Source: Aquilaria yunnanensis (Eukaryota > Streptophyta > Magnoliopsida > Malvales > Thymelaeaceae). Taken from it: DNA of 64,000 nucleotides. The translations under genes were made by a program, and so were the position numbers. The stretch covers positions 32,373,992-32,437,991 of the forward strand of contig CM077600.1 of the NCBI GenBank assembly GCA_039654915.1. The letters run 5' to 3'. Positions 1 to 64,000 of this stretch are shown here, piece after piece (within the stretch, counting starts at the first letter, position 1; every line of letters starts with the position of its first letter). Below the pieces are notes generated by a model. That model was not told where the DNA came from. It saw nothing but the letters and a program-made list of their open reading frames with translations, and made no database searches.

Positions 1-1078
1 CAGTTCGTAAGTGACCCTTGTACTGACAAAAAAAAAATGAAAAATGAAGAACCATAGTGCCCGAGAATATTTGTAAATTTGAATTCCGGAATGAATTATA
101 GCTAGTGCATGCTTATCACATGAAGTTTTACATACTAATTTCAGGTGAACATAATAAGAATGTACAGGCAACTGGAATTCTTCCAGGAGTACCAGCAGAG
201 ACTGAGTGCTCTAATTGGAGCTGAACAAACTCAGAACCTCGTCAACCAAGCATTGATTCTTATTACCGTCGGTGGTAACGACTTTGTTAACAACTATTAC
301 TTGGTGCCATTCTCAGCAAGGTCCCGCCAATTTGCTTTGCCGGATTATGTTACACATGTCCTCTTGGAGTACCAGAAATTATTAGTGGTATTTCTCCTCC
401 TCAAAAAAAGATTTACGTCTATTTGGAAGCCCCTGATTTTGATGAAATGTGCATTTTGGTCCTCCACTTAGCAAAACTGATTTCATCCCCACATGATATG
501 TTGTGGGTTGCAGAGACTGTACCAGTTGGGGGGCCGCAAGGTTCTGGTGACGGGCACTGGGCCTTTGGGGTGTGTGCCGGCAGAGCGAGCAGCGCGAGGC
601 AGAAACGGCGGCTGCTCTGCTGAACTGGAGCAAGCGGCATCATTGTTCAACCCGCAACTGGTTGAACTGATCAACCAACTAAACCAACAGATAGGTCAAA
701 ACATTTTCATTGCCGCCAACACGGGCCAAATGCACAGCGACTTCGTTAGTGACCCCCAAGCTTACGGTATCATCGGATCGGAACCTTGTAGATTATTTTA
801 TTTTCACTGATATATATATATATGTCATCACTGATGATCGAGCTGTTATTGCAGGGTTTGTGACATCACAAGCAGCATGTTGTGGGCAAGGACCGTACAA
901 CGGGTTGGGTTTATGCACATTCTTGTCCAACTTGTGTCCGAACAGAGAGCTGTTCGCATTCTGGGATGCCTTCCATCCGTCGGAAAAGGGCAACCGCCTG
1001 ATAGTACGCCAGATCCTCACTGGCTCTACCAACTACATGAGTCCAATGAATCTCAGCTCCTTCCTCCACTTAGATTGA
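1..1078 (+). CDS. GDSL esterase/lipase (LTL1-like), 3' part of gene
   Basis: Secreted SGNH/GDSL lipase family, which hydrolyses ester bonds and in plants acts mostly on extracellular lipids and cutin-type substrates. Exons read as 1-6 (last codons Q-F of an exon cut by the window edge, donor GTAAGT at 7), 145-384, 514-766 and 855-1078, with GT-AG introns and continuous phase. Visible family blocks are GGNDF (block III, oxyanion Asn) and D-A-F-H in [10 protein letters not shown] (catalytic Asp and His). GTGPLGCVP and CCGQGPYNG are strongly conserved in plant members. The block I GDS serine lies upstream of the window. The protein ends at TGA 1076-1078. The closest group from memory is Arabidopsis LTL1/At5g33370. 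The exons show no frameshift or stop, so the gene looks functional. Confidence 0.95.
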
Positions 1079-1157
1079 TGAGGATTTTTTCTTTTTCTTT
1101 TGTCTTATTCTTTGAGGTTTGATGTGGTGTAGGGAACGGTTGCGAGGAACATTTCTC

Positions 1158-1163
1158 AATAAA
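1158..1163 (+). terminator. polyadenylation signal of the GDSL gene
   Basis: An AATAAA hexamer sits 80 bases after the GDSL stop codon, in a T-rich stretch. This is the usual place for a plant near-upstream element. Inferred from position only. Confidence 0.5.
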
Positions 1164-2317
1164 ATTCTTTTCTCTCCTATTTTTGAAGGTGTATGTATGA
1201 AATTGATTGCTAATTGCCGAAAAGGTGTGTGTGATAGGCTCCGACGGAAAAGATTGTGAGAAAAATGAAGTTCGGACTTTCCTTTGATTTGATTTGGGAA
1301 AGAAACAATAATTTCCACCCAAGTTTTGCCTCCATCCTTACCGCCATTAACCGTTGGATCTCACTTCGCTACTCAATGCCTCTAGAGTCTCCACTCGATT
1401 TTGGTTTTCTTTCTTTCTTCCAATTCGTCAAAGAAATAGCTAAGAATCCTCTCCACCCAATCGACATCGAAGAACACTTGATTGAGATAAGAATAGTTTG
1501 CAATTGAGTAGATCGTGTACTATGGCTTGCTCAAGTTGTGTTTCTATTTTCTTCTATATCACACAACTTTGCAAAGATCCGCAAGCATTTAGTATGGTTG
1601 TCGTTCTGAGCAAACCAAAGAGAAAATTCCTTCGTCATCTTGAGGAACTCAGAGTTGCAGCAGTGGGGCAAGTTCATTAGGGATATATATTTTGATTTTG
1701 GCCTCCATCTCGAAGATCTCAAATCTGCCTGGCAAGTCCATTAGGGATATTTTGACAGTTTTCTTCTTCCACCTCTTCCTCATTCTCAATTTCATTTTCT
1801 TGTTGATGTTTGTTCTTTTTGTTGTTTCTGTTGTCTTGTTGCAACAGAATTCGTCTCTTGCTCTGTTATCATCCGGAAAAGCTTCGGACTTTTTGGCACC
1901 AAATGAAACTGAAACATCATGGATCAATCAAAGTGGCGAATGGCATTAATGGTCTCGCGTTACGTTGCAGGCAAGGGTCAGTCAACGAGACTAAGAGATT
2001 TGACTGACCCACTTAATAAAAGCTCAAGGACTAAATTACCCGAAAGTTGAAGTTCGGGGGTAAGTTTCTAGGTTAACCAAGTTTTAGACTTGAGAGCTAC
2101 AATTGTATTTTGGCCCTCTATATTTGAATAGTGGTCATTCTACTTGCACCAGATTCTCAAAAATCATCATCTAGTTCCGAATTATTTACAATTGACGCAC
2201 TGCAATTTTATTCATGTTCCGCCGCAACCACTTGGGTGGAAATCCCCAAAGCTGATAGAGATTTTTTACATGGCTATTTGTGTGCAGGGTACGTACGGCC
2301 TAGTTGGAAATAAAAGT
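1164..2317. other. intergenic, no supported gene
   Basis: Short open frames occur on both strands, but none shows a family I recognise or a consistent splice structure. A 10-bp perfect inverted repeat (GGGTCAGTCA at 1975-1984, its complement at 2001-2010) forms a hairpin with a 16-base loop. The phrase CATTAGGGATAT occurs twice (about 1674 and 1739), which suggests a small local duplication. Confidence 0.4.
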
Positions 2318-2470
2318 TCACTCTAAGCTATATTTACATAGGTAAAAATATTAAATTTGTCATTAATGTTTTAAGTGGGGAGCAGATATGCCACTATAAT
2401 TATTTTTTTATTTAATCTCCCACTAATGTTTTAAAATTGACCAAATATGTCACTGTTAGTCAGAAAAATA
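2318..2470 (+). repeat. left arm of an inverted-repeat element split by the retrotransposon
   Basis: This AT-rich stretch matches, in inverted orientation and imperfectly, 25255-25440 on the far side of the retrotransposon. Shared landmarks are ACATAGGTAAAAATAT and CACTAATGTTTTAAAAT. The two arms look like ends of an older fold-back or MITE-like element into which the LTR element inserted. The outer boundaries and target duplication of the older element are not clear. Confidence 0.5.
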
Positions 2471-2952
2471 ATGAAAAATGGTTAAAAAAAAATAGAATTT
2501 GAAATCATGGGATTATTATGCATCTTTAAAAAAATATCAAGACCTTTGAAATTTTTTACCAAAAAAGGATTTGATTTCTACCATTAACACTTTAGTCCTG
2601 TTGCCGTCTCCATCACCAATGCCCCAATCCTATCGTCGCCCCCCTCTATCTCTACTGTTTAATCGTTGTGGCAACGTGCGGATCGTTTTCGGGAGTCGCC
2701 ACCAATCAGTTTTCTTAGGTCGATTGGTCACCTTAAAATTGGTTTGCGAGAGTTCGGGGATCGGGAGTACGGTTACGTTAAAACAACTTTGTTAAAACGC
2801 CCAAAAATTGGCACCTTAGTTGATTTTAATTTTTGTTTTGCTTTGCTTTTAAATAATTCTCAGTTAATTTTCAAAATTAGAAATTTTAACTGGATTAGTC
2901 GAAATGTGGATTTTTAAATTAATTAATTTGTATGAAATTTTATACTTCCGAA

Positions 2953-4420
2953 CCATGGACTCTGCCGAGTCATTTGGACACGGAAGATTTGATTCCGAAC
3001 CATGGACTCTGCCGAGTCATTTGGACACGGAATTTGGTGAAATTTTAAATAATTTAATCCATATTGTAAACATGGATTTTTATCTTTGTATTTATTTAAT
3101 TTATTTATTTTAAAAAGTTTGATATTTTCCAAACCGTAGATCCTGCCGGATCATCCGGATATGGAAATTGATTTATCGTAATTATTTAATTCTTATTATT
3201 ATGAAATTAATTTTTAAATGGTAATTCTTTTTGTTTATGAATGATTTTTAATACTAACTAAAAAAATTTATCTTTATATTTTTACTTCTTTTTTTACTTT
3301 CTTTCTTTTTCTTCTTTTTTACTTATTTTTACTTCTTTTTTTAAATTTCTTTTAATTTCTTTTCTTTTCTTTCTTTTTTTATTCTTTTCTTTCTTTCTTT
3401 TCTTTTTCTTTTTCTTTCTTTTATCTTTCTTTTCTTTTTCTTATCTTTCCTTTCTTTTCTTTATCTTATCTTTCTTTTATTTTTCTTTCTTATCTTTCTT
3501 TTATTTTTCTTGTCTTTTCTTTCTTTCTTTTCTTTTTCTTATCTTTTCTTTTATTTTTCTTTTCTTTTTCTTATCTTTCCTTTCTTTTCTTTATCTTATC
3601 TTTCTTTTATTTTTCTTTCTTATCTTTCTTTTATTTTTCTTGTTTACTTTTTTTGTTTTCTTGTTTAATGAAAGATATTTATTATTTTAAAGGATTACTC
3701 AATTTATAAAAGAATTAAAAAAAAATAATAATTAATTTTTATTTAATAAGAAGTTAATTTAAAAGAATTAAAGAGTTTAAAAATAAAAATTTTGATCATG
3801 GTACGGGGCGTTGTTACTCAGCCAGACCCTCTTCACCAGGTGAAGCAGCTCAAAAGCGGGCACGAGACAGTTTCCAGCCAATATACCATGAACTAAAAAT
3901 TTTTATTTTTTTTATTATTTTTTATTATTTTTTTATTATTTTTTTATTATTTTTTTTATTAAGAGAATCAAAAATTTTAAACAAAAGAAGAAAAGTTTTG
4001 ATATTTATTTAATTTATTTTAAAAAAAGATTAAAGAAATCAAAGATTTATATGTATAAAAAGTTTTTGATATTTATATGATTTTTTTTTATGTTCTTTTT
4101 GTTTGCTAAAAGATTTTTATTATTACCTTTATTTGAAATCATTTGAATAAAATTTTATTTAATAAAGGAAACAAAAAAAACAACAAAAAAAAAAAATGTT
4201 ATATCTTTTTTTTATTATTTTGAAAGAAATAAGTAAAATATTAGCCCAAGAAAATTTTTACTCCTTTATTCTTTTTATTAATAAAGAAAATTAAAAAGTT
4301 ATATTTTAATAATTAATATATTAGTCCAAAGTTTTTATTTTTAATAAAGAAAAATTTATTTATATATTTTATTTAAAAATAATTCCAAGCCATGGATCCT
4401 GACGGATCATTTGGTCATGG
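2953..4420 (-). repeat. four dispersed 31-base hairpin motifs in the LTR
   Basis: Copies lie at 2953-2983, 3000-3030, 3134-3164 and 4390-4420 (the other LTR has them 18471 bases on). Each reads 5-base arm, 5-base arm, 4-base loop, 5-base arm, 7 bases, 5-base arm. The inner stem is GACTC/GAGTC in the first two and GATCC/GGATC in the last two. That gives compensatory changes at two pairs, and the outer stem has one more. The inner loop is TGCC or TGAC. Confidence 0.6.
3796..3891 (-). repeat. GC-rich island bounded by an inverted repeat inside the LTR
   Basis: In very AT-rich LTR sequence this 96-base stretch has near-normal GC. It is bounded by perfect 8-base complements (TCATGGTA and TACCATGA), and similarity continues outward into the A/T-rich flanks. 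Inside is the palindrome CTTCACCAGGTGAAG at 3831-3845. The second copy is at 22267-22362. Its compact paired layout suggests a structured RNA in the LTR transcript. I looked for hammerhead core sequences and did not find them. Confidence 0.5.
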
Positions 4421-5914
4421 ATTTTTAATTTTTTTTTTTAAATTTAATTATTTAATTAATTATTAATTTTAATTATAATTTTATTGAATTTTTCTTGAAT
4501 TTTTAATTATTATTACTTTAAAGATATATTTAAAAAACAGAATTGATTTGTATTTTTGGAATTATTTAATTATTTCTATTTATTAATTTAAAAAAAGGAA
4601 TAAAAAGTCAACTTTGTTATTTTTAAAGAAATAATAAAATAAAAAAAATAAAAATAATTGGCTTTTAAAAATGATTTTTTTATTAGCCTTAATAATTAAT
4701 TACAAAATAACCTTCTTTTAATTTTCATTTATTTATTTATTAGTAAAGGGTAAAGGTGAATTAAATAAAATAAAGTGGGGCTTTTTGGCCATCCATTTTA
4801 AAAATAAATAATAATAAAGGTTAGCAAAGTTGATTAAAGTAATTAACAACAATAATAGAAATTAGCCAAGTTTAATTAATTGTTAACAATAATAATAAAA
4901 AGTTAGTCAAGTTAATTAATTAACAATAATAATAAAAGGTTAGCCAAGTTAATTAATTAATAACAATAATAAAAAGTTAGCCAAGTTAATTAAATTAATT
5001 AATTAATAACAATAATAAAAAGTTAGCCAAGTTAATTAAATTAATTAATTAACAACAATAATAAAAAAAAATTAGTCAAGTTAATTAAATTAATTAATTA
5101 TCAACAATAATAAAAAGTTAGTCAAGTTAATTAATTAATTAACAACAATAATAAAAAGTTAGTCAAGTTAATTAAATTAATTAATTAACAACAATAATAA
5201 AAAGTTAGTCAAGTTAATTAAATTAATTAATTAATTAACAACAATAATAAAAAGTTAGCCAAGTTAATTAAATTAATTAATTAATAACAATAATAAAAAG
5301 TTAGCCAAGTTAATTAAATTAATTAATTAATAACAATAATAAAAAGTTAGCCAAGTTAATTAAATTAATTAATTAACAACAATAATAAAAAGTTAGTCAA
5401 GTTAATTAATTAATTAACAACAATAATAAAAAGTTAGTCAAGTTAATTAAATTAATTAATTAACAACAATAATAAAAGTTAATTAATTGTTAACAACAAT
5501 TATAAAAGTTAGTAATAATGCAAAAATTAAAAGGTTAGTAACAATAATAATATTAAAAGTTAGTTGTTAGTAAGTTAATAACAACAATAAAAAGAAGATT
5601 AGTAATAATAACAATAATTAACAAATAAATAAACAAGTAAAAATTAAAAAGGTTAGTAATTTATTCTGCAGGAACAAAAATAAAAGGTTAGTGACCAAAT
5701 TGAAAGAAATTGAAAAGATGAAGTATGGAATCAAGGTTTCACCTTTCAAAACAAGTTTTTGAATCTGAAGAACAGAGACGCGAAGGCGCGCGCGAAGGGG
5801 GAGGGAGGCAGGGGCAGTTGGCGGCGCGGCGGGGCGGCGAGGCGGCGAGGCGGCGCGGCGGCGAGGGCGGCGAGGCGGAGGGACGGCGGCGGCGGCGGGC
5901 AGCGAGGGGCACGG

Positions 5915-5956
<42 letters not shown>

Positions 5957-6634
5957 ACAGCAGTGAAAAAAGAAAAAAATTTGGCTTTCTGGGGAAGAAG
6001 GGAAGAGGGCTGGGGCTAAGGGCTGTAATTTTCTCTTTTTTTTAAGACGGAGCTCTAAGTTTTTTTGCTATTTTTTTCTGTGTTCAGCACAAAATTTGGG
6101 GGGTTATTTATAGAGGAAGTTTAGCTGAACTGTTGATGGATAAATTAATAAAAAATTTCAAACTTATCTCTTAAATTGGTAAAATGACAGTTTTAGTCCT
6201 TTACGTCTCTCAGCCTCTGGATAAGTTCCTGAAGCTTCTGATTTTGACAATTTTGTCATTTTCTGTCAATTTGAGCCAAAAACGTCGGCAGCTCAAAATT
6301 TTATGTGACAAACTGCCAAATGCTCCTGGAACTTTCAGAATTTGTCAATTTTGCCTGAAACTTCTTAATTTTGTCATTTTTACCTCAAACTTTTAAATTT
6401 TGTCATTTTTATGGAGTTTTCTCTTTTTTTTCTTTCAAACATACACATATACACACATATATCAAATCTTCACAAAACAAAACAAAAAAATATATATATA
6501 TATTTTAAACTAATTAAAAAAAATTTAGTACTAATAATAACAATAATAATAATAATACATTTTTTTATTTAATTTTTTTATTTAATTTTTTTTTTTAAAT
6601 TATTTTAATAGCCGGACGAAATTAGGTATTAACA

Positions 6635-6647
6635 GCTGCCCCCCTTT
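6635..6647 (-). other. polypurine tract next to the 3' LTR
   Basis: On the coding strand the bases just before the left LTR read AAAGGGGGGCAGC, then TGTTAATACC begins. A G-rich tract at this place primes plus-strand DNA synthesis in Ty3-type elements. It sits inside a larger inverted repeat: the LTR end at 6611-6633 is nearly complementary to 6676-6701, and 6645-6680 is itself a hairpin. Confidence 0.8.
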
Positions 6648-6740
6648 GCATGCTTCATGGGACATGATGTATGCAAAGTTAGTTACCAAATTTCGTCCAG
6701 CTTAGCTAGGCATTGAAAACCTTCTCGCCGCCTAAACTCT

Positions 6741-9700
6741 GAGGTTTAAGGAAAGGTCCTTAGAACCTCTAACGATAGGAAAGGTTCTATCGTTGTAAGA
6801 TGGACTGAATGACTGATTGTTTGTTTGAGGTTTAAGGAAAGGTCCTTAGAACCTCTAACGATAGGAAAGGTTCTATCGTTGTAAGATGGACTGAATGACT
6901 GATTGTTTGTTTGAGGTTTAAGGAAAGGTCCTTAGAACCTCTAACGATAGGAAAGGTTCTATCGTTGTAAGATGGACTGAATGATTGATTGTTTGTTTGA
7001 GGTTTAAGGAAAGGTCCTTAGAACCTCTAACGATAGGAAAGGTTCTATCGTTGTAAGATGGACTGAATGATTGATTGTTTGTTTGAGGTTTAAGGAAAGG
7101 TCCTTAGAACCTCTAACGATAGGAAAGGTTCTATCGTTGTAAGATGGACTGAATGATTGATTGTTTTTTTGAGATTTAAGGAAAGGTCCTTAGAACCTCT
7201 AACGATAGGAAAGGTTCTATCGTTGTAAGATGGACTGAATGATTGATTGTTTTTTTTTTAGGTTTAAGGAAAGGTCCTTAGAACCTCTAACGATAGGAAA
7301 GGTTCTATCGTTGTAAGATGGACTGAATGATTGATTGTTTGTTTGAGGTTTAAGGAAAGGTCCTTAGAACCTCTAACGATAGGAAAGGTTCTATCGTTGT
7401 AAGATGGACTGAATGATTGATTGTTTGTTTGAGGTTAAGGAAAGGTCCTTAGAACCTCTAACGATAGGAAAGGTTCTATCGTTGTAAGATGGACTGAATG
7501 ATTGATTGTTTGTTTAAGGTTTAAGGAAAGGTCCTTAGAACCTCTAACGATAGGAAAGGTTCTATCGTTGTAAGATGGACTGAATGATTGATTGTTTGTT
7601 TGAGGTTTAAGGAAAGGTCCTTAGAACCTCTAACGATAGGAAAGGTTCTATCGTTGTAAGATGGACTGAATGATTGATTGTTTGTTTGAGGTTTAAGGAA
7701 AGGTCCTTAGAACCTCTAACGACAGGAAAGGTTCTATCGTTGTAAGATGGACTGAATGATTGATTGTTTTTTTTAGGTTTAAGGAAAGGTCCTTAGAACC
7801 TCTAACGATAGGAAAGGTTCTATCGTTGTAAGATGGACTGAATGATTGATTGTTTTTTTGAGGTTTAAGGAAAGGTCCTTAGAACCTCTAACGATAGGAA
7901 AGGTTCTATCGTTGTAAGATGGACTGAATGATTGATTGTTTTTTTGAGGTTTAAGGAAAGGTCCTTAGAACCTCTAACGATAGGAAAGGTTCTATCGTTG
8001 TAAGATGGACTGAATGATTGATTGTTTGTTTGAGGTTAAGGAAAGGTCCTTAGAACCTCTAACGATAGGAAAGGTTCTATCGTTGTCAGATGGACTGAAT
8101 GATTGATTGTTTTTTTGAGGTTTAAGGAAAGGTCCTTAGAACCTCTAACGATAGGAAAGGTTCTATCGTTGTAAGATGGACTGAATGATTGATTGTTTGT
8201 TTGAGGTTAAGGAAAGGTCCTTAGAACCTCTAACGATAGGAAAGGTTCTATCGTTGTAAGATGGACTGAATGATTGATTGTTTGTTTGAGGTTTAAGGAA
8301 AGGTCCTTAGAACCTCTAACGATAGGAAATGTTCTATCGTTGTAAGATGGACTGAATGATTGATGGTTTGTTTGAGATTTAAGAAAAGGTCCTTAGAACC
8401 TCTAACGATAGGAAAGGTTCTATCGTCGTAAGATGGACTGAATGATTGATTGTTTGTTTGAGGTTAAGGAAAGGTCCTTAGAACCTCTAACGATAGGAAA
8501 TGTTTTATCGTTGTAAGATGGACTGAATGATTGCTTGTTTGTTTGAGGTTTAAGGAAAGGTCCTTAGAACCTCTAACGATAGGAAAGGTTCTATCGTTGT
8601 AAGATGGACTGAATGATTGATTGTTTGTTTGAGGTTTAAGGAAAGGTCCTTAGAACCTCTAACGATAGGAAAGGTTCTATCGTTGTAAGATGGACTGAAT
8701 GATTGATTGTTTGTTTGAGGTTTAAGGAAAGGTCCTTAGAACCTCTAACGATAGGAAAGGTTCTATCGTTGTGAGATGGACTGAATGATTGATTGTTTGT
8801 TTGAGGTTTAAGAAAAGGTCCTTAGAACCTCTAACGATAGGAAAGGTTCTATCGTTGTAAGATGGACTGAATGATTGATTGTTTGTTTGAGGTTAAGGAA
8901 AGGTCCTTAGAACCTCTAACGATAGGAAAGGTTCTATCGTTGTAAGATGGACTGAATGATTGATTGTTTGTTTGAGGTTTAAGGAAAGGTCCTTAGAACC
9001 TCTAACGATAGGAAAGGTTCTATCGTTGTAAGATGGACTGAATGATTGATTGTTTGTTTGAGGTTTAAGGAAAGGTCCTTAGAACCTCTAACGATAGGAA
9101 AGGTTCTATCGTTGTAAGATGGACTGAATGATTGATTGTTTGTTTGAGGTTTAAGGAAAGGTCCTTAGAACCTCTAACGATAGGAAAGGTTCTATCGTTG
9201 TAAGATGGACTGAATGATTGATTGTTTTTTTGAGGTTTAAGGAAAGGTCCTTAGAACCTCTAACGATAGGAAAGGTTCTATCGTTGTAAGATGGACTGAA
9301 TGATTGATTGTTTGTTTGAGGTTTAAGGAAAGGTCCTTAGAACCTCTAACGATAGGAAAGGTTCTATCGTTGTAAGATGGACTGAATGATTGATTGTTTG
9401 TTTGAGGTTTAAGGAAAGGTCCTTAGAACCTCTAACGATAGGAAAGGTTCTATCGTTGTAAGATGGACTGAATGATTGATGGTTTGTTTGAGGTTTAAGA
9501 AAAGGTCCTTAGAACCTCTAACGATAGGAAAGGTTCTATCGTTGTAAGATGGACTGAATGATTGATTGTTTGTTTGAGGTTAAGGAAATGTCCTTAGAAC
9601 CTCTAACGATAGGAAAGGTTCTATCGTCGTAAGATGGACTGAATGATTGATTGTTTGTTTGAGGTTTAAGGAAAGGTCCTTAGAACCTCTAACGATAAGA

Positions 9701-9818
9701 AAGGTTCTATCGTTGTAAGATGGACTGAACGATTGATTGTTTGTTTGAGGTTAAGGAAAGGTCCTTAGAACCTCTAACGATAGGAAAGGTTCTATCGTTG
9801 TAAGATGGACTGAATGAT
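6741..9818 (-). repeat. tandem array of about 36 units of 86 bp, each able to form two hairpins
   Basis: The unit runs from GAGGTTTAAGG to TTGATTGTTTGTTT and is repeated almost without change for about 3.1 kb. Unit lengths are 85-88 bases, mainly from T-run changes. Within each unit, GAGGTT and TAAGGA pair with TCCTTA and AACCTC around an AAGG loop with one bulged G. Separately, AACGATAG pairs with CTATCGTT around an 8-base loop. Lying between the last frame and the polypurine tract, it would form the 3' untranslated region of a full-length element transcript. There is no coding potential. Confidence 0.95.
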
Positions 9819-10636
9819 CTCGAGGCAAAGGTTCTATCCTTAAAACCCCGGATTGATTAATTGATGTCGAGGCAAAGGTTCCATCCTTCAAACCTCGACG
9901 ATTGATTGAGTTCGAGGCAAAGGTTCCATCCTTAAAACCTCGGATTGATAATTGATTGTTTTCGAGGCAAAGGTTCCATCCTTAAAACCTCGGATTGATA
10001 ATTGATCTCGAGGCAAAGGTTCCATCCTTAAAACCTCAGATTGATTGATTGATCTCGAGGCAAAGGTTCTATCCTTAAAACCCCGGATTGATTAAAATTG
10101 GTTGTTTTCGAGGCAAAGGTTCCATCCTTAAAACCTCGGATTGATTGATTGTTTTCGAGGCAAAGGTTCCATCCTTTAAACCCCGGATTGATTGATTGAT
10201 CTCGAGGCAAAGGTTCCATCCTTAAAACCTCGAATTGATGAAAATTGGTTGTTTTCGAGGCAAAGGTTCCATCCTTAAAACCTCGGATTGATTGATTGTT
10301 TTCGAGGCAAAGGTTCCATCCTTAAAACCCCGATGATGAAAATTGATTGTTTTCGAGGCAAAGGTTCCATCCTTAAAACCCCGATGATGAAAATTGATTA
10401 TTTTCGAGGCAAAGGTTCCATCCTTAAAACCCCGATGATGAAAATTGATTATTTTCGAGGCATAGGTTCCATCCTTAAAACCCCGATAATGAAAATTGAT
10501 TATTTTCGAAGCAAAGGTTCCATCCTTAAAACCCCGATGATGAAAATTGATTATTTTTTAGGCAAAGGTTCCATCCTTAAAACCCCGATGATGAAAATTG
10601 ATTTTGAGGCTAAGGAGCTTTCCTTAGGACCTCGAG
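9819..10636 (-). repeat. second tandem array, about 16 units of 41-54 bp with a hairpin core
   Basis: The units share CGAGGCAAAGGTTCCATCC, then TTAAAACCTCGG and a spacer of ATTGATT type. CGAGG pairs with CCTCG, and AAGG with CCTT inside it. Spacer length varies at the left; the right-hand units settle to 51 bp and so give a 17-residue repeat in an open frame at 10288-10650 (+), which I regard as accidental. The last unit, near 10606, is diverged. The hairpin plan (AAGG beside the loop) resembles that of the 86-bp array, so the two arrays may be related. Confidence 0.9.
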
Positions 10637-11183
10637 CGAAATTTATATAAAAGCAATTGAAATTGGAATAATTTTCTTCGAAAGTGTGAATTTTCATAAT
10701 TGGCGAGCGCAAAGAATTAGGCTTCGATAAAACGAGTGAATCTTGATGATGACAATAACACTGACAAATTATGTAAATGGAGTGGATGTTTGGAATCAAT
10801 ATTCAAGGTTCATCTAATATTTTCTTCAGTAAATATAGATTCCCTTGTGAGATATGTCATCCGAATAAGGTTAAAGCTTAACTACCCCAAAATGTTATGC
10901 CTAGTAGACCTAATAGGATGCGTCTCAAGAGTAATAAAAATTACTCTTTACTCAGCCATTCCAACCTAAAGGCATTGTCGCATGGTTTTAATATCAGCAT
11001 GGACGAAACTATCTTATAAAAAGAAATTCCCTGAAAAGAAAAACTGAAACGCGAAAGAAAATGCTGATAATAAAACTAAAGGACAAGAAAAACGGATCAG
11101 ATCGCTTCTTTCTTCCACAATACTTCAACAGGGTGAGTAGAGGACCATTATGGGAGTGAACTGGTCGGGAAAGACTGTCGTGT
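10637..11183. other. element spacer between LOG-like gene and satellite arrays
   Basis: AT-rich sequence with short open frames only. On the coding strand it is downstream of the LOG-like stop codon. I see no family match and no repeat. Confidence 0.4.
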
Positions 11184-11777
11184 CTAGTCTATCTGAATCA
11201 TTGCTGGATCTGGTTCAGGAACAAAAGCTTGTATTTTATCTAGCAATTCTTCAGCAGTTGTTGCGGATATTATGATTCGCCGTGCCACTCTTGATATGAA
11301 ATTCTTCTGCATAGCGTAATCCATAAAAGCTATCAGACCTGTAAAGAAATTGTTAACATTCAAAAGCCCAATGGGTTTCTTATGCAAATTAAGTTGGGCC
11401 ATGGAATCAATTTGAAAGACTTCTCCCAATGTGCCAAAACCACCTGGTAGAGCGATAAAAGCATCAGCATTTAAAAGCATTTGTAACACACGCTCTTGCA
11501 AATTTTTAACCACTAATTCTTCTCCAATCGTGCCCCCAGAAATAAATTTCAGAGGTCCAGGGATAATACCCAGAACTTGACTTCCTCCTAGAGATGCTGC
11601 TGATGCTATACCTCCCATTAATCCGACACTACCTCCTCCATAAACTAAATGTATTTTTCGCTCAGCTAATACTCTTCCCAAATGGTTGGCTGCTTTTAAA
11701 TACTCTTCATCTTTTCCAGGAAAAGCCCCAGAAAATACACAAATACTTCGGGATTTACGAGTTGGGGTTTTCTCCAT
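11184..11777 (-). CDS. LOG-like cytokinin riboside 5'-monophosphate phosphoribohydrolase carried by the retrotransposon
   Basis: LOG enzymes remove ribose 5-phosphate from cytokinin nucleotides and so release active cytokinin in one step in the cytosol. This 197-aa frame shows the family order: RSICVFSGAFPGK near the start, YGGGSVGLMG, LGIIPG, then FIALPGGFGTLGE, which keeps the PGGxGTxxE signature and its last Glu. The catalytic Arg before the signature is kept (L-Q-E-R-V), but the Lys that normally follows it is Val. The C-terminal part (KKPIGLLNV...ISATTAEELL) is also typical. I chose Met 11777 because family similarity starts there; an in-frame Met at 11864 would add 29 hydrophobic residues. 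Plant LOG genes have several introns and this one has none, so capture through mRNA is likely. The frame is intact. Activity is uncertain because of the changed residue. Confidence 0.88.
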   Translation of the reverse strand: MEKTPTRKSRSICVFSGAFPGKDEEYLKAANHLGRVLAERKIHLVYGGGSVGLMGGIASAASLGGSQVLGIIPGPLKFISGGTIGEELVVKNLQERVLQMLLNADAFIALPGGFGTLGEVFQIDSMAQLNLHKKPIGLLNVNNFFTGLIAFMDYAMQKNFISRVARRIIISATTAEELLDKIQAFVPEPDPAMIQID

Positions 11778-11806
11778 TCCTATCCTTACCCTTGTGAGAA
11801 AAGAGG

Positions 11807-11818
11807 ATATAGTTATAG
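11807..11818 (-). promoter_or_regulatory. TATA-like sequence before the LOG-like gene
   Basis: CTATAACTATAT on the minus strand lies 30-41 bases upstream of the chosen ATG. It is a weak TATA candidate. If used, the transcript would start close to the 11777 ATG and exclude the hydrophobic extension. Confidence 0.3.
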
Positions 11819-11874
11819 AGATGAAGAGATAAGGCAATAATTTTATTTTCAAGAATGGATACATTATTGCCAGC

Positions 11875-12245
11875 TATTCACAGTAGTCACGAGTATGACT
11901 TTGGTCAGGTATGGGTACACTATCGTTAAAAGAGGAGGAAAATTTTCAAAATAGCTGCTAGCATGTACAGTAGTCACTACTGTAGCTTACGTCAGGAGTA
12001 GGTACGTGATTGTTGGAAGAGAAGGAAAATTTTAAAAAGTGGCAGCTATATACAATAATCATAACTGTATCTCATGTCAGGAGTGGGTACATTATTGGGA
12101 GGATAATTTCAAAAGCGACAGCTAGCATGTACAGTAATCGTGACTTTGGTTCACGTTAGGAGTGAATACATTATTACCAAAAGGGGAGGAAAATTTCAAA
12201 AGCAACAGCTAGCACGTACAGTAATCGTGACTTTGATCCTCGTCT
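11875..12245 (-). repeat. about 5 units of an 80-95-bp spacer repeat
   Basis: The units share GCTAGCATGTACAGTAATCGTGACT-like text and a GTACATTATT...GGAAAATTTCAAAAG part. The same unit occurs once after the stop codon of the frames ending at 13049 and 13887, so this looks like amplification of the 3' flank of the 182-aa frames. One unit holds a perfect palindrome, TACAGTAGTCACTACTGTA (about 11965). Confidence 0.75.
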
Positions 12246-12283
12246 TCCAATGGCTTTGCGTCCAGTAATGGCTTTAATGCTTT

Positions 12284-12832
12284 CTATGAATCGGTGATTT
12301 GCATCTCATCTAGCTTTCTCACAAACTGGCAAACAGGGTCGTTTAGAGTCAGATTCTCAAGACTGTAACAATCTCGTTCTTTTTGGAAAATTATCCATAA
12401 TCCAACAACCTCAAATTGCACTATTCCGCAAGAATGCGCTTCAAGAACCTCTCGAATATCTTCTAGAGATTCCTTACGCAAGCCATTCTTAATGAATCTT
12501 ATTCTATCATTACGATTTCTGGTGATCACTCCTGGAGAACGACATTTATTGCCGCAAATCCACCATCCACAATTATGACAAACGCCTAGCCTCTTTGCTC
12601 TTCTTTTTTTGGCATAAGCACTTTTACCAAAGCCGGGCATACGGGGAAAGAACGCTTCTGGAACTTCACCAGCTGAACGAACCTTAGCTTCAATTAGCCA
12701 CCGCACATTATCAGGAATGCCTTTGTGCATAAATACTCTGAATCGTTCACATCTAGCTTGATAAATCTTTTTAAGAACATTTATTGGGAAGGAAGGAAAA
12801 TACTTTCGTAGGGCGGAAAGAGAAGACTCCAT
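12284..12832 (-). CDS. 182-aa basic cysteine-motif protein, tandem copy 3
   Basis: Third and last of three related frames. The start is set at 12832 because it gives the same 182-aa length and the same opening (M-x-S/P-x-x-x-ALRKYFPS) as the other two; the open frame extends 5 codons further. In order: an N-terminal part with LRKYFPSFP and KKIYQARCER, a basic stretch near residues 70-82 (GKSAYAKKRRAKRL), cysteines spaced C-x2-C-x4-C-x3-C near 85-97, then FIKNGLRKESLEDI and a C-terminal NDPVCQFVRKLD. The lysine/arginine block followed by cysteines suggests nucleic-acid binding with a metal site. The layout recalls carlavirus cysteine-rich nucleic-acid-binding proteins; that link is tentative. 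No signal peptide or membrane segment is seen. Confidence 0.75.
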   Translation of the reverse strand: MESSLSALRKYFPSFPINVLKKIYQARCERFRVFMHKGIPDNVRWLIEAKVRSAGEVPEAFFPRMPGFGKSAYAKKRRAKRLGVCHNCGWWICGNKCRSPGVITRNRNDRIRFIKNGLRKESLEDIREVLEAHSCGIVQFEVVGLWIIFQKERDCYSLENLTLNDPVCQFVRKLDEMQITDS

Positions 12833-12890
12833 TGATGAAGGAGGCAAAGAAAGAAATTAGTGATTGTAGGAAACGAAAATAACTAACACA

Positions 12891-12899
12891 TATTTATAG
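12891..12899 (-). promoter_or_regulatory. TATA box of tandem copy 3
   Basis: CTATAAATA on the minus strand, within CATCACTATAAAT, a phrase shared with the box of copy 2. It lies 59 bases before the ATG. Confidence 0.5.
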
Positions 12900-13048
12900 T
12901 GATGAAAGGGATAATGCGTTAATTACACTTACAGAAGCAAGTACATTATTGTCAAAAGAAAAGACAAATGACAGCTTATATGTACAGGAATCATGACCGT
13001 GGCTCTCATCTTCCACTGATTTATGTCCAGTAATGGCTTCAATGCCTT

Positions 13049-13597
13049 CTATAAGTCGGGGATTTGCTTCCCATCCAGTTTCCTTACAAACTGACAAACA
13101 GGGTCGTTTAAAATCACATTCCCAAGACTGTAACGGTTTCGTTCTTTATGGTAAGTCCTCCATAAACTGATAATTTCACCTTGCACTTTTCCACAAGAAT
13201 GCGTTTCAAGAGTCTCTCGGATATCTTCCAGAGATTCCTTACGCAGGCCATTCTTAATGAATTTTCTTTTATCTTCACGATTTATGGAGATGTATCCTAA
13301 AGAGCGACATTTAGTAATACAATTCCATCGCCCACATTTATAACACACGCCTAGTCTCTTTGCTCTTTGCCTTTTGGCATAACGGCTTTTACCTAAACCG
13401 GGCATGCGGGGCATAAATGCATCTGGAACTTCACCCGCCAAACGGACCTTAGCTTCAATTATCCACTGCACATTATCGGGAATGCCTTTGCGTGTAAAAA
13501 CTCTGATTCTTTCACATCTAGCCAGGTAGATCTTTTTAAGGACTTTTATTGGAAGGGAAGGAAAGTATTTTCGCAGTGCAGAAAGAGTAGAATCCAT
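13049..13597 (-). CDS. 182-aa basic cysteine-motif protein, tandem copy 2
   Basis: Middle copy, intact. It is about 70% identical by eye to copy 1 over the first 60 residues. Basic stretch at residues 70-82 (KSRYAKRQRAKRL); Cys 85, 88, 93 and 97; FIKNGLRKESLEDIRE near 113-128. The three frames have kept the same length, the same cysteine spacing and open frames while diverging in sequence, which suggests protein-level selection at some time. Its own TATA box lies at 13718-13725. I cannot name the family with confidence. Confidence 0.78.
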   Translation of the reverse strand: MDSTLSALRKYFPSLPIKVLKKIYLARCERIRVFTRKGIPDNVQWIIEAKVRLAGEVPDAFMPRMPGLGKSRYAKRQRAKRLGVCYKCGRWNCITKCRSLGYISINREDKRKFIKNGLRKESLEDIRETLETHSCGKVQGEIISLWRTYHKERNRYSLGNVILNDPVCQFVRKLDGKQIPDL

Positions 13598-13717
13598 TGA
13601 TGAGAGAAGAATTTGAGAGAAGAGGGAAATGAATCAGTTATTGTAGGAGACTGGAATAACTGAATTTAGAAGTCACGGGGTATCTTATCCGCTGCTTAAT
13701 CAGAAGGAAGAACACGC

Positions 13718-13725
13718 ATTTATAG
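13718..13725 (-). promoter_or_regulatory. TATA box of tandem copy 2
   Basis: CTATAAAT on the minus strand in the phrase CATCACTATAAAT, 121 bases before the ATG. The shared flanks with copy 3 show that the promoter was part of the duplicated unit. Confidence 0.5.
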
Positions 13726-13886
13726 TGATGAAAAGGGATAACGTGTCGATTACACTTAGGGGAGCGTGTACATCTGTCAAAAGAAAATGCAAACTTTTCC
13801 AAATATAACAAACTGTATGTACAGTAATTGTGACTGTGGCTCACATCTTCCACTGGTTTTTCGTCCAGTAACGGCATTAACGGCTT

Positions 13887-14435
13887 CTATGAGTCGAGGA
13901 TTTGCTTCCCATCCAGTTTTCTTACAAGCTGGCAAACAGGGTCATTTACAGTCAGATTCCCGGGACTGTAACGGTTTCGTTCTTCATGAAAAATGCTCCA
14001 CAAACCAAGTAGTTCACGTTGCACAGATCCACAAGAATGCGTCTCAAGAGTCAATTGGATATCATCCAACGAGTCTTTACTCAGGTCATTCTTAATGAAT
14101 CGTATTTTATCTTCTCGATTATCAGAGATCATCCCTAAAGAACGACATTTAGTATTACAAGTCCACCGTCCACATTTATGGCAGACTTGTAACCTTTTCG
14201 CTCTTCGCTTTTTGGCATAAGAGCTTTTGCCTATACCAGGCATGTGAGACACAAATGCCTCTGGGATTTCACCTGCTAGACGAACCTTGGCTTCGATTAA
14301 CCACCGCACATCTTCAGGGATTCCTTTGTGCATCAGAACTCTTAATCGTTCACAGCGAACTTGGTAGATCTTTTTGAGGATGTTCATTGGGAGAGAAGGG
14401 AAATACTTTCGCAAGGCGAAAAAAGTAGGATCCAT
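13887..14435 (-). CDS. 182-aa basic cysteine-motif protein, tandem copy 1
   Basis: First copy in the direction of transcription, intact. Opening MDPTFFALRKYFPSLP; basic stretch KSSYAKKRRAKRL; CHKCGRWTCNTKC gives the same C-x2-C-x4-C-x3-C pattern as its sisters. A TATA box is at 14561-14570, and upstream of it lie 140-bp repeats. It stands 838 bases before copy 2, so frame plus spacer was duplicated as one unit. An alternative is a domesticated host gene family, but none that I know fits. Confidence 0.78.
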   Translation of the reverse strand: MDPTFFALRKYFPSLPMNILKKIYQVRCERLRVLMHKGIPEDVRWLIEAKVRLAGEIPEAFVSHMPGIGKSSYAKKRRAKRLQVCHKCGRWTCNTKCRSLGMISDNREDKIRFIKNDLSKDSLDDIQLTLETHSCGSVQRELLGLWSIFHEERNRYSPGNLTVNDPVCQLVRKLDGKQILDS

Positions 14436-14560
14436 TTTCTAGGAGGAAGTAAAAGAAAGAAGGGGTGAAGGAATCAGTTATTATGGGCAATTGAGAGAAC
14501 CGACTTGAGAGTCACGGAGTACCGTATCTGCCGTTTAACCGGAAAAGTAGATCCTACTTC

Positions 14561-14570
14561 ATTTTTATAG
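14561..14570 (-). promoter_or_regulatory. TATA box of tandem copy 1
   Basis: CTATAAAAAT on the minus strand, 126 bases before the ATG, nearly the same distance as in copy 2. Confidence 0.5.
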
Positions 14571-14600
14571 ATATTTTTTTTTTATCCGTTGATCCAGTCC

Positions 14601-14940
14601 TCGATTATTGAATCCATTGTCCGCTTTTGACAAAGTTTCAACGACAATATTTCTTGATGTCTGCCTTATCTTTGACCACAGCTATCTCTTATCTTGGATG
14701 CTGCTAAGCTGGCATCAATCCTGTCCTTCCAGGTGTAGCCTCGATTATTGAATCAATTGCCAAGCTTTTGACAATATTGTCTACTTTATCCTTTTTGATA
14801 TCTGCCTTATCCTTGGCTATAGCTATCTCTTATTTTGGATACTACTAGCTGATGTCAATCCTGTCCTTCCAGGTGTAGTCTCGATTATTGAATCAATTGC
14901 CAGGCTTTTGACATATTGTCTACCTTATCCTTGAATTCCT
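14601..14940 (-). repeat. 2.4 units of a 140-bp tandem repeat
   Basis: TCGATTATTGAATC recurs at 14601, 14741 and 14881, and CTGTCCTTCCAGGTGTAG closes each full unit. It lies just upstream (coding strand) of the first 182-aa frame, where it could act as a repeated upstream element. That role is inference. Confidence 0.8.
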
Positions 14941-17825
14941 GATGCGGGTTGGTCCCGCATATTAGCTGTGTATCCAGTGATAGATTGGTAAGAGCTGATA
15001 TTATTGAGATCTCAGCTTATACTGCTGTAACGGTGCGGTGGATGTGTTTCCCATTTGATTCCTATCGTGTAAAAATCATGCATGCATGATGTGAAATGCA
15101 TGAATGCAAAGCATGTGTAATTGATGGTTCTTTTTATTTTTATTTTTTATTTTTATTTATATTTATTTTTTTATTTTTTATTTTTTTTGGATTGATCTAG
15201 TTCTTCATATCTTTGCTTTACTGGATCCTCTTTATAATTGCCTTCTTGGACTATCATTGAATCTCTTTATGCTTTCCAGCTTTTGTTCACTGCCTCAAAA
15301 GCCCAACTCTTTTCAAAATCCCCTTTCTTTGACTTGTTCTTGAATTTTGGCCTCAATTTCTTTAAAGTTGGCCCGCCTCATAATTTATATCTCTTTCGGG
15401 TACTCATCCATTGTCATAGATTTGATACCATCAAAGGCTTTACTTTCAATGTCTGCTTTGCCCATTTTCTTCTGGCCGTGCCGACACTTGTTTACCCCCA
15501 TGTTACAGTCCGAATGATTGCTCTTCCTTAGACTCAGGTTCTGATCCATAAGACTTGCCCTCTTGTCTATTGAGCTTCTTTCTTGGCTGTACTTTTCTTG
15601 CGCTTAGTAGAGACTACTTTTGCCCCCTTGATTATGGTGTTTATGTGGAAAGAAATATCATCTCGCCTTTGATTTAATAGAAGGTTGAGGATTTTTAGAC
15701 CTTTGTGATGGCACTTGATCGTAAATTTCTCTTACAAGAACCACATCTTATTAAAGAAAGACTCAAGCTATCTCCTTACTTTTAAGTCTACATACATTAA
15801 TGAATAATGGTTTGGCCTTAAAGAAAAACTTTCATCAATTTTCAAAGCTTGACAAAGTAATTTACGGTCTTTGTTTTCAATTAAAATGTCCTGCCATTCT
15901 TCCCTTTCCAACTCGAAGACATAAACTGTACAAGGCAATAAGGTAGAAACATGATTCACAATAATAGCCTTTTAACTGAATGAGGATGATATCGAGAGGT
16001 AAATGTTAGGTGTGAGGAAAGTTAAGTTTGAATGTTTTTTTTTTTTTGTGGCAGTCTTTTAGCTGAATGAGAATGATATTAAGAGGTAAATATTAGGTCT
16101 GAATAAAGTTAAGTTTGAGTGGTGTGAAAGAAGGGTCTTTTAATACTACTCGTGAGCAAATTTGATTATGGTGAAAAACTCAATAGTGATGACCTCAAAC
16201 TTGCCACTCTTTCCAGAAAGTTAGACCTCATCTGTTGCCCCCCAACTATTGTGATCTTTATGCATGCTTGGTTTGAGGGTTGCTTTTGTGTTCTAAACCA
16301 CCTTTGCAGGTTTTCAGTCTAGAATCCATAGCTCACTTTTTTTCTTTCTTTTTTTTTTTTTTTTCTAGTTTGAGCCCTTTTTCCTCTTTTTTTTTTTTTT
16401 TTTTTTGTTTTTTTGTGTGAGCTATGGTGATAACATACTTGATAACTCTCTTGAAGTGAGATGACTCAAGTGGCCTTGCTTGCTCGTGCTTGTTCTCAGT
16501 TCTTTTTGGTTTTGAATTTTCCCTTGTTGGCTTTTTGGTGGAAGGGATGAACTTTTTCCTTTTCGGAGTTTTTGTTACAGAGAACCGAGATCATAGCCTT
16601 CTTGAAATGAGATGATTCAAGTGGCCTTACTTGCTTGTGTTTGCTCTCAGTCTCGCTTTTTTTGGTTTTGAATTTTCCCTTGTTGGCTTTTTGATGGAAG
16701 AGATGAACTTTTTCCTTTTTTTTTTTGGAGTTTGTGTTATGGAGAACCGAGATCATAGCCTTCTTGAAGTAAGATGACTCAAGTGGCTTTATTTGCTTCT
16801 CAGTCTCTTTTTTTTTTTTTGGATTTTTTTTTTCTTGTTTGGATTTTCTCTTTAATGGCTTTTGATGGAAGGGAGGAACTTCTTTCCTTTGTTGGAATTT
16901 GTGTTGTGGAAAACTGAGAATTTTTTTTTTGTATTGAGCATTTGTGAGAATTGGGAGGCCACTGAAGTCATTTAATATGAGAGCTAACTTCTTTGGAAGT
17001 TAATCCCGGACTCCTTGCAAGGATGTTGATAACCACTGTGAATTCTTTTTTAGGGTTGAGGTGCAACATATGAAATCCTTCTTACTAGATTTGGCAGCAC
17101 TTTCAAGATCATTACTATCAAATTTTCCTTAACTTTTTATTTTCACCCACGAGTAGTATCATTTAGAAAGCAAAGTATGATAGCAATAATGGATAGTATA
17201 ATGGAAAGGAGTGAGAGATGGATGTAAAAACAGAATTTTTGGTAAGAAGTGATAGAATGTGTAGGTGTAATAATTGAATTTTTGGTAAAAATTGGTACAA
17301 TATGTAGATGTAATAATGGAATTAAAAAGTGGTATAATGTACACGTAACATCTTTTTGTTAGAGAACAAAAAGAATTACCAGTTGTCAAAAAGTAAAGTG
17401 TGATGGCAATAATAGATAGTATAATGGCAAAGAGTGTAAAAATGGAAAGTAGTAGAATGCACGCATTACATCTTTTTGTTGTACCAGAAAGAATACCAGG
17501 TGTCCATCTAACAAAGACTACACCCTAGATTCTGGACTAAATCTAGGAGATTTTTACTATTAGATTACTTTTGCAAGCTTTCAAATATACAAGTTTATTC
17601 AAAGGATTCCCTGTCATTCGAAAATGTATGCGGACTGTTAGGTCAGATCTGACTTGGAGCCCTTCCAAAATCAATGTAATTCCAGCTCAAAATCTTCACT
17701 TTCAATTATCAATCACATCATGGCCTAGCAACTTAGACTCGACCAACTGTTGGACCTTGAGTTTCAGCACCACAGACTTTTCAGTTACATTTGGGATTTG
17801 GGTCACACCAACTTGGAAGAGAAGG
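14941..17825. other. element internal region without a recognisable gene; three 150-160-bp repeats at 16448-16925
   Basis: In autonomous Tat/Ogre elements reverse transcriptase, RNase H and integrase would follow the protease here. I see no motif of any of them and no long frame on the coding strand. 16448-16925 holds about three units marked by CTTGAAGTGAGATGACTCAAG and CCTTGTTGGCTTTTT. Near 17160-17440 a second small duplication (AAAGTATGATAGCAATAATGG and a variant) occurs. Long T runs lie at 15120-15190 and 16320-16410. Confidence 0.6.
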
Positions 17826-20024
17826 TCACTTGGCCTTTGCTACTATTGATATAGATGATAGCAGAATGCCTTCTTCAGCAAAGACTGTGATTAACTTTCC
17901 TTCAAAAATGAATTTCATTTTTTGGTGTAATGAGGAGGGAATTGCTCCGGCCATATGAATCCATGGTCTTCCCAACAGACAAGTATAAGAAGGATTAATG
18001 TCCATAACTTGGAATGTGATATGAAAGACACAAGGGCCGATCTCTATTGGCAGCTCTATTTTTCCGACGACATTTCTATTCGTCCCGTCAAATGCTTGAA
18101 TAGTGATATGACTGTAGTTGAGGTATGATGAGTCTATACCAAACTTGTGTAAGGTCTCAATTGGCATTATGTTTAGAGCTGACCCATTATCAACAATAAC
18201 TCTAGTCATAGTTCGATCTTTGTATTTAACCGAAATATATAGAGCCTTAGAGTGACCCCTTCCTTCTGCTGGTATCTCATCGTCAGTGAATGTGATGAGA
18301 TTCTGTGCGGTGATGTTGTTGACGAGGTGGTCAAAATTATTCACTGAAATATCTGGCTCAACATAGGCCTTATTCAAGACTTTGAGGAGGGTTTCTCGAT
18401 GAGCATCAGAGCTTATGAGTAGTGAAAGTATGGAGATCTTTGTTGGCAGGTGGTTTAACTGCTCCACGGCACTGTACTCACTTTGCTTCATGAGTTTAAG
18501 GAACTCAGTAGTTTGTTCATCTGTCACCTCTTGAGACATCTTTTGCTCTTTAGATGTATCTGTATCTAGAGGCTCACTTGTTGGGTCTGTGACGTTCTTA
18601 TCTTGTCGAAGCTTGTACATTTGTTCTGGAGAGTAACATGGACCACTTCTAGTCATACTCCTAACTTCTAACGGAGTTGATGTGATGTTGGAAGTGTAAT
18701 CATGGCTCCATGGAACAGCCTTGTCTGATTTGTAGAGGAATGACCTCGGGACTCGAGTTCTTAAAGGCTTGACAATAGATTTTGAAATTGGTATAACTAG
18801 TGGTTTTGGCGTAGCATTGACTTCCCGTTTTTTAGTGATCACATTTACATCATCATCTTTATCCGACGTAGAAATGATGAGTTGGGATGAGTCCATGAGC
18901 CTTTGTAGACTTTCACGGAATTCTGAGCATTCTTGGATAGAATGACTTTTACTGTCATGAAAGTCACACCAGTCCTCATCTTTGACTTCTTCATGTTTAA
19001 AAGAAGACTTCCGGATGATAACCCCTTCTTTTAGAAGGCATGAATATACATGCTTAAGAGGGGTTATGATATCGTTGACTGACTTCTTTATCGGCTGGTG
19101 TTCTTCTATCATATTGACTGGTTTTGCTTGATGAGGCGGCAATGGATTGTGAGTGACGTTTGGTTCATCGGAAAAGTCCAACCACTTTGACTCGATTAAT
19201 TGTTGAACTATACGCTTCAATGCCATGCAGTTTTCCAAGCCATGGCCTGGAACGCCATCATGATATGGGCAGGTAATGTTAGGGTCATACCACCTTGGAT
19301 ATGGGGGTTTGAATGGCTTTGTAGGAATTGGACGGATAAATTGTCTTTCGATGAGTTTTGGGTATAACTCAGTATAAGTCATGGAAATTGGTGTGAAAAC
19401 TTCTCTTGGTCTTGGTGCAGGTACTGGAGGAGTAGGAGCAGGTGGCCATGACTGATTAGTTCTGTTAAAAGGATAATTGTTGGGCCTATTGGAAGGATAA
19501 TCATTGGGCCTATTTGGAGGATAATTATTGGGCCTATTCAGAGGATAATCATTGGGCCTATTTAGAGGATAATCATTGGACCTATTTGGAAGGTAATTAT
19601 CGGGCCCATTGGCAAAATAGGATAGGCGAGGTCCGATAGCCACCGTATCCACGAGGGGAATCCTTCTTCCGCGTCCTATTTGTTGTACTTCGTCATCTTT
19701 TCTTCTGGATGGTCCTCCTCTTTTTATAGGATTATTAAAGGATTCAGCAATATTCCCAGTCCTAATCTCATGCTCGATTCTTTCTCCAGACATGACAATG
19801 TTAGAAAAATTAGTTGCCGAATTGCCAATGAGTTCGTCATAATATAGGTACTTCAATGTCTGGACAAACAAAGTGACCATTTCTCTTTCTGTCATGGGTG
19901 GCTGAACTTGTGCTTCTTGAATTGCTTTCGCCTTGATTAGCTCGATTAATTGTCTCATTTGTTCGGCCATACTTTCTATCTTGGACTCTATCTTTATGAG
20001 ACGTCCTTCGATTTGTTCTGCCAT
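17826..20024 (-). CDS. retrotransposon gag-protease polyprotein with gag core deleted
   Basis: 732 aa, open throughout. Residues 1-35 form a charged, probably coiled-coil start. From about 37 the text (EAQVQPPMTEREMVTLFV) is the late part of a Tat/Ogre-type gag, so the usual capsid-like middle region is missing. Residues about 143-190 are tandem NRPNDYPL-type repeats. Two Cys/His segments follow: C-P-Y-H...G-H-G-L-E-N-C near 252-266 and W-C-D-F-H...H-S-I-Q-E-C near 352-366. The protease lies near 608-700, with active site V-D-N-G-S-A at 611-616 and the LLGRPWIH flap-side motif near 683. It would package RNA and cleave gag, but with the capsid region gone it probably relies on gag from a full-length relative. 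Confidence 0.9.
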   Translation of the reverse strand: MAEQIEGRLIKIESKIESMAEQMRQLIELIKAKAIQEAQVQPPMTEREMVTLFVQTLKYLYYDELIGNSATNFSNIVMSGERIEHEIRTGNIAESFNNPIKRGGPSRRKDDEVQQIGRGRRIPLVDTVAIGPRLSYFANGPDNYLPNRSNDYPLNRPNDYPLNRPNNYPPNRPNDYPSNRPNNYPFNRTNQSWPPAPTPPVPAPRPREVFTPISMTYTELYPKLIERQFIRPIPTKPFKPPYPRWYDPNITCPYHDGVPGHGLENCMALKRIVQQLIESKWLDFSDEPNVTHNPLPPHQAKPVNMIEEHQPIKKSVNDIITPLKHVYSCLLKEGVIIRKSSFKHEEVKDEDWCDFHDSKSHSIQECSEFRESLQRLMDSSQLIISTSDKDDDVNVITKKREVNATPKPLVIPISKSIVKPLRTRVPRSFLYKSDKAVPWSHDYTSNITSTPLEVRSMTRSGPCYSPEQMYKLRQDKNVTDPTSEPLDTDTSKEQKMSQEVTDEQTTEFLKLMKQSEYSAVEQLNHLPTKISILSLLISSDAHRETLLKVLNKAYVEPDISVNNFDHLVNNITAQNLITFTDDEIPAEGRGHSKALYISVKYKDRTMTRVIVDNGSALNIMPIETLHKFGIDSSYLNYSHITIQAFDGTNRNVVGKIELPIEIGPCVFHITFQVMDINPSYTCLLGRPWIHMAGAIPSSLHQKMKFIFEGKLITVFAEEGILLSSISIVAKAK

Positions 20025-20099
20025 TAATCTTATTTGGAGCCGAATTGAATATCGGTGTCGAGGTCCAATTTTATCCTTTTAAAAGTAAGGTATATTTTA

Positions 20100-20390
20100 T
20101 TAGATCCTATGTGTATGTGATTGATGCAATGGATGCATGTAGGAAAAATGAGATTATGTTTTTATCAGACTTTGTATACACGTGATTGATGTAATGGATG
20201 TATGCAACGAGATTATGTTTTTATCAGACTTTATATGCACGTGATTAATGTAATGGATGTATGCAATGAGATTATGTTTTTATCAGATTTTATATGCGTG
20301 TGATTGATGTAATGAAATGCATGCAATGAGATTATTTTTATCAGACTTTATATGCACGTGATTAATGTAATGGAATGCATGCAATGAGTG
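20100..20390 (-). repeat. about 5 units of a 59-60-bp tandem repeat in the element leader
   Basis: Units contain GAGATTATGTTTTTATCAGA and GTGATTGATGTAATGGATG. They stand directly upstream of the gag-protease ATG, in the untranslated leader. Confidence 0.85.
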
Positions 20391-21116
20391 AGTTTGCTTA
20401 TCCAATATCATGGAACTTCAAGACTTTTAGTTGTTATTAAAAAGACCAAAAAGTTAGCATAGTTTGATGCGTGGTTTTGATGCATGAAGAATATTTGCAC
20501 AAAACAGAAGTATAACAAAAGAAAGATAAGTTTATTAATAACTTAAATAGCAATTAACAACTCATGAACTATTATGGAAAAATGAGTTAAAACCATAAAT
20601 ACGAAAATAAAAGTGTAGAGCAACAACACAGCATAACAAGGATATGCTTATGGCGTTGGTAAATGGGAGGAATACTATGGTTAGTTCTATGGTTAAGTGG
20701 GGAGTTCTATATGCATAAGGTGGCTTATCAAAAAGGCAAGGGATAGTTCCCGAATCCCGTCACTAAATTATAGTGACGGCCCGATTCCTTACCCTCTAGG
20801 GTTAATGTAAGGAATGGATTAATTCGAGTCGTAGCTTTTCGTGGGCCCATGCAGAGACTAACCGTCTCAGAAGGCAATACACTACTTTGCTACTTTGAAA
20901 CCGGTGAAGGCTTGGAGACCATGGCCTCACAAGGACAACAACACCAATTCCGCTTAGAAAGAATCGTGTTCGATTTAAGTAAGCTCGGGTATAGAGCTTC
21001 ATATTGTGAATCCATAATGCATGTTTTCGCTAAGTAAATATAGCATATAAAAATCCACATAATAAGCAAAGTAAATTAAAACAAATCAACTTTAGGCTCG
21101 ACTCACTAACGTCGAG
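20391..21116. other. element leader, no gene
   Basis: Between the primer site and the gag leader repeats. Only short open frames occur (for example 20802-21002), with no recognisable family. Such leaders normally carry dimerisation and packaging signals, which I cannot locate by eye. Confidence 0.4.
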
Positions 21117-21134
21117 TCCCCAGTGGAGTCGCCA
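21117..21134 (-). other. primer binding site for tRNA-Arg
   Basis: The plus strand reads TCCCCAGTGGAGTCGCCA, which fits the 3' end of a plant tRNA-Arg including CCA; the coding strand is therefore complementary to the tRNA. It starts 3 bases from the end of the 5' LTR. A tRNA-Arg primer is typical of Ogre-type elements. The tRNA assignment is from memory. Confidence 0.8.
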
Positions 21135-21137
21135 AGC

Positions 21138-24100
21138 TGTGGCAACGTGCGGATCGTTTTCGGGAGTCGCCACCAATCAGTTTTCTTAGGTCGATTGGTC
21201 ACCTTAAAATTGGTTTGCGAGAGTTCGGGGATCGGGAGTACGGTTACGTTAAAACAACTTTGTTAAAACGCCCAAAAATTGGCACCTTAGTTGATTTTAA
21301 TTTTTGTTTTGCTTTGCTTTTAAATAATTCTCAGTTAATTTTCAAAATTAGAAATTTTAACTGGATTAGTCGAAATGTGGATTTTTAAATTAATTAATTT
21401 GTATGAAATTTTATACTTCCGAACCATGGACTCTGCCGAGTCATTTGGACACGGAAGATTTGATTCCGAACCATGGACTCTGCCGAGTCATTTGGACACG
21501 GAATTTGGTGAAATTTTAAATAATTTAATCCATATTGTAAACATGGATTTTTATCTTTGTATTTATTTAATTTATTTATTTTAAAAAGTTTGATATTTTC
21601 CAAACCGTAGATCCTGCCGGATCATCCGGATATGGAAATTGATTTATCGTAATTATTTAATTCTTATTATTATGAAATTAATTTTTAAATGGTAATTCTT
21701 TTTGTTTATGAATGATTTTTAATACTAACTAAAAAAATTTATCTTTATATTTTTACTTCTTTTTTTACTTTCTTTCTTTTTCTTCTTTTTTACTTATTTT
21801 TACTTCTTTTTTTAAATTTCTTTTAATTTCTTTTCTTTTCTTTCTTTTTTTATTCTTTTCTTTCTTTCTTTTCTTTTTCTTTTTCTTTCTTTTATCTTTC
21901 TTTTCTTTTTCTTATCTTTCCTTTCTTTTCTTTATCTTATCTTTCTTTTATTTTTCTTTCTTATCTTTCTTTTATTTTTCTTGTCTTTTCTTTCTTTCTT
22001 TTCTTTTTCTTATCTTTTCTTTTATTTTTCTTTTCTTTTTCTTATCTTTCCTTTCTTTTCTTTATCTTATCTTTCTTTTATTTTTCTTTCTTATCTTTCT
22101 TTTATTTTTCTTGTTTACTTTTTTTGTTTTCTTGTTTAATGAAAGATATTTATTATTTTAAAGGATTACTCAATTTATAAAAGAATTAAAAAAAAATAAT
22201 AATTAATTTTTATTTAATAAGAAGTTAATTTAAAAGAATTAAAGAGTTTAAAAATAAAAATTTTGATCATGGTACGGGGCGTTGTTACTCAGCCAGACCC
22301 TCTTCACCAGGTGAAGCAGCTCAAAAGCGGGCACGAGACAGTTTCCAGCCAATATACCATGAACTAAAAATTTTTATTTTTTTTATTATTTTTTATTATT
22401 TTTTTATTATTTTTTTATTATTTTTTTTATTAAGAGAATCAAAAATTTTAAACAAAAGAAGAAAAGTTTTGATATTTATTTAATTTATTTTAAAAAAAGA
22501 TTAAAGAAATCAAAGATTTATATGTATAAAAAGTTTTTGATATTTATATGATTTTTTTTTATGTTCTTTTTGTTTGCTAAAAGATTTTTATTATTACCTT
22601 TATTTGAAATCATTTGAATAAAATTTTATTTAATAAAGGAAACAAAAAAAACAACAAAAAAAAAAAATGTTATATCTTTTTTTTATTATTTTGAAAGAAA
22701 TAAGTAAAATATTAGCCCAAGAAAATTTTTACTCCTTTATTCTTTTTATTAATAAAGAAAATTAAAAAGTTATATTTTAATAATTAATATATTAGTCCAA
22801 AGTTTTTATTTTTAATAAAGAAAAATTTATTTATATATTTTATTTAAAAATAATTCCAAGCCATGGATCCTGACGGATCATTTGGTCATGGATTTTTAAT
22901 TTTTTTTTTTAAATTTAATTATTTAATTAATTATTAATTTTAATTATAATTTTATTGAATTTTTCTTGAATTTTTAATTATTATTACTTTAAAGATATAT
23001 TTAAAAAACAGAATTGATTTGTATTTTTGGAATTATTTAATTATTTCTATTTATTAATTTAAAAAAAGGAATAAAAAGTCAACTTTGTTATTTTTAAAGA
23101 AATAATAAAATAAAAAAAATAAAAATAATTGGCTTTTAAAAATGATTTTTTTATTAGCCTTAATAATTAATTACAAAATAACCTTCTTTTAATTTTCATT
23201 TATTTATTTATTAGTAAAGGGTAAAGGTGAATTAAATAAAATAAAGTGGGGCTTTTTGGCCATCCATTTTAAAAATAAATAATAATAAAGGTTAGCAAAG
23301 TTGATTAAAGTAATTAACAACAATAATAGAAATTAGCCAAGTTTAATTAATTGTTAACAATAATAATAAAAAGTTAGTCAAGTTAATTAATTAACAATAA
23401 TAATAAAAGGTTAGCCAAGTTAATTAATTAATAACAATAATAAAAAGTTAGCCAAGTTAATTAAATTAATTAATTAATAACAATAATAAAAAGTTAGCCA
23501 AGTTAATTAAATTAATTAATTAACAACAATAATAAAAAAAAATTAGTCAAGTTAATTAAATTAATTAATTATCAACAATAATAAAAAGTTAGTCAAGTTA
23601 ATTAATTAATTAACAACAATAATAAAAAGTTAGTCAAGTTAATTAAATTAATTAATTAACAACAATAATAAAAAGTTAGTCAAGTTAATTAAATTAATTA
23701 ATTAATTAACAACAATAATAAAAAGTTAGCCAAGTTAATTAAATTAATTAATTAATAACAATAATAAAAAGTTAGCCAAGTTAATTAAATTAATTAATTA
23801 ATAACAATAATAAAAAGTTAGCCAAGTTAATTAAATTAATTAATTAACAACCATAATAAAAAGTTAGTCAAGTTAATTAATTAATTAACAACAATAATAA
23901 AAAGTTAGTCAAGTTAATTAAATTAATTAATTAACAACAATAATAAAAGTTAATTAATTGTTAACAACAATTATAAAAGTTAGTAATAATGCAAAAATTA
24001 AAAGGTTAGTAACAATAATAATATTAAAAGTTAGTTGTTAGTAAGTTAATAACAACAATAAAAAGAAGATTAGTAATAATAACAATAATTAACAAATAAA

Positions 24101-24385
24101 TAAACAAGTAAAAATTAAAAAGGTTAGTAATTTATTCTGCAGGAACAAAAATAAAAGGTTAGTGACCAAATTGAAAGAAATTGAAAAGATGAAGTATGGA
24201 ATCAAGGTTTCACCTTTCAAAACAAGTTTTTGAATCTGAAGAACAGAGACGCGAAGGCGCGCGCGAAGGGGGAGGGAGGCAGGGGCAGTTGGCGGCGCGG
24301 CGGGGCGGCGAGGCGGCGAGGCGGCGCGGCGGCGAGGGCGGCGAGGCGGAGGGACGGCGGCGGCGGCGGGCAGCGAGGGGCACGG

Positions 24386-24427
<42 letters not shown>

Positions 24428-25106
24428 ACAGCAGTGAAAAAAGAAAAAAATTTGGCTTTCTGGGGAAGAAGGGAAGAGGGCTGGGGCTAAGGGCTGTAAT
24501 TTTCTCTTTTTTTTAAGACGGAGCTCTAAGTTTTTTTGCTATTTTTTTCTGTGTTCAGCACAAAATTTGGGGGGTTATTTATAGAGGAAGTTTAGCTGAA
24601 CTGTTGATGGATAAATTAATAAAAAATTTCAAACTTATCTCTTAAATTGGTAAAATGACAGTTTTAGTCCTTTACGTCTCTCAGCCTCTGGATAAGTTCC
24701 TGAAGCTTCTGATTTTGACAATTTTGTCGTTTTCTGTCAATTTGAGCCAAAAACGTCGGCAGCTCAAAATTTTATGTGACAAACTGCCAAATGCTCCTGG
24801 AACTTTCAGAATTTGTCAATTTTGCCTGAAACTTCTTAATTTTATCATTTTTACCTCAAACTTTTAAATTTTGTCATTTTTATGGAGTTTTCTCTTTTTT
24901 TTCTTTCAAACATACACATATACACACATATATCAAATCTTCACAAAACAAAACAAAAAAATATATATATATATTTTAAACTAATTAAAAAAAAATTTAG
25001 TACTAATAATAACAATAATAATAATAATACATTTTTTTATTTAATTTTTTTATTTAATTTTTTTTTTTTAATTATTTTAATAGCCGGACGAAATTAGGTA
25101 TTAACA
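21138..25106 (-). repeat. 5' LTR (right copy)
   Basis: It is a direct repeat of 2667-6634 at an offset of 18471 bases, with at most a handful of differences. On the coding strand it starts with TGTTAATACC and ends CGTTGCCACA. The only good TATA box lies about 525 bases from its start. So U3 is probably short and the transcribed R-U5 part about 3.4 kb, which is long for an LTR. Confidence 0.95.
24576..24584 (-). promoter_or_regulatory. TATA box of the 5' LTR promoter
   Basis: CTATAAATA on the minus strand, a canonical plant TATA box; the equivalent in the other LTR is 6105-6113. A transcript starting about 30 bases downstream would run through the CT-rich and GC-rich block and then through the rest of the LTR. 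No other TATA candidate in the GC-containing part of the LTR is as good. Confidence 0.6.
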
Positions 25107-25254
25107 ATCGTCAAGCTAGCATTTTTGAGAAAGAAAGAGTTTAATTACAAAAAAATTTTAAAATTTGTTAAAACTTATATTATCACCTTAAAATTTTTAA
25201 ACTTATTATTTTTAACATTTTTCATTGGCTTTTTTAATGCTTTCGTTAGATTTT

Positions 25255-25440
25255 TAATAGGTAGTAGCATATCCATTCTTAATTTGAAACTTCAATGACA
25301 TATTCAGCCCATTTTAAAACATTAGTGAAAAATTAGGCACAAAAAAAAAAACTATAATATTATCTCCTCTTTCAACCTAAAACTTTAGTGGCAAATTTGA
25401 TATTTTTACCTATTTACATAGACAAAAGTAGTGTTAAGCA
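25255..25440 (-). repeat. right arm of the split inverted-repeat element
   Basis: Inverted, imperfect match to 2318-2470. Together with the exact ATCGT duplication this shows that the retrotransposon landed inside an older palindromic element between the GDSL and MLO genes. Confidence 0.5.
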
Positions 25441-25560
25441 TGTTGTTTTACTTGCAACTTCCACACTCACATGACAAAGCCCAAAATCATTCACAATATT
25501 CATCTCCTCGATTTCCTATGCTTTTATATTTACCGGAAAACTTCAACTCGACAGGTGCGG

Positions 25561-28500
25561 TCATTCTCTCCCTGATGGCATTGACGTTGATCTAGGGAGA
25601 CTATCCGGTTCAAAACTGCGTGTGGCAGTCAAAGAAATAGAAGCTGAGGCCCGAAGCAGGGGTGTGCCCACCCGCGTTGAAGTTTCATTAGCAATGGGTG
25701 AAGGGCTAGAGCTGGGCCTGGATGTAGCGTTTGGAAGTGGCTGTAACTCAACTTGTGTGTGTGCACCATTTCCATTTTCCGTGACATCAAGAACCTGGTG
25801 ATCAGGTTCTTCCTCGAGTGACATTACCGTGCTTGTGTCGGTATGGATGGTTGAATCATCTGGGAAATGGCCATGCCTCCTCCTCCGTCTTGCTGCTTTC
25901 CCCCATCCATGAATCGTCTCTCTTATCCGCAGTGGAATCAGTGCTGCCTTGTAGTTTGTTCCCATCTAATAAAAGGAGAGGAACTTAAACAAAGTTACCA
26001 AATACTATTGTGCAATGCAGGGAACAAAACTCTACATTCCATCAAAAACAGAAAGAAACTTCTGTGCGAAGAAAAATTTTCAGCATAAAAAACTTCTGGG
26101 CATTAATGGACTCAACATGTACATGTGCAAGTGTAACAATCATTTTTCCACATTTTTTAAGTTTTTCTGAAAGTTGACATGTGCAAGAGATCACTGGATG
26201 TATCAGAAAACGGTTCACCTTTTCCAATTTCAGATGATCTATATTGGCCCGCCAATGAAGCAAGGGAAGAATGCCAAAAGGGCAATTTTGACACCAAAAA
26301 CAGCTTTGTGCCCATATTTTTTTTTATTGTCATAGCATCCTTGAGAATCACAGCTTTATATGTTTTGATTGTTATAGCATCCCCCAACAGAAATAAGTAC
26401 ACATACCTGAGTCACCAGAGCATAGAGCGGCAGAGTGCTGTAGCTGCAAAGAAACTGTCCAGCGAACCTACGTAAGTCATAACATATCAGAGTGATGTAA
26501 TTAAAGAACACATGCATAAACATACATGAAACTACGATTATGAAACACTTGCATACCCCAATATAAGTCGTATATAAACCAGCAAGTGATTCCTGATAAA
26601 GCATGAATTATACCCAAATTGCCACTGCAGATTTACATCAACAAAAATAGCAGGGTTAGGACACAAGGACAATACCTTCCTGCAACATTCATAATCTAAA
26701 TGTATCATGTCAAAAGCTGTTCATAGTTAAGTTTCCCAGACTTGATGATTCACATTTGTTTAACAATAACTTATGATCACACTTCCAAATAACTCTAAGA
26801 AACCAAGTGATTCGCTGGTCCAACATAGATGTGATATGGCTATCAGTTGTGTAGCAGATTGAGAAAAAGTTCTCTTCCACAAGGTTGTGTTATGGATAGT
26901 GAAAATCAATTAACATCAAGTATGGAACATTGAAAGCATTGTAAATTGCTAGTTATCATATCATGAAATAAACGTACCCAGAACCAGAAAAATGAAGCCA
27001 GCTCAAACGCATTCTGCATGGTTAATTAAGCAGAAGAAAGGTGGTTAGCTTGAATATAAAATAAATATGTTTTGCTGGAAGTATGTTGGTGTGCATTTGA
27101 GAAGGAAAAATAAGGCAGGTTACAGAGGTTAAAACCTGAAACAGAACAAAATGGATGAGAGACAACAAAAATTCTGGCTTGTTGAACCAAAAGAGCTCGT
27201 CTCTAGGCCTCAGCCTCACTCCACTGAATGACCCGGTTATTCTAGCATTTTCTAATGCCAAGGTAGCAATGACATGCTGCAACTTTGCACCCACTAGAAG
27301 GACCAGCTGAAAATGAAAAATGGGAAGTTAGAAGGGAGAAATTACTGATTCATCGTTGATAAGAATATAACATAAAAATTATTCTGCATGTGACCCCTAA
27401 TGCAAGATTCCATGTTTCTAAGTTAACTGGATACCGTATAAACAAATCTGTATTTGCAAATGGAAAAAACAATGACTTACGGTGATGGGAATGATGGCAA
27501 TCCAGAAGTACAGATTAGAACCTGTAACAAGAGAGAACGTCAGTGAATCACACAAATTTTAGTCAACCTTGCAAAGCTGTATACCACCTCAATATAACAG
27601 CATTGCAGGATCCATAGGAGGAATAAATTCAATATCTACCTCTCACATTGAACAACATGAATGCAACAACAAATCCCCATAACGGGCCACTGCAATAGAT
27701 TAAACCATCAGCAGATCAGTTGGCCAATTCCTATAGAGCACTCAGCTTTGCAAAAGGCTATCACAAACAGTAAACAGATAGATAATAAACTAGTGAACTA
27801 TCAGTTTTTCAGATAGTAGTATAATTTGCATTAGGACAATGCTATGCACACAAAGAATTCTGCAAAAGTAAATTTGACAAACTGAGGTGTCAAGAACTAG
27901 TTGGATAATTTAAATTTAAGTGTGTCCTGTGCACAATTCAGCATCAATCATTGTCTGCCACAGCATCTCTCTAAAAATTACTTTTGTAGAATTGTTTGTA
28001 ACTCTAACTATTCCTAGCAATATCTCAAAAAGAAGAGCAACTGGGAAGTTATTGACATGAACAAAGAACAAAAATCACAACAAATAGTAGAATACAGGCA
28101 GAATGGAAGGAAACAGGTCGTGCATGCATTTTTAGTATTCAAGTCCACGTTCAATTTGAATGCTCGAGAATTATATTGCAGTTTTACAAGGTGAGGATAA
28201 TAAAACAAAACATGTAAATGAAAGAAGAATGAACAGCTGCAGCATTCAACCATGAAGTCAACTTCAAGATTACAGTCTTGCTTTGGCAAACACAAATCTA
28301 GATCTTTCTGAAGCCAGCACATAAATTGTGAGGCATGCTTCTTGCTTAAGAGAACCACGATATTCAAGAAACCAGCTTTCTTGACATGCCTGTCCGTCAA
28401 TTACACAAACATGTGCCGGGCAAAAAATTTATGCTCCAGTGTACTGCACATACATGTGCAGCAATGATGAATGACAGAAGGCATAGTTGTTCCGCGTGGA

Positions 28501-31500
28501 CTTAGGCATTGCAGTTTAAATGGTCCCCTAGCTTGGTTTTGGATATGTCCCAAACACATTCCAGTACTAAAACTTTTTGTTTAAGATGGAAAGATGGAGT
28601 TAGCCAAAGAATTGATACCCACTTCAAATTTTCTGATATATTTATAAAACATACTCCTAATATTCTGAAAACCATATGAATGGGTAACATGATGAGCTCA
28701 TAAGAAAGGAACAGCTTCCGGGTTTAATGCTCAGATAGAAGCACATATGCACAGGGCAGATCGATTGCATGTTGCTACAGATGAAAAGGGAACATATGCC
28801 TATTGCGTCCTTCAGAAAGGACAAGAAACCAGCTCTCAAGAGATAGGCATGGATGTTCTTTTGCCATTGGTTAAGCTTAAGTTCTGCATATAATATCTCA
28901 ACTTAGGTTTATGAAGAAGAAAGAAAATTGGCGGAGAACTATGTTCAAGAAACAAGCAGATACTCTGGAGGAGAACATTACTTGCCTGACACCAACAATC
29001 CTTTGAAATTCTTCTTCCATTGAGCGAATCATGTAGCTATGAAAATCATATTTTGATGTCAGATTGTGATTCTGCATAAATAGAGAAAGGAGGAATGAGA
29101 CACCACAAGCGATAGTGATAGAATCACCTGCTAAAACTAAAAGCCCATCCTTCATAAAATTCCAAGAAATAACAACTAAAGCTCTGGCTCAGTGGTTAAG
29201 GCTTATAGCTGTTACTAGGAGATCCAAGGTTCAATCCCCTATTCCCCCTTGGTCTCTCTCCCCATGTACCAAAAAAAAAAAAAGTTAAGTTCCAAGAAAT
29301 TACTGATTATGCATATAACATATTTCCACTTTATTGTGCTCCAAGCATCTACAGTCTATCATTCAGTTACATCAAAACAACTTCCCTGTCTAGCGCCTTC
29401 TTTTCTGAACATAATTTCCACTTTATTGGTGGTCCAACTAAATCAACAAAGGTAGTATACAACGACAAAGCTTTGTAAAACTTATCTTTCTATGAAGGAC
29501 CATAACACAGAGTAGCCTCAAGTAAAGGGAATGAGAAATACATGGCTATAAAGATGATAATAAATTCAAGGTCAAATTTGCAATTTATAAGAATATATTT
29601 ATATTCTCTAGAGCAAATGATGAGAGACTATTTCCATAACAAGTGCCCACCATGATGAAGCCCTTCCGGAGTGTCAAGTAGTCAGAACGAACAACTGAGT
29701 GGCCAAATTGCCGGATGAAACATGTCTGCAAACAGAGGGGAATGAATATACTTTAACCTCAACACGCAACAGAAGATGGTAGAAACAACACATTCCTTTG
29801 GCCCTGGCCCCACCCCACCACCACCTCACACACACAAACAAACACACATGCACACAAATAAACATATCAACCAAACATCTACCCTGAACTAAGAATAAAG
29901 CTTCCAGTATAATCTAGGTAAGAAATTCTGTACCTACCACCCACACAAGAATTCTATTTCTTGCCAAGGGGTTCGATGTATGATGTCTGACAAAAGTTGT
30001 CTGTCTTCGCATCGTCATCTGTCGTGCCGTTTCTGTTGCAAAGTATATTCAAGTTATTCACAGATCTGGAAACACTTGCAAAAGAGCCTTTCCCCCAGCA
30101 ATGATGACCAGTTGCAAACTAAATGATCAGGTCAGAAGCCAAGTATTGCATACACACAGTTAGATGGGAATGAAACAAAAACTGAAGATTTGGCAACCCC
30201 TGAACTTCCTCGCAACATGCTAAGTTCATTATACAACAGCTAAGAAAAATTTAAACCATGTTACAACAAGCCACTCGATTGAAAGTTTTGGAGGCTAAAA
30301 ATGTGATCAATGGAGACAGACAGCAGATCATTCCCAAAATCTGGTATTAGCAGCATTGTTTTATGCTTACCAGCCAACGAACCATGCCTGTCCATATGAG
30401 CTTCATCCTCCCACGCCCTCCAACTATGAATCTGGCAAAAGGTTACATGAAATTATAACCAGCACAACACAACATCAAAAGCTACCATGTCATGTTTTTG
30501 CAATAGCACGAATTTCAAATTAACACCAAGTTTAACTGTTTTCTGACAACATATCATCCTGATCAGCCATATGGTTCACTTAAGATTATGTAGCAAGCTC
30601 ATAAAACATTAAGCTACTAAGTGAGGTGTGCCTTTGACCACATCATTATCAACGCTTTAAACTAGCTAAAGGGGAAAAAGGAATTGCATACAAGAGTATT
30701 AGACTTTTGTGTGGTCTTCGTACAATGAACAGAAAAGATAAATTTATCCACCGTTAGGCTATGAAACAGAATTTATTGAACCCACCATGGGTTTAGAGAA
30801 CTAATATTACCCACAGTCAAAACCAAAATTACAGCAGTCATCAGCTTTATCATATGGGGCCAGAGTACGAATACAACAGCTATAAAAGGCATTTTACAAG
30901 CTCCATGTAGGAGATTTGCCTAGTGTGTGCGTTGAAAGAAACAAACCTTCACAATAGCCAATAACATTGTTAAGCAACTGTAAGATATATGGGTGATAGC
31001 CATGACAAAGATGAAGCGGTGTAATTGCTCAAGACCTTCATATGAAACAAATGGCTCATGACCCTAAAAAGAAGAAAATTTCATGACATTATAGTCAGAT
31101 AATACAGGCATGTAACAATTTTAGCACAATAAGATTATGAAGCTAAAACATCACTAGTAAACGAAAACAATGAAGCAAGATTGCAGGCTCCTAGAGTTTG
31201 AATTGAAATCCACTTGCCTCTTTACAGGTATTCCTATTCATTACATTCAGCATCCTCCTAAACGGTTGCAAAGAATAACTCATAAGAAGCTTCCGCTCAT
31301 TAGAACTTTCTCTCTCTGCATCAATGTCAGATTCTGTGCATGGAGCAAAGGTACTGTCATAGAATCTTGATGATATGCAAATATTGGCAATTGTGTTGGA
31401 TGTGGCCGTCAAAAGCAGTGATATGAACCCAAGCAGCATTAACTCTACCAGGACAAATTCAAAAGTAAAAGCGTATTGATCAGTATGGTAGGTCAGATGA

Positions 31501-32422
31501 AGCTAGATACAAGTTTCTTTGTTTTTGCCAACAATTTTCAGTTGAATAGAATAATGAAATTAGTCATATGTCCAAGGGCTGTCTGACTCTTGTGACTTTT
31601 CAGTGATGTGATAGTACCTTCTTTCATTTTCTCCAGAGCAGCAAGCAATGGTTTTCTATTGGTTTTCCGTAACCACTGTGTTAAGAAAAGAAAAAAAAAA
31701 ACACAAACCGAAGTTCATAACATTGCTTAGAGGTAGAAAAAGTTGGAGTTATATCAGGAACATATAAACAAGCAAAAACTCCAGAGCATTAAAGCTACGG
31801 GTTGTGGAGTATTTTGTGAATCACGCCTCTTGTGACAGATTGAGAGGCTCAAGAGATTATAATGTTTATAACATTGATACTGAAAAGGTATGAAAAGTAT
31901 AACATGTGTTCATGTCTAACATATTTGGTGCGGTCGCTAAAAACTTCAGAAGTAACAAATGCCCTGAGGAAGCTTCAACCGTCAAGGGCAATAGTTAAGC
32001 CAATCTAAAACTGTTCACCTGCGGTCAGCTCCCATGATCCTGATGGTAGGTATAAGAACCTGCCATGTTCCATGTCTAATACATATTCCAAATTACAGTA
32101 CTCATTTCATCCCCTATCCCCATCCGGAACTTCGCACCAGTTACAGATTGTGAGGGTGAACAAACAAGATAACCTTTAGCTACTAGATTTGCCAGAGCAT
32201 TCATCTATACCAAACAAATATGGTTGCAGGCACGCCAATCTCAACAAAATATTCAATAACAATATATGGCAAACAAGACATACTTACATTGCTAAGACGA
32301 TGGATTGAGCGCTCAACAATCAAAGAGACGACCACAAAAACTGTCAGCACTGTTGCTACAGACCATGTTGGCGTCAAGGCCAACGATCTCATTTCGCTAT
32401 TTGTCTCTGAACTTTCCCCCAT
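25561..32422 (-). CDS. MLO-like seven-transmembrane protein (MLO4/MLO11-type)
   Basis: Complete 15-exon model, 561 aa, with phases that close exactly. Exons from the start: 32422-32288, 31675-31618, 31444-31218, 31063-30947, 30431-30371, 30032-29938, 29725-29651, 29071-28986, 27689-27640, 27521-27481, 27306-27136, 27013-26978, 26624-26557, 26467-26407, 25965-25561. MLO proteins sit in the plasma membrane with seven helices and a cytosolic C-terminal calmodulin-binding region, and act in calcium signalling. Members influence powdery mildew susceptibility, root curvature or pollen-tube reception. Landmarks are [13 protein letters not shown] at the N-terminus, [42 protein letters not shown], and [20 protein letters not shown] (calmodulin-binding region). 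The text is closest to the Arabidopsis MLO4/11 clade, known for root thigmomorphogenesis. Introns 3 and 8 use GC donors. Confidence 0.95.
29171..29289 (+). mobile_element. tRNA-derived SINE in MLO intron 7
   Basis: Flanked by the 11-bp direct repeat TTCCAAGAAAT at 29160-29170 and 29290-29300. Internal polymerase III boxes: A box TGGCTCAGTGG at 29185-29195 and B box GGTTCAATCCC at 29228-29238. It ends in an A-run near 29270-29283. It is inserted antisense to the gene and away from splice sites. Confidence 0.85.
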
Positions 32423-34272
32423 GTCAGCAGCTCTACTCACAGAACTTAAAGCCTGCCTTTTGAATCTGAGCTCCCGGAGAACTCTTCTTCCTAAGCTAAC
32501 CTTTTCATACAATTTTTGTAATAAAACATGAACTGGAAAACCACAGACTCGTGGTAGAGAAAGTGCAGAAAAGGACAATCCCGCGTGAATATTGAAAGGA
32601 CCAAAAATGTGCCAAATGTTTCAAATCAAGTTGCTTTTTTCTTGCACAAATCAAGGATCAACAGAGTGAGAGATACGTTTGACTTGAAAAGAGCGCAGGG
32701 CACGAAAAAGGCCCCGACCTTCACTTGATTGTAATAAAGTCTAACCCTGGTACTTGACTAGAAACCGTTTTGTCCTCGTAACTTCAAAACCAAACCTCAA
32801 CAACATTCATTTACTACAACTAAGCTGTCCATGTCTCTGCATTTTTCTCTAACTCTAGCGTTACTCACATGCAAGTGGCTTCTCCCTCTCTCTCTCTCTC
32901 TCGGACGCGGACAGTGAGGAAGGAAAGAGAGGAATTGAATCTGGAAATGACCCACAAACAAAATAAGCCAGATCCGCCTGACAGTGACACATAGGAGATT
33001 CAGAAAACAAAAAAAGAAACAGACAATAAATAAATAAAGCACCCTTTTTTTAAGGTACTGCCTGTGAGGAAAGATTTTTTACTCGATGCTTTGGAAAACA
33101 AAATGGTAGTAGCGAAAAGACAAAGAACGTCCGAGAAAAAAAAGGAAGGAAATAATGCAAATGAACCTACACCAGCAGGGATCTTTGATCCAGACATTTC
33201 AGGCTTTTCGGAACCATTTTACTTATATTATAATTGCTCTTATTCAAAGAAATAGAATACTTTTACATATTCTTGAAATTTGGTAAATAGCTCTCGTTTT
33301 TTGAATATCCAAAAACCAAAAAACTTTTTTATGTGGCACGCCTTTTTCCCCCCTTGAAGAGCCCACAGAGCCAACCAACGTTAAGTTGCTTTCTCCCATT
33401 CTAACAAGGTTGGAATTTGATAATTTTTGTTTCTACAGCAAATATATTTATCACCTTAAAGTTCAGTTCGCAAGTTCTCCATTTTCTTGTTCACTTGAGT
33501 TTTTTTTTTTTTTTTAAATTTTTGATTTCTTTCAATTTCCTGTTTTTCAATTTCACTCCTCGGGGAATGGTGACGTGACCAGCTGCACTTTTGATTCAAA
33601 GATGCAAGATCTGTCACATACATACAGCCTGTAGTAGTAGGACCCGTAGACCACCGTCACGACTGACGGGTTCGTCCTCCTAATTTCCTCCCAAACTTTA
33701 AAAGCTTTCGGTGATTATTAGGTATCCATCCTTATAATTGTATTAATTTCTGTAGATGTTGAATCTAAATTGGTGGAAACCGACTTGACTCGGCCACAAG
33801 AGCTAGACTGGAAAATGCTCGGAAAAAGGCCAAACCCCAAAAAGATTGTGCAATTCCAGAAGAAACAAGAGGGTTCTTAAATAAATGGATGATTTTGGTA
33901 GAGCATTTATAGAGTTGGATCCATATAAATCGGGTATGTTATTGACTGGTCAAATATACGCGAATTACTTACCGTGTTTTTTTTTCCAAATCAGGTTTAA
34001 GGCACCTTTTTTTTTTTGTAATTATCATTTCTATCTCAAATAAAGCAAGTGTTTTTGTCAAAAAGAAAAAGTCCTACAGAGATAGAGTAACATGCTAGTT
34101 TCTCTTACAGGCAAGCGGCTGATTTATATATAAGCTTGTTTGCCCCGACATGGCCCATATCGAAACTCTGATTCCAAGTTGTCCATTTTGTACAATAGCT
34201 AGTCCCGCTGAAGCTCCATGTGTTTGGTTATCCACAAACTTCTTGGATCCTGCAGAAATCTGGAGATTCTAA
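32423..34272. other. region between the two minus-strand genes; promoter and 5' UTR of MLO
   Basis: A CT run at 32884-32902 (GA-rich on the gene strand) probably belongs to the MLO 5' untranslated region or promoter, as such runs are common there. Open frames before and after it are short and shared by no family I know. I see no other gene. Confidence 0.4.
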
Positions 34273-35406
34273 TCAAGTGAAGCTAAGCTGCATCTGCTCC
34301 AGAGCCACATCTTCTACGTCGCTTACACTTCTCACACGCTGGTTCAATTCATTAAGCATGTTACGCCATTCCGATGGATCATGCACTCCTCTCATTCTGC
34401 TACTCACTTCTATTATGGCCAAGGGCAGGCCAAAGCATTTCTCTGCAACCGATCTTACAATTGGCAACAGCTCCAGAGTGTTCAGATTATCTTGCCCAAG
34501 ACGTACTCTTTGCAAGAGCAATTCCCAGGCTTCTTGTTTGGGAAGTGGCTTAAGCCTAACCACCTTACAGTCCAAGCTCCGGCACACCTTCAATGATCGA
34601 GTTGTCAACACCAGTTTACTTCCATTACAAGGCTCAGGAATTCCCACTTCCTCGAGAGAAAGCCTGTCCCCTACGCCATCCAAAATCAACAGACACCGTT
34701 TCTTGTTACTCAAAACCTCATATAGATTTCCTGTTCTTCTTGTTTCATCTTCGTCTTCAGGAAGATGTACATTTAGTGCGCGTGCAATGTCATTTTGTAG
34801 CTTAGCAATGTTCTTTTCCTTTGATGCAGTGACCCAAACTACTGCATCAAACATTTTAGCCTCTTCTATCAGGAGATTGTTGATATGCTTCATGACTGCT
34901 GTTTTCCCAACCCCTAGCATTCCAACAACTCCAATCTTTCCAATCTTATCATCTCTCAGATATCCCAAAATCTCATTCAAACGGCTCTTCGCAGTTTCCC
35001 CAACTAGAGCTGTAGTTGGCAGCAGTTGCCCGACCGCCAATTCATCAACCACCAAGCCATCAGGAAAACTGCCCTTTTCTTGTAGTTCTTGAACTTGTTG
35101 TATCATTTCGGAGGCCAATTCTGCCAGGCTTGGACGACCATAGAATTTGCACTTACTAACTGCTCCTTCTAGCTCCTCCATTTGATCCTCAATCCTTTTG
35201 AAGCATTCAAACCAACGTCGCACTTCTTTCTTGGATTTCTTTCTAGGATTCATCTCACTGTTCAATAGCGCTGATTCCATGTCTTCCTTCTGACTGTTTA
35301 GTTCCGCGTATTTCCTTTTCAGCTTCTCCATATTGGGCTCCAAGCTTTTGTAGTTCACGTAGTAGTATTCAACTGCACCAAGTATCTTACTGACCACGAA
35401 ATCCAT
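34273..35406 (-). CDS. truncated CC-NB-ARC disease resistance protein (RPS2/RPS5-like), no LRR
   Basis: 377 aa from the Met at 35406, which starts just after an apparent acceptor (CTCCAG, next to 35417). The first 120 residues are charged and helical and fit a CC domain. The NB-ARC part shows the P-loop GMLGVGKT near 162-169, kinase-2 LLILDGVG near 239-246 (the usual LDDVW is altered), RNBS-B GSKLVLTTRS near 262-271 and FGLPLAI near 325-331. The frame stops at QLSFT, where full-length CNLs continue through MHD and LRRs; no LRR text follows. It may be a short helper or decoy, or a broken CNL. Full-length proteins act as intracellular immune receptors that bind ADP/ATP. Confidence 0.88.
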   Translation of the reverse strand: MDFVVSKILGAVEYYYVNYKSLEPNMEKLKRKYAELNSQKEDMESALLNSEMNPRKKSKKEVRRWFECFKRIEDQMEELEGAVSKCKFYGRPSLAELASEMIQQVQELQEKGSFPDGLVVDELAVGQLLPTTALVGETAKSRLNEILGYLRDDKIGKIGVVGMLGVGKTAVMKHINNLLIEEAKMFDAVVWVTASKEKNIAKLQNDIARALNVHLPEDEDETRRTGNLYEVLSNKKRCLLILDGVGDRLSLEEVGIPEPCNGSKLVLTTRSLKVCRSLDCKVVRLKPLPKQEAWELLLQRVRLGQDNLNTLELLPIVRSVAEKCFGLPLAIIEVSSRMRGVHDPSEWRNMLNELNQRVRSVSDVEDVALEQMQLSFT

Positions 35407-35490
35407 GGCCAGAGTTCCAACTTCCTGGAGTAAAACCAAATATTCAGTTAACACAACATATTAAGCAAGTTTGTGAACGAGTGATTCGAT

Positions 35491-36329
35491 TAAGGGTGAG
35501 CATGGGTTGGGTAAAATACAAATCCAACCAAAACCACCCATATTGGGTTGGGTTAAGTTGGATAAAAATTGATTATGGTTTGAAGGTTGGTTCTACATAT
35601 GTAAAAATCAACAGTTTTTGGATTGATTCTAGTTCCACATATAATTAACCTGCGGTGGAACTGAACCAAAATTATGATATTACTAAATTATCCATGCATT
35701 TATGTATTGAAAAAATAAAGAATTGTGAGGGTGTTTTAATCTTTTATATTAAAGCTAATATTCCTAATCTTGAATCTAAATTGGAGCAGGGGATAGAAAA
35801 TTGTTTACGTTTTCATATTGTAAGAAATTAAAATGACGTAGTGATTGATTTGGTTTAAGTAGCAAGTGAATATGTATCAGATTAAATATTATTTTATTTC
35901 TACAAATTAAAGAAAAGAAATAAAGTATATAATTAGAGATCTTCCAGAATTTGCAAAGACATTTTTGTGAAATTGCATGCAATTAGATACATTTGTCTTC
36001 TTGTTATATTATATAACAGCATGTCAAACTTTTTTAATATCATTAAAAACGAATGTATTTAAATACGAATTTAGTTGTGTATTGTGTTAAATATTTCATA
36101 AATAAGTTGTGAATGAAATTTGATTGAATTTAAATGTTGCTATAGGTATATTATATAAACCGAAAAACTCAAAAACCAGAATTGAAAAATCCTGAACTAT
36201 GGTTTTGGTTCTTTTGCAGTTCTTGGTTCTCAAGTTGGGCAAAAAAAATTTAGAACCGAGCTTATTTTGAGTTGGTTCGGTTCCACAAAAAAACCAAACC
36301 TATTTCAAACCGACCCATGCTCACCCTTA
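35491..36329. mobile_element. non-autonomous hAT element, 839 bp
   Basis: Perfect 17-bp terminal inverted repeats, TAAGGGTGAGCATGGGT and its complement, flanked by the 8-bp duplication GATTCGAT (35483-35490 and 36330-36337). The 8-bp duplication is diagnostic of hAT. The interior is AT-rich and non-coding, with subterminal inverted text such as TTGGTTCTA. A further short copy of the right end (to 36360) and a third GATTCGAT (36361-36368) follow. Confidence 0.9.
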
Positions 36330-36897
36330 GATTCGATTTGAAGACCCATGCTCACCCCTAGATTCGATTTGAACTAGAATGGCTTGAATCCCCAATTGGC
36401 CCATGAACTATCAGGAATCTTACCTTTTGGCCTTTGAACTAATATTGGTTCTCAAACAGCCCCTGAACTATTTAGGTAGGGCACAGTTTAGTTTTGATAG
36501 TTCATGTCTATTTGGGAACTGATAGAAGTTCAAGGGCCAAAAGGTTAGATCTTTTTATAGTTGAGGGTCGAATTGATTATCAATCCAATTGAAATACCTC
36601 AAGGAAAACTAGCACAATCTGTCCCTAAACTACGTTCCCTGTTACTATTTGTTCCTCCAACTCGTACATACTTCACACATAACCAATACTTGTAAGTAAA
36701 TTGCGGGGTAAAAATCAGAGACTCGGAATCATGATCCATACAGGAAATTCTACATAAACACCAATTGCTCTAAAACATCTGGAATGATCCATATGAAGAG
36801 TTCGAATTAGTTATCAAAAAGTCGGTTCAGATCAATTCTCGCAGTATTAATACATGAGATCTGAAAGGAAGAGGGTGAGAAGCTCAAAACTGAGTAC

Positions 36898-37030
36898 CTG
36901 CTGCGCTGCGATACAGCTGCAAAGAGTTGGTTATGTCTCAGCCGAAGAAACCCAGAAAATAGGAATCAGCAGAAGACTTCGTTAACTGGCTTTTCCCATA
37001 CTCGTACATCGGAAGGACTGGTGAGGTGAA
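36898..37030 (-). other. possible 5' untranslated exon of the CC-NB-ARC gene
   Basis: A donor (CAG before GTACTC) at 36898 and the acceptor at about 35418 would remove a 1.5-kb intron and join to the coding exon. The intron would then hold the whole hAT element at 35491-36329. This is inference from splice-site-like sequence only; the upstream limit is arbitrary. Confidence 0.3.
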
Positions 37031-37329
37031 AGGGGAGAGGAAAAGAAAATATGAGTCAACAGTCAACTCCTTCACATTTTCTAACTTTGAAAGGCAAGCG
37101 TTAGCGACGTGAAGGTGAAGCTTCTCCTTTCTTTAACAAAACAAGCATTTGGATTTATTTTCAGCTAATCTACCGTCAATGTTTTGTACTCGGTCCGCAA
37201 GCGAGGGCACATGATTTGAGCAAATAAATCATTAAAATTGGGTTTAAATTCATTTTACACCCTCAAAGTAATTACCTCAGTTATTTTTATCTATGAATTA
37301 TAACTCAGATTAACTCAATATCTAGACTA

Positions 37330-40300
37330 TAGGGGTGAGCACGGATCAGGTAAAACCATGGATTTATCCAACTCAATAAGGATAGGTAGGGTTGGGTTGG
37401 GTAAAAATTGATCATGGTTTGTGAATTGGTTCCATTTGTAAAAAAACCAACAATTTTTTGGTTGGTTTCGGTTCCATGTGGAACCAAACTGAGATTATTA
37501 TAAGTTAGTTTACATGTATATTATATATTATGTAAAATGTAAGGGTAAATATGAAAGTTCAGAAAGTATAGGAGTTTGAATGTCCTTTTAAACAAAAATG
37601 AATAGTCCACATTGGGTATTACCATTTTCTAATTCAATAATTAGTCTTCTCTGTCTCTGTCTCTCCACTTCACTCCAGCTGCAGCTGATTCATAACTCCT
37701 TATTCTTCAAAGTTCAAAACAGAGAAAGGGTTAGGGTTTCCAAGTAGAGCACCAAATTAAAAAACAAAGACAAAAAAGATGAGGCTATCGGCGTAGGTAT
37801 GGTGATCAACTGATTGAGAATCGAGTGTCATGCTCTTCGTTGCCGGTAAATTAGATTTGGAATCAGTTTTTGATTTCCTGGTTCATTTCAAATCGATTCG
37901 TGGTTCCTGTAATGTTTTTTATTTTGACTCATTTTTTTTTTTTTTTTGTAACTCTCTTCTGATTTGCAGCTTGCTTTCAATTCACAACGGTCTTCCGATT
38001 CATGGCCTTTCATTTTGGTCTTCCAATTCACAACGGTCTTCCGATTCGCAGCTCGCTTTCGTTTCACAACAAAATGGGCAAAGTTTCTTCCTGACGCTCA
38101 GCCGCCCAGGTATCCCCTCCGTATAAGTGTTAATTTCTGTGTATAAGTGTTATACCTATCTGTCAATGTAAAAGTTCTTGATGTCTTTAAAACTGCTTAA
38201 TAAGTAAATTGGTATCCAATATTTTAAAACTTGCTTTCTGTTGCCTCTTATTATTCATAAGAGATCAAAACCATGTGATTGAGTATTGCTAAATGCTAAC
38301 CAGTCAAGTTGTAGGCTTTCGGTAAACAAATTGATTGGTGAAGTTCCCACATAATCGGTTCTGTCCTAAGTATGGCACTAGAGCGACGATATCTTTGCAT
38401 ATAGATAATGTAAATGAAGATTTTAATGTTAATTTTAGATTATCATATATTGAATGCTTAACCTTGTATTTATAATGAATTAGCTATAATCCTGTAACTT
38501 TAGGTTTCCCTGTGATCAGTAAAATATGAGAATGTTAGGGAAGTGAACCCTGGTAAATTATCCTAGTTTTGTCCTCTAACCATAGAGCAGCAGAGATTCC
38601 ATGAGCAGGTCTAGTAATGGATATTATTACATGGTTTTCTTTTCTTATTCTTTGCTTTTGTAGTCTGTTGGTTACGTTCCAGTTTTTTTTGTTGTTTTCT
38701 TTTTTTGGTTGTTCAATAAGAATAAAATGATCACGTTTTTAACTGTTACTAATACATACTTGAATTCATACCAGGTCTCTGTATGTCCAAACTGTGGTGG
38801 AGACAGTAAAATGATTTTTTAATATTGCCGGAAATGTGTTGGCAAAGGTTTTACACGTGTTAAGAAGAAAACAAGGTGAATTATAATGAAGATTCAATAA
38901 TAATGCTCTCTTGATACCTGTGTTATATTAGTATTCATCTCTAAAAATTATCTCGTTAAATAGCTTACTAAATAGTTCTTTTTTTTTTTTTAAGAAAATC
39001 CTATGCCCTAGTAATATCCCCTGAGAAAACAGATTACTAAAATAGGTATACCTAATTCTAGACATTAAGGTCTTAACTCTTAACCAAATACTCCATTCTT
39101 CCTAAGTTCTTTGCACTATTCACTATTCACACCAATTAATATAAATTTTTAATCTTCAATAATTTAGTATATAAATGTAAGTTTTTTTTATAAATAAATG
39201 ATAAATGGAGAATTATAGTTCCTAAATACTACTATTATGTTTTTAAAAATTTTATAGAAAATATAATATAAATAAATCATGCCCTGGTAGCCTTCTTTAA
39301 TTTTCTTCACTTTCATTGAATTGTTTGAAGCGTGTCTATCTTTTCAATTATAAAGAAGATTTGGATTTAAACAAGTTAGTGGTATCTTGATTACTCCTAC
39401 TTTTTTTTCTGCTACTGTTTGCTGTAAGTTGGGTTTATTCTCTTTGCAACCCTCTTATGGTTTATTCTCTTCACAACCCTTCTAGGCTATTGTTTGTTGT
39501 AACTTAGGTTTATTTGGCTATTATGTTTGCTGTACCTTGGGTTTATTTTCTTTTGCTCCTGTTTGCTGTAACTTGGCTTTGATTTATATGGTTGTTCTTT
39601 TTCGTTTCGCAGCCTTCTTCCGTTTCGATTCCTTCATCTAGTTTGTAGCCTTCATTTTACAACAAAAGGAGCAGAGTTTCTTCTCAACACCTAGGTAATA
39701 AATTTCTTCCACTTCTGTATCTTTGGTTATATGTTCTCCCCAACATCATTTTATTGGAAAAAATATGTTGATAATGGTACTTGCTAGCTACTGAACTAAC
39801 AACTAGAAGGGAGAGGTTTTTCAATTAATCATATATCAGTAATCTTTGATTTTGGTGGAAGCTAGGATTCACACGGTGTTCTATTATTGTACCATGATGG
39901 AAATATCAAGTTCTGTATCTTCATATTCGATGGGTATTATGGAACATAATTTTGTTATTATTGGTGCTGCTTGTTTGTTTATGCTAGTTTATTTTAGTTC
40001 AATATTCTAATACAAAATTTTTATATAAAAATAACATATGTCAAATACATCTCCTCCAACTGAAATAAGCACTGATGCACCTACATCCACTCCAAGTGTA
40101 GGAGCTACTAATGCTCCAAATACCCTAGCACCTAATGCTCTAAGCACAGAGGGGACTGGTTCTGGGAACGCAGCAAAAGAGAATACAAGTTCTAAAATTT
40201 GGGCTACTTTTTTTAAGATTTCTGATCCACAGAAAAAAGAAAAAGAAAAAGCTAAATGTAAGCATTGTGGAAAGATTTATGTTTGCCCAAGTACATATGG

Positions 40301-43300
40301 TACAAGCACATTGTGGAAACATTATCATAAATGCATTAAGAATCCGAATAGGGGTAAAAATAAGAAGCAAAAATGTTCGGCTGTTTAGTTGTGAGATCAA
40401 GATACTTATAGTGTTGTTAGTGTGAAGTTTAATCAAGAGACTTTAAAGAAAGGGTTGTGCAAGATGATAATGGTAGATGAATTACCCTTTAAGTTTGTGG
40501 AATGAGAAGGCTTCCATAATTTTCTTCAACTTTGTGAACCTCGATTTCGCATACCTTCCCATTTTACAATAGCTAGAGGTTGCATGAGGCTTTACTTAGA
40601 GGGAAAAAAAATTAATGGCTACCTTGAAAAATAATACACAAAGGGTTTGTCTGACAACTAATACATGGTCTTTTCTGCAAAATATTAACTACATGTGTCT
40701 CACAGTTTTCTTTATTGGTAATGATTAGAAGCTGCAAAAGAGAATTTTGAACTTTTGTCCAATCTCTAGTCACAAAGGTGATGACATTGGTAGGGAGATT
40801 GAAAAGTGTTTACATGATTGGAAGCTTGACAATGTTTTCACAATAACAGTTGATAATGCAAGTTCTAATGATACTGTCATTGCATATTTAAAGAGGAAAC
40901 TTAAGGATCGGAGTTCAACTGGTTTATCTTGTGATTTTATTCATATGAGATGTGTTGCCCACATTCTTAATTTTGTTGTGCAAGATGGTCTAAAAGAATC
41001 AGATTTGACTATTTCAAAGATTCGTGAAGTTGTCCGTTCTGTTAGGGCTTCTCCTCAAAGGCTTAGCACATTTAAGGAATGTGTTAAGCATGAAAAAATA
41101 GGGTTCAAAAGTCACTTATGTTTGGATGTAGTGACTAGGTGGAATTCAACCTACCTAATATTGGAAACTGCTGTTAAATTTTAGAAAGCCTTTGAGAGAT
41201 TAGAGGAGATAGATTCCAAATATGTAGTTGAACTCTTGGGAAAAAATGGGATACCCAATAAGAATGATTGGGAGAAGGCCAAAGTTTTAGTCAAGTTCTT
41301 ACAAGCCTTTTGCAATGTTACTTTGCGAATCTCTGGTTCTTTATATGTCACTTCAAATAACTTTATGCTTAAGATTTATTCCATATTGTGCCTATTGAAT
41401 GAGTGGACGAAAAGTGATGATCAAAACTTAAAGTTAATGGTTATGAAAATGAAAGAAAATTTTGACAAATACTGGAAGAATATGGACAAGATGAATATGT
41501 TGTTGTTTGTTGCAATGATCCTTGATCCCTGGTACAAGCTCAAGTACATGAAGGCCATGTTTAGGCAAGTGCATGAGAAAGATGAAACAGAGAAGTTGGT
41601 AGCTAAAGTGAAGGATACATTGATTCTTTTAGTTAATTTTTATGATTCTTCACCTTCAAATAAAGTGGACAAGAATAGGGCTGAAGTTTATGAATTCATG
41701 GACATTGAAGGTAGAGAAAAAAGTCATCTTTCTTTGTTGAAATCGAAATTGAAAGACACCTTAAAAGAAGAAGATTTGATAGATATCAAATTAGAGTTGG
41801 AAAAATATTTGGATGAACAATGTGAAAAAGATGTAACTGATTTCGACATACTTAATTGGTGGAAGGGGAATTCATCAAGGTATGTATTGCTTTTGAGGAT
41901 TGCAAGAGATGTGCTAAGCATACCTATTTCCACCGTTGCATCAGAATCGGCCTTCTCGGTTGGTGGTAGAGCTCTTGACTTATTTCGGAGTTCCTTAACT
42001 CCTGTTGTGGTTCAGGCCCTCATTTGTGGCCAAGATTGGCTTCGTGCTTCCCCTCTACCTATTTAAAGATGATTGAAAAATGTAAATTTTATGATTTGGT
42101 TCTAATGTTACTAATTTATTAATTCATTTTTTTGTATGATCTTATTTTGATTGATGATATGCTTGTCTTTTAGATTTGTGTGATTTGCACATGGAGTCGG
42201 GCATTACCACATAGGCTAATCTTGCATCTTAGGGGTAGTTGTACAGGTAAATGCATGCTTTTGTTTACTTTTTTTTACTTTTCTTCAATGATATGATGAT
42301 AAAAGTTGCCAATTAAGGCTGATTAAATAAAAATAGTGAGGCTGCTTGTTTATGAGTTAAAATTAGAATTAAATTGGATGTTTCAGTGAAATTGCATGTA
42401 GTTAGAGGGTTCGCGAGTGCTGTTGGTGGCTAAAGAATGTGTACTAGGTGCTACCGTGCTGGTGATAAAATATGTGTAGTTTATGCTGGTGTTGAAAGAA
42501 TATGTAACAAACTTTGAATTCTACTAGGAACTTTTTGTATTTAAATATGGATTTATATCTGTAGCATGTTGAATGTTCTCTAAATTTATTGTGGATCGAA
42601 TCCGTGTGGATTTTGATGTTTTGAGTAGTGTCACCATCTTTGCCCCCTCCCCTCCACCCTTCGAAATTTCCTCAACAATTAGCACCGTAAAAATAAAGTT
42701 AGCCTCCCTAATGGGCCACCCTAACCAGGTTCTTAGTGCCAAACACGTGTTTGAATCCACTGTTCTAGGTGTGTATTGCTTCTTTATTTGCCACTTAATC
42801 CCCTGTCTTCTCAAATTATTGATTCTAATTTGAATAATGGTTTGTTTCATATGCTCCGTGAATGTTTAATTTGTTGGGGTTTTAAGTTTGATTCAATTTT
42901 TTGTGTTGGTGCCTTGTGTTTGAAATTACAGGGAAAACAATATTGTGTCAATTTCTGGGTTTTATGACACAGAAGCCATTGTTTCTTTAGCTTTCATATT
43001 ACATGTAGTTAGTTTAGTTTTTTTAGGCAACTTCTGTTTCTTTCTTGATAGGAGCTTACAGCTTGTTCGGCGTAATTTAAAATGGCCATGTTAAAGTGCT
43101 TTTTGTGTTTTTCCTTAGTTTAGGGAGTAGGCCCTTTTTTTTCTTCCTTTACTATCCCTATAATTTCAATTAATTACCACCACTTTGACTGGTAAATTAG
43201 ATGCCCACTTGGATCAGACTAGTCCTCCCACCAACCACTTACTCACCAAAATATCAGCCAATGTTCAGCTCATCAAAAAGTCTAGCCATGAGGTGGAACT

Positions 43301-43487
43301 AAAAGCTGTATATGTTGTGGAACTGTCAAACCCAAGGACCCAGAACCGAAAACACCCAGAAACATGGTTTTGGTTCTGATCAGTTATCGGTTCTTGGGTT
43401 GGGTTGAAATTTTGTGGAACTGAAGGTATTTTGGCTTAGTTCAGTTCCGCCATTAATTTGTATCAAACCAAACCATGATCAGTCCTA
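37330..43487 (+). mobile_element. hAT element of about 6.2 kb with degenerate transposase
   Basis: The left end TAGGGGTGAGCACGG is followed by subterminal text shared with the 839-bp element (GGGTTGGGTAAAAATTGAT). The right end is eroded but still complementary in part (TGATCAGTCCTA). Near-identical 8-bp flanks CTAGACTA (37322-37329) and CTAAACTA (43488-43495) fit an old hAT target duplication. The middle carries the transposase remnant. 37330-40037 and 42067-43487 are non-coding, apart from small open frames I do not trust. Confidence 0.75.
40038..42066 (+). pseudogene. hAT transposase (BED finger, RNase H-like core, C-terminal dimerisation domain), broken
   Basis: Three frame pieces match one hAT transposase. 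40038-40388 gives a Thr/Pro/Ser-rich start and a BED zinc finger (C-K-H-C...H-x-x-x-C). 40747-41184 gives FTITVDNASSND and HMRCVAHILNFVVQDGL, then LCLDVVTRWNSTY, all typical of the catalytic core. 41236-42066 ends with the dimerisation motif ASESAFSVGGR...SL. Several in-frame stops lie between 40386 and 40747 and at 41182, so no full protein can be made. The mutations show that the copy is not recent. Confidence 0.88.
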
Positions 43488-43495
43488 CTAAACTA

Positions 43496-44109
43496 CGAAA
43501 AATAGGACATTTATCCATTGCCTTGCTAACTTGATCATTTGTTAAAAGCGCAAAATGTCCTAATTAAAGAGGTAAAAATATCCTAATTTTCATACTTCGA
43601 TGGAATTTTCGTAATTTGATGAGTGAGTTGATTGTCATAAATCAAGTTGCAAAGTATCTAAGCCAACAAAGCTCAAGCGTACATAATGGTTTTAGGCCTT
43701 GAAATTATATAATTGTTGCAAATGTTACATGGAAAGGTGTTTTTTTTTTTTCTGAAGCAATGGGTTTGGGGACTTTCCGAGCCAATGGTTATATAAACCT
43801 ATTAATTGGGATTTTACGATGATGGAAAAGGTTGTGAGTTGATATTGTAACTCCAAACCCTTTTTTTTTTTGTCATGACTCGCTATAAATATGAAGAAAA
43901 GTTATTGTTGTTTGTTTCTTTTATGGAGGGGATTTTATTTCGTTGAGTTTAAAGACACTTGCTAAAGTATCTTAATTTTGCCTTTGACTCTGGGAACCTT
44001 AAGAGGCTCCACCCTCCATCTTCAAAACCCCGACAATGGCTAACTGTCATTATACTCTTGTGGCTAGAGTTGATATTGGCAATGATTTACAAATCATAAT
44101 TGCATTTGC
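43496..44109. other. intergenic, nothing recognised
   Basis: AT-rich DNA with T-runs. I see no gene or clear repeat. Confidence 0.3.
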
Positions 44110-45290
44110 ACCAGTTATTCAACTTTACTCGTTGGACAAAAACTAGATTTAGCCCTTAACTCAAGTAAAATGGAAACGTGATTATTTGAATATCAACTCG
44201 GATACATAACCCCTCAAACTTAATAAAATGGAACACTTAAGCCCAATTTTCAAAAACCATGAGTCACATGCTTACTTTTGTAACATGTGGGATTGAATGG
44301 CTTAAAATTAGAAGCATCAAAGAAATATAATGATTCAATACATCAAAGTCGGAGTCTTCATCTTCTCCTGCAACTAAAGTTTCTTCACTCAATAACACTT
44401 AAGCATTAGAGAAACAAAAAAAATTTCACTCAGCTAAAATTGGCGGAATACTCTTTGATTTACTAAAAAATTATAGAACCTAGCAAAATAAAAATTAAAA
44501 AATAAATTTAAAATACTCAAGGTCGTCTATTAGGTTCAACTAAAAAGGAGGAAAAAGTGAATCAAATAGCACAAATAGTCAGAACACAAAATCCAAAAGT
44601 ATACTATTAGGCTCATCACCCAAAGCTTTGATTGCTCCTAACCGAATCTTATTCATGATTTTTTAGTGAATCGACAGTAATATTGATTGGAAGATTTATT
44701 GGAAAAGTAAATTTTTATTGATTTACTAGAAAAGTGGACTTTTATCTTTGTGTTTAGTTGTGATGATGGCTTTAAAAATGTGAGGTGTAGGTGGGTGGTG
44801 ATGAAGGCAATGGCGATGATATTGAAGTTGGTGATTGCAATGTGCCATCATTGATATGGTGGTCCAGAAACTTGGTATTTAGTGGCAATATGAATAATTG
44901 CATTAGGGGTGGATGAAGCGGAAAAGTGAAGGCATGACAGTGTCTAGGTTTGGGTGGTGAGAATGATGGTAGAGGCAGGACTATAAGTTCAAAAGAAAAT
45001 TAGGAGAGATTTCATAAGAGCTTATGTTTTTTTTTACTATTTGATTTGAAACACTTTCATTTTGATTATTTCAGTATCAAATGTTATAACACATTAAAAA
45101 ACAACAACTTCTGTTACTGAAGTTAGCCGCATGCTAGCATGTGACTAATGGCAGTTGTTGGTTGGGCTTATATGCCCAAGGTTCCAAAGATTAGGGGATT
45201 ATATGCCATAGGTTTGAATTAAAGGGATCATATTTATGTTTTACTCAAGTTCAAAAGCTAAATTTTGATTTTGTTCTTTATTTTGATATA
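44110..45290. mobile_element. inverted-repeat element, about 1.2 kb
   Basis: The ends read as diverged complements over about 150 bases: CAAAAACTAGATTTAGCCCTTAACTC at left, and at right the complement of AAAATTTAGCTTTTGAACTTG, followed by matching TGAGTAAAA and CACATGCTT-type text. The interior is non-coding. Superfamily unknown; long arms fit MULE or fold-back types. Boundaries are approximate. Confidence 0.55.
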
Positions 45291-45692
45291 ATTGTTCTTT
45301 TTATCTCATCTTGTTGTTCTTTGACAATTCTATTTCTTCATTTTGATACTCTATCTATGCAAAGTTATTTGCAACATTCACTATTCAGCAATTAATATAT
45401 AATTTTTTTATATAAATGAAAAAATTTTATATATAAATAATAAATAAAGACCTATAGTTTCTATATATATATTTAAATTTTTTCTAACAAACACTAATAT
45501 AAATATATTCAAGTCAAACTATTAAAAAAAATCAAATGTTTCAAAAAATACACTACAAAGGGATTATTTAATAACTACTTGCTATAGCTTTAGTAGTTAT
45601 TTATTCTCAGATTCTTTATGCTCTCTTGTTAAATATAGTTGTCTCATTATCTTATCTTGATGTTCTCTAAACAAATCTATTTTTTCCCTTTA

Positions 45693-46815
45693 GGACAAAG
45701 TACCAAAAAAACCTACCATAGTTAGGTGTATAGATCCTATTATCTGCTACAATTTAGAATGGTTCTAATTTCATTATCAAAGTCATAATTTGATGCTAAA
45801 TTGACCACTGCGCCATTAGTGTTGTTGAGTTGTAAACGAAACACTGATTATGCATACTGACATGGCACTAAGTTATAAATAGAATGCTGACTGTACATAC
45901 TGATGTGACATTAAAATTGGTCCTTTTTGCTTTTCTTCCTCTTTGTCATCATCTCCCTCCTCCAATGTCACTGTTGCTCCTTCTGTGCGTGGTGTCTTCC
46001 TCCAAGCCCACCAGCCTCCTTATCACCAACTCCCTTCATTGCCTAGGTCACCACTCCAACCCATATCTTTTCAAGCTAGCTTCCTTCTTTCTAATCTTAA
46101 ACTTCTGTGGCATAGGATGGTGGTTTAGGGCGATTAGGGTCTGGGTCACAAAGGGGAAAGTGGCGACAATTTTTTAGGAACATATGACGTGTAAAGGTGG
46201 AGGCAGATGGTGGATTCCGTGAATGGTTCCTCTGATTTGGAGTTGTCGATGGTTGGCAATGCCGATGACGATGATGTAGGGCAAGGCTTGAATGATAGCA
46301 TCTAGGGTGATGTTGGGCAACAACAATGAGGCTTAGGTTAGCTGAATTGGCAATAGGATCGAAGATGAACGAGGATGGGGATGAGTTGCGCGATCTCGTC
46401 TCATTCTTTTCTTTTTTTCATTTTCTTTTTTGCATTGTCGGCAGTGGAGAGGTGGCAAATGGTGGAGGATCGAGGAGTGGAAGAAGGCAGAATGGTGGAC
46501 ATGGTGGACAATTCAATCCATTGCCCTAACTATAATGAGTTATTTGGTCCGGGTGCTTAATTATGGAGTTTTTATGTTTTGTATATTTGGCATATCATTT
46601 CATCTATTATTTGCTACGCAATCATATTTAAACAAGACATTCTCACTATCAGTTATGTTGGTGGCTATATTGGTCCTAATTCAAAACTCCAGTACTCAGT
46701 TTAGCACTAAACTGCTACTTTAGAAATGTAATTAGAATCATTCAAAACTATAGTAGGAAATAAGGTCTAGACCCATAACTATGGTAGGTTTTTTGGTTTT
46801 TTTTCCCTTATTTTT
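45693..46815. mobile_element. inverted-repeat element, about 1.1 kb, MULE-like
   Basis: Left text AAAAAACCTACCATAGTTA returns as its complement at 46770-46795, with similarity over about 100 bases per arm. A short T/C-rich phrase (TTTTTCCCTT) flanks both sides and may be a 9-10-bp target duplication. The interior (about 45930-46550) is richer in GC than the surroundings and could be captured host sequence, but I recognise no gene in it. Confidence 0.6.
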
Positions 46816-48310
46816 AATATTCAATAACTATTTGTTATACCTGTAATAGTTGTTTCCTATTAGATGCTATATTCTCCTATTGAATATAGTTGTTTTTTTA
46901 TCTCATGTTATCATTACATGTTAAATATACATGTTCTTTTTTATATTCAATAATTACTTACTATGTCTATAATAGTTGTTCTTTCTCAGTTCTTTCTTAT
47001 CTTGTCAATGAATATAGTTGTTATCTTGTTTCATTTTGTTATTTCATGTTAAATTTACATGTTTCTTTTGGTATTTAATAACTTATTGCTATGTTTGCAG
47101 CTTCATGTTGTCTTGTAGAATATAGTTGTTTTATTATCTCACATTGTTGTTCCATATCAAATCTACATGTTCTTCCTAATATTTAAATAACTGTTTGCCA
47201 TACTTGTACTAGTTCTTTACTATATTTTTTTTGTTCTAGCGATGAATATATTTATTATATTATCTCATATCGTGTTCACATTAAATCTATATATTTCTCT
47301 TGATATTTAATAATTTGTTGCTATGTTTGTAATAGTTGTTTCTTGTCAAATTATTTTTATTTTTGTAATTAAATTTAGTTACTCCTTTATATCATCATGT
47401 TGCTCTATTTTAAGTCTACATGTTCTTTTTGCAATTGGCTCATGTTCCCTTTTACACAAGTTATGTTTTTCTTTGAAAAACTTATGTTCCATGGTTTTTT
47501 ATCTTCTTGCTATAATTGAGAGGAAAATAAAAAAAGAAAGAAAAAGCTTAAAAAAAGTGGAGAGTGTTTTAAACCTTGTCTTATAGCCTTTTGCACAGAG
47601 CAACTGTTCCCCCAATACTACCGTTCTATCAAGAATTGCATCATTTATTAGATATAAAGTCGCAATCCCCGATCGAAGTGTAACATCTACACCAGCCATA
47701 GCTTGTCCCCAACCAAGTGAAAATTATGTTTAGTTTGACTGAAAACTGAAACTTTTATAGTTGGTTACCACCAAGTATCGAATAAAATGAAATTTTCAAA
47801 CTAGACTTGAGTATAAAAGTTCTTCATTTTTTTAACAGGAAAATGTTGAGTGTTATTTTTTTCTCAAAAAAATTTACATAAGGAAAATTAGTATTTTGAA
47901 AATGAAAATCAAAAGAGGACCAATAGCTTCCACTTTCAAAGTTCTAGACAACAATGTTTTTTTTTAAGATAGAGGGGTTTTCAGGGGATATATATTCAAT
48001 TAGATTAGTTTGGAACAAATTCAAACATAACAATTTGATGAGTCTTAAATTTATACAAACTTAATTTGATTAGTTTTTAATTACATGTTACAATTGATTT
48101 GAATTATCTTAATATTATTTCAATTTATTAAATTTTTAAATTTTGGTTCTTCTTTGTTGGATGACAAGTAATTCAGTTATTTTCAAACAAATCATTTCTA
48201 TTTATTAATTATTTGATTGACTAATCATTGTATATTATAATTCATGAACGTTCAAATGTTTTGATAATTCCTCGTGGAGATGAATCTACGTAGTTTTGAA
48301 TCAGAAATTG
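46816..48310. other. AT-rich intergenic with a diffuse repeat
   Basis: From 46820 to 47420 a loose unit recurs several times (AATATAGTTGTT, ATCTCATGTTGTT and TCTACATGTTCTT variants, spaced 100-150 bases). No gene is seen. Confidence 0.4.
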
Positions 48311-48656
48311 AGGGCCAATTCGTTTCAACTTTAGCCAATTGACTACAAAATGACTTTTTTTTTATTTTTATATCTTTTTTAATTGAAACTAATTTTAATT
48401 AAAAGCCAATATTATATAGCTACAATAATCAATTAAAAATATAATTTTTATAATCTTACTAAATTTTTATGAATTTTTCTAGTTTCAAGTATTAAAAAAG
48501 AAAAATTCATAAAAATTTAACAACATCCTAAAAATTTACTTTTAAATTGATTATTGCATTTACATAACATTGACTTTCAAATGAAATTGGTTTCACGTAA
48601 AAAAGATGAAAAAGTTAAAAAAAGTCAGTTGACTTTAGACGAAACGAATTGGCCCT
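48311..48656. mobile_element. fold-back MITE, 346 bp
   Basis: Perfect 15-bp terminal inverted repeat AGGGCCAATTCGTTT at 48311-48325 and its complement at 48642-48656. Complementarity continues inward, and the centre again pairs (AAATTTTTATGAATTTTTC against GAAAAATTCATAAAAATTT), so nearly the whole element is one hairpin. No clear target duplication, so the superfamily is open. Confidence 0.8.
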
Positions 48657-48849
48657 GAATTCTTTTTGTGTCTACGTGTCAAAGCTTTAAGATCCTCTTA
48701 ATTATATTTTAGTTTATTTAAATTTTGAAACTCAGTTTTTTGCATTGGACTTAGCACATGGTAAATTAAAAACAACAACAAAAAAATTCATAATTTTATG
48801 CTTTCATTCTTAGAGTTAAATGATTATTCATAGGACATAATCTATAGCG

Positions 48850-49594
48850 CAGTAGCGGATCCATAATTTTTATAAAGGGGGTTCATATACATATATAACT
48901 ATTAAATTCTAACATTAAATAATGAAGCTTATAAATTCACATGTACGATAATGTAATGATAAAAAATATTTTTTAGAATAAAATTTTAAAAATACCCTAA
49001 TTTAACATTTTTTTGTTGTTAATCGAATGGCTAAAAAAATATATAAACTATGAAGAAAATTTGTGAGGTATTTGTATTGTATATAATGTGAAAGACAAAA
49101 ACCTTCTTTTATCCCCTATACATACTTTTCACTTCGCTTATTAACTTTATCTTGCTTCACAAATTTTCTTTTGAATTAGAAAAAAAGGAGATATCAAAAA
49201 AAAGAAGAAGAAAATGAGTGACAAAAAAAGTTCAAGTCTTAGATAGGGAAGTGTGTGAAAGTTAAAGGGCAAATATAGAATTTTTTTCATTATTTTAATT
49301 GTCAGCATAAATGAAAGACTGACTTATTTTCTACCATTTGTTATGTAAGAGGGACGTGTGAAAGTTAAAGGGCAAGTATAGAATTTTTTCATTATTTTAA
49401 TTGTCAGCATAAATGAAAGACTGACTTATTTTCTACCATTTGTTATGTAAGAGGGACATATTATTGTGTTATAATAGATATTTTAAAAATTATAGGGTCC
49501 ATTAAAAAATTTAAAGGATTCAAATTACTTAATTATATATCTTTTATCAACATTTTTCCGGGCCGGGGTCTTTAGACACATGCATCCACCCCTG
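48850..49594. mobile_element. non-autonomous DNA element, 745 bp, hAT-like ends
   Basis: Ends CAGTAGCGGATCCA and TGCATCCACCCCTG are imperfect inverted repeats starting with CAG, as in many hAT elements. Flanking 8-mers CTATAGCG and CCATAATG agree at 5 of 8 positions. Inside, a segment of about 108 bp (near 49244-49456) is directly duplicated, with few changes. Confidence 0.55.
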
Positions 49595-49626
49595 CCATAA
49601 TGTAACTTACTGTATATGGCGTTGGT

Positions 49627-51029
49627 AAGGATAGACCTAAATACATGGAACACCCATGTACTATAGCAAAAAGGTTATTCGGTCCCTAAACATTTTTATG
49701 AGTATGAATTGAGCCCTGAATTATGATGACCAAGTCACTTTGCTTACTTAACTCAGTAACTCGGATATTTTCCGTCAATTGTGCAACAGAATTGCATATA
49801 ATGACACAATTTAAAATTTTAGGACTTAAATTGTAATTAGACATAATCATCTAAGTTTTCTATTTCAATTATTTGCGCTCGAAACTTTGACTTTCACCAT
49901 CGAAAATTGTTCCTAACCCTTATATTCATCATCACATTTGCATAAACAAATAAAAAAAAAACAGAAATCTCCAAAATGAGTTAAAGATATAAGAAAACAA
50001 AAAATTATATTTTAAAGGGAATAGAACCGACAGGTGAGCACATTATAAAAGTCACAACTGGGAAAGTTGAAGCCGAAGCTGACGACTGTGGTGCCAAGCG
50101 CGAGAGCGAAGATGGGAGCAAAGCTACAGCCTGACTTGCAACTTGTCGGAGAACTAGCAAGGGGCAGCAACCTTCCAAAACCAGCGGGACAAGGTGTTAG
50201 CATCAGGGACCTACTGCTGCTCCTGCTCTGGCAGTGGTTGAGTGATGGCAAGAGCTGGCTGTTTGTGACTACATTTTCAGGGGAACTGGGATGAGACATT
50301 GGGGTGAGGGAGCAGAGGAAGCGGTTCTTGGCAACATAACTGGCTAGGGGTAAGGAAAGAGAAAGAGCAAGTGATTGTTGTGGAATTAACATTTTTTTTT
50401 ATGTTTTTATTTTCTTAAAACTTCTAGAAATTAAATCCTTACTTTCCCAATATAACAACTTTTGTCCCCATTCTCCATGTTGGGTACAAATTAAAAAATA
50501 TGCAAACATTTAAACACGTTAGCCTTTTATATCCAAGATCAATGGGCTGTAATGCAATAATTAGTGATATTTTGTTTATGGGATTAATTAGGTGTTTAGA
50601 ATGTATTTTAGTAGATGTAATTTAGTTATTTTGTCAAGATAATTTACATCGTTATATTAAGTAAAATAAAGTTCAAAATTTTAGCTTTTAAAATTAATTA
50701 TATTTTATATAATATATATTTTTTATAAAAAAATAAAAGGGAGGTGAATAAATTTGAGAAGGAACGCTGTTTTGGTGGTGGAGGGTGGAAAGGCAGCGGG
50801 TGAGGTTTTGAAGGTAGGGAGGCATTGGAGAGAGGAGAAGGCGCTCTTGGAGAAGGTGGAGGCTTGGATCAGAGATGGTGGCCAAAGTGGAGAGGATAAA
50901 ACATTAACGTACAAAAGATAAAAATTATGAAACTTAAATGGTAGTTATGTGATTTTTTTCCTTTTTAAAATGCTCAAGAGATTAAATAACCGAGTCACTA
51001 TAGTACATGCCTGTTCTAGGTACTTATCC
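49627..51029. mobile_element. inverted-repeat element, about 1.4 kb
   Basis: The left end AAGGATAGACCTA...CATGTACTATAG matches the complement of 50975-51029 (AAGGATAAGTACCTA...CATGTACTATAG). The interior contains an open frame at 50012-50392 (-) with Ser/Pro-rich, low-information text; I do not call it a gene. It may be host sequence caught by the element. Confidence 0.5.
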
Positions 51030-51039
51030 TTTGATAATT

Positions 51040-51687
51040 CAATTTTTCAGTTCAATTTTGGTTGAAATTGAATAAGGTAAATATTAGTTCTAGTTCAATT
51101 TCAATTAGGTCATTAATGAAATAACCATAGTATTTTTAAAAAATTTGTAAAAAAACTCAATATTTAGCCTAACCTACCATTGCTCCCTTGTTTTCAAAAT
51201 CTACATTTACCTCTGAATCATAGATGCTGTCATTTGGAATCTTGAGATGATGGGCTCAATTTGTTTTTTATTTACCCATAAAGATTTAAGAATCATGCAA
51301 ATCAATCCCAAATTTGTAATCTAAACACTATCAATCACATGAGTTATTTTATTTACCAAATGGTATTTATATTCAATATTATTTATTTATTTATTAGTAA
51401 AATATCTAAAATTTATTTGCTAATCTGATTATTGATGTCTACTTCTAATTTTTTTTCAAAAATATTTTACCAATATTTTTTTCCATATTTATAAATTCAT
51501 TGTTTTCTTTATTATGTTTCTTATCTACTTATATTTAAAAATATTCATGTACTTATGTTTTTTTTTAATTATTTACTTGTTTGGTTTGAGTTTGGTTTTA
51601 GAGGCCAATTTGGTTCAAAACCGAAAATCAAGTAAATCTACTAACTCAGTTCTATTTAAACTGAATAAAGCAAATGCTCACCCTTAG
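51040..51687. mobile_element. possible hAT remnant
   Basis: The right edge ends GCTCACCCTTAG, as in the 839-bp hAT element, preceded by text of the same kind (GGTTTGAGTTTGGTTTTAG). No matching left end is visible. Confidence 0.3.
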
Positions 51688-51699
51688 TTGTGTTAGGTT

Positions 51700-53673
51700 T
51701 TGAGAGCCAAACAACACAGCGGGATGGGTTTTTGGAGCCAAACAACGCAGCGAAATTAATTAAAATTCTTCAGGATCCAAGTGAAATAGAGTAAATGGGG
51801 TGTTTGAAATTTTTCGTACTTAGTAAGTTGAACTCTTTTACCCAACTGTTGAGACAAATCACAATACTTGAATAGTTGACATTTCAATAGTTGATATGTT
51901 CAAGCTCTCTACATCATCCACACGAACCACTTAAATCACTATGACTCCTCCAGGTTATGGTAAAAAGCATTCCTCTTGTGCTTACAGTGCTAATTTACAT
52001 TCTTCGATGAAAAAACAATAAAGGAGTATGGTTGGAAATTTCAGAACCATTTCTGAATTTTGTGCAATGATGCTCACACGAAAATAACGCTATATAACAT
52101 ATATATAGTGATGCAAAATTCTCAAGTCAAATAAGTTTCATAACTTTAATTCAATTATGGCTAATTTTAGGCTTAATAATGACTAAACTTTTGGGTCAGT
52201 AATTAACTTGAAAGTATCATGAAACCAAAACTAAACAATTTGGCCCATACACTCAAATTATCCAATTGGATATAAGTGTGCAACTCTATACGTTTTTATC
52301 ATGTTGGCAATACTCATAAATCACATTTATGATTATAAACAATTAGCGGTATCTAACAACACATTAATACTACCTAAGTGACAAGATAGTCGGTGATTCA
52401 ATTAAACCTTTATAATTATTATCTGTAAATATCGTTGTCTCTTTATACAAGATATCAAAACTGAGCATGAGACATGAAGCATGTTATCCTCGTATCACCT
52501 AATCAATAGTTTTTTAATTCCCGAGTAAACTAATTTAAACTGATGACATTGATATTCCATATCAACTCGTCTGAGTATGACAATGTATTTCCTCAGTCTC
52601 ACTAATCAATGAGCCCAAAGATATCATTCCTGTTATATAGGAGGGATAAATTTCATTTTAATTATATAAATCCCTTTACATGATATGTGATATATCCAAT
52701 GATCAGCTTCATGTTCACTTTGTTACGTGCAACAGGGAAAAGTATCAAACTATATAACTTACATATAGGGAACTTTAATGGCTTCATGTTAAATGACCAC
52801 ATATACCATGATCACTAAGAGAATTGTTTATGACACTTATACAATGATCTATAAAGCGTTCTCATGACAGGTTGATCTAATACATAAGTTCTCCAACTTA
52901 TACCTATATGTAGACTACATATCTCATATTAGTCTTCACATATTCTAGTCTTTATGTATTATTACAACTCACTCCATGATAATACTCGACCTCAAACATT
53001 TAAGAATAATATTATTTTAGAGTTATAATTATATTACATAGAAACAAACAATAAACACAATTATTGGAATAATGCCTCAATAAAATATTATAACTAAATG
53101 TGTGAAATACAATCATCTCTTGATTGACTTTTGGGCACAACATTAAGAAGTTGGGTCACATTTCGCACCAGAAACTTGCCTTATAATGCAAGGGAATGAG
53201 GGAGATTTAAATCTTCACCACACATAATCAAAAAAGGTTTTTTTTTTAATTTTAATTTTAAGGTAAGAAAAATATTATAAACTACACATATCTTAATTCT
53301 ATATTGTCTGGAGAAATGCATTAAGAAACGTATGTTTTAATATGATTTTGATTCTATATAAAATTATGAAAGAGTTTACACCGTGTAAAAGTTCATACGA
53401 AGTAAATGGATCCCTGCTCAATTATCAAATAACCGATCTTTATAAAATCCAATTGTTCTATTTGTTTTTTTTTTCGATTTTTTCCAAATAATGAATATCA
53501 GTGTTTCATGTTTTTTGGTCGATTCCTTCTTCTGTTTTTCTTTTCCCACGGGTTTTTGAGTCAGTTTTTTTGAAAAAAATCCCCGTCACTCTATTAACCC
53601 TGAACTTCATTGATCAGTCTTGCTCCATCGTACACAGTCGTGCCGGCGCGTAGTTGTAATCGTCTTCATTGCA
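51700..53673. other. intergenic, probable old transposon debris
   Basis: 52100-53100 has complex, non-AT-run text that looks like retroelement untranslated sequence, but I find no LTR pair, frame or motif to prove it. The stretch just before 53674 is T/C-rich and may be the SAM50 promoter and leader. Confidence 0.3.
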
Positions 53674-56600
53674 ATGCCAAACTCACCGTCTGAATCCGAC
53701 CGGACTCTCCCGGACTCCAACCCAGAAACTCCACCCCAGAAGCCTGTCGATGGTGAGGACATCAAAGAAGAGGCATACGATGCCGAGCTCGAAGTGGAAG
53801 AGGAAGAAGAAGAAGAAGAAGATGCCTCGACCGGACCCCAACCGCCACGACCCAAGTCCCGAGACTTCGTGTCCCGCCTGGAAAAGCTCAAAACGGAGGC
53901 CCTCCTCCAGCGCATGAAAAATGGGCCCGTTTCACTGCGGGTCCACGACGTGATAATCCAGGGCAACACGAAGACAAAGGAACATGTCATTGAGGCTGAA
54001 ACAGCGCCGTTAATGGACGCGCGAACTATTCAGGAGTTGTTGCAGGTGTCAAGTCTGGTGAATTTGCGGTTGCAATCACTTGGTATATTTGATTCTGTCA
54101 AAATAACCCTCGATTCAGGCCCGCTGGAACTTTCAGGCACCGCGAACGTGATCATTGACGTCACTGAGGCCGGCAATCCGCTCACCGGGGAGATTGGAGC
54201 TTATACGAAACCGGAGGTAGGTTTAATGCTCTCGTGTCCAGAATCTGAGATTATGATGTCTTATAACTAAGTCCATTGCTGTTGTTCCAGTGTGGTACTT
54301 GTATGTACGCTCATAAAGCTTTTCCTAGTACTGTTGCCTTAGTGTGGTTAAAGTTTTTCATTTTCCTGGGCTTCGTTTCTTAATATGGTTATAAAACTTT
54401 ATCCATTGCTGTTGTTCTGATGTGGTTAGGCTATTTATTGATTTCAGTTCACGACCTCTGTTATGTGTTAGTATATGTAGAATGTATTTGTTTTAGCATT
54501 ATAGTTTCTGAAGATTGTTAAATGTTGTTGTAGGCTAGATCTTCTACAGTTGAAGGATCTCTGAAATACAAAAATTTGTTTGGTTATGGAGATACTTGGG
54601 ATGGTTCATTATCTTATGGTTATGATCATTCAGCAGAGGTAAGCGCGGGCGTGTACATGCCAAGATTCAAAGGGTTGGTGACTCCTCTTACAGCACGAGT
54701 GTATTTGCTATCTCAAGATTGGCTGAAGTTCTCTTCCTACAAAGAGAGGTCGCTAGGACTTTCTTTGGGCTTGTTTTCAAGTAAGCATCATGACTTCTCC
54801 TATGCTCTTGGATGGCGCACTTTAACAGATCCATCCCAAATGTCATCGTCAACAATAAGAAGGCAACTTGGACACAGTTTATTTTCGTCATTGAAGCATA
54901 CATTTAAGGTTGACCAGAGAGATTCATATCTAAGGCCAACACAAGGCTATGCTTTTGTTTCCACTACCCAAGTTGGTGGTCTTGTGCCTGATAGTCGGGC
55001 CTTGCAGTTTCTACGCCAGGTTTGATCGTGCGCTTCTTGTGCATTTCATTCATGGATATAATTTTCCTCTATTCCATGAATTTCCACTCTAGTATTTCTC
55101 TTTTACTTCTTTTATGTGTTTTGCCAGAAAAGTGCATGTCTGTGTGTGCTTGTGTGCATCATGCAAGTAACAGTTCATGCAAACATGTATGTATGCACTC
55201 TCAGCTGTAACAGTTTTACCCTGATCACCATTGAGTTGATGATATCTATCTGACTGATGTGAATATCTGCAATATGCCTTCTGTGGCTATTGATGGGATT
55301 CCAATGTCATTTTGTATGGTTGCTGAGTGCATTTTAATACACCATATATGCCCTCTGTCCCCTAATATATGTCCCTTTTCCCTTTTTCATCCCAAAATGT
55401 ACGTCACTTTTAAAATTCAGGTATCTTTTTCTGAATGCACGGCACCATTCCTGTTGTGGAAAGCCCATGAATGCCCCTTTTTCTAATTGAGCGTTTTAGC
55501 AAAGGGTAACTTTGGCAAAATATACCTAATATATTTATGTGGCACAACATCCATAATTTTTTACAAAAAATGCAAGAGACTTATATTATGTATTGGAGGG
55601 AGTATATAATTTCTGGATTTTTAGTAGCTTGGATTTCCTATTATGCCAATTGTTAGTTCAGCTCTTCTATGGTTACGTGTACATCATTCAGCATGATATG
55701 GTGTTCTAAACCAATTAGGCTGAATTCTATGGCTGTGTACTTGTTGAGTATCTTTGTTCTTTACTTATGAATATTACTTGTGTATGTTGGGGGCTCACTC
55801 ATGGTTATTATTGCTTCTGATGAGCTTGCTTGGTATCTGATTGTTTACTTGCATTGCAAATTAAAGTTACTTCTTCTTACCTTGTATGAATAGTGTTGTT
55901 TAGTGCTAAAAATCTGATTGCGGGTTCATTCAAGTTACTCTATCACCTGTTAACTTTGTTTTTATGTCTGATGTTGGCAGGAAGTTGATGTACGATGTGC
56001 TGTCCCCATCGGTTTTTATCGTGCTGCGCTTAATTTTGGGATTTCTGGCGGCCTTGTCATTCCATGGGGGAATGGGTTCTTAAGCAAGCCTTCATCTTTA
56101 CCTGAGAGATTCTTCTTGGGGGGGAATATATCTCCAGTTTGTGCCCTAGGGGGGCCAGCATCATTATGGGGATTTAAGACCAGAGGATTGGGCCCAAATG
56201 AACAGAGAAGAAAGAAAAATATGGAAAATGGTGACTCAGTGGATGTGGATTTTATTGGTGGAGACGCTGCTGTTGTTGCTATGGCGGACCTTTCTTTCGA
56301 TCTTCCGTTCAGGTGGTTCAGAGAAAAAGAGATCCATGGGCATGCATTTGCATGTGCTGGGAACATGGTGAAGTTAACAGAGAATGCATACCAGAATTTT
56401 TCTATTGAGAAGTTTCTGCAGTCATTTCGGAGTTCTGTGGGCATTGGCATAGTTATTCCAACAAGTATATTTCGCATGGAGGTTAGTTCTGTTCTTTTTC
56501 TATCAAATAGTCCATTCGATCCAGAGGCATTGAGCTGCCAAGGATGCCAAAGTGGTACTCATTTTTTTCAGAAAAAAAAAAAAGAAAATGGAAAGTGGTT

Positions 56601-56753
56601 GCCTTATGAATCCGGTATCCATCCATTCGCCTGACACATAGGTTTGCCTTTTTTTATTTTTTCCAGATTAACTACTGCTTCATAACAAAGAAACAGGAAC
56701 ATGATCGTGCGAAGTCTGGTATCTGGCTTACATTCTCTGGCGCTGCATCATAG
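53674..56753 (+). CDS. SAM50: SAM50, mitochondrial outer-membrane Omp85 insertase, gene 1
   Basis: SAM50 inserts beta-barrel proteins such as porin and Tom40 into the mitochondrial outer membrane. Exons 53674-54216, 54534-55019, 55981-56481 and 56667-56753 are all phase 0 with GT-AG introns, giving 538 aa. An acidic N-terminal tail (a Glu run near residues 42-50) is followed by one POTRA domain near 75-170 (VSLRVHDVIIQGNTKTKEHV...IFDSVKITLD) and a 16-strand barrel from about 185 (KYKNLFGYGDTWDGSLSYG). Late motifs are ERFFLGGN, GGPASLWGFKTRGLGP (the conserved Omp85 loop 6 region with RG) and the final strand KSGIWLTFSGAAS. I chose ATG 53674 over the upstream frame start because it matches gene 2. 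OEP80 is less likely, as the plant SAM50 text fits throughout. Confidence 0.95.
55349..55602. mobile_element. Stowaway-like MITE in SAM50 gene 1 intron 2
   Basis: About 254 bp with ends TGCCCTCTGTCCCC and its imperfect complement TTGGAGGGAG, flanked by TA on both sides (55347-55348 and 55603-55604). These are Tc1/mariner-type Stowaway features. Confidence 0.75.
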
Positions 56754-58077
56754 GAGATTGAACTCTTTCTTTCTTTGTTGGTGTGGACCCTGCAAGTTAC
56801 TGAATCTTGTTTCCTTGTTTAACACATGAATGGGTCAGCCTCTTTCCTTTGACGTCCTAATTTTGGTAGCTTGTATTTTCCTCTTCTGTTCTGTCAATGG
56901 TTCTCTGTGTTAAGAGTTGAAGACCAGAGGATGCCAGACACGATGATAGTGTCATACTTGTTGTGGCAAGGGGAAATAATCATCTTTCAGACATTGGTGA
57001 ACAGGATTTCTGTTTCCTGCTATTTGGAGCCCATTTCTGATTTTTCTTGTTTTATAAACATGTAGATCAATAAGTTAATGGAAGTTGAAAGTTAAAGGTA
57101 CATCATTATTCATGGGGGAAGTGTAAAATAGTCTTAGACTGAATGAAATACTGTTGAAAAGATCATGTGATGCGTGTTGCAATCCTGCATTATAATCTTG
57201 ACTTGAGAGTATTACTACATGCTTGGAAGATGGCCTGCTTGCCTGCGATGGAGACCGTCAGTTCTTGTTCGTGTAAGGTTAGTATGGCTTCATTGTTGCA
57301 GAGTCTTAGAACTTGTTACTATCTCTATCCCGAAATGTTTTCACCTTTTCAGTTTTTTTTTATTAAAGATATGAATTTTATGACACATAAGGATGTTTTG
57401 TATCCTTATTCAAAACTATACTTGATAAATAACATAATTATCACATTTGAATCATTATGAAAATTCAGATACAATCACACTAGTTCTGAATGAAGAGTCT
57501 AAAATTACACTTAATAATGCACATTTCATGTCATGAGCAAGTTTTAATCATCTCATAAGCTTGAAGAAAAGGGGAAACAAAACTATTTTTCTGATGAATT
57601 TTGTATTGCCGACTGTAACTTTTTGCTGCGATATAATGTTGATAGTCATGTAGAATGATTTGCTTTGGATAAAATAATGAGCACAAGTATTGCAAGAGAA
57701 CTAAGCACAAACGGTGTTGAAAGATAAATCCAAAATAATGAGCACAAGCATTCATACCATTGGTTGGCATTTTCATTACGAGAATTCTTAACGTGCAAGC
57801 AATGTTGTAAACCAGACATGAAGAGTGACTCGGAGTAGTCACATGGTCGCGGGTCAACACGTTTGTTTTGGGTTAAACTTGGCCAAACTCAGTCACCCAG
57901 CGAAAACTCTAAGTTACGGTCCAATTGGTTTCAATTGGCCGGACCTAGCCGGATTTGACAACATGACCTGCAAGTTATCATTATTGTTTTAGACTGCTCC
58001 AAAATGCTGATAGTTCTACATCGTATGGAGATTGCTACACTGAAATTGTCTACAATATCACAGTAAATCACACTGTA
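56754..58077. other. downstream of SAM50 gene 1, no gene
   Basis: 3' untranslated sequence probably runs for the first few hundred bases. Open frames such as 57531-57860 (-) show no family. Confidence 0.35.
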
Positions 58078-58316
58078 CACCCTCCGTTTTATATTAATTG
58101 TCCTTTTTATCTTTTTTGACTAAAGTTTGACTTGAATATATTTATATTAATATAAATTTAAAAAAATTCTCAAAAATAGTATTTAAAAACTAGAATATTT
58201 AAAGTTCCATTTTCATATAAAAATTTTATATTTTTATGATAAATTTTAAAAGAAATAAAATCATTAATTAAATGCTATGAATAGTAAAGAAGACAGCTTT
58301 TGTGAAACAGAGAAAG
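58078..58316. mobile_element. Stowaway-like MITE
   Basis: The left end CACCCTCCGTTTTATATTAATTGTCC and the diverged right end (GACAGCTTTTGTGAAACAGAGAAAG) fit Stowaway ends; TA flanks at 58076-58077 and 58317-58318. Confidence 0.6.
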
Positions 58317-58451
58317 TAACATTTTTAGAGAAATTTCTTCATTGCTTTTTAGTTATTATAATTAGGGAGAGTGTTTCTCCGGCTCATCACTTAGCTTCTT
58401 CTATTGTTTTTTGATCTCTTAATATCATCTTCACTTTGTATCTTGCTTCTC

Positions 58452-58454
<3 letters not shown>

Positions 58455-58499
<45 letters not shown>
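58455..58499. repeat. (TA)n microsatellite
   Basis: About 22 uninterrupted TA units. Confidence 0.95.
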
Positions 58500-58501
<2 letters not shown>

Positions 58502-58549
58502 CGCTTGGCCAAATTTTTTCGGCCCAACTATAAGAAAATGGAAGTAACG

Positions 58550-59324
58550 TTCATATGGGAAATTTTCAAAAAAACTCCCTCACGTTTAGTGAATATTTTA
58601 CTTACACACTTTTCTTTGGGAATCCTTCACTTTACCATCCATTGTTTTAATAGTTCTTTCACTTTCTCCCTTTCATAATGTTGAGAACCAAAATGCTCTT
58701 TCCTTATCTCTTTAGACGAGCTGAATTGACCATAATATCCTTAGGAGGCAACAACAATTAGCTAAATTAACTAAAAACTTGTACAAGATTAGTATGTGAC
58801 AAAGACATTTTTTTATTATCAATAAAACTTTGCTGGTTAAACTTAGTATAAATAACATTACTCTTGCATAATTATGTCTCAATTGTAATATTTGAAATGT
58901 AGTAGCTAATTACAGTATGTAAATTGAATATGAAATATGTGAGACAAATCAGTAATTAAATATATATTTTTTAATAACCATAAGTGTCAGATAAAATAGC
59001 TATTACATTAAGTGAGAAGTAAATTGTCCATTAAGAGCAACAGCAACAACAACAACAACAACAATAATAATAATCTAAACCAATTCAATAAAGAATAAGA
59101 ACAAAGAATTTTTTTTTAAGATTTCAATGAAAATGAGTTATGAAATATAAATAGATTGATGTGATGTGTTTGTCACGATGATAGAAACTCAAATACTAAC
59201 ATCAACATACCCCTATTTTTATATTCCATAACACATTTTTTATTAAAATCTTAGAATTTTTTTCTCTCCTTATTTTTTTTGTTGAATTGGTTTAATTTTT
59301 TTATTGTTGTTGTTGTTGTTGTTG

Positions 59325-59374
<50 letters not shown>

Positions 59375-59625
59375 AAAAAATGATTTTTGTCGCACATAAT
59401 TTTTTATAAATTTTTAATTAATTTAACGAAGTGTTATTGTCTCGTAGGGGCATTATGGTCAATTTAACCTATCTAAGTAGACAAGTAAAGGGCATTTTGG
59501 TCCTCACAATTATTGGGTAAGTGAAAGATCTATTAAACCATAGGAGATAAAGTGAAGGATTCCCAAATAGGAATGAGATAAGTAAAGTATTCATTAAACC
59601 TTAGGGGGTTTTTTGAATTTTTTCC
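58550..59625. mobile_element. 1.08-kb fold-back element
   Basis: Left and right halves are complements along almost their whole length. GGGAATCCTTCACTTTA at left matches its complement near 59551, and GACCATAAT near 58729 its complement near 59454. (CAA)n at 59040-59065 faces (TTG)n near 59303-59325, and CCAATTCAATAAA faces TTGAATTGG. The loop lies near 59165-59210. A (TTA)n run at 59330-59371 makes the right half longer. A transcript would form a hairpin with arms of about 500 bases. Confidence 0.8.
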
Positions 59626-59656
59626 TATATTTATATAGACACACATTACATACACA

Positions 59657-59659
<3 letters not shown>

Positions 59660-59749
<90 letters not shown>
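59660..59749. repeat. (TA)n(GA)n compound microsatellite
   Basis: About 20 TA units run directly into about 25 GA units at 59701. Frames across it are artefacts. Confidence 0.95.
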
Positions 59750-59752
<3 letters not shown>

Positions 59753-60309
59753 TTTAAAACTCTTTTTCTATTCCTTTTGTGTGATAAAATATTTATTGCT
59801 TTTATATATATATATCTAAATTTGGATTTTTTCCCCCTTAAGTAGCTCATATATTTGAATGTGTTCTGAGGCTGAAAGAAGAAGTGCAAAATTTGGACTG
59901 AATTTCAAGTTTCGTGCGAATGAAAGCTTGTTTTTACAATGTGCGTTATTGAATTTTTCATTTAGAATTAATGAGGTTTGTCTAAATTTTAGAAAAAAAA
60001 TTGCAAAATAATTGTGTTATTTATCAAAGTTATATTTGAAAAAAAAAAAGGAATATGTAATACTCTCAATAATTAGAATATTTTTCAAAAAGAAAATGAA
60101 TTGGTAGTCGGTAATTTACTTTGGGAAGGTTGATGGAAAAAGGCAAAAAAACGATTATTAACAGACGCCTTCTAGCTAATTGTTCAGAGCTCGATATCCA
60201 GAGCTCAAGTGCATATTTGTTAAGGTATTAACCGCAGGTGGTTACTTGAAAATGTTGTGAGCCAAGGTGGTCTTGTGGTCGTTCTCCCTCAAACTTGAGA
60301 CCAAGAAAA

Positions 60310-61410
60310 TGGATAAATTGCGGCCGTGGCCTCTAACTTTATACCATTTTATACCATAACCTCAATTTTATATATAAAAAAATCCCTAATCTTATTTAAA
60401 TGTTCTATTTTGGACCTCTTGTAGATAAAAAATATTAGTGTGGATAAAAAATGTCATGTAATATGTTAACGTGGATGTTTTTGCCATGGTGACATAATAA
60501 ATCAATTGCTATGGATAATATGGAAAAATAAAAAAAAAACAAAAATAAAAAATAAAAAAGGAAGAAAAAGAAAAAGAAAAAGAGAGAATCAGATCGACAT
60601 TGCCCTTGAGGCACTCCATCGTTCCCCCCGTTCACCTCCATCATTCTCATCTGTTTGCCTCCATCGTTCCCACCCATCTGCCTCTGTCGTTCCAGTTCAT
60701 TTGCGTCCATTGTTCTCATTGTTCCCGTTGTTCCCCCATTAGCCTTTGTCAACCCCTTGTTAACCTCCTCAATCCCAAACCCTAGACTCTCTCTCCTACC
60801 CAATTCACGCCGTGCCCCTGAGTCCTTTCTCTTGAATGCAGCTACCCAGATTGCCTAATCGAACTTTCAGCCTAATCGCCGATTGGCCTTCATCTTTGTC
60901 CAATTGCCTTTGCCTTTCTTCAATTGGCCATTCATCATTCATCTTCATTCGTTTGCCTTCAATTTCGTCCATTTGCCTCTACTAACCTGTGTTTGAAGAT
61001 GATGGGGAAAAGAAGATGAAGAAGTGAGAGATTAATCAGGCAGTAGTGTGGGCTTCTAGTGTATGATGTTGTCGTGGACTATCGATGACCGGTGGTTGGA
61101 AGCGTCAGCCAATAGTGGCAAAGCCATAGGAGTGGCGATAGCAAGTCGGAATGTTTAGGTTTATTAGGATGAAGGTGGTGAGATATGGGACTAAAAGTGC
61201 AATTTTGCCCCCCTTTTCGAACAACATAAGGTTTTGCTAATTAATTTATTATGTTATTGTGACAAATCATCCACACTTGCGTACCATATGGCATTTCCCA
61301 TTCACACTCACGCTATTTATAAATGGTTCAAAATGGAACATTTAAACAATGTTATAGATTTTTTATGTACAAAATTGAGGTTAAGGTCTAAACCGATACA
61401 ATAATTAAAT
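60310..61410. mobile_element. inverted-repeat element, about 1.1 kb, MULE-like
   Basis: Left text TAACCTCAATTTT and TTTAAATGTTCTATTTTG, GTGTGGAT and GACATAATAAAT returns as complements at 61240-61385, so the arms are about 190 bases. The interior 60590-61160 is C/T-rich with higher GC and may be captured sequence, but I recognise no gene in it. Confidence 0.65.
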
Positions 61411-61436
61411 TTTAGAAAAAAAAAAAATAAAACGTA

Positions 61437-61776
61437 TTCTTTTTTGGGATGTCCAAAAAAGGTTGAAACATTTAGTCTTTTAGAAAATTTTAAACAATCA
61501 ATTTACCTTTTTACCTACATTTAAACTTTTATTACACAAGACCTAATAAATAATTTTTTTTAATCTCCCTCAATTTTTCATTGTACAAAATCTTAAAAAA
61601 AATTCTTTTCATTTTTAATCATTATTTAAATTTTTACTATACAAAATCTAAATAATGATAATAATAATAATTTTAATTTCATTAGTAAAATTTTTAAAAA
61701 ATATATAAATTATATACACCTGAATCTTTTTATAAAAAAAAACGTTTCATCTATCTATTATGAGGGCAGGGAGCAG
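61437..61776. mobile_element. Stowaway-like MITE upstream of SAM50 gene 2
   Basis: TA flanks at 61435-61436 and 61777-61778. The right end reads as complement CTGCTCCCTGCCCTCATAAT, close to Stowaway ends, and TGAAACRTTT occurs in both arms. It stops 64 bases before the SAM50 gene 2 ATG, so it probably overlaps that promoter. Confidence 0.5.
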
Positions 61777-61840
61777 TACTTAACAAACCGCTCCCAACTC
61801 GCAGACAGTTGCTCTTCTTTCTTCACCCCTCTGCTCAGCA

Positions 61841-63671
61841 ATGTCAATCCCACAGTCAAAACCCGGCCCGACTCGTGCTGACTCCAAATCCGACTCCCCT
61901 CCCGAGACTCCTATCAATGCCGGCGAAATCGAAGAGGAGGAAGAGGACGACCTCGAAGAAGAACTGGAAGAGCAGGAGGACGAAGATGAAGATGCCTCAC
62001 CCGGACCCCCACCGCCCAGACCCAAAGCTCCAGATTCCGCAGCCCGTCTGGAGAAGCTCAAAATGGAAGCACTCGTCCGCCGCATGAAGAATGGTCCCGT
62101 CTCTCTGCGGGTCCACGACGTCATCATCCGAGGCAACACCAAGACGAGGGATCATGTCATCCTGGCCGAAACGGCGCCATTGAAGGACGCGCGGACCATT
62201 CAGGACGTGTTGCAGGCGTCCAGCAAGGTGAATTTGAGACTGCAGTCGCTCGATTGTTTCGATTCGGTCAGGATTACCCTCGATGCTGGACCGCCTGAGC
62301 TTCCCGGTACCGCAAACGTAATTATCGACCTTGTTGAAACCGAAAACCCGATCTCTGGCCAGATTGGTGCTTATACGAAAGCAGAGGTTAGCTTGTGTTT
62401 ATTTGCTGCTCCTTTAAACTCACTGTTTAGTTCCTTCATCTTTCATTTTTTTTTTGTTTTGCCGTTTTTCTTGGGTTATGCTTTGTCTTCTTTGTCTTTC
62501 TGGAGGTGATTGAAAGACATATATGTATTTGATGATATTAGTTGCGTGTGAAGATGCTGCGTACTGTTGATGTCCGAGATTATTTGGTAAGGTTACTGAA
62601 ATCTGAGATGCTTTTGCTCTGTTCTTGGTGCTGGTGGTTGATTCTTTATCTGGGGGAAGTTCTATCACTTGTGGGCACTAGAAAGAGAAGTTTGGATCAG
62701 CTGTTAGTGGAGATTTTTAGGGGATTATTGGAGTATTGTGCTATGGATGTATGTAGTAAGACTTCAATGCAATGAAGTATTATCCTCAGTCACCATGGAC
62801 GGTGCAGCTGAAGACCTGGAGAATTGGAAAACTGAACATTTACATTTTATAGCATCTATGCACTCTATAACGTAAACTTTTCTCAAAACATAATAGGCCT
62901 CAAGTTTGCTTTCTGCAACTGCAGTCATTGTGCAGATGTGCTTCCACTAGAAAAAAAAAAAAACTGTTGGGTTACTTGGTTATGTTTCAATGAGTTTGCC
63001 TCAGTAGCATCTTCACTTGCACGGAGTGACTGATGACGTAGACATTAATATAAGGCTATGAGCTTATTCCTGCTATTGTTTGTTTAAAGGATTGAACTTT
63101 TACTTGCCTAAATTATTGGTATGCAGCTGTTTTGTTAGCATTGTATGCATAATTTTATAATTTCATAATTTGTTAAATACTGTTGTAGGCTAGATCTTCT
63201 ATTGTGGAAGGAACGCTCAAATACAAAAATATCTTTGGTTATGGAGATATTTGGGATGGTTCATTGGCTTATGGTTGTGATCATTCAGCAGAGGTAAGCA
63301 CAGGCGTGTACATGCCGAGATTTAAAGCATTGACACCAGTTTCGGCACGAGTGTATTTGTTATCTCAGGATTGGCTAAAGTTCTCATCCTGCAAAGAGAG
63401 ATCATTGGGACTTACTCTTGGCTTGTTTTCAAGTAAGCATCATGACTTGGACTATGGACTTGCATGGTGCACTCTAACAGATCCATCACAAATGTCGTCC
63501 AGGGAAATAAGAAGGCAACTGGGCCAGAGTTTAGTTTCCTCATTGAAGTATACATTTAGAGTCGACAAGAGAAATTCATTTCTAAGGCCTACTCGAGGTT
63601 ATTCTTTTGTTTCAACTAGCCGAGTTGGTGGCCTTGTGCCTGATGGTCGGGCCTTGCGGTTTCTACGGCAG
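61841..63671 (+). CDS. SAM50: SAM50 gene 2, tandem paralogue, 3' end beyond the window
   Basis: Exons 61841-62386 and 63189-63671 have the same intron positions and phases as gene 1; the donor after 63671 leads to exons outside the window. 182 plus 161 codons are visible. POTRA text VSLRVHDVIIRGNTKTRDHV and barrel start KYKNIFGYGDIWDGSLAYG are intact. Relative to gene 1 it lacks one residue at RFKALTPVSAR and has Cys in place of Tyr or Arg at three barrel sites (YGCDHS, SSCKERS, AWCTL). No stop or frameshift occurs in the visible part. The two genes lie head to tail about 8.2 kb apart and their spacers are not similar. Confidence 0.93.
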
Positions 63672-64000
63672 GTCCGTTGGTGCTTTGGATATATTTCTTT
63701 TGGTTTTCCATGAAGTTCCATGAGTAGTTGCTATCGTTTTTTCATAGAATCTCATTAGTTCCAGTTTTGTTTCTTTGTGACCTCGTTTTGCTTGTGTGTA
63801 AATGTTGATATATATGGTGTCTGTTTGCATGAACTATATTGACTGTCTAATTTCAAAGCCCAGGGCAGTAAATGTTGCTGTCGTTCTTTCAAAGAATCTT
63901 ATGTTTTGTAGACTTAGTATGTTTTGTGTTGGGGTGATCTGCTTTGCTTGCCTGTAAATGTTGATATATATGCCTGCATTATTGGGCAAACCAATTTAAA

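Follow-up and report, generated by a model that had tools for sequence, protein, structure and literature searches.

We consider it probable that a 22.4-kb LTR element of Aquilaria yunnanensis belongs, as a recent copy without pol, to a Tat-lineage (Ogre-like) family whose 3′ cargo, three tandem genes encoding small basic zinc-finger proteins (CRP) and one LOG gene, all in the sense direction, is an inherited module that is kept by selection and would act on the host. The DNA analysed (the window) is a stretch of 64,000 nt from assembly GCA_039654915.1 (CM077600.1, positions 32,373,992–32,437,991, forward strand), and the genome searched for further copies was the window's own (842 Mb).

Structure of the element

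The features are listed by position in the window.

2662..2666, no strand: left target-site duplication ATCGT, read directly
2667..25106, minus: whole LTR element, 22.4 kb, from the LTR pair and 5-bp target duplication
2667..6634, minus: 3′ LTR, 3,968 bp, pairs with the 5′ LTR
6635..6647, minus: polypurine-tract-like run directly before the 3′ LTR, read directly
6740..10650, no strand: tandem arrays, an 86-bp unit about 36 times at 6740–9818, then 47- and 51-bp units
11184..11777, minus: LOG-type gene (phosphoribohydrolase-like), a single continuous frame of 198 aa (TIGR00730, E 2.3e-43)
12284..12832, minus: CRP3, 182 aa (PF05515, E 4.9e-6; PF01623, E 1.2e-4)
13049..13597, minus: CRP2, 182 aa (PF05515, E 1.4e-6; PF01623, E 1.6e-4)
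13887..14435, minus: CRP1, 182 aa, basic stretch and CX2CX4CX3C finger (PF05515, E 2e-6; PF01623, E 6e-6)
14436..17825, minus: spacer without recognizable coding sequence (three minus frames scanned, none matching Pfam)
17826..20024, minus: gag-protease frame, 732 aa (aspartic protease match; BLASTP against P0241)
21116..21134, minus: primer-binding site TGGCGACTCCACTGGGGAC, read directly
21138..25106, minus: 5′ LTR, 3,969 bp, TG...CA ends, 99.87% identical to the 3′ LTR
25107..25111, no strand: right target-site duplication ATCGT, read directly

The element has the paired LTRs, target-site duplication, primer-binding site and polypurine tract that define an LTR retrotransposon, and in relative L083 an LTR end is followed by the identical 19 bases. 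The two LTRs differ by four mismatches and one gap (2667–6634 vs 21138–25106), and the copy is young. An earlier note on this DNA had called the element both young and intact. Its youth is borne out by the LTR identity and the 5-bp duplication; intactness holds for the ends and fails for the interior, where pol is absent and gag is partly missing.

The aspartic protease match in the gag-protease frame (E 2.5e-4, 22.1 bits) lies below the Pfam cut-off of 24.3. BLASTP aligned this frame mainly with residues 241–300 and 334–880 of P0241, a protein of 1,025 aa that bears PF03732, and the N-terminal, capsid-bearing portion found little counterpart; we infer that the capsid part of the window gag is largely missing. 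A Pfam scan of the minus-strand frames of 14436–17825 and 6635–11183 revealed no reverse transcriptase (RT), RNase H or integrase. Both ends of the spacer align with relative L080, in which a G-patch, RT, two RNase H domains and an integrase lie in between. The window copy does not encode the full set of an autonomous element (gag, protease, RT, RNase H and integrase) and would depend in trans on pol-bearing relatives.

The CRP and LOG proteins and their predicted roles

As the earlier note had described, three 182-aa paralogues lie in a row, open, on the element's coding strand. CRP3 has an alternative frame that is five codons longer (start TTG 12847), with which its Pfam E values were obtained. 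CRP1, CRP2 and CRP3 all exceed the curated cut-offs of PF01623 and PF05515, and these viral families are matched in 107 and 105 of 123 CRP family members. The viral match is carried by a 56-residue finger piece; residues 1–71 alone give no match. The CX2CX4CX3C spacing is found in the window CRP and in 101 of the 120 best homologues. In a separate count, 13 of 120 homologues were left out because they are shorter than 160 aa. dN/dS among the three window paralogues is 0.12–0.34. When neutral change of 0.3 substitutions per site was simulated in a simple way, a frame of this kind stayed open in 0.5% of 2,000 trials; the frames are thus open beyond chance. The paralogues had also been credited with their own TATA boxes. 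TATA-like motifs do lie 66–134 nt upstream of all three window starts and recur in relatives at CRP2 and CRP3 (four of four upstream stretches, from L080 and L084); at CRP1 they are absent from all three stretches, those of L080, L081 and L084. The background is 12% of random 150-nt element stretches and 17% of shuffled upstream sequences.

The window proteins share with the CRPs of flexiviruses (carla-, viti- and allexiviruses) a four-cysteine finger preceded by a basic stretch, and differ from them in the unmatched residues 1–71. A viral fold search with the CRP model, itself of low confidence (pLDDT 69.6), gave no match reaching E 0.001; 14 of the first 16 rows were named (E 0.1–3.5), and we take all 14 to be alpha- or betaflexivirus proteins. 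The CRP of Potato virus H suppresses local RNA silencing according to the available text of PMC3689765; it is a 10.87-kDa protein with CX2CX9CX4C spacing, in contrast to CX2CX4CX3C and 182 aa in the window. Chrysanthemum virus B p12 is described in the same text as unable to suppress silencing locally, and in the part of PMC12172455 available as a weak suppressor.

Some members of the viral families matched by the CRP finger suppress silencing, which lends some weight to the earlier suggestion of a role in silencing. We suggest that CRP would bind nucleic acid and act in the nucleus, where it would most likely blunt RNA silencing or reset transcription of the element. A different role, which we rate as rather unlikely, is that of a trans-acting nucleocapsid or RNA chaperone that aids packaging or reverse transcription of the long element RNA, its viral likeness being convergent. 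The confinement of the viral match to the finger side, a cysteine spacing that differs from that of Potato virus H and the naming of the matched Pfam families for nucleic-acid binding all agree with such a protein. However, the curated cut-offs are exceeded in all three paralogues and the named top fold matches, none significant alone, presumably all belong to flexiviruses, which goes beyond a generic finger.

The LOG gene is intronless and open on the element's coding strand, again as the earlier note had stated. Its frame was listed as 11184–11864 (226 aa), but homologues point to the internal Met at 11777 as the start, and thus to a protein of 198 aa; the window protein stops 11 residues short of the 209-aa frame in most sister copies. 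Matches in Pfam, NCBIfam and the PDB support the LOG identity: the protein lies above the cut-offs of the family profiles TIGR00730 and PF03641, and the best PDB match is 2a33 (At2g37210, E 1.7e-50), with 1ydh (At5g11950, E 3.8e-47) also found. Homology to these plant LOG-type proteins extends across ~180 residues; the window gene differs from theirs in being uninterrupted, in having many near-identical copies and in lying within an LTR element. PGGxGTxxE, which we take to be the LOG signature, starts at residue 111 (numbering of the 198-aa form), and 108 of 120 homologues retain it. We propose that LOG would turn cytokinin nucleotides into active cytokinin in element-expressing cells, favouring division and meristem fate so that new copies reach the germ line.

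LOG may instead have been retained for a non-hormone role, such as binding or regulation. The strict equivalog model NF058542 (CtkRMPhLog) is missed by a wide margin (97 bits; cut-off 300), and an LxLxL pattern lies within the last 25 residues of 99 of the 120 homologues, mostly after a basic stretch, although the LOG of the window family has no such tail. The tail presumably resembles the EAR-type tail of transcriptional repressors. Conservation of PGGxGTxxE in the homologues and in the window argues against this role, which we think improbable.

The claim of the earlier note that the cargo could alter hormone level, and perhaps silencing, is therefore backed on the side of family membership, by the LOG profile and PDB matches and the viral match of the CRP finger, whereas both activities are predictions. 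Between them, we place more confidence in nucleic-acid binding or anti-silencing by CRP than in cytokinin activation by LOG. More tentatively, the cargo could be a two-part host-manipulation module, in which a virus-type silencing suppressor or transcription factor (CRP, in three copies) and a cytokinin-activating enzyme would lift silencing and drive division during transposition, in the manner of some plant pathogens. The benefit of the module to the element is our inference, as it was that of the earlier note.

Pol-bearing relatives, genomic copies and selection

In L080 the G-patch is followed by RVT_1 (398–556), RT_RNaseH (646–750), RVT_3 (815–925) and rve (1091–1188); L081, of which one frame was scanned, has the same domains without the G-patch. 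Both thus have a second RNase H between RNase H and integrase, as in the Tat clade. By this domain order in the relatives, the family is assigned to the Tat lineage and tentatively called Ogre-like. The window copy has LTR end, primer-binding site, leader, gag start and cargo in common with L080/L082/L083. CRP1, CRP2, CRP3 and LOG follow the integrase in L080/L082; this order is seen in four of five integrase-bearing relatives (the fifth has CRP1 only within the stretch examined), and all three loci drawn from the integrase list irrespective of CRP have the four genes behind the integrase. Because the block recurs in many copies and lies behind the integrase in relatives, we read the window element as a pol-less relative of a Tat family with a 3′ accessory module, which would be inherited along with the element, pol-bearing members included. 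The earlier note spoke of gene capture; capture by a single element does not fit a module found family-wide.

The earlier note had allowed that the frames might be broken in all other copies, that dN/dS might be near 1 or that the block might occur in this insertion only; none of the three was borne out. The block is present in many insertions of the same genome. The best 150 scored matches to CRP1 are all 98–100% identical and 149 have no internal stop; of the best 150 to P0008, 69–73% identical to it, 139 are stop-free, as are 149 of the best 150 to the LOG homologue P0132. Since these lists hold the best-scoring places, openness is favoured by choice; at least one place is common to the CRP1 and P0008 lists. 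At loci picked with CRP1, stop-free copies number 24 of 28 for CRP2 and 27 of 29 for CRP3 (from 34 loci per gene, of which ungapped, full-length copies of ≥95% identity were retained, the window copy included). One copy was doubled (L031/L004), and L031 was omitted for CRP1 and CRP2, L004 for CRP3. LOG, at 25 loci, is open at 209 aa in 17, broken in five, not found in two and cut by the stretch end in one.

Among copies, pN/pS is 0.38 for CRP2 (bootstrap 0.19–0.97; 28 copies), 0.21 for CRP3 (0.10–0.43; 29 copies) and 0.22 for LOG (0.12–0.43; 19 of the 25 loci plus the window). All are below 1, although the CRP2 interval almost reaches it. The CRP1 value of 0.04 is biased, since the copies were selected by CRP1 itself. 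Against the relative L080/L082, pN/pS is 0.26–0.32 for LOG, 0.23–0.34 for CRP1 and 0.34–0.50 for CRP3. Purifying selection thus appears to act on the module proteins, as judged from these substitution patterns.

Constraint of this kind could also reflect fast recent amplification of a few intact masters, with LOG and CRP captured once and hitch-hiking as passengers. The copies are very similar (pS 0.02–0.04) and, owing to recent common ancestry, not independent, and the five broken LOG loci point the same way. We nevertheless regard this as distinctly unlikely given the low dN/dS among the paralogues and the low values against the more distant relative, the identical finger spacing in most of the best CRP homologues and the apparent LOG–CRP linkage elsewhere. 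Among records of at least 2 kb, three CRP and LOG pairs have the same source and length (0.05 expected), which suggests linkage elsewhere; at any size there are seven same-length pairs (1.2 expected), some of which must be chance because they are too short for both genes. Finally, we dismiss the reading that an LTR element landed next to, or came to enclose, an ordinary cluster of host genes. LOG genes do form an ordinary family in plants, with PDB matches to Arabidopsis proteins, but the identical gene order occurs on many contigs and behind the integrase in four of the five relatives.

Relation to known elements

Tat elements have long been known to carry extra ORFs, few of which have a plausible activity; Steinbauerova et al. 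2011 reportedly described Tat/Ogre LTR retrotransposons with such ORFs. The most prominent extra-ORF domains named in the available text of Neumann et al. 2019 (PMC6317226) are the plant mobile domain, Transposase_28 and Athila ORF-1. The window family resembles these Tat/Ogre elements in the second RNase H (L080/L081), long LTRs, tandem arrays and extra ORFs 3′ of pol, and differs in that its extra ORFs encode CRP and LOG. Retand elements, as far as the available part of PMC11963269 describes them, likewise have a long region between pol and 3′ LTR, extra ORFs, tandem arrays and some non-autonomous members. However, their extra ORFs with known domains, chiefly TRP28, are antisense, whereas those of the window element are sense; the three plus frames of 10650–17825 gave no Pfam match, and TRP28 was not found there.

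LOG domains in plant Gypsy elements are already published: PMC9289625 places a YgdH/LOG domain inside Gypsy elements of Citrus and Populus trichocarpa, as in the window, and its available text mentions neither a CRP-type domain alongside nor a selection test. The multi-gene cargo that was unfamiliar to the author of the earlier note is therefore known in its LOG part, while the literature searched yielded no such report for the CRP.

If either activity were confirmed, plant retrotransposons would act on host physiology through enzymes of their own. A young, abundant family keeps four selected genes that probably act on hormone level and on nucleic acids, both of which are directly assayable. 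Element-type CRPs occur in sequence data of several eudicots, and the finding therefore touches on the origin of flexivirus CRPs.

The window element and its missing parts

Three 182-aa frames (CRP1-3) and a LOG-type frame were found on the minus strand at the coordinates where the earlier note had placed a multi-gene cargo:

2667-25106, minus (coding) strand: LTR element, identified by its LTR pair, flanking ATCGT, PBS and polypurine tract
17826-20024, minus strand: gag-pro frame, on the same strand as CRP1-3 and LOG
13887-14435, minus strand: CRP1
13049-13597, minus strand: CRP2
12284-12832, minus strand: CRP3; the frame listing includes an alternative TTG start, 5 codons longer
11184-11777, minus strand: LOG frame, its start better placed at the internal Met at 11777

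The cargo is therefore sense-oriented with respect to gag-pro. Since its homologues begin at Met 11777, we count the LOG protein as 198 aa long. The element had been called intact, and this holds for its ends: the LTRs, 3,968 and 3,969 bp long, align with 4 mismatches and 1 gap, the target duplication ATCGT lies at either end, and PBS and polypurine tract are present. At plant substitution rates of 0.7-1.3e-8 per site and year, the LTR divergence would put the insertion some tens of thousands of years ago. The remainder is incomplete, however. RT, RNase H and integrase were not found on the coding strand of 14436-17825 and 6635-11183, and gag is partial, its alignment with the Vicia villosa homologue P0241 (which carries gag domain PF03732) starting only at P0241 residue 241. 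Gag frames of ~1,000-1,100 aa exist in the same genome. The spacer between gag-pro and CRP1 (14436-17825) matches L080, a stretch of a pol-bearing relative, at its two ends alone; pol is thus absent from the window element, with other sequence in its place.

Directly before the 3' LTR, 6740-10650 holds ~36 copies of an 86-bp unit and then 47- and 51-bp units; the relative (stretch L082) is likewise repeat-bearing there, with a likeness to the window repeats of only ~64%. Degenerate ~100-bp repeats (family D18, 11847-12201) separate CRP3 from LOG.

Pol-bearing relatives and lineage

Five integrase-bearing loci were read. In L080 one frame (stops read as X) contains G-patch, RT, RNase H, a second RNase H and integrase, and beyond integrase come CRP1 (92% identical to the window), CRP2 (93%, broken frame) and CRP3 (90%). 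The adjoining downstream stretch, L082, adds tandem repeats and a LOG frame (95% identical) that is open over 209 aa; on the upstream side L083 supplies an LTR end (188 bp, 88%), an identical PBS, the leader (92%) and the gag start (91%). L081 has RT, both RNase H domains, integrase and CRP1, and no other CRP match within the 2 kb examined. L084, L085 and L086 were drawn from the integrase list regardless of CRP and read from integrase onward; all three carry CRP1, CRP2, CRP3 and LOG downstream in constant order, with all four frames open in L084 and L085 and CRP1 broken in L086. The sense 3' module is kept open in both pol-bearing and pol-less copies.

The integrase search returned 137 scored places (136 stop-free), and because 99 of the 137 lie within an open frame of the same length, 1,144 aa, the pol-bearing family looks recently active. 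For at least 12 of the 137 places, by comparison of lists by eye, a match to the LOG homologue P0132 follows ~5-6 kb downstream and has the strand in common. PMC6317226 describes an additional RNase H, placed between the first one and integrase, as the mark of Ogre and Retand. Retand elements also carry an antisense TRP28, according to a passage of PMC11963269; unlike these, the window element yielded no TRP28 in 10650-17825. Assigned by domain order and the TRP28 result, not by tree, the family belongs to the Tat lineage and is probably Ogre.

Copies and selection

The Aquilaria yunnanensis genome (842 Mb, 345 contigs) was searched with CRP1 and with two homologues. All 150 scored CRP1 matches were 98-100% identical, 149 without internal stop; P0008, a CRP homologue from another source whose list overlaps that of CRP1 in at least one place, gave 139 stop-free matches of 150, and P0132 gave 149 of 150. 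These are best-scoring places only, so the open-frame share of all copies is not deducible from them, and the first-look counts (8,269 for CRP1, 3,605 for P0132) are a loose hint of family size, nothing more. Thirty-five loci around CRP1 (two being one copy) were read, neighbouring genes not being a selection criterion. CRP2 was missing, shortened or chimeric in five (L003, L006, L011, L020, L032), which makes the array variable; differing CRP number and make-up between copies is what unequal recombination within it would give. The same CRP2 defects were seen at L063, L067, L070 and L071. LOG, followed at 25 loci, was a 209-aa frame at 17, broken at five, without match at two and in an incomplete stretch at one; the window LOG stops 11 residues short of the 209-aa frames.

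Among copies, pN/pS was 0.38 for CRP2 (bootstrap 0.19-0.97; 28 of 34 loci tried), 0.21 for CRP3 (0.10-0.43; 29 of 34 loci, 143 codons) and 0.22 for LOG (0.12-0.43; 19 of 25 loci plus the window), ratios that are less independent than the intervals imply because copies share ancestry. The CRP1 ratio was 0.04, but CRP1 was the bait for choosing loci. Among the window's CRP1-3, dN/dS was 0.12-0.34 (three methods), and between the window and L080/L082 the ratios were 0.26-0.32 (LOG), 0.23-0.34 (CRP1) and 0.34-0.50 (CRP3).

Protein likenesses, possible function and other plants

CRP1-3 consist of a basic stretch followed by CX2CX4CX3C and match Viral_NABP (PF05515) and Carla_C4 (PF01623) above cut-offs; at E 0.001, 107 and 105 of 123 aligned CRP members, respectively, match these models. 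A 56-residue finger-containing piece suffices for the viral Pfam match, and residues 1-71 by themselves gave none, for CRP1 and for the homologue P0002. The fold model has low confidence, and a fold search against viral proteins returned 26 rows, none at E 0.001. Among the first 16, 14 are named, several bearing the label 'RNA silencing suppressor'; we take all 14 to be alpha- or betaflexivirus proteins. The finger segment is thus flexivirus-like, through either descent or convergence.

LOG exceeds the curated cut-offs of TIGR00730 (E 2.3e-43) and PF03641 (E 9.8e-30), contains PGGxGTxxE and has Arabidopsis At2g37210 as best PDB match (E 1.7e-50); the strict equivalog NF058542 was not reached (97 vs cut-off 300). 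Of the 120 top-scoring LOG homologues (P0121-P0240), 99 have LxLxL within the last 25 residues, mostly at the extreme C-terminus behind a basic stretch (e.g. KKRKLDLTLRL), resembling an EAR-type repressor tail. LOG of the window's family lacks it.

A TATA motif, found in 12% of random stretches, lies upstream of CRP2 and CRP3 in 6/6 cases (window and two relatives) and of CRP1 in 1/4; the former would permit internal promoters for CRP2 and CRP3. In the passages concerned, silencing suppression is attributed to the CRPs of Potato virus H (PMC3689765) and sweet potato chlorotic fleck virus (PMC12172455), and Chrysanthemum virus B p12 is termed a weak suppressor and hyperplasia-inducing transcription factor (PMC12172455) and said to have failed to suppress local silencing (PMC3689765). 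Taken together with LOG, these activities suggest that CRP and LOG may form a module easing silencing and favouring dividing cells. We lean modestly towards the overall explanation, a Tat-lineage element with a CRP-LOG module and these functions taken as one reading; our confidence is slightly lowered because the viral CRP results are mixed and NF058542 was not reached.

Tat elements with extra ORFs are known; here the cargo is unusual and testable. LOGL4-like ORFs in two Athila-like elements were reportedly described by Steinbauerova in 2011. For Gypsy elements of Citrus and P. trichocarpa, LOG (YgdH) domains have already been published (PMC9289625, in a passage that cites Steinbauerova 2011). 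No report of a CRP inside a retrotransposon was found in an open-access library with few subscription journals.

CRP homologues numbered 261, the best 120 including names from Populus, Xanthoceras and Orobanche, and many of the 120 listed LOG homologues come from Reevesia, Paulownia and Populus, where one genome often contributes several; the protein search behind both carries no genomic context. Three CRP-LOG record pairs of at least 2 kb share a source and an equally long longest contig (8723, 4511 and 2128 bp) vs 0.05 expected (400 shifted comparisons), equal length being no proof of one shared contig. With the size limit dropped there are 7 pairs vs 1.2 expected, some too short for both genes. 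A tree built from 110 CRPs places CRP1-3 of the window together with P0001 and P0006 in a single well-supported group, so the gene was triplicated recently compared with the family's spread.

Elsewhere in the window, a 393-aa frame (34273-35454, minus strand) resembles by eye an NBS-type resistance gene, and two frames at 40747-42066 (plus strand) likewise resemble by eye fragments of a hAT-type transposase. Two similar tandem frame sets (53620-55025 and 61841-63713, plus strand) look by eye like the exons of a duplicated gene that encodes an outer-membrane protein of SAM50/Omp85 type.
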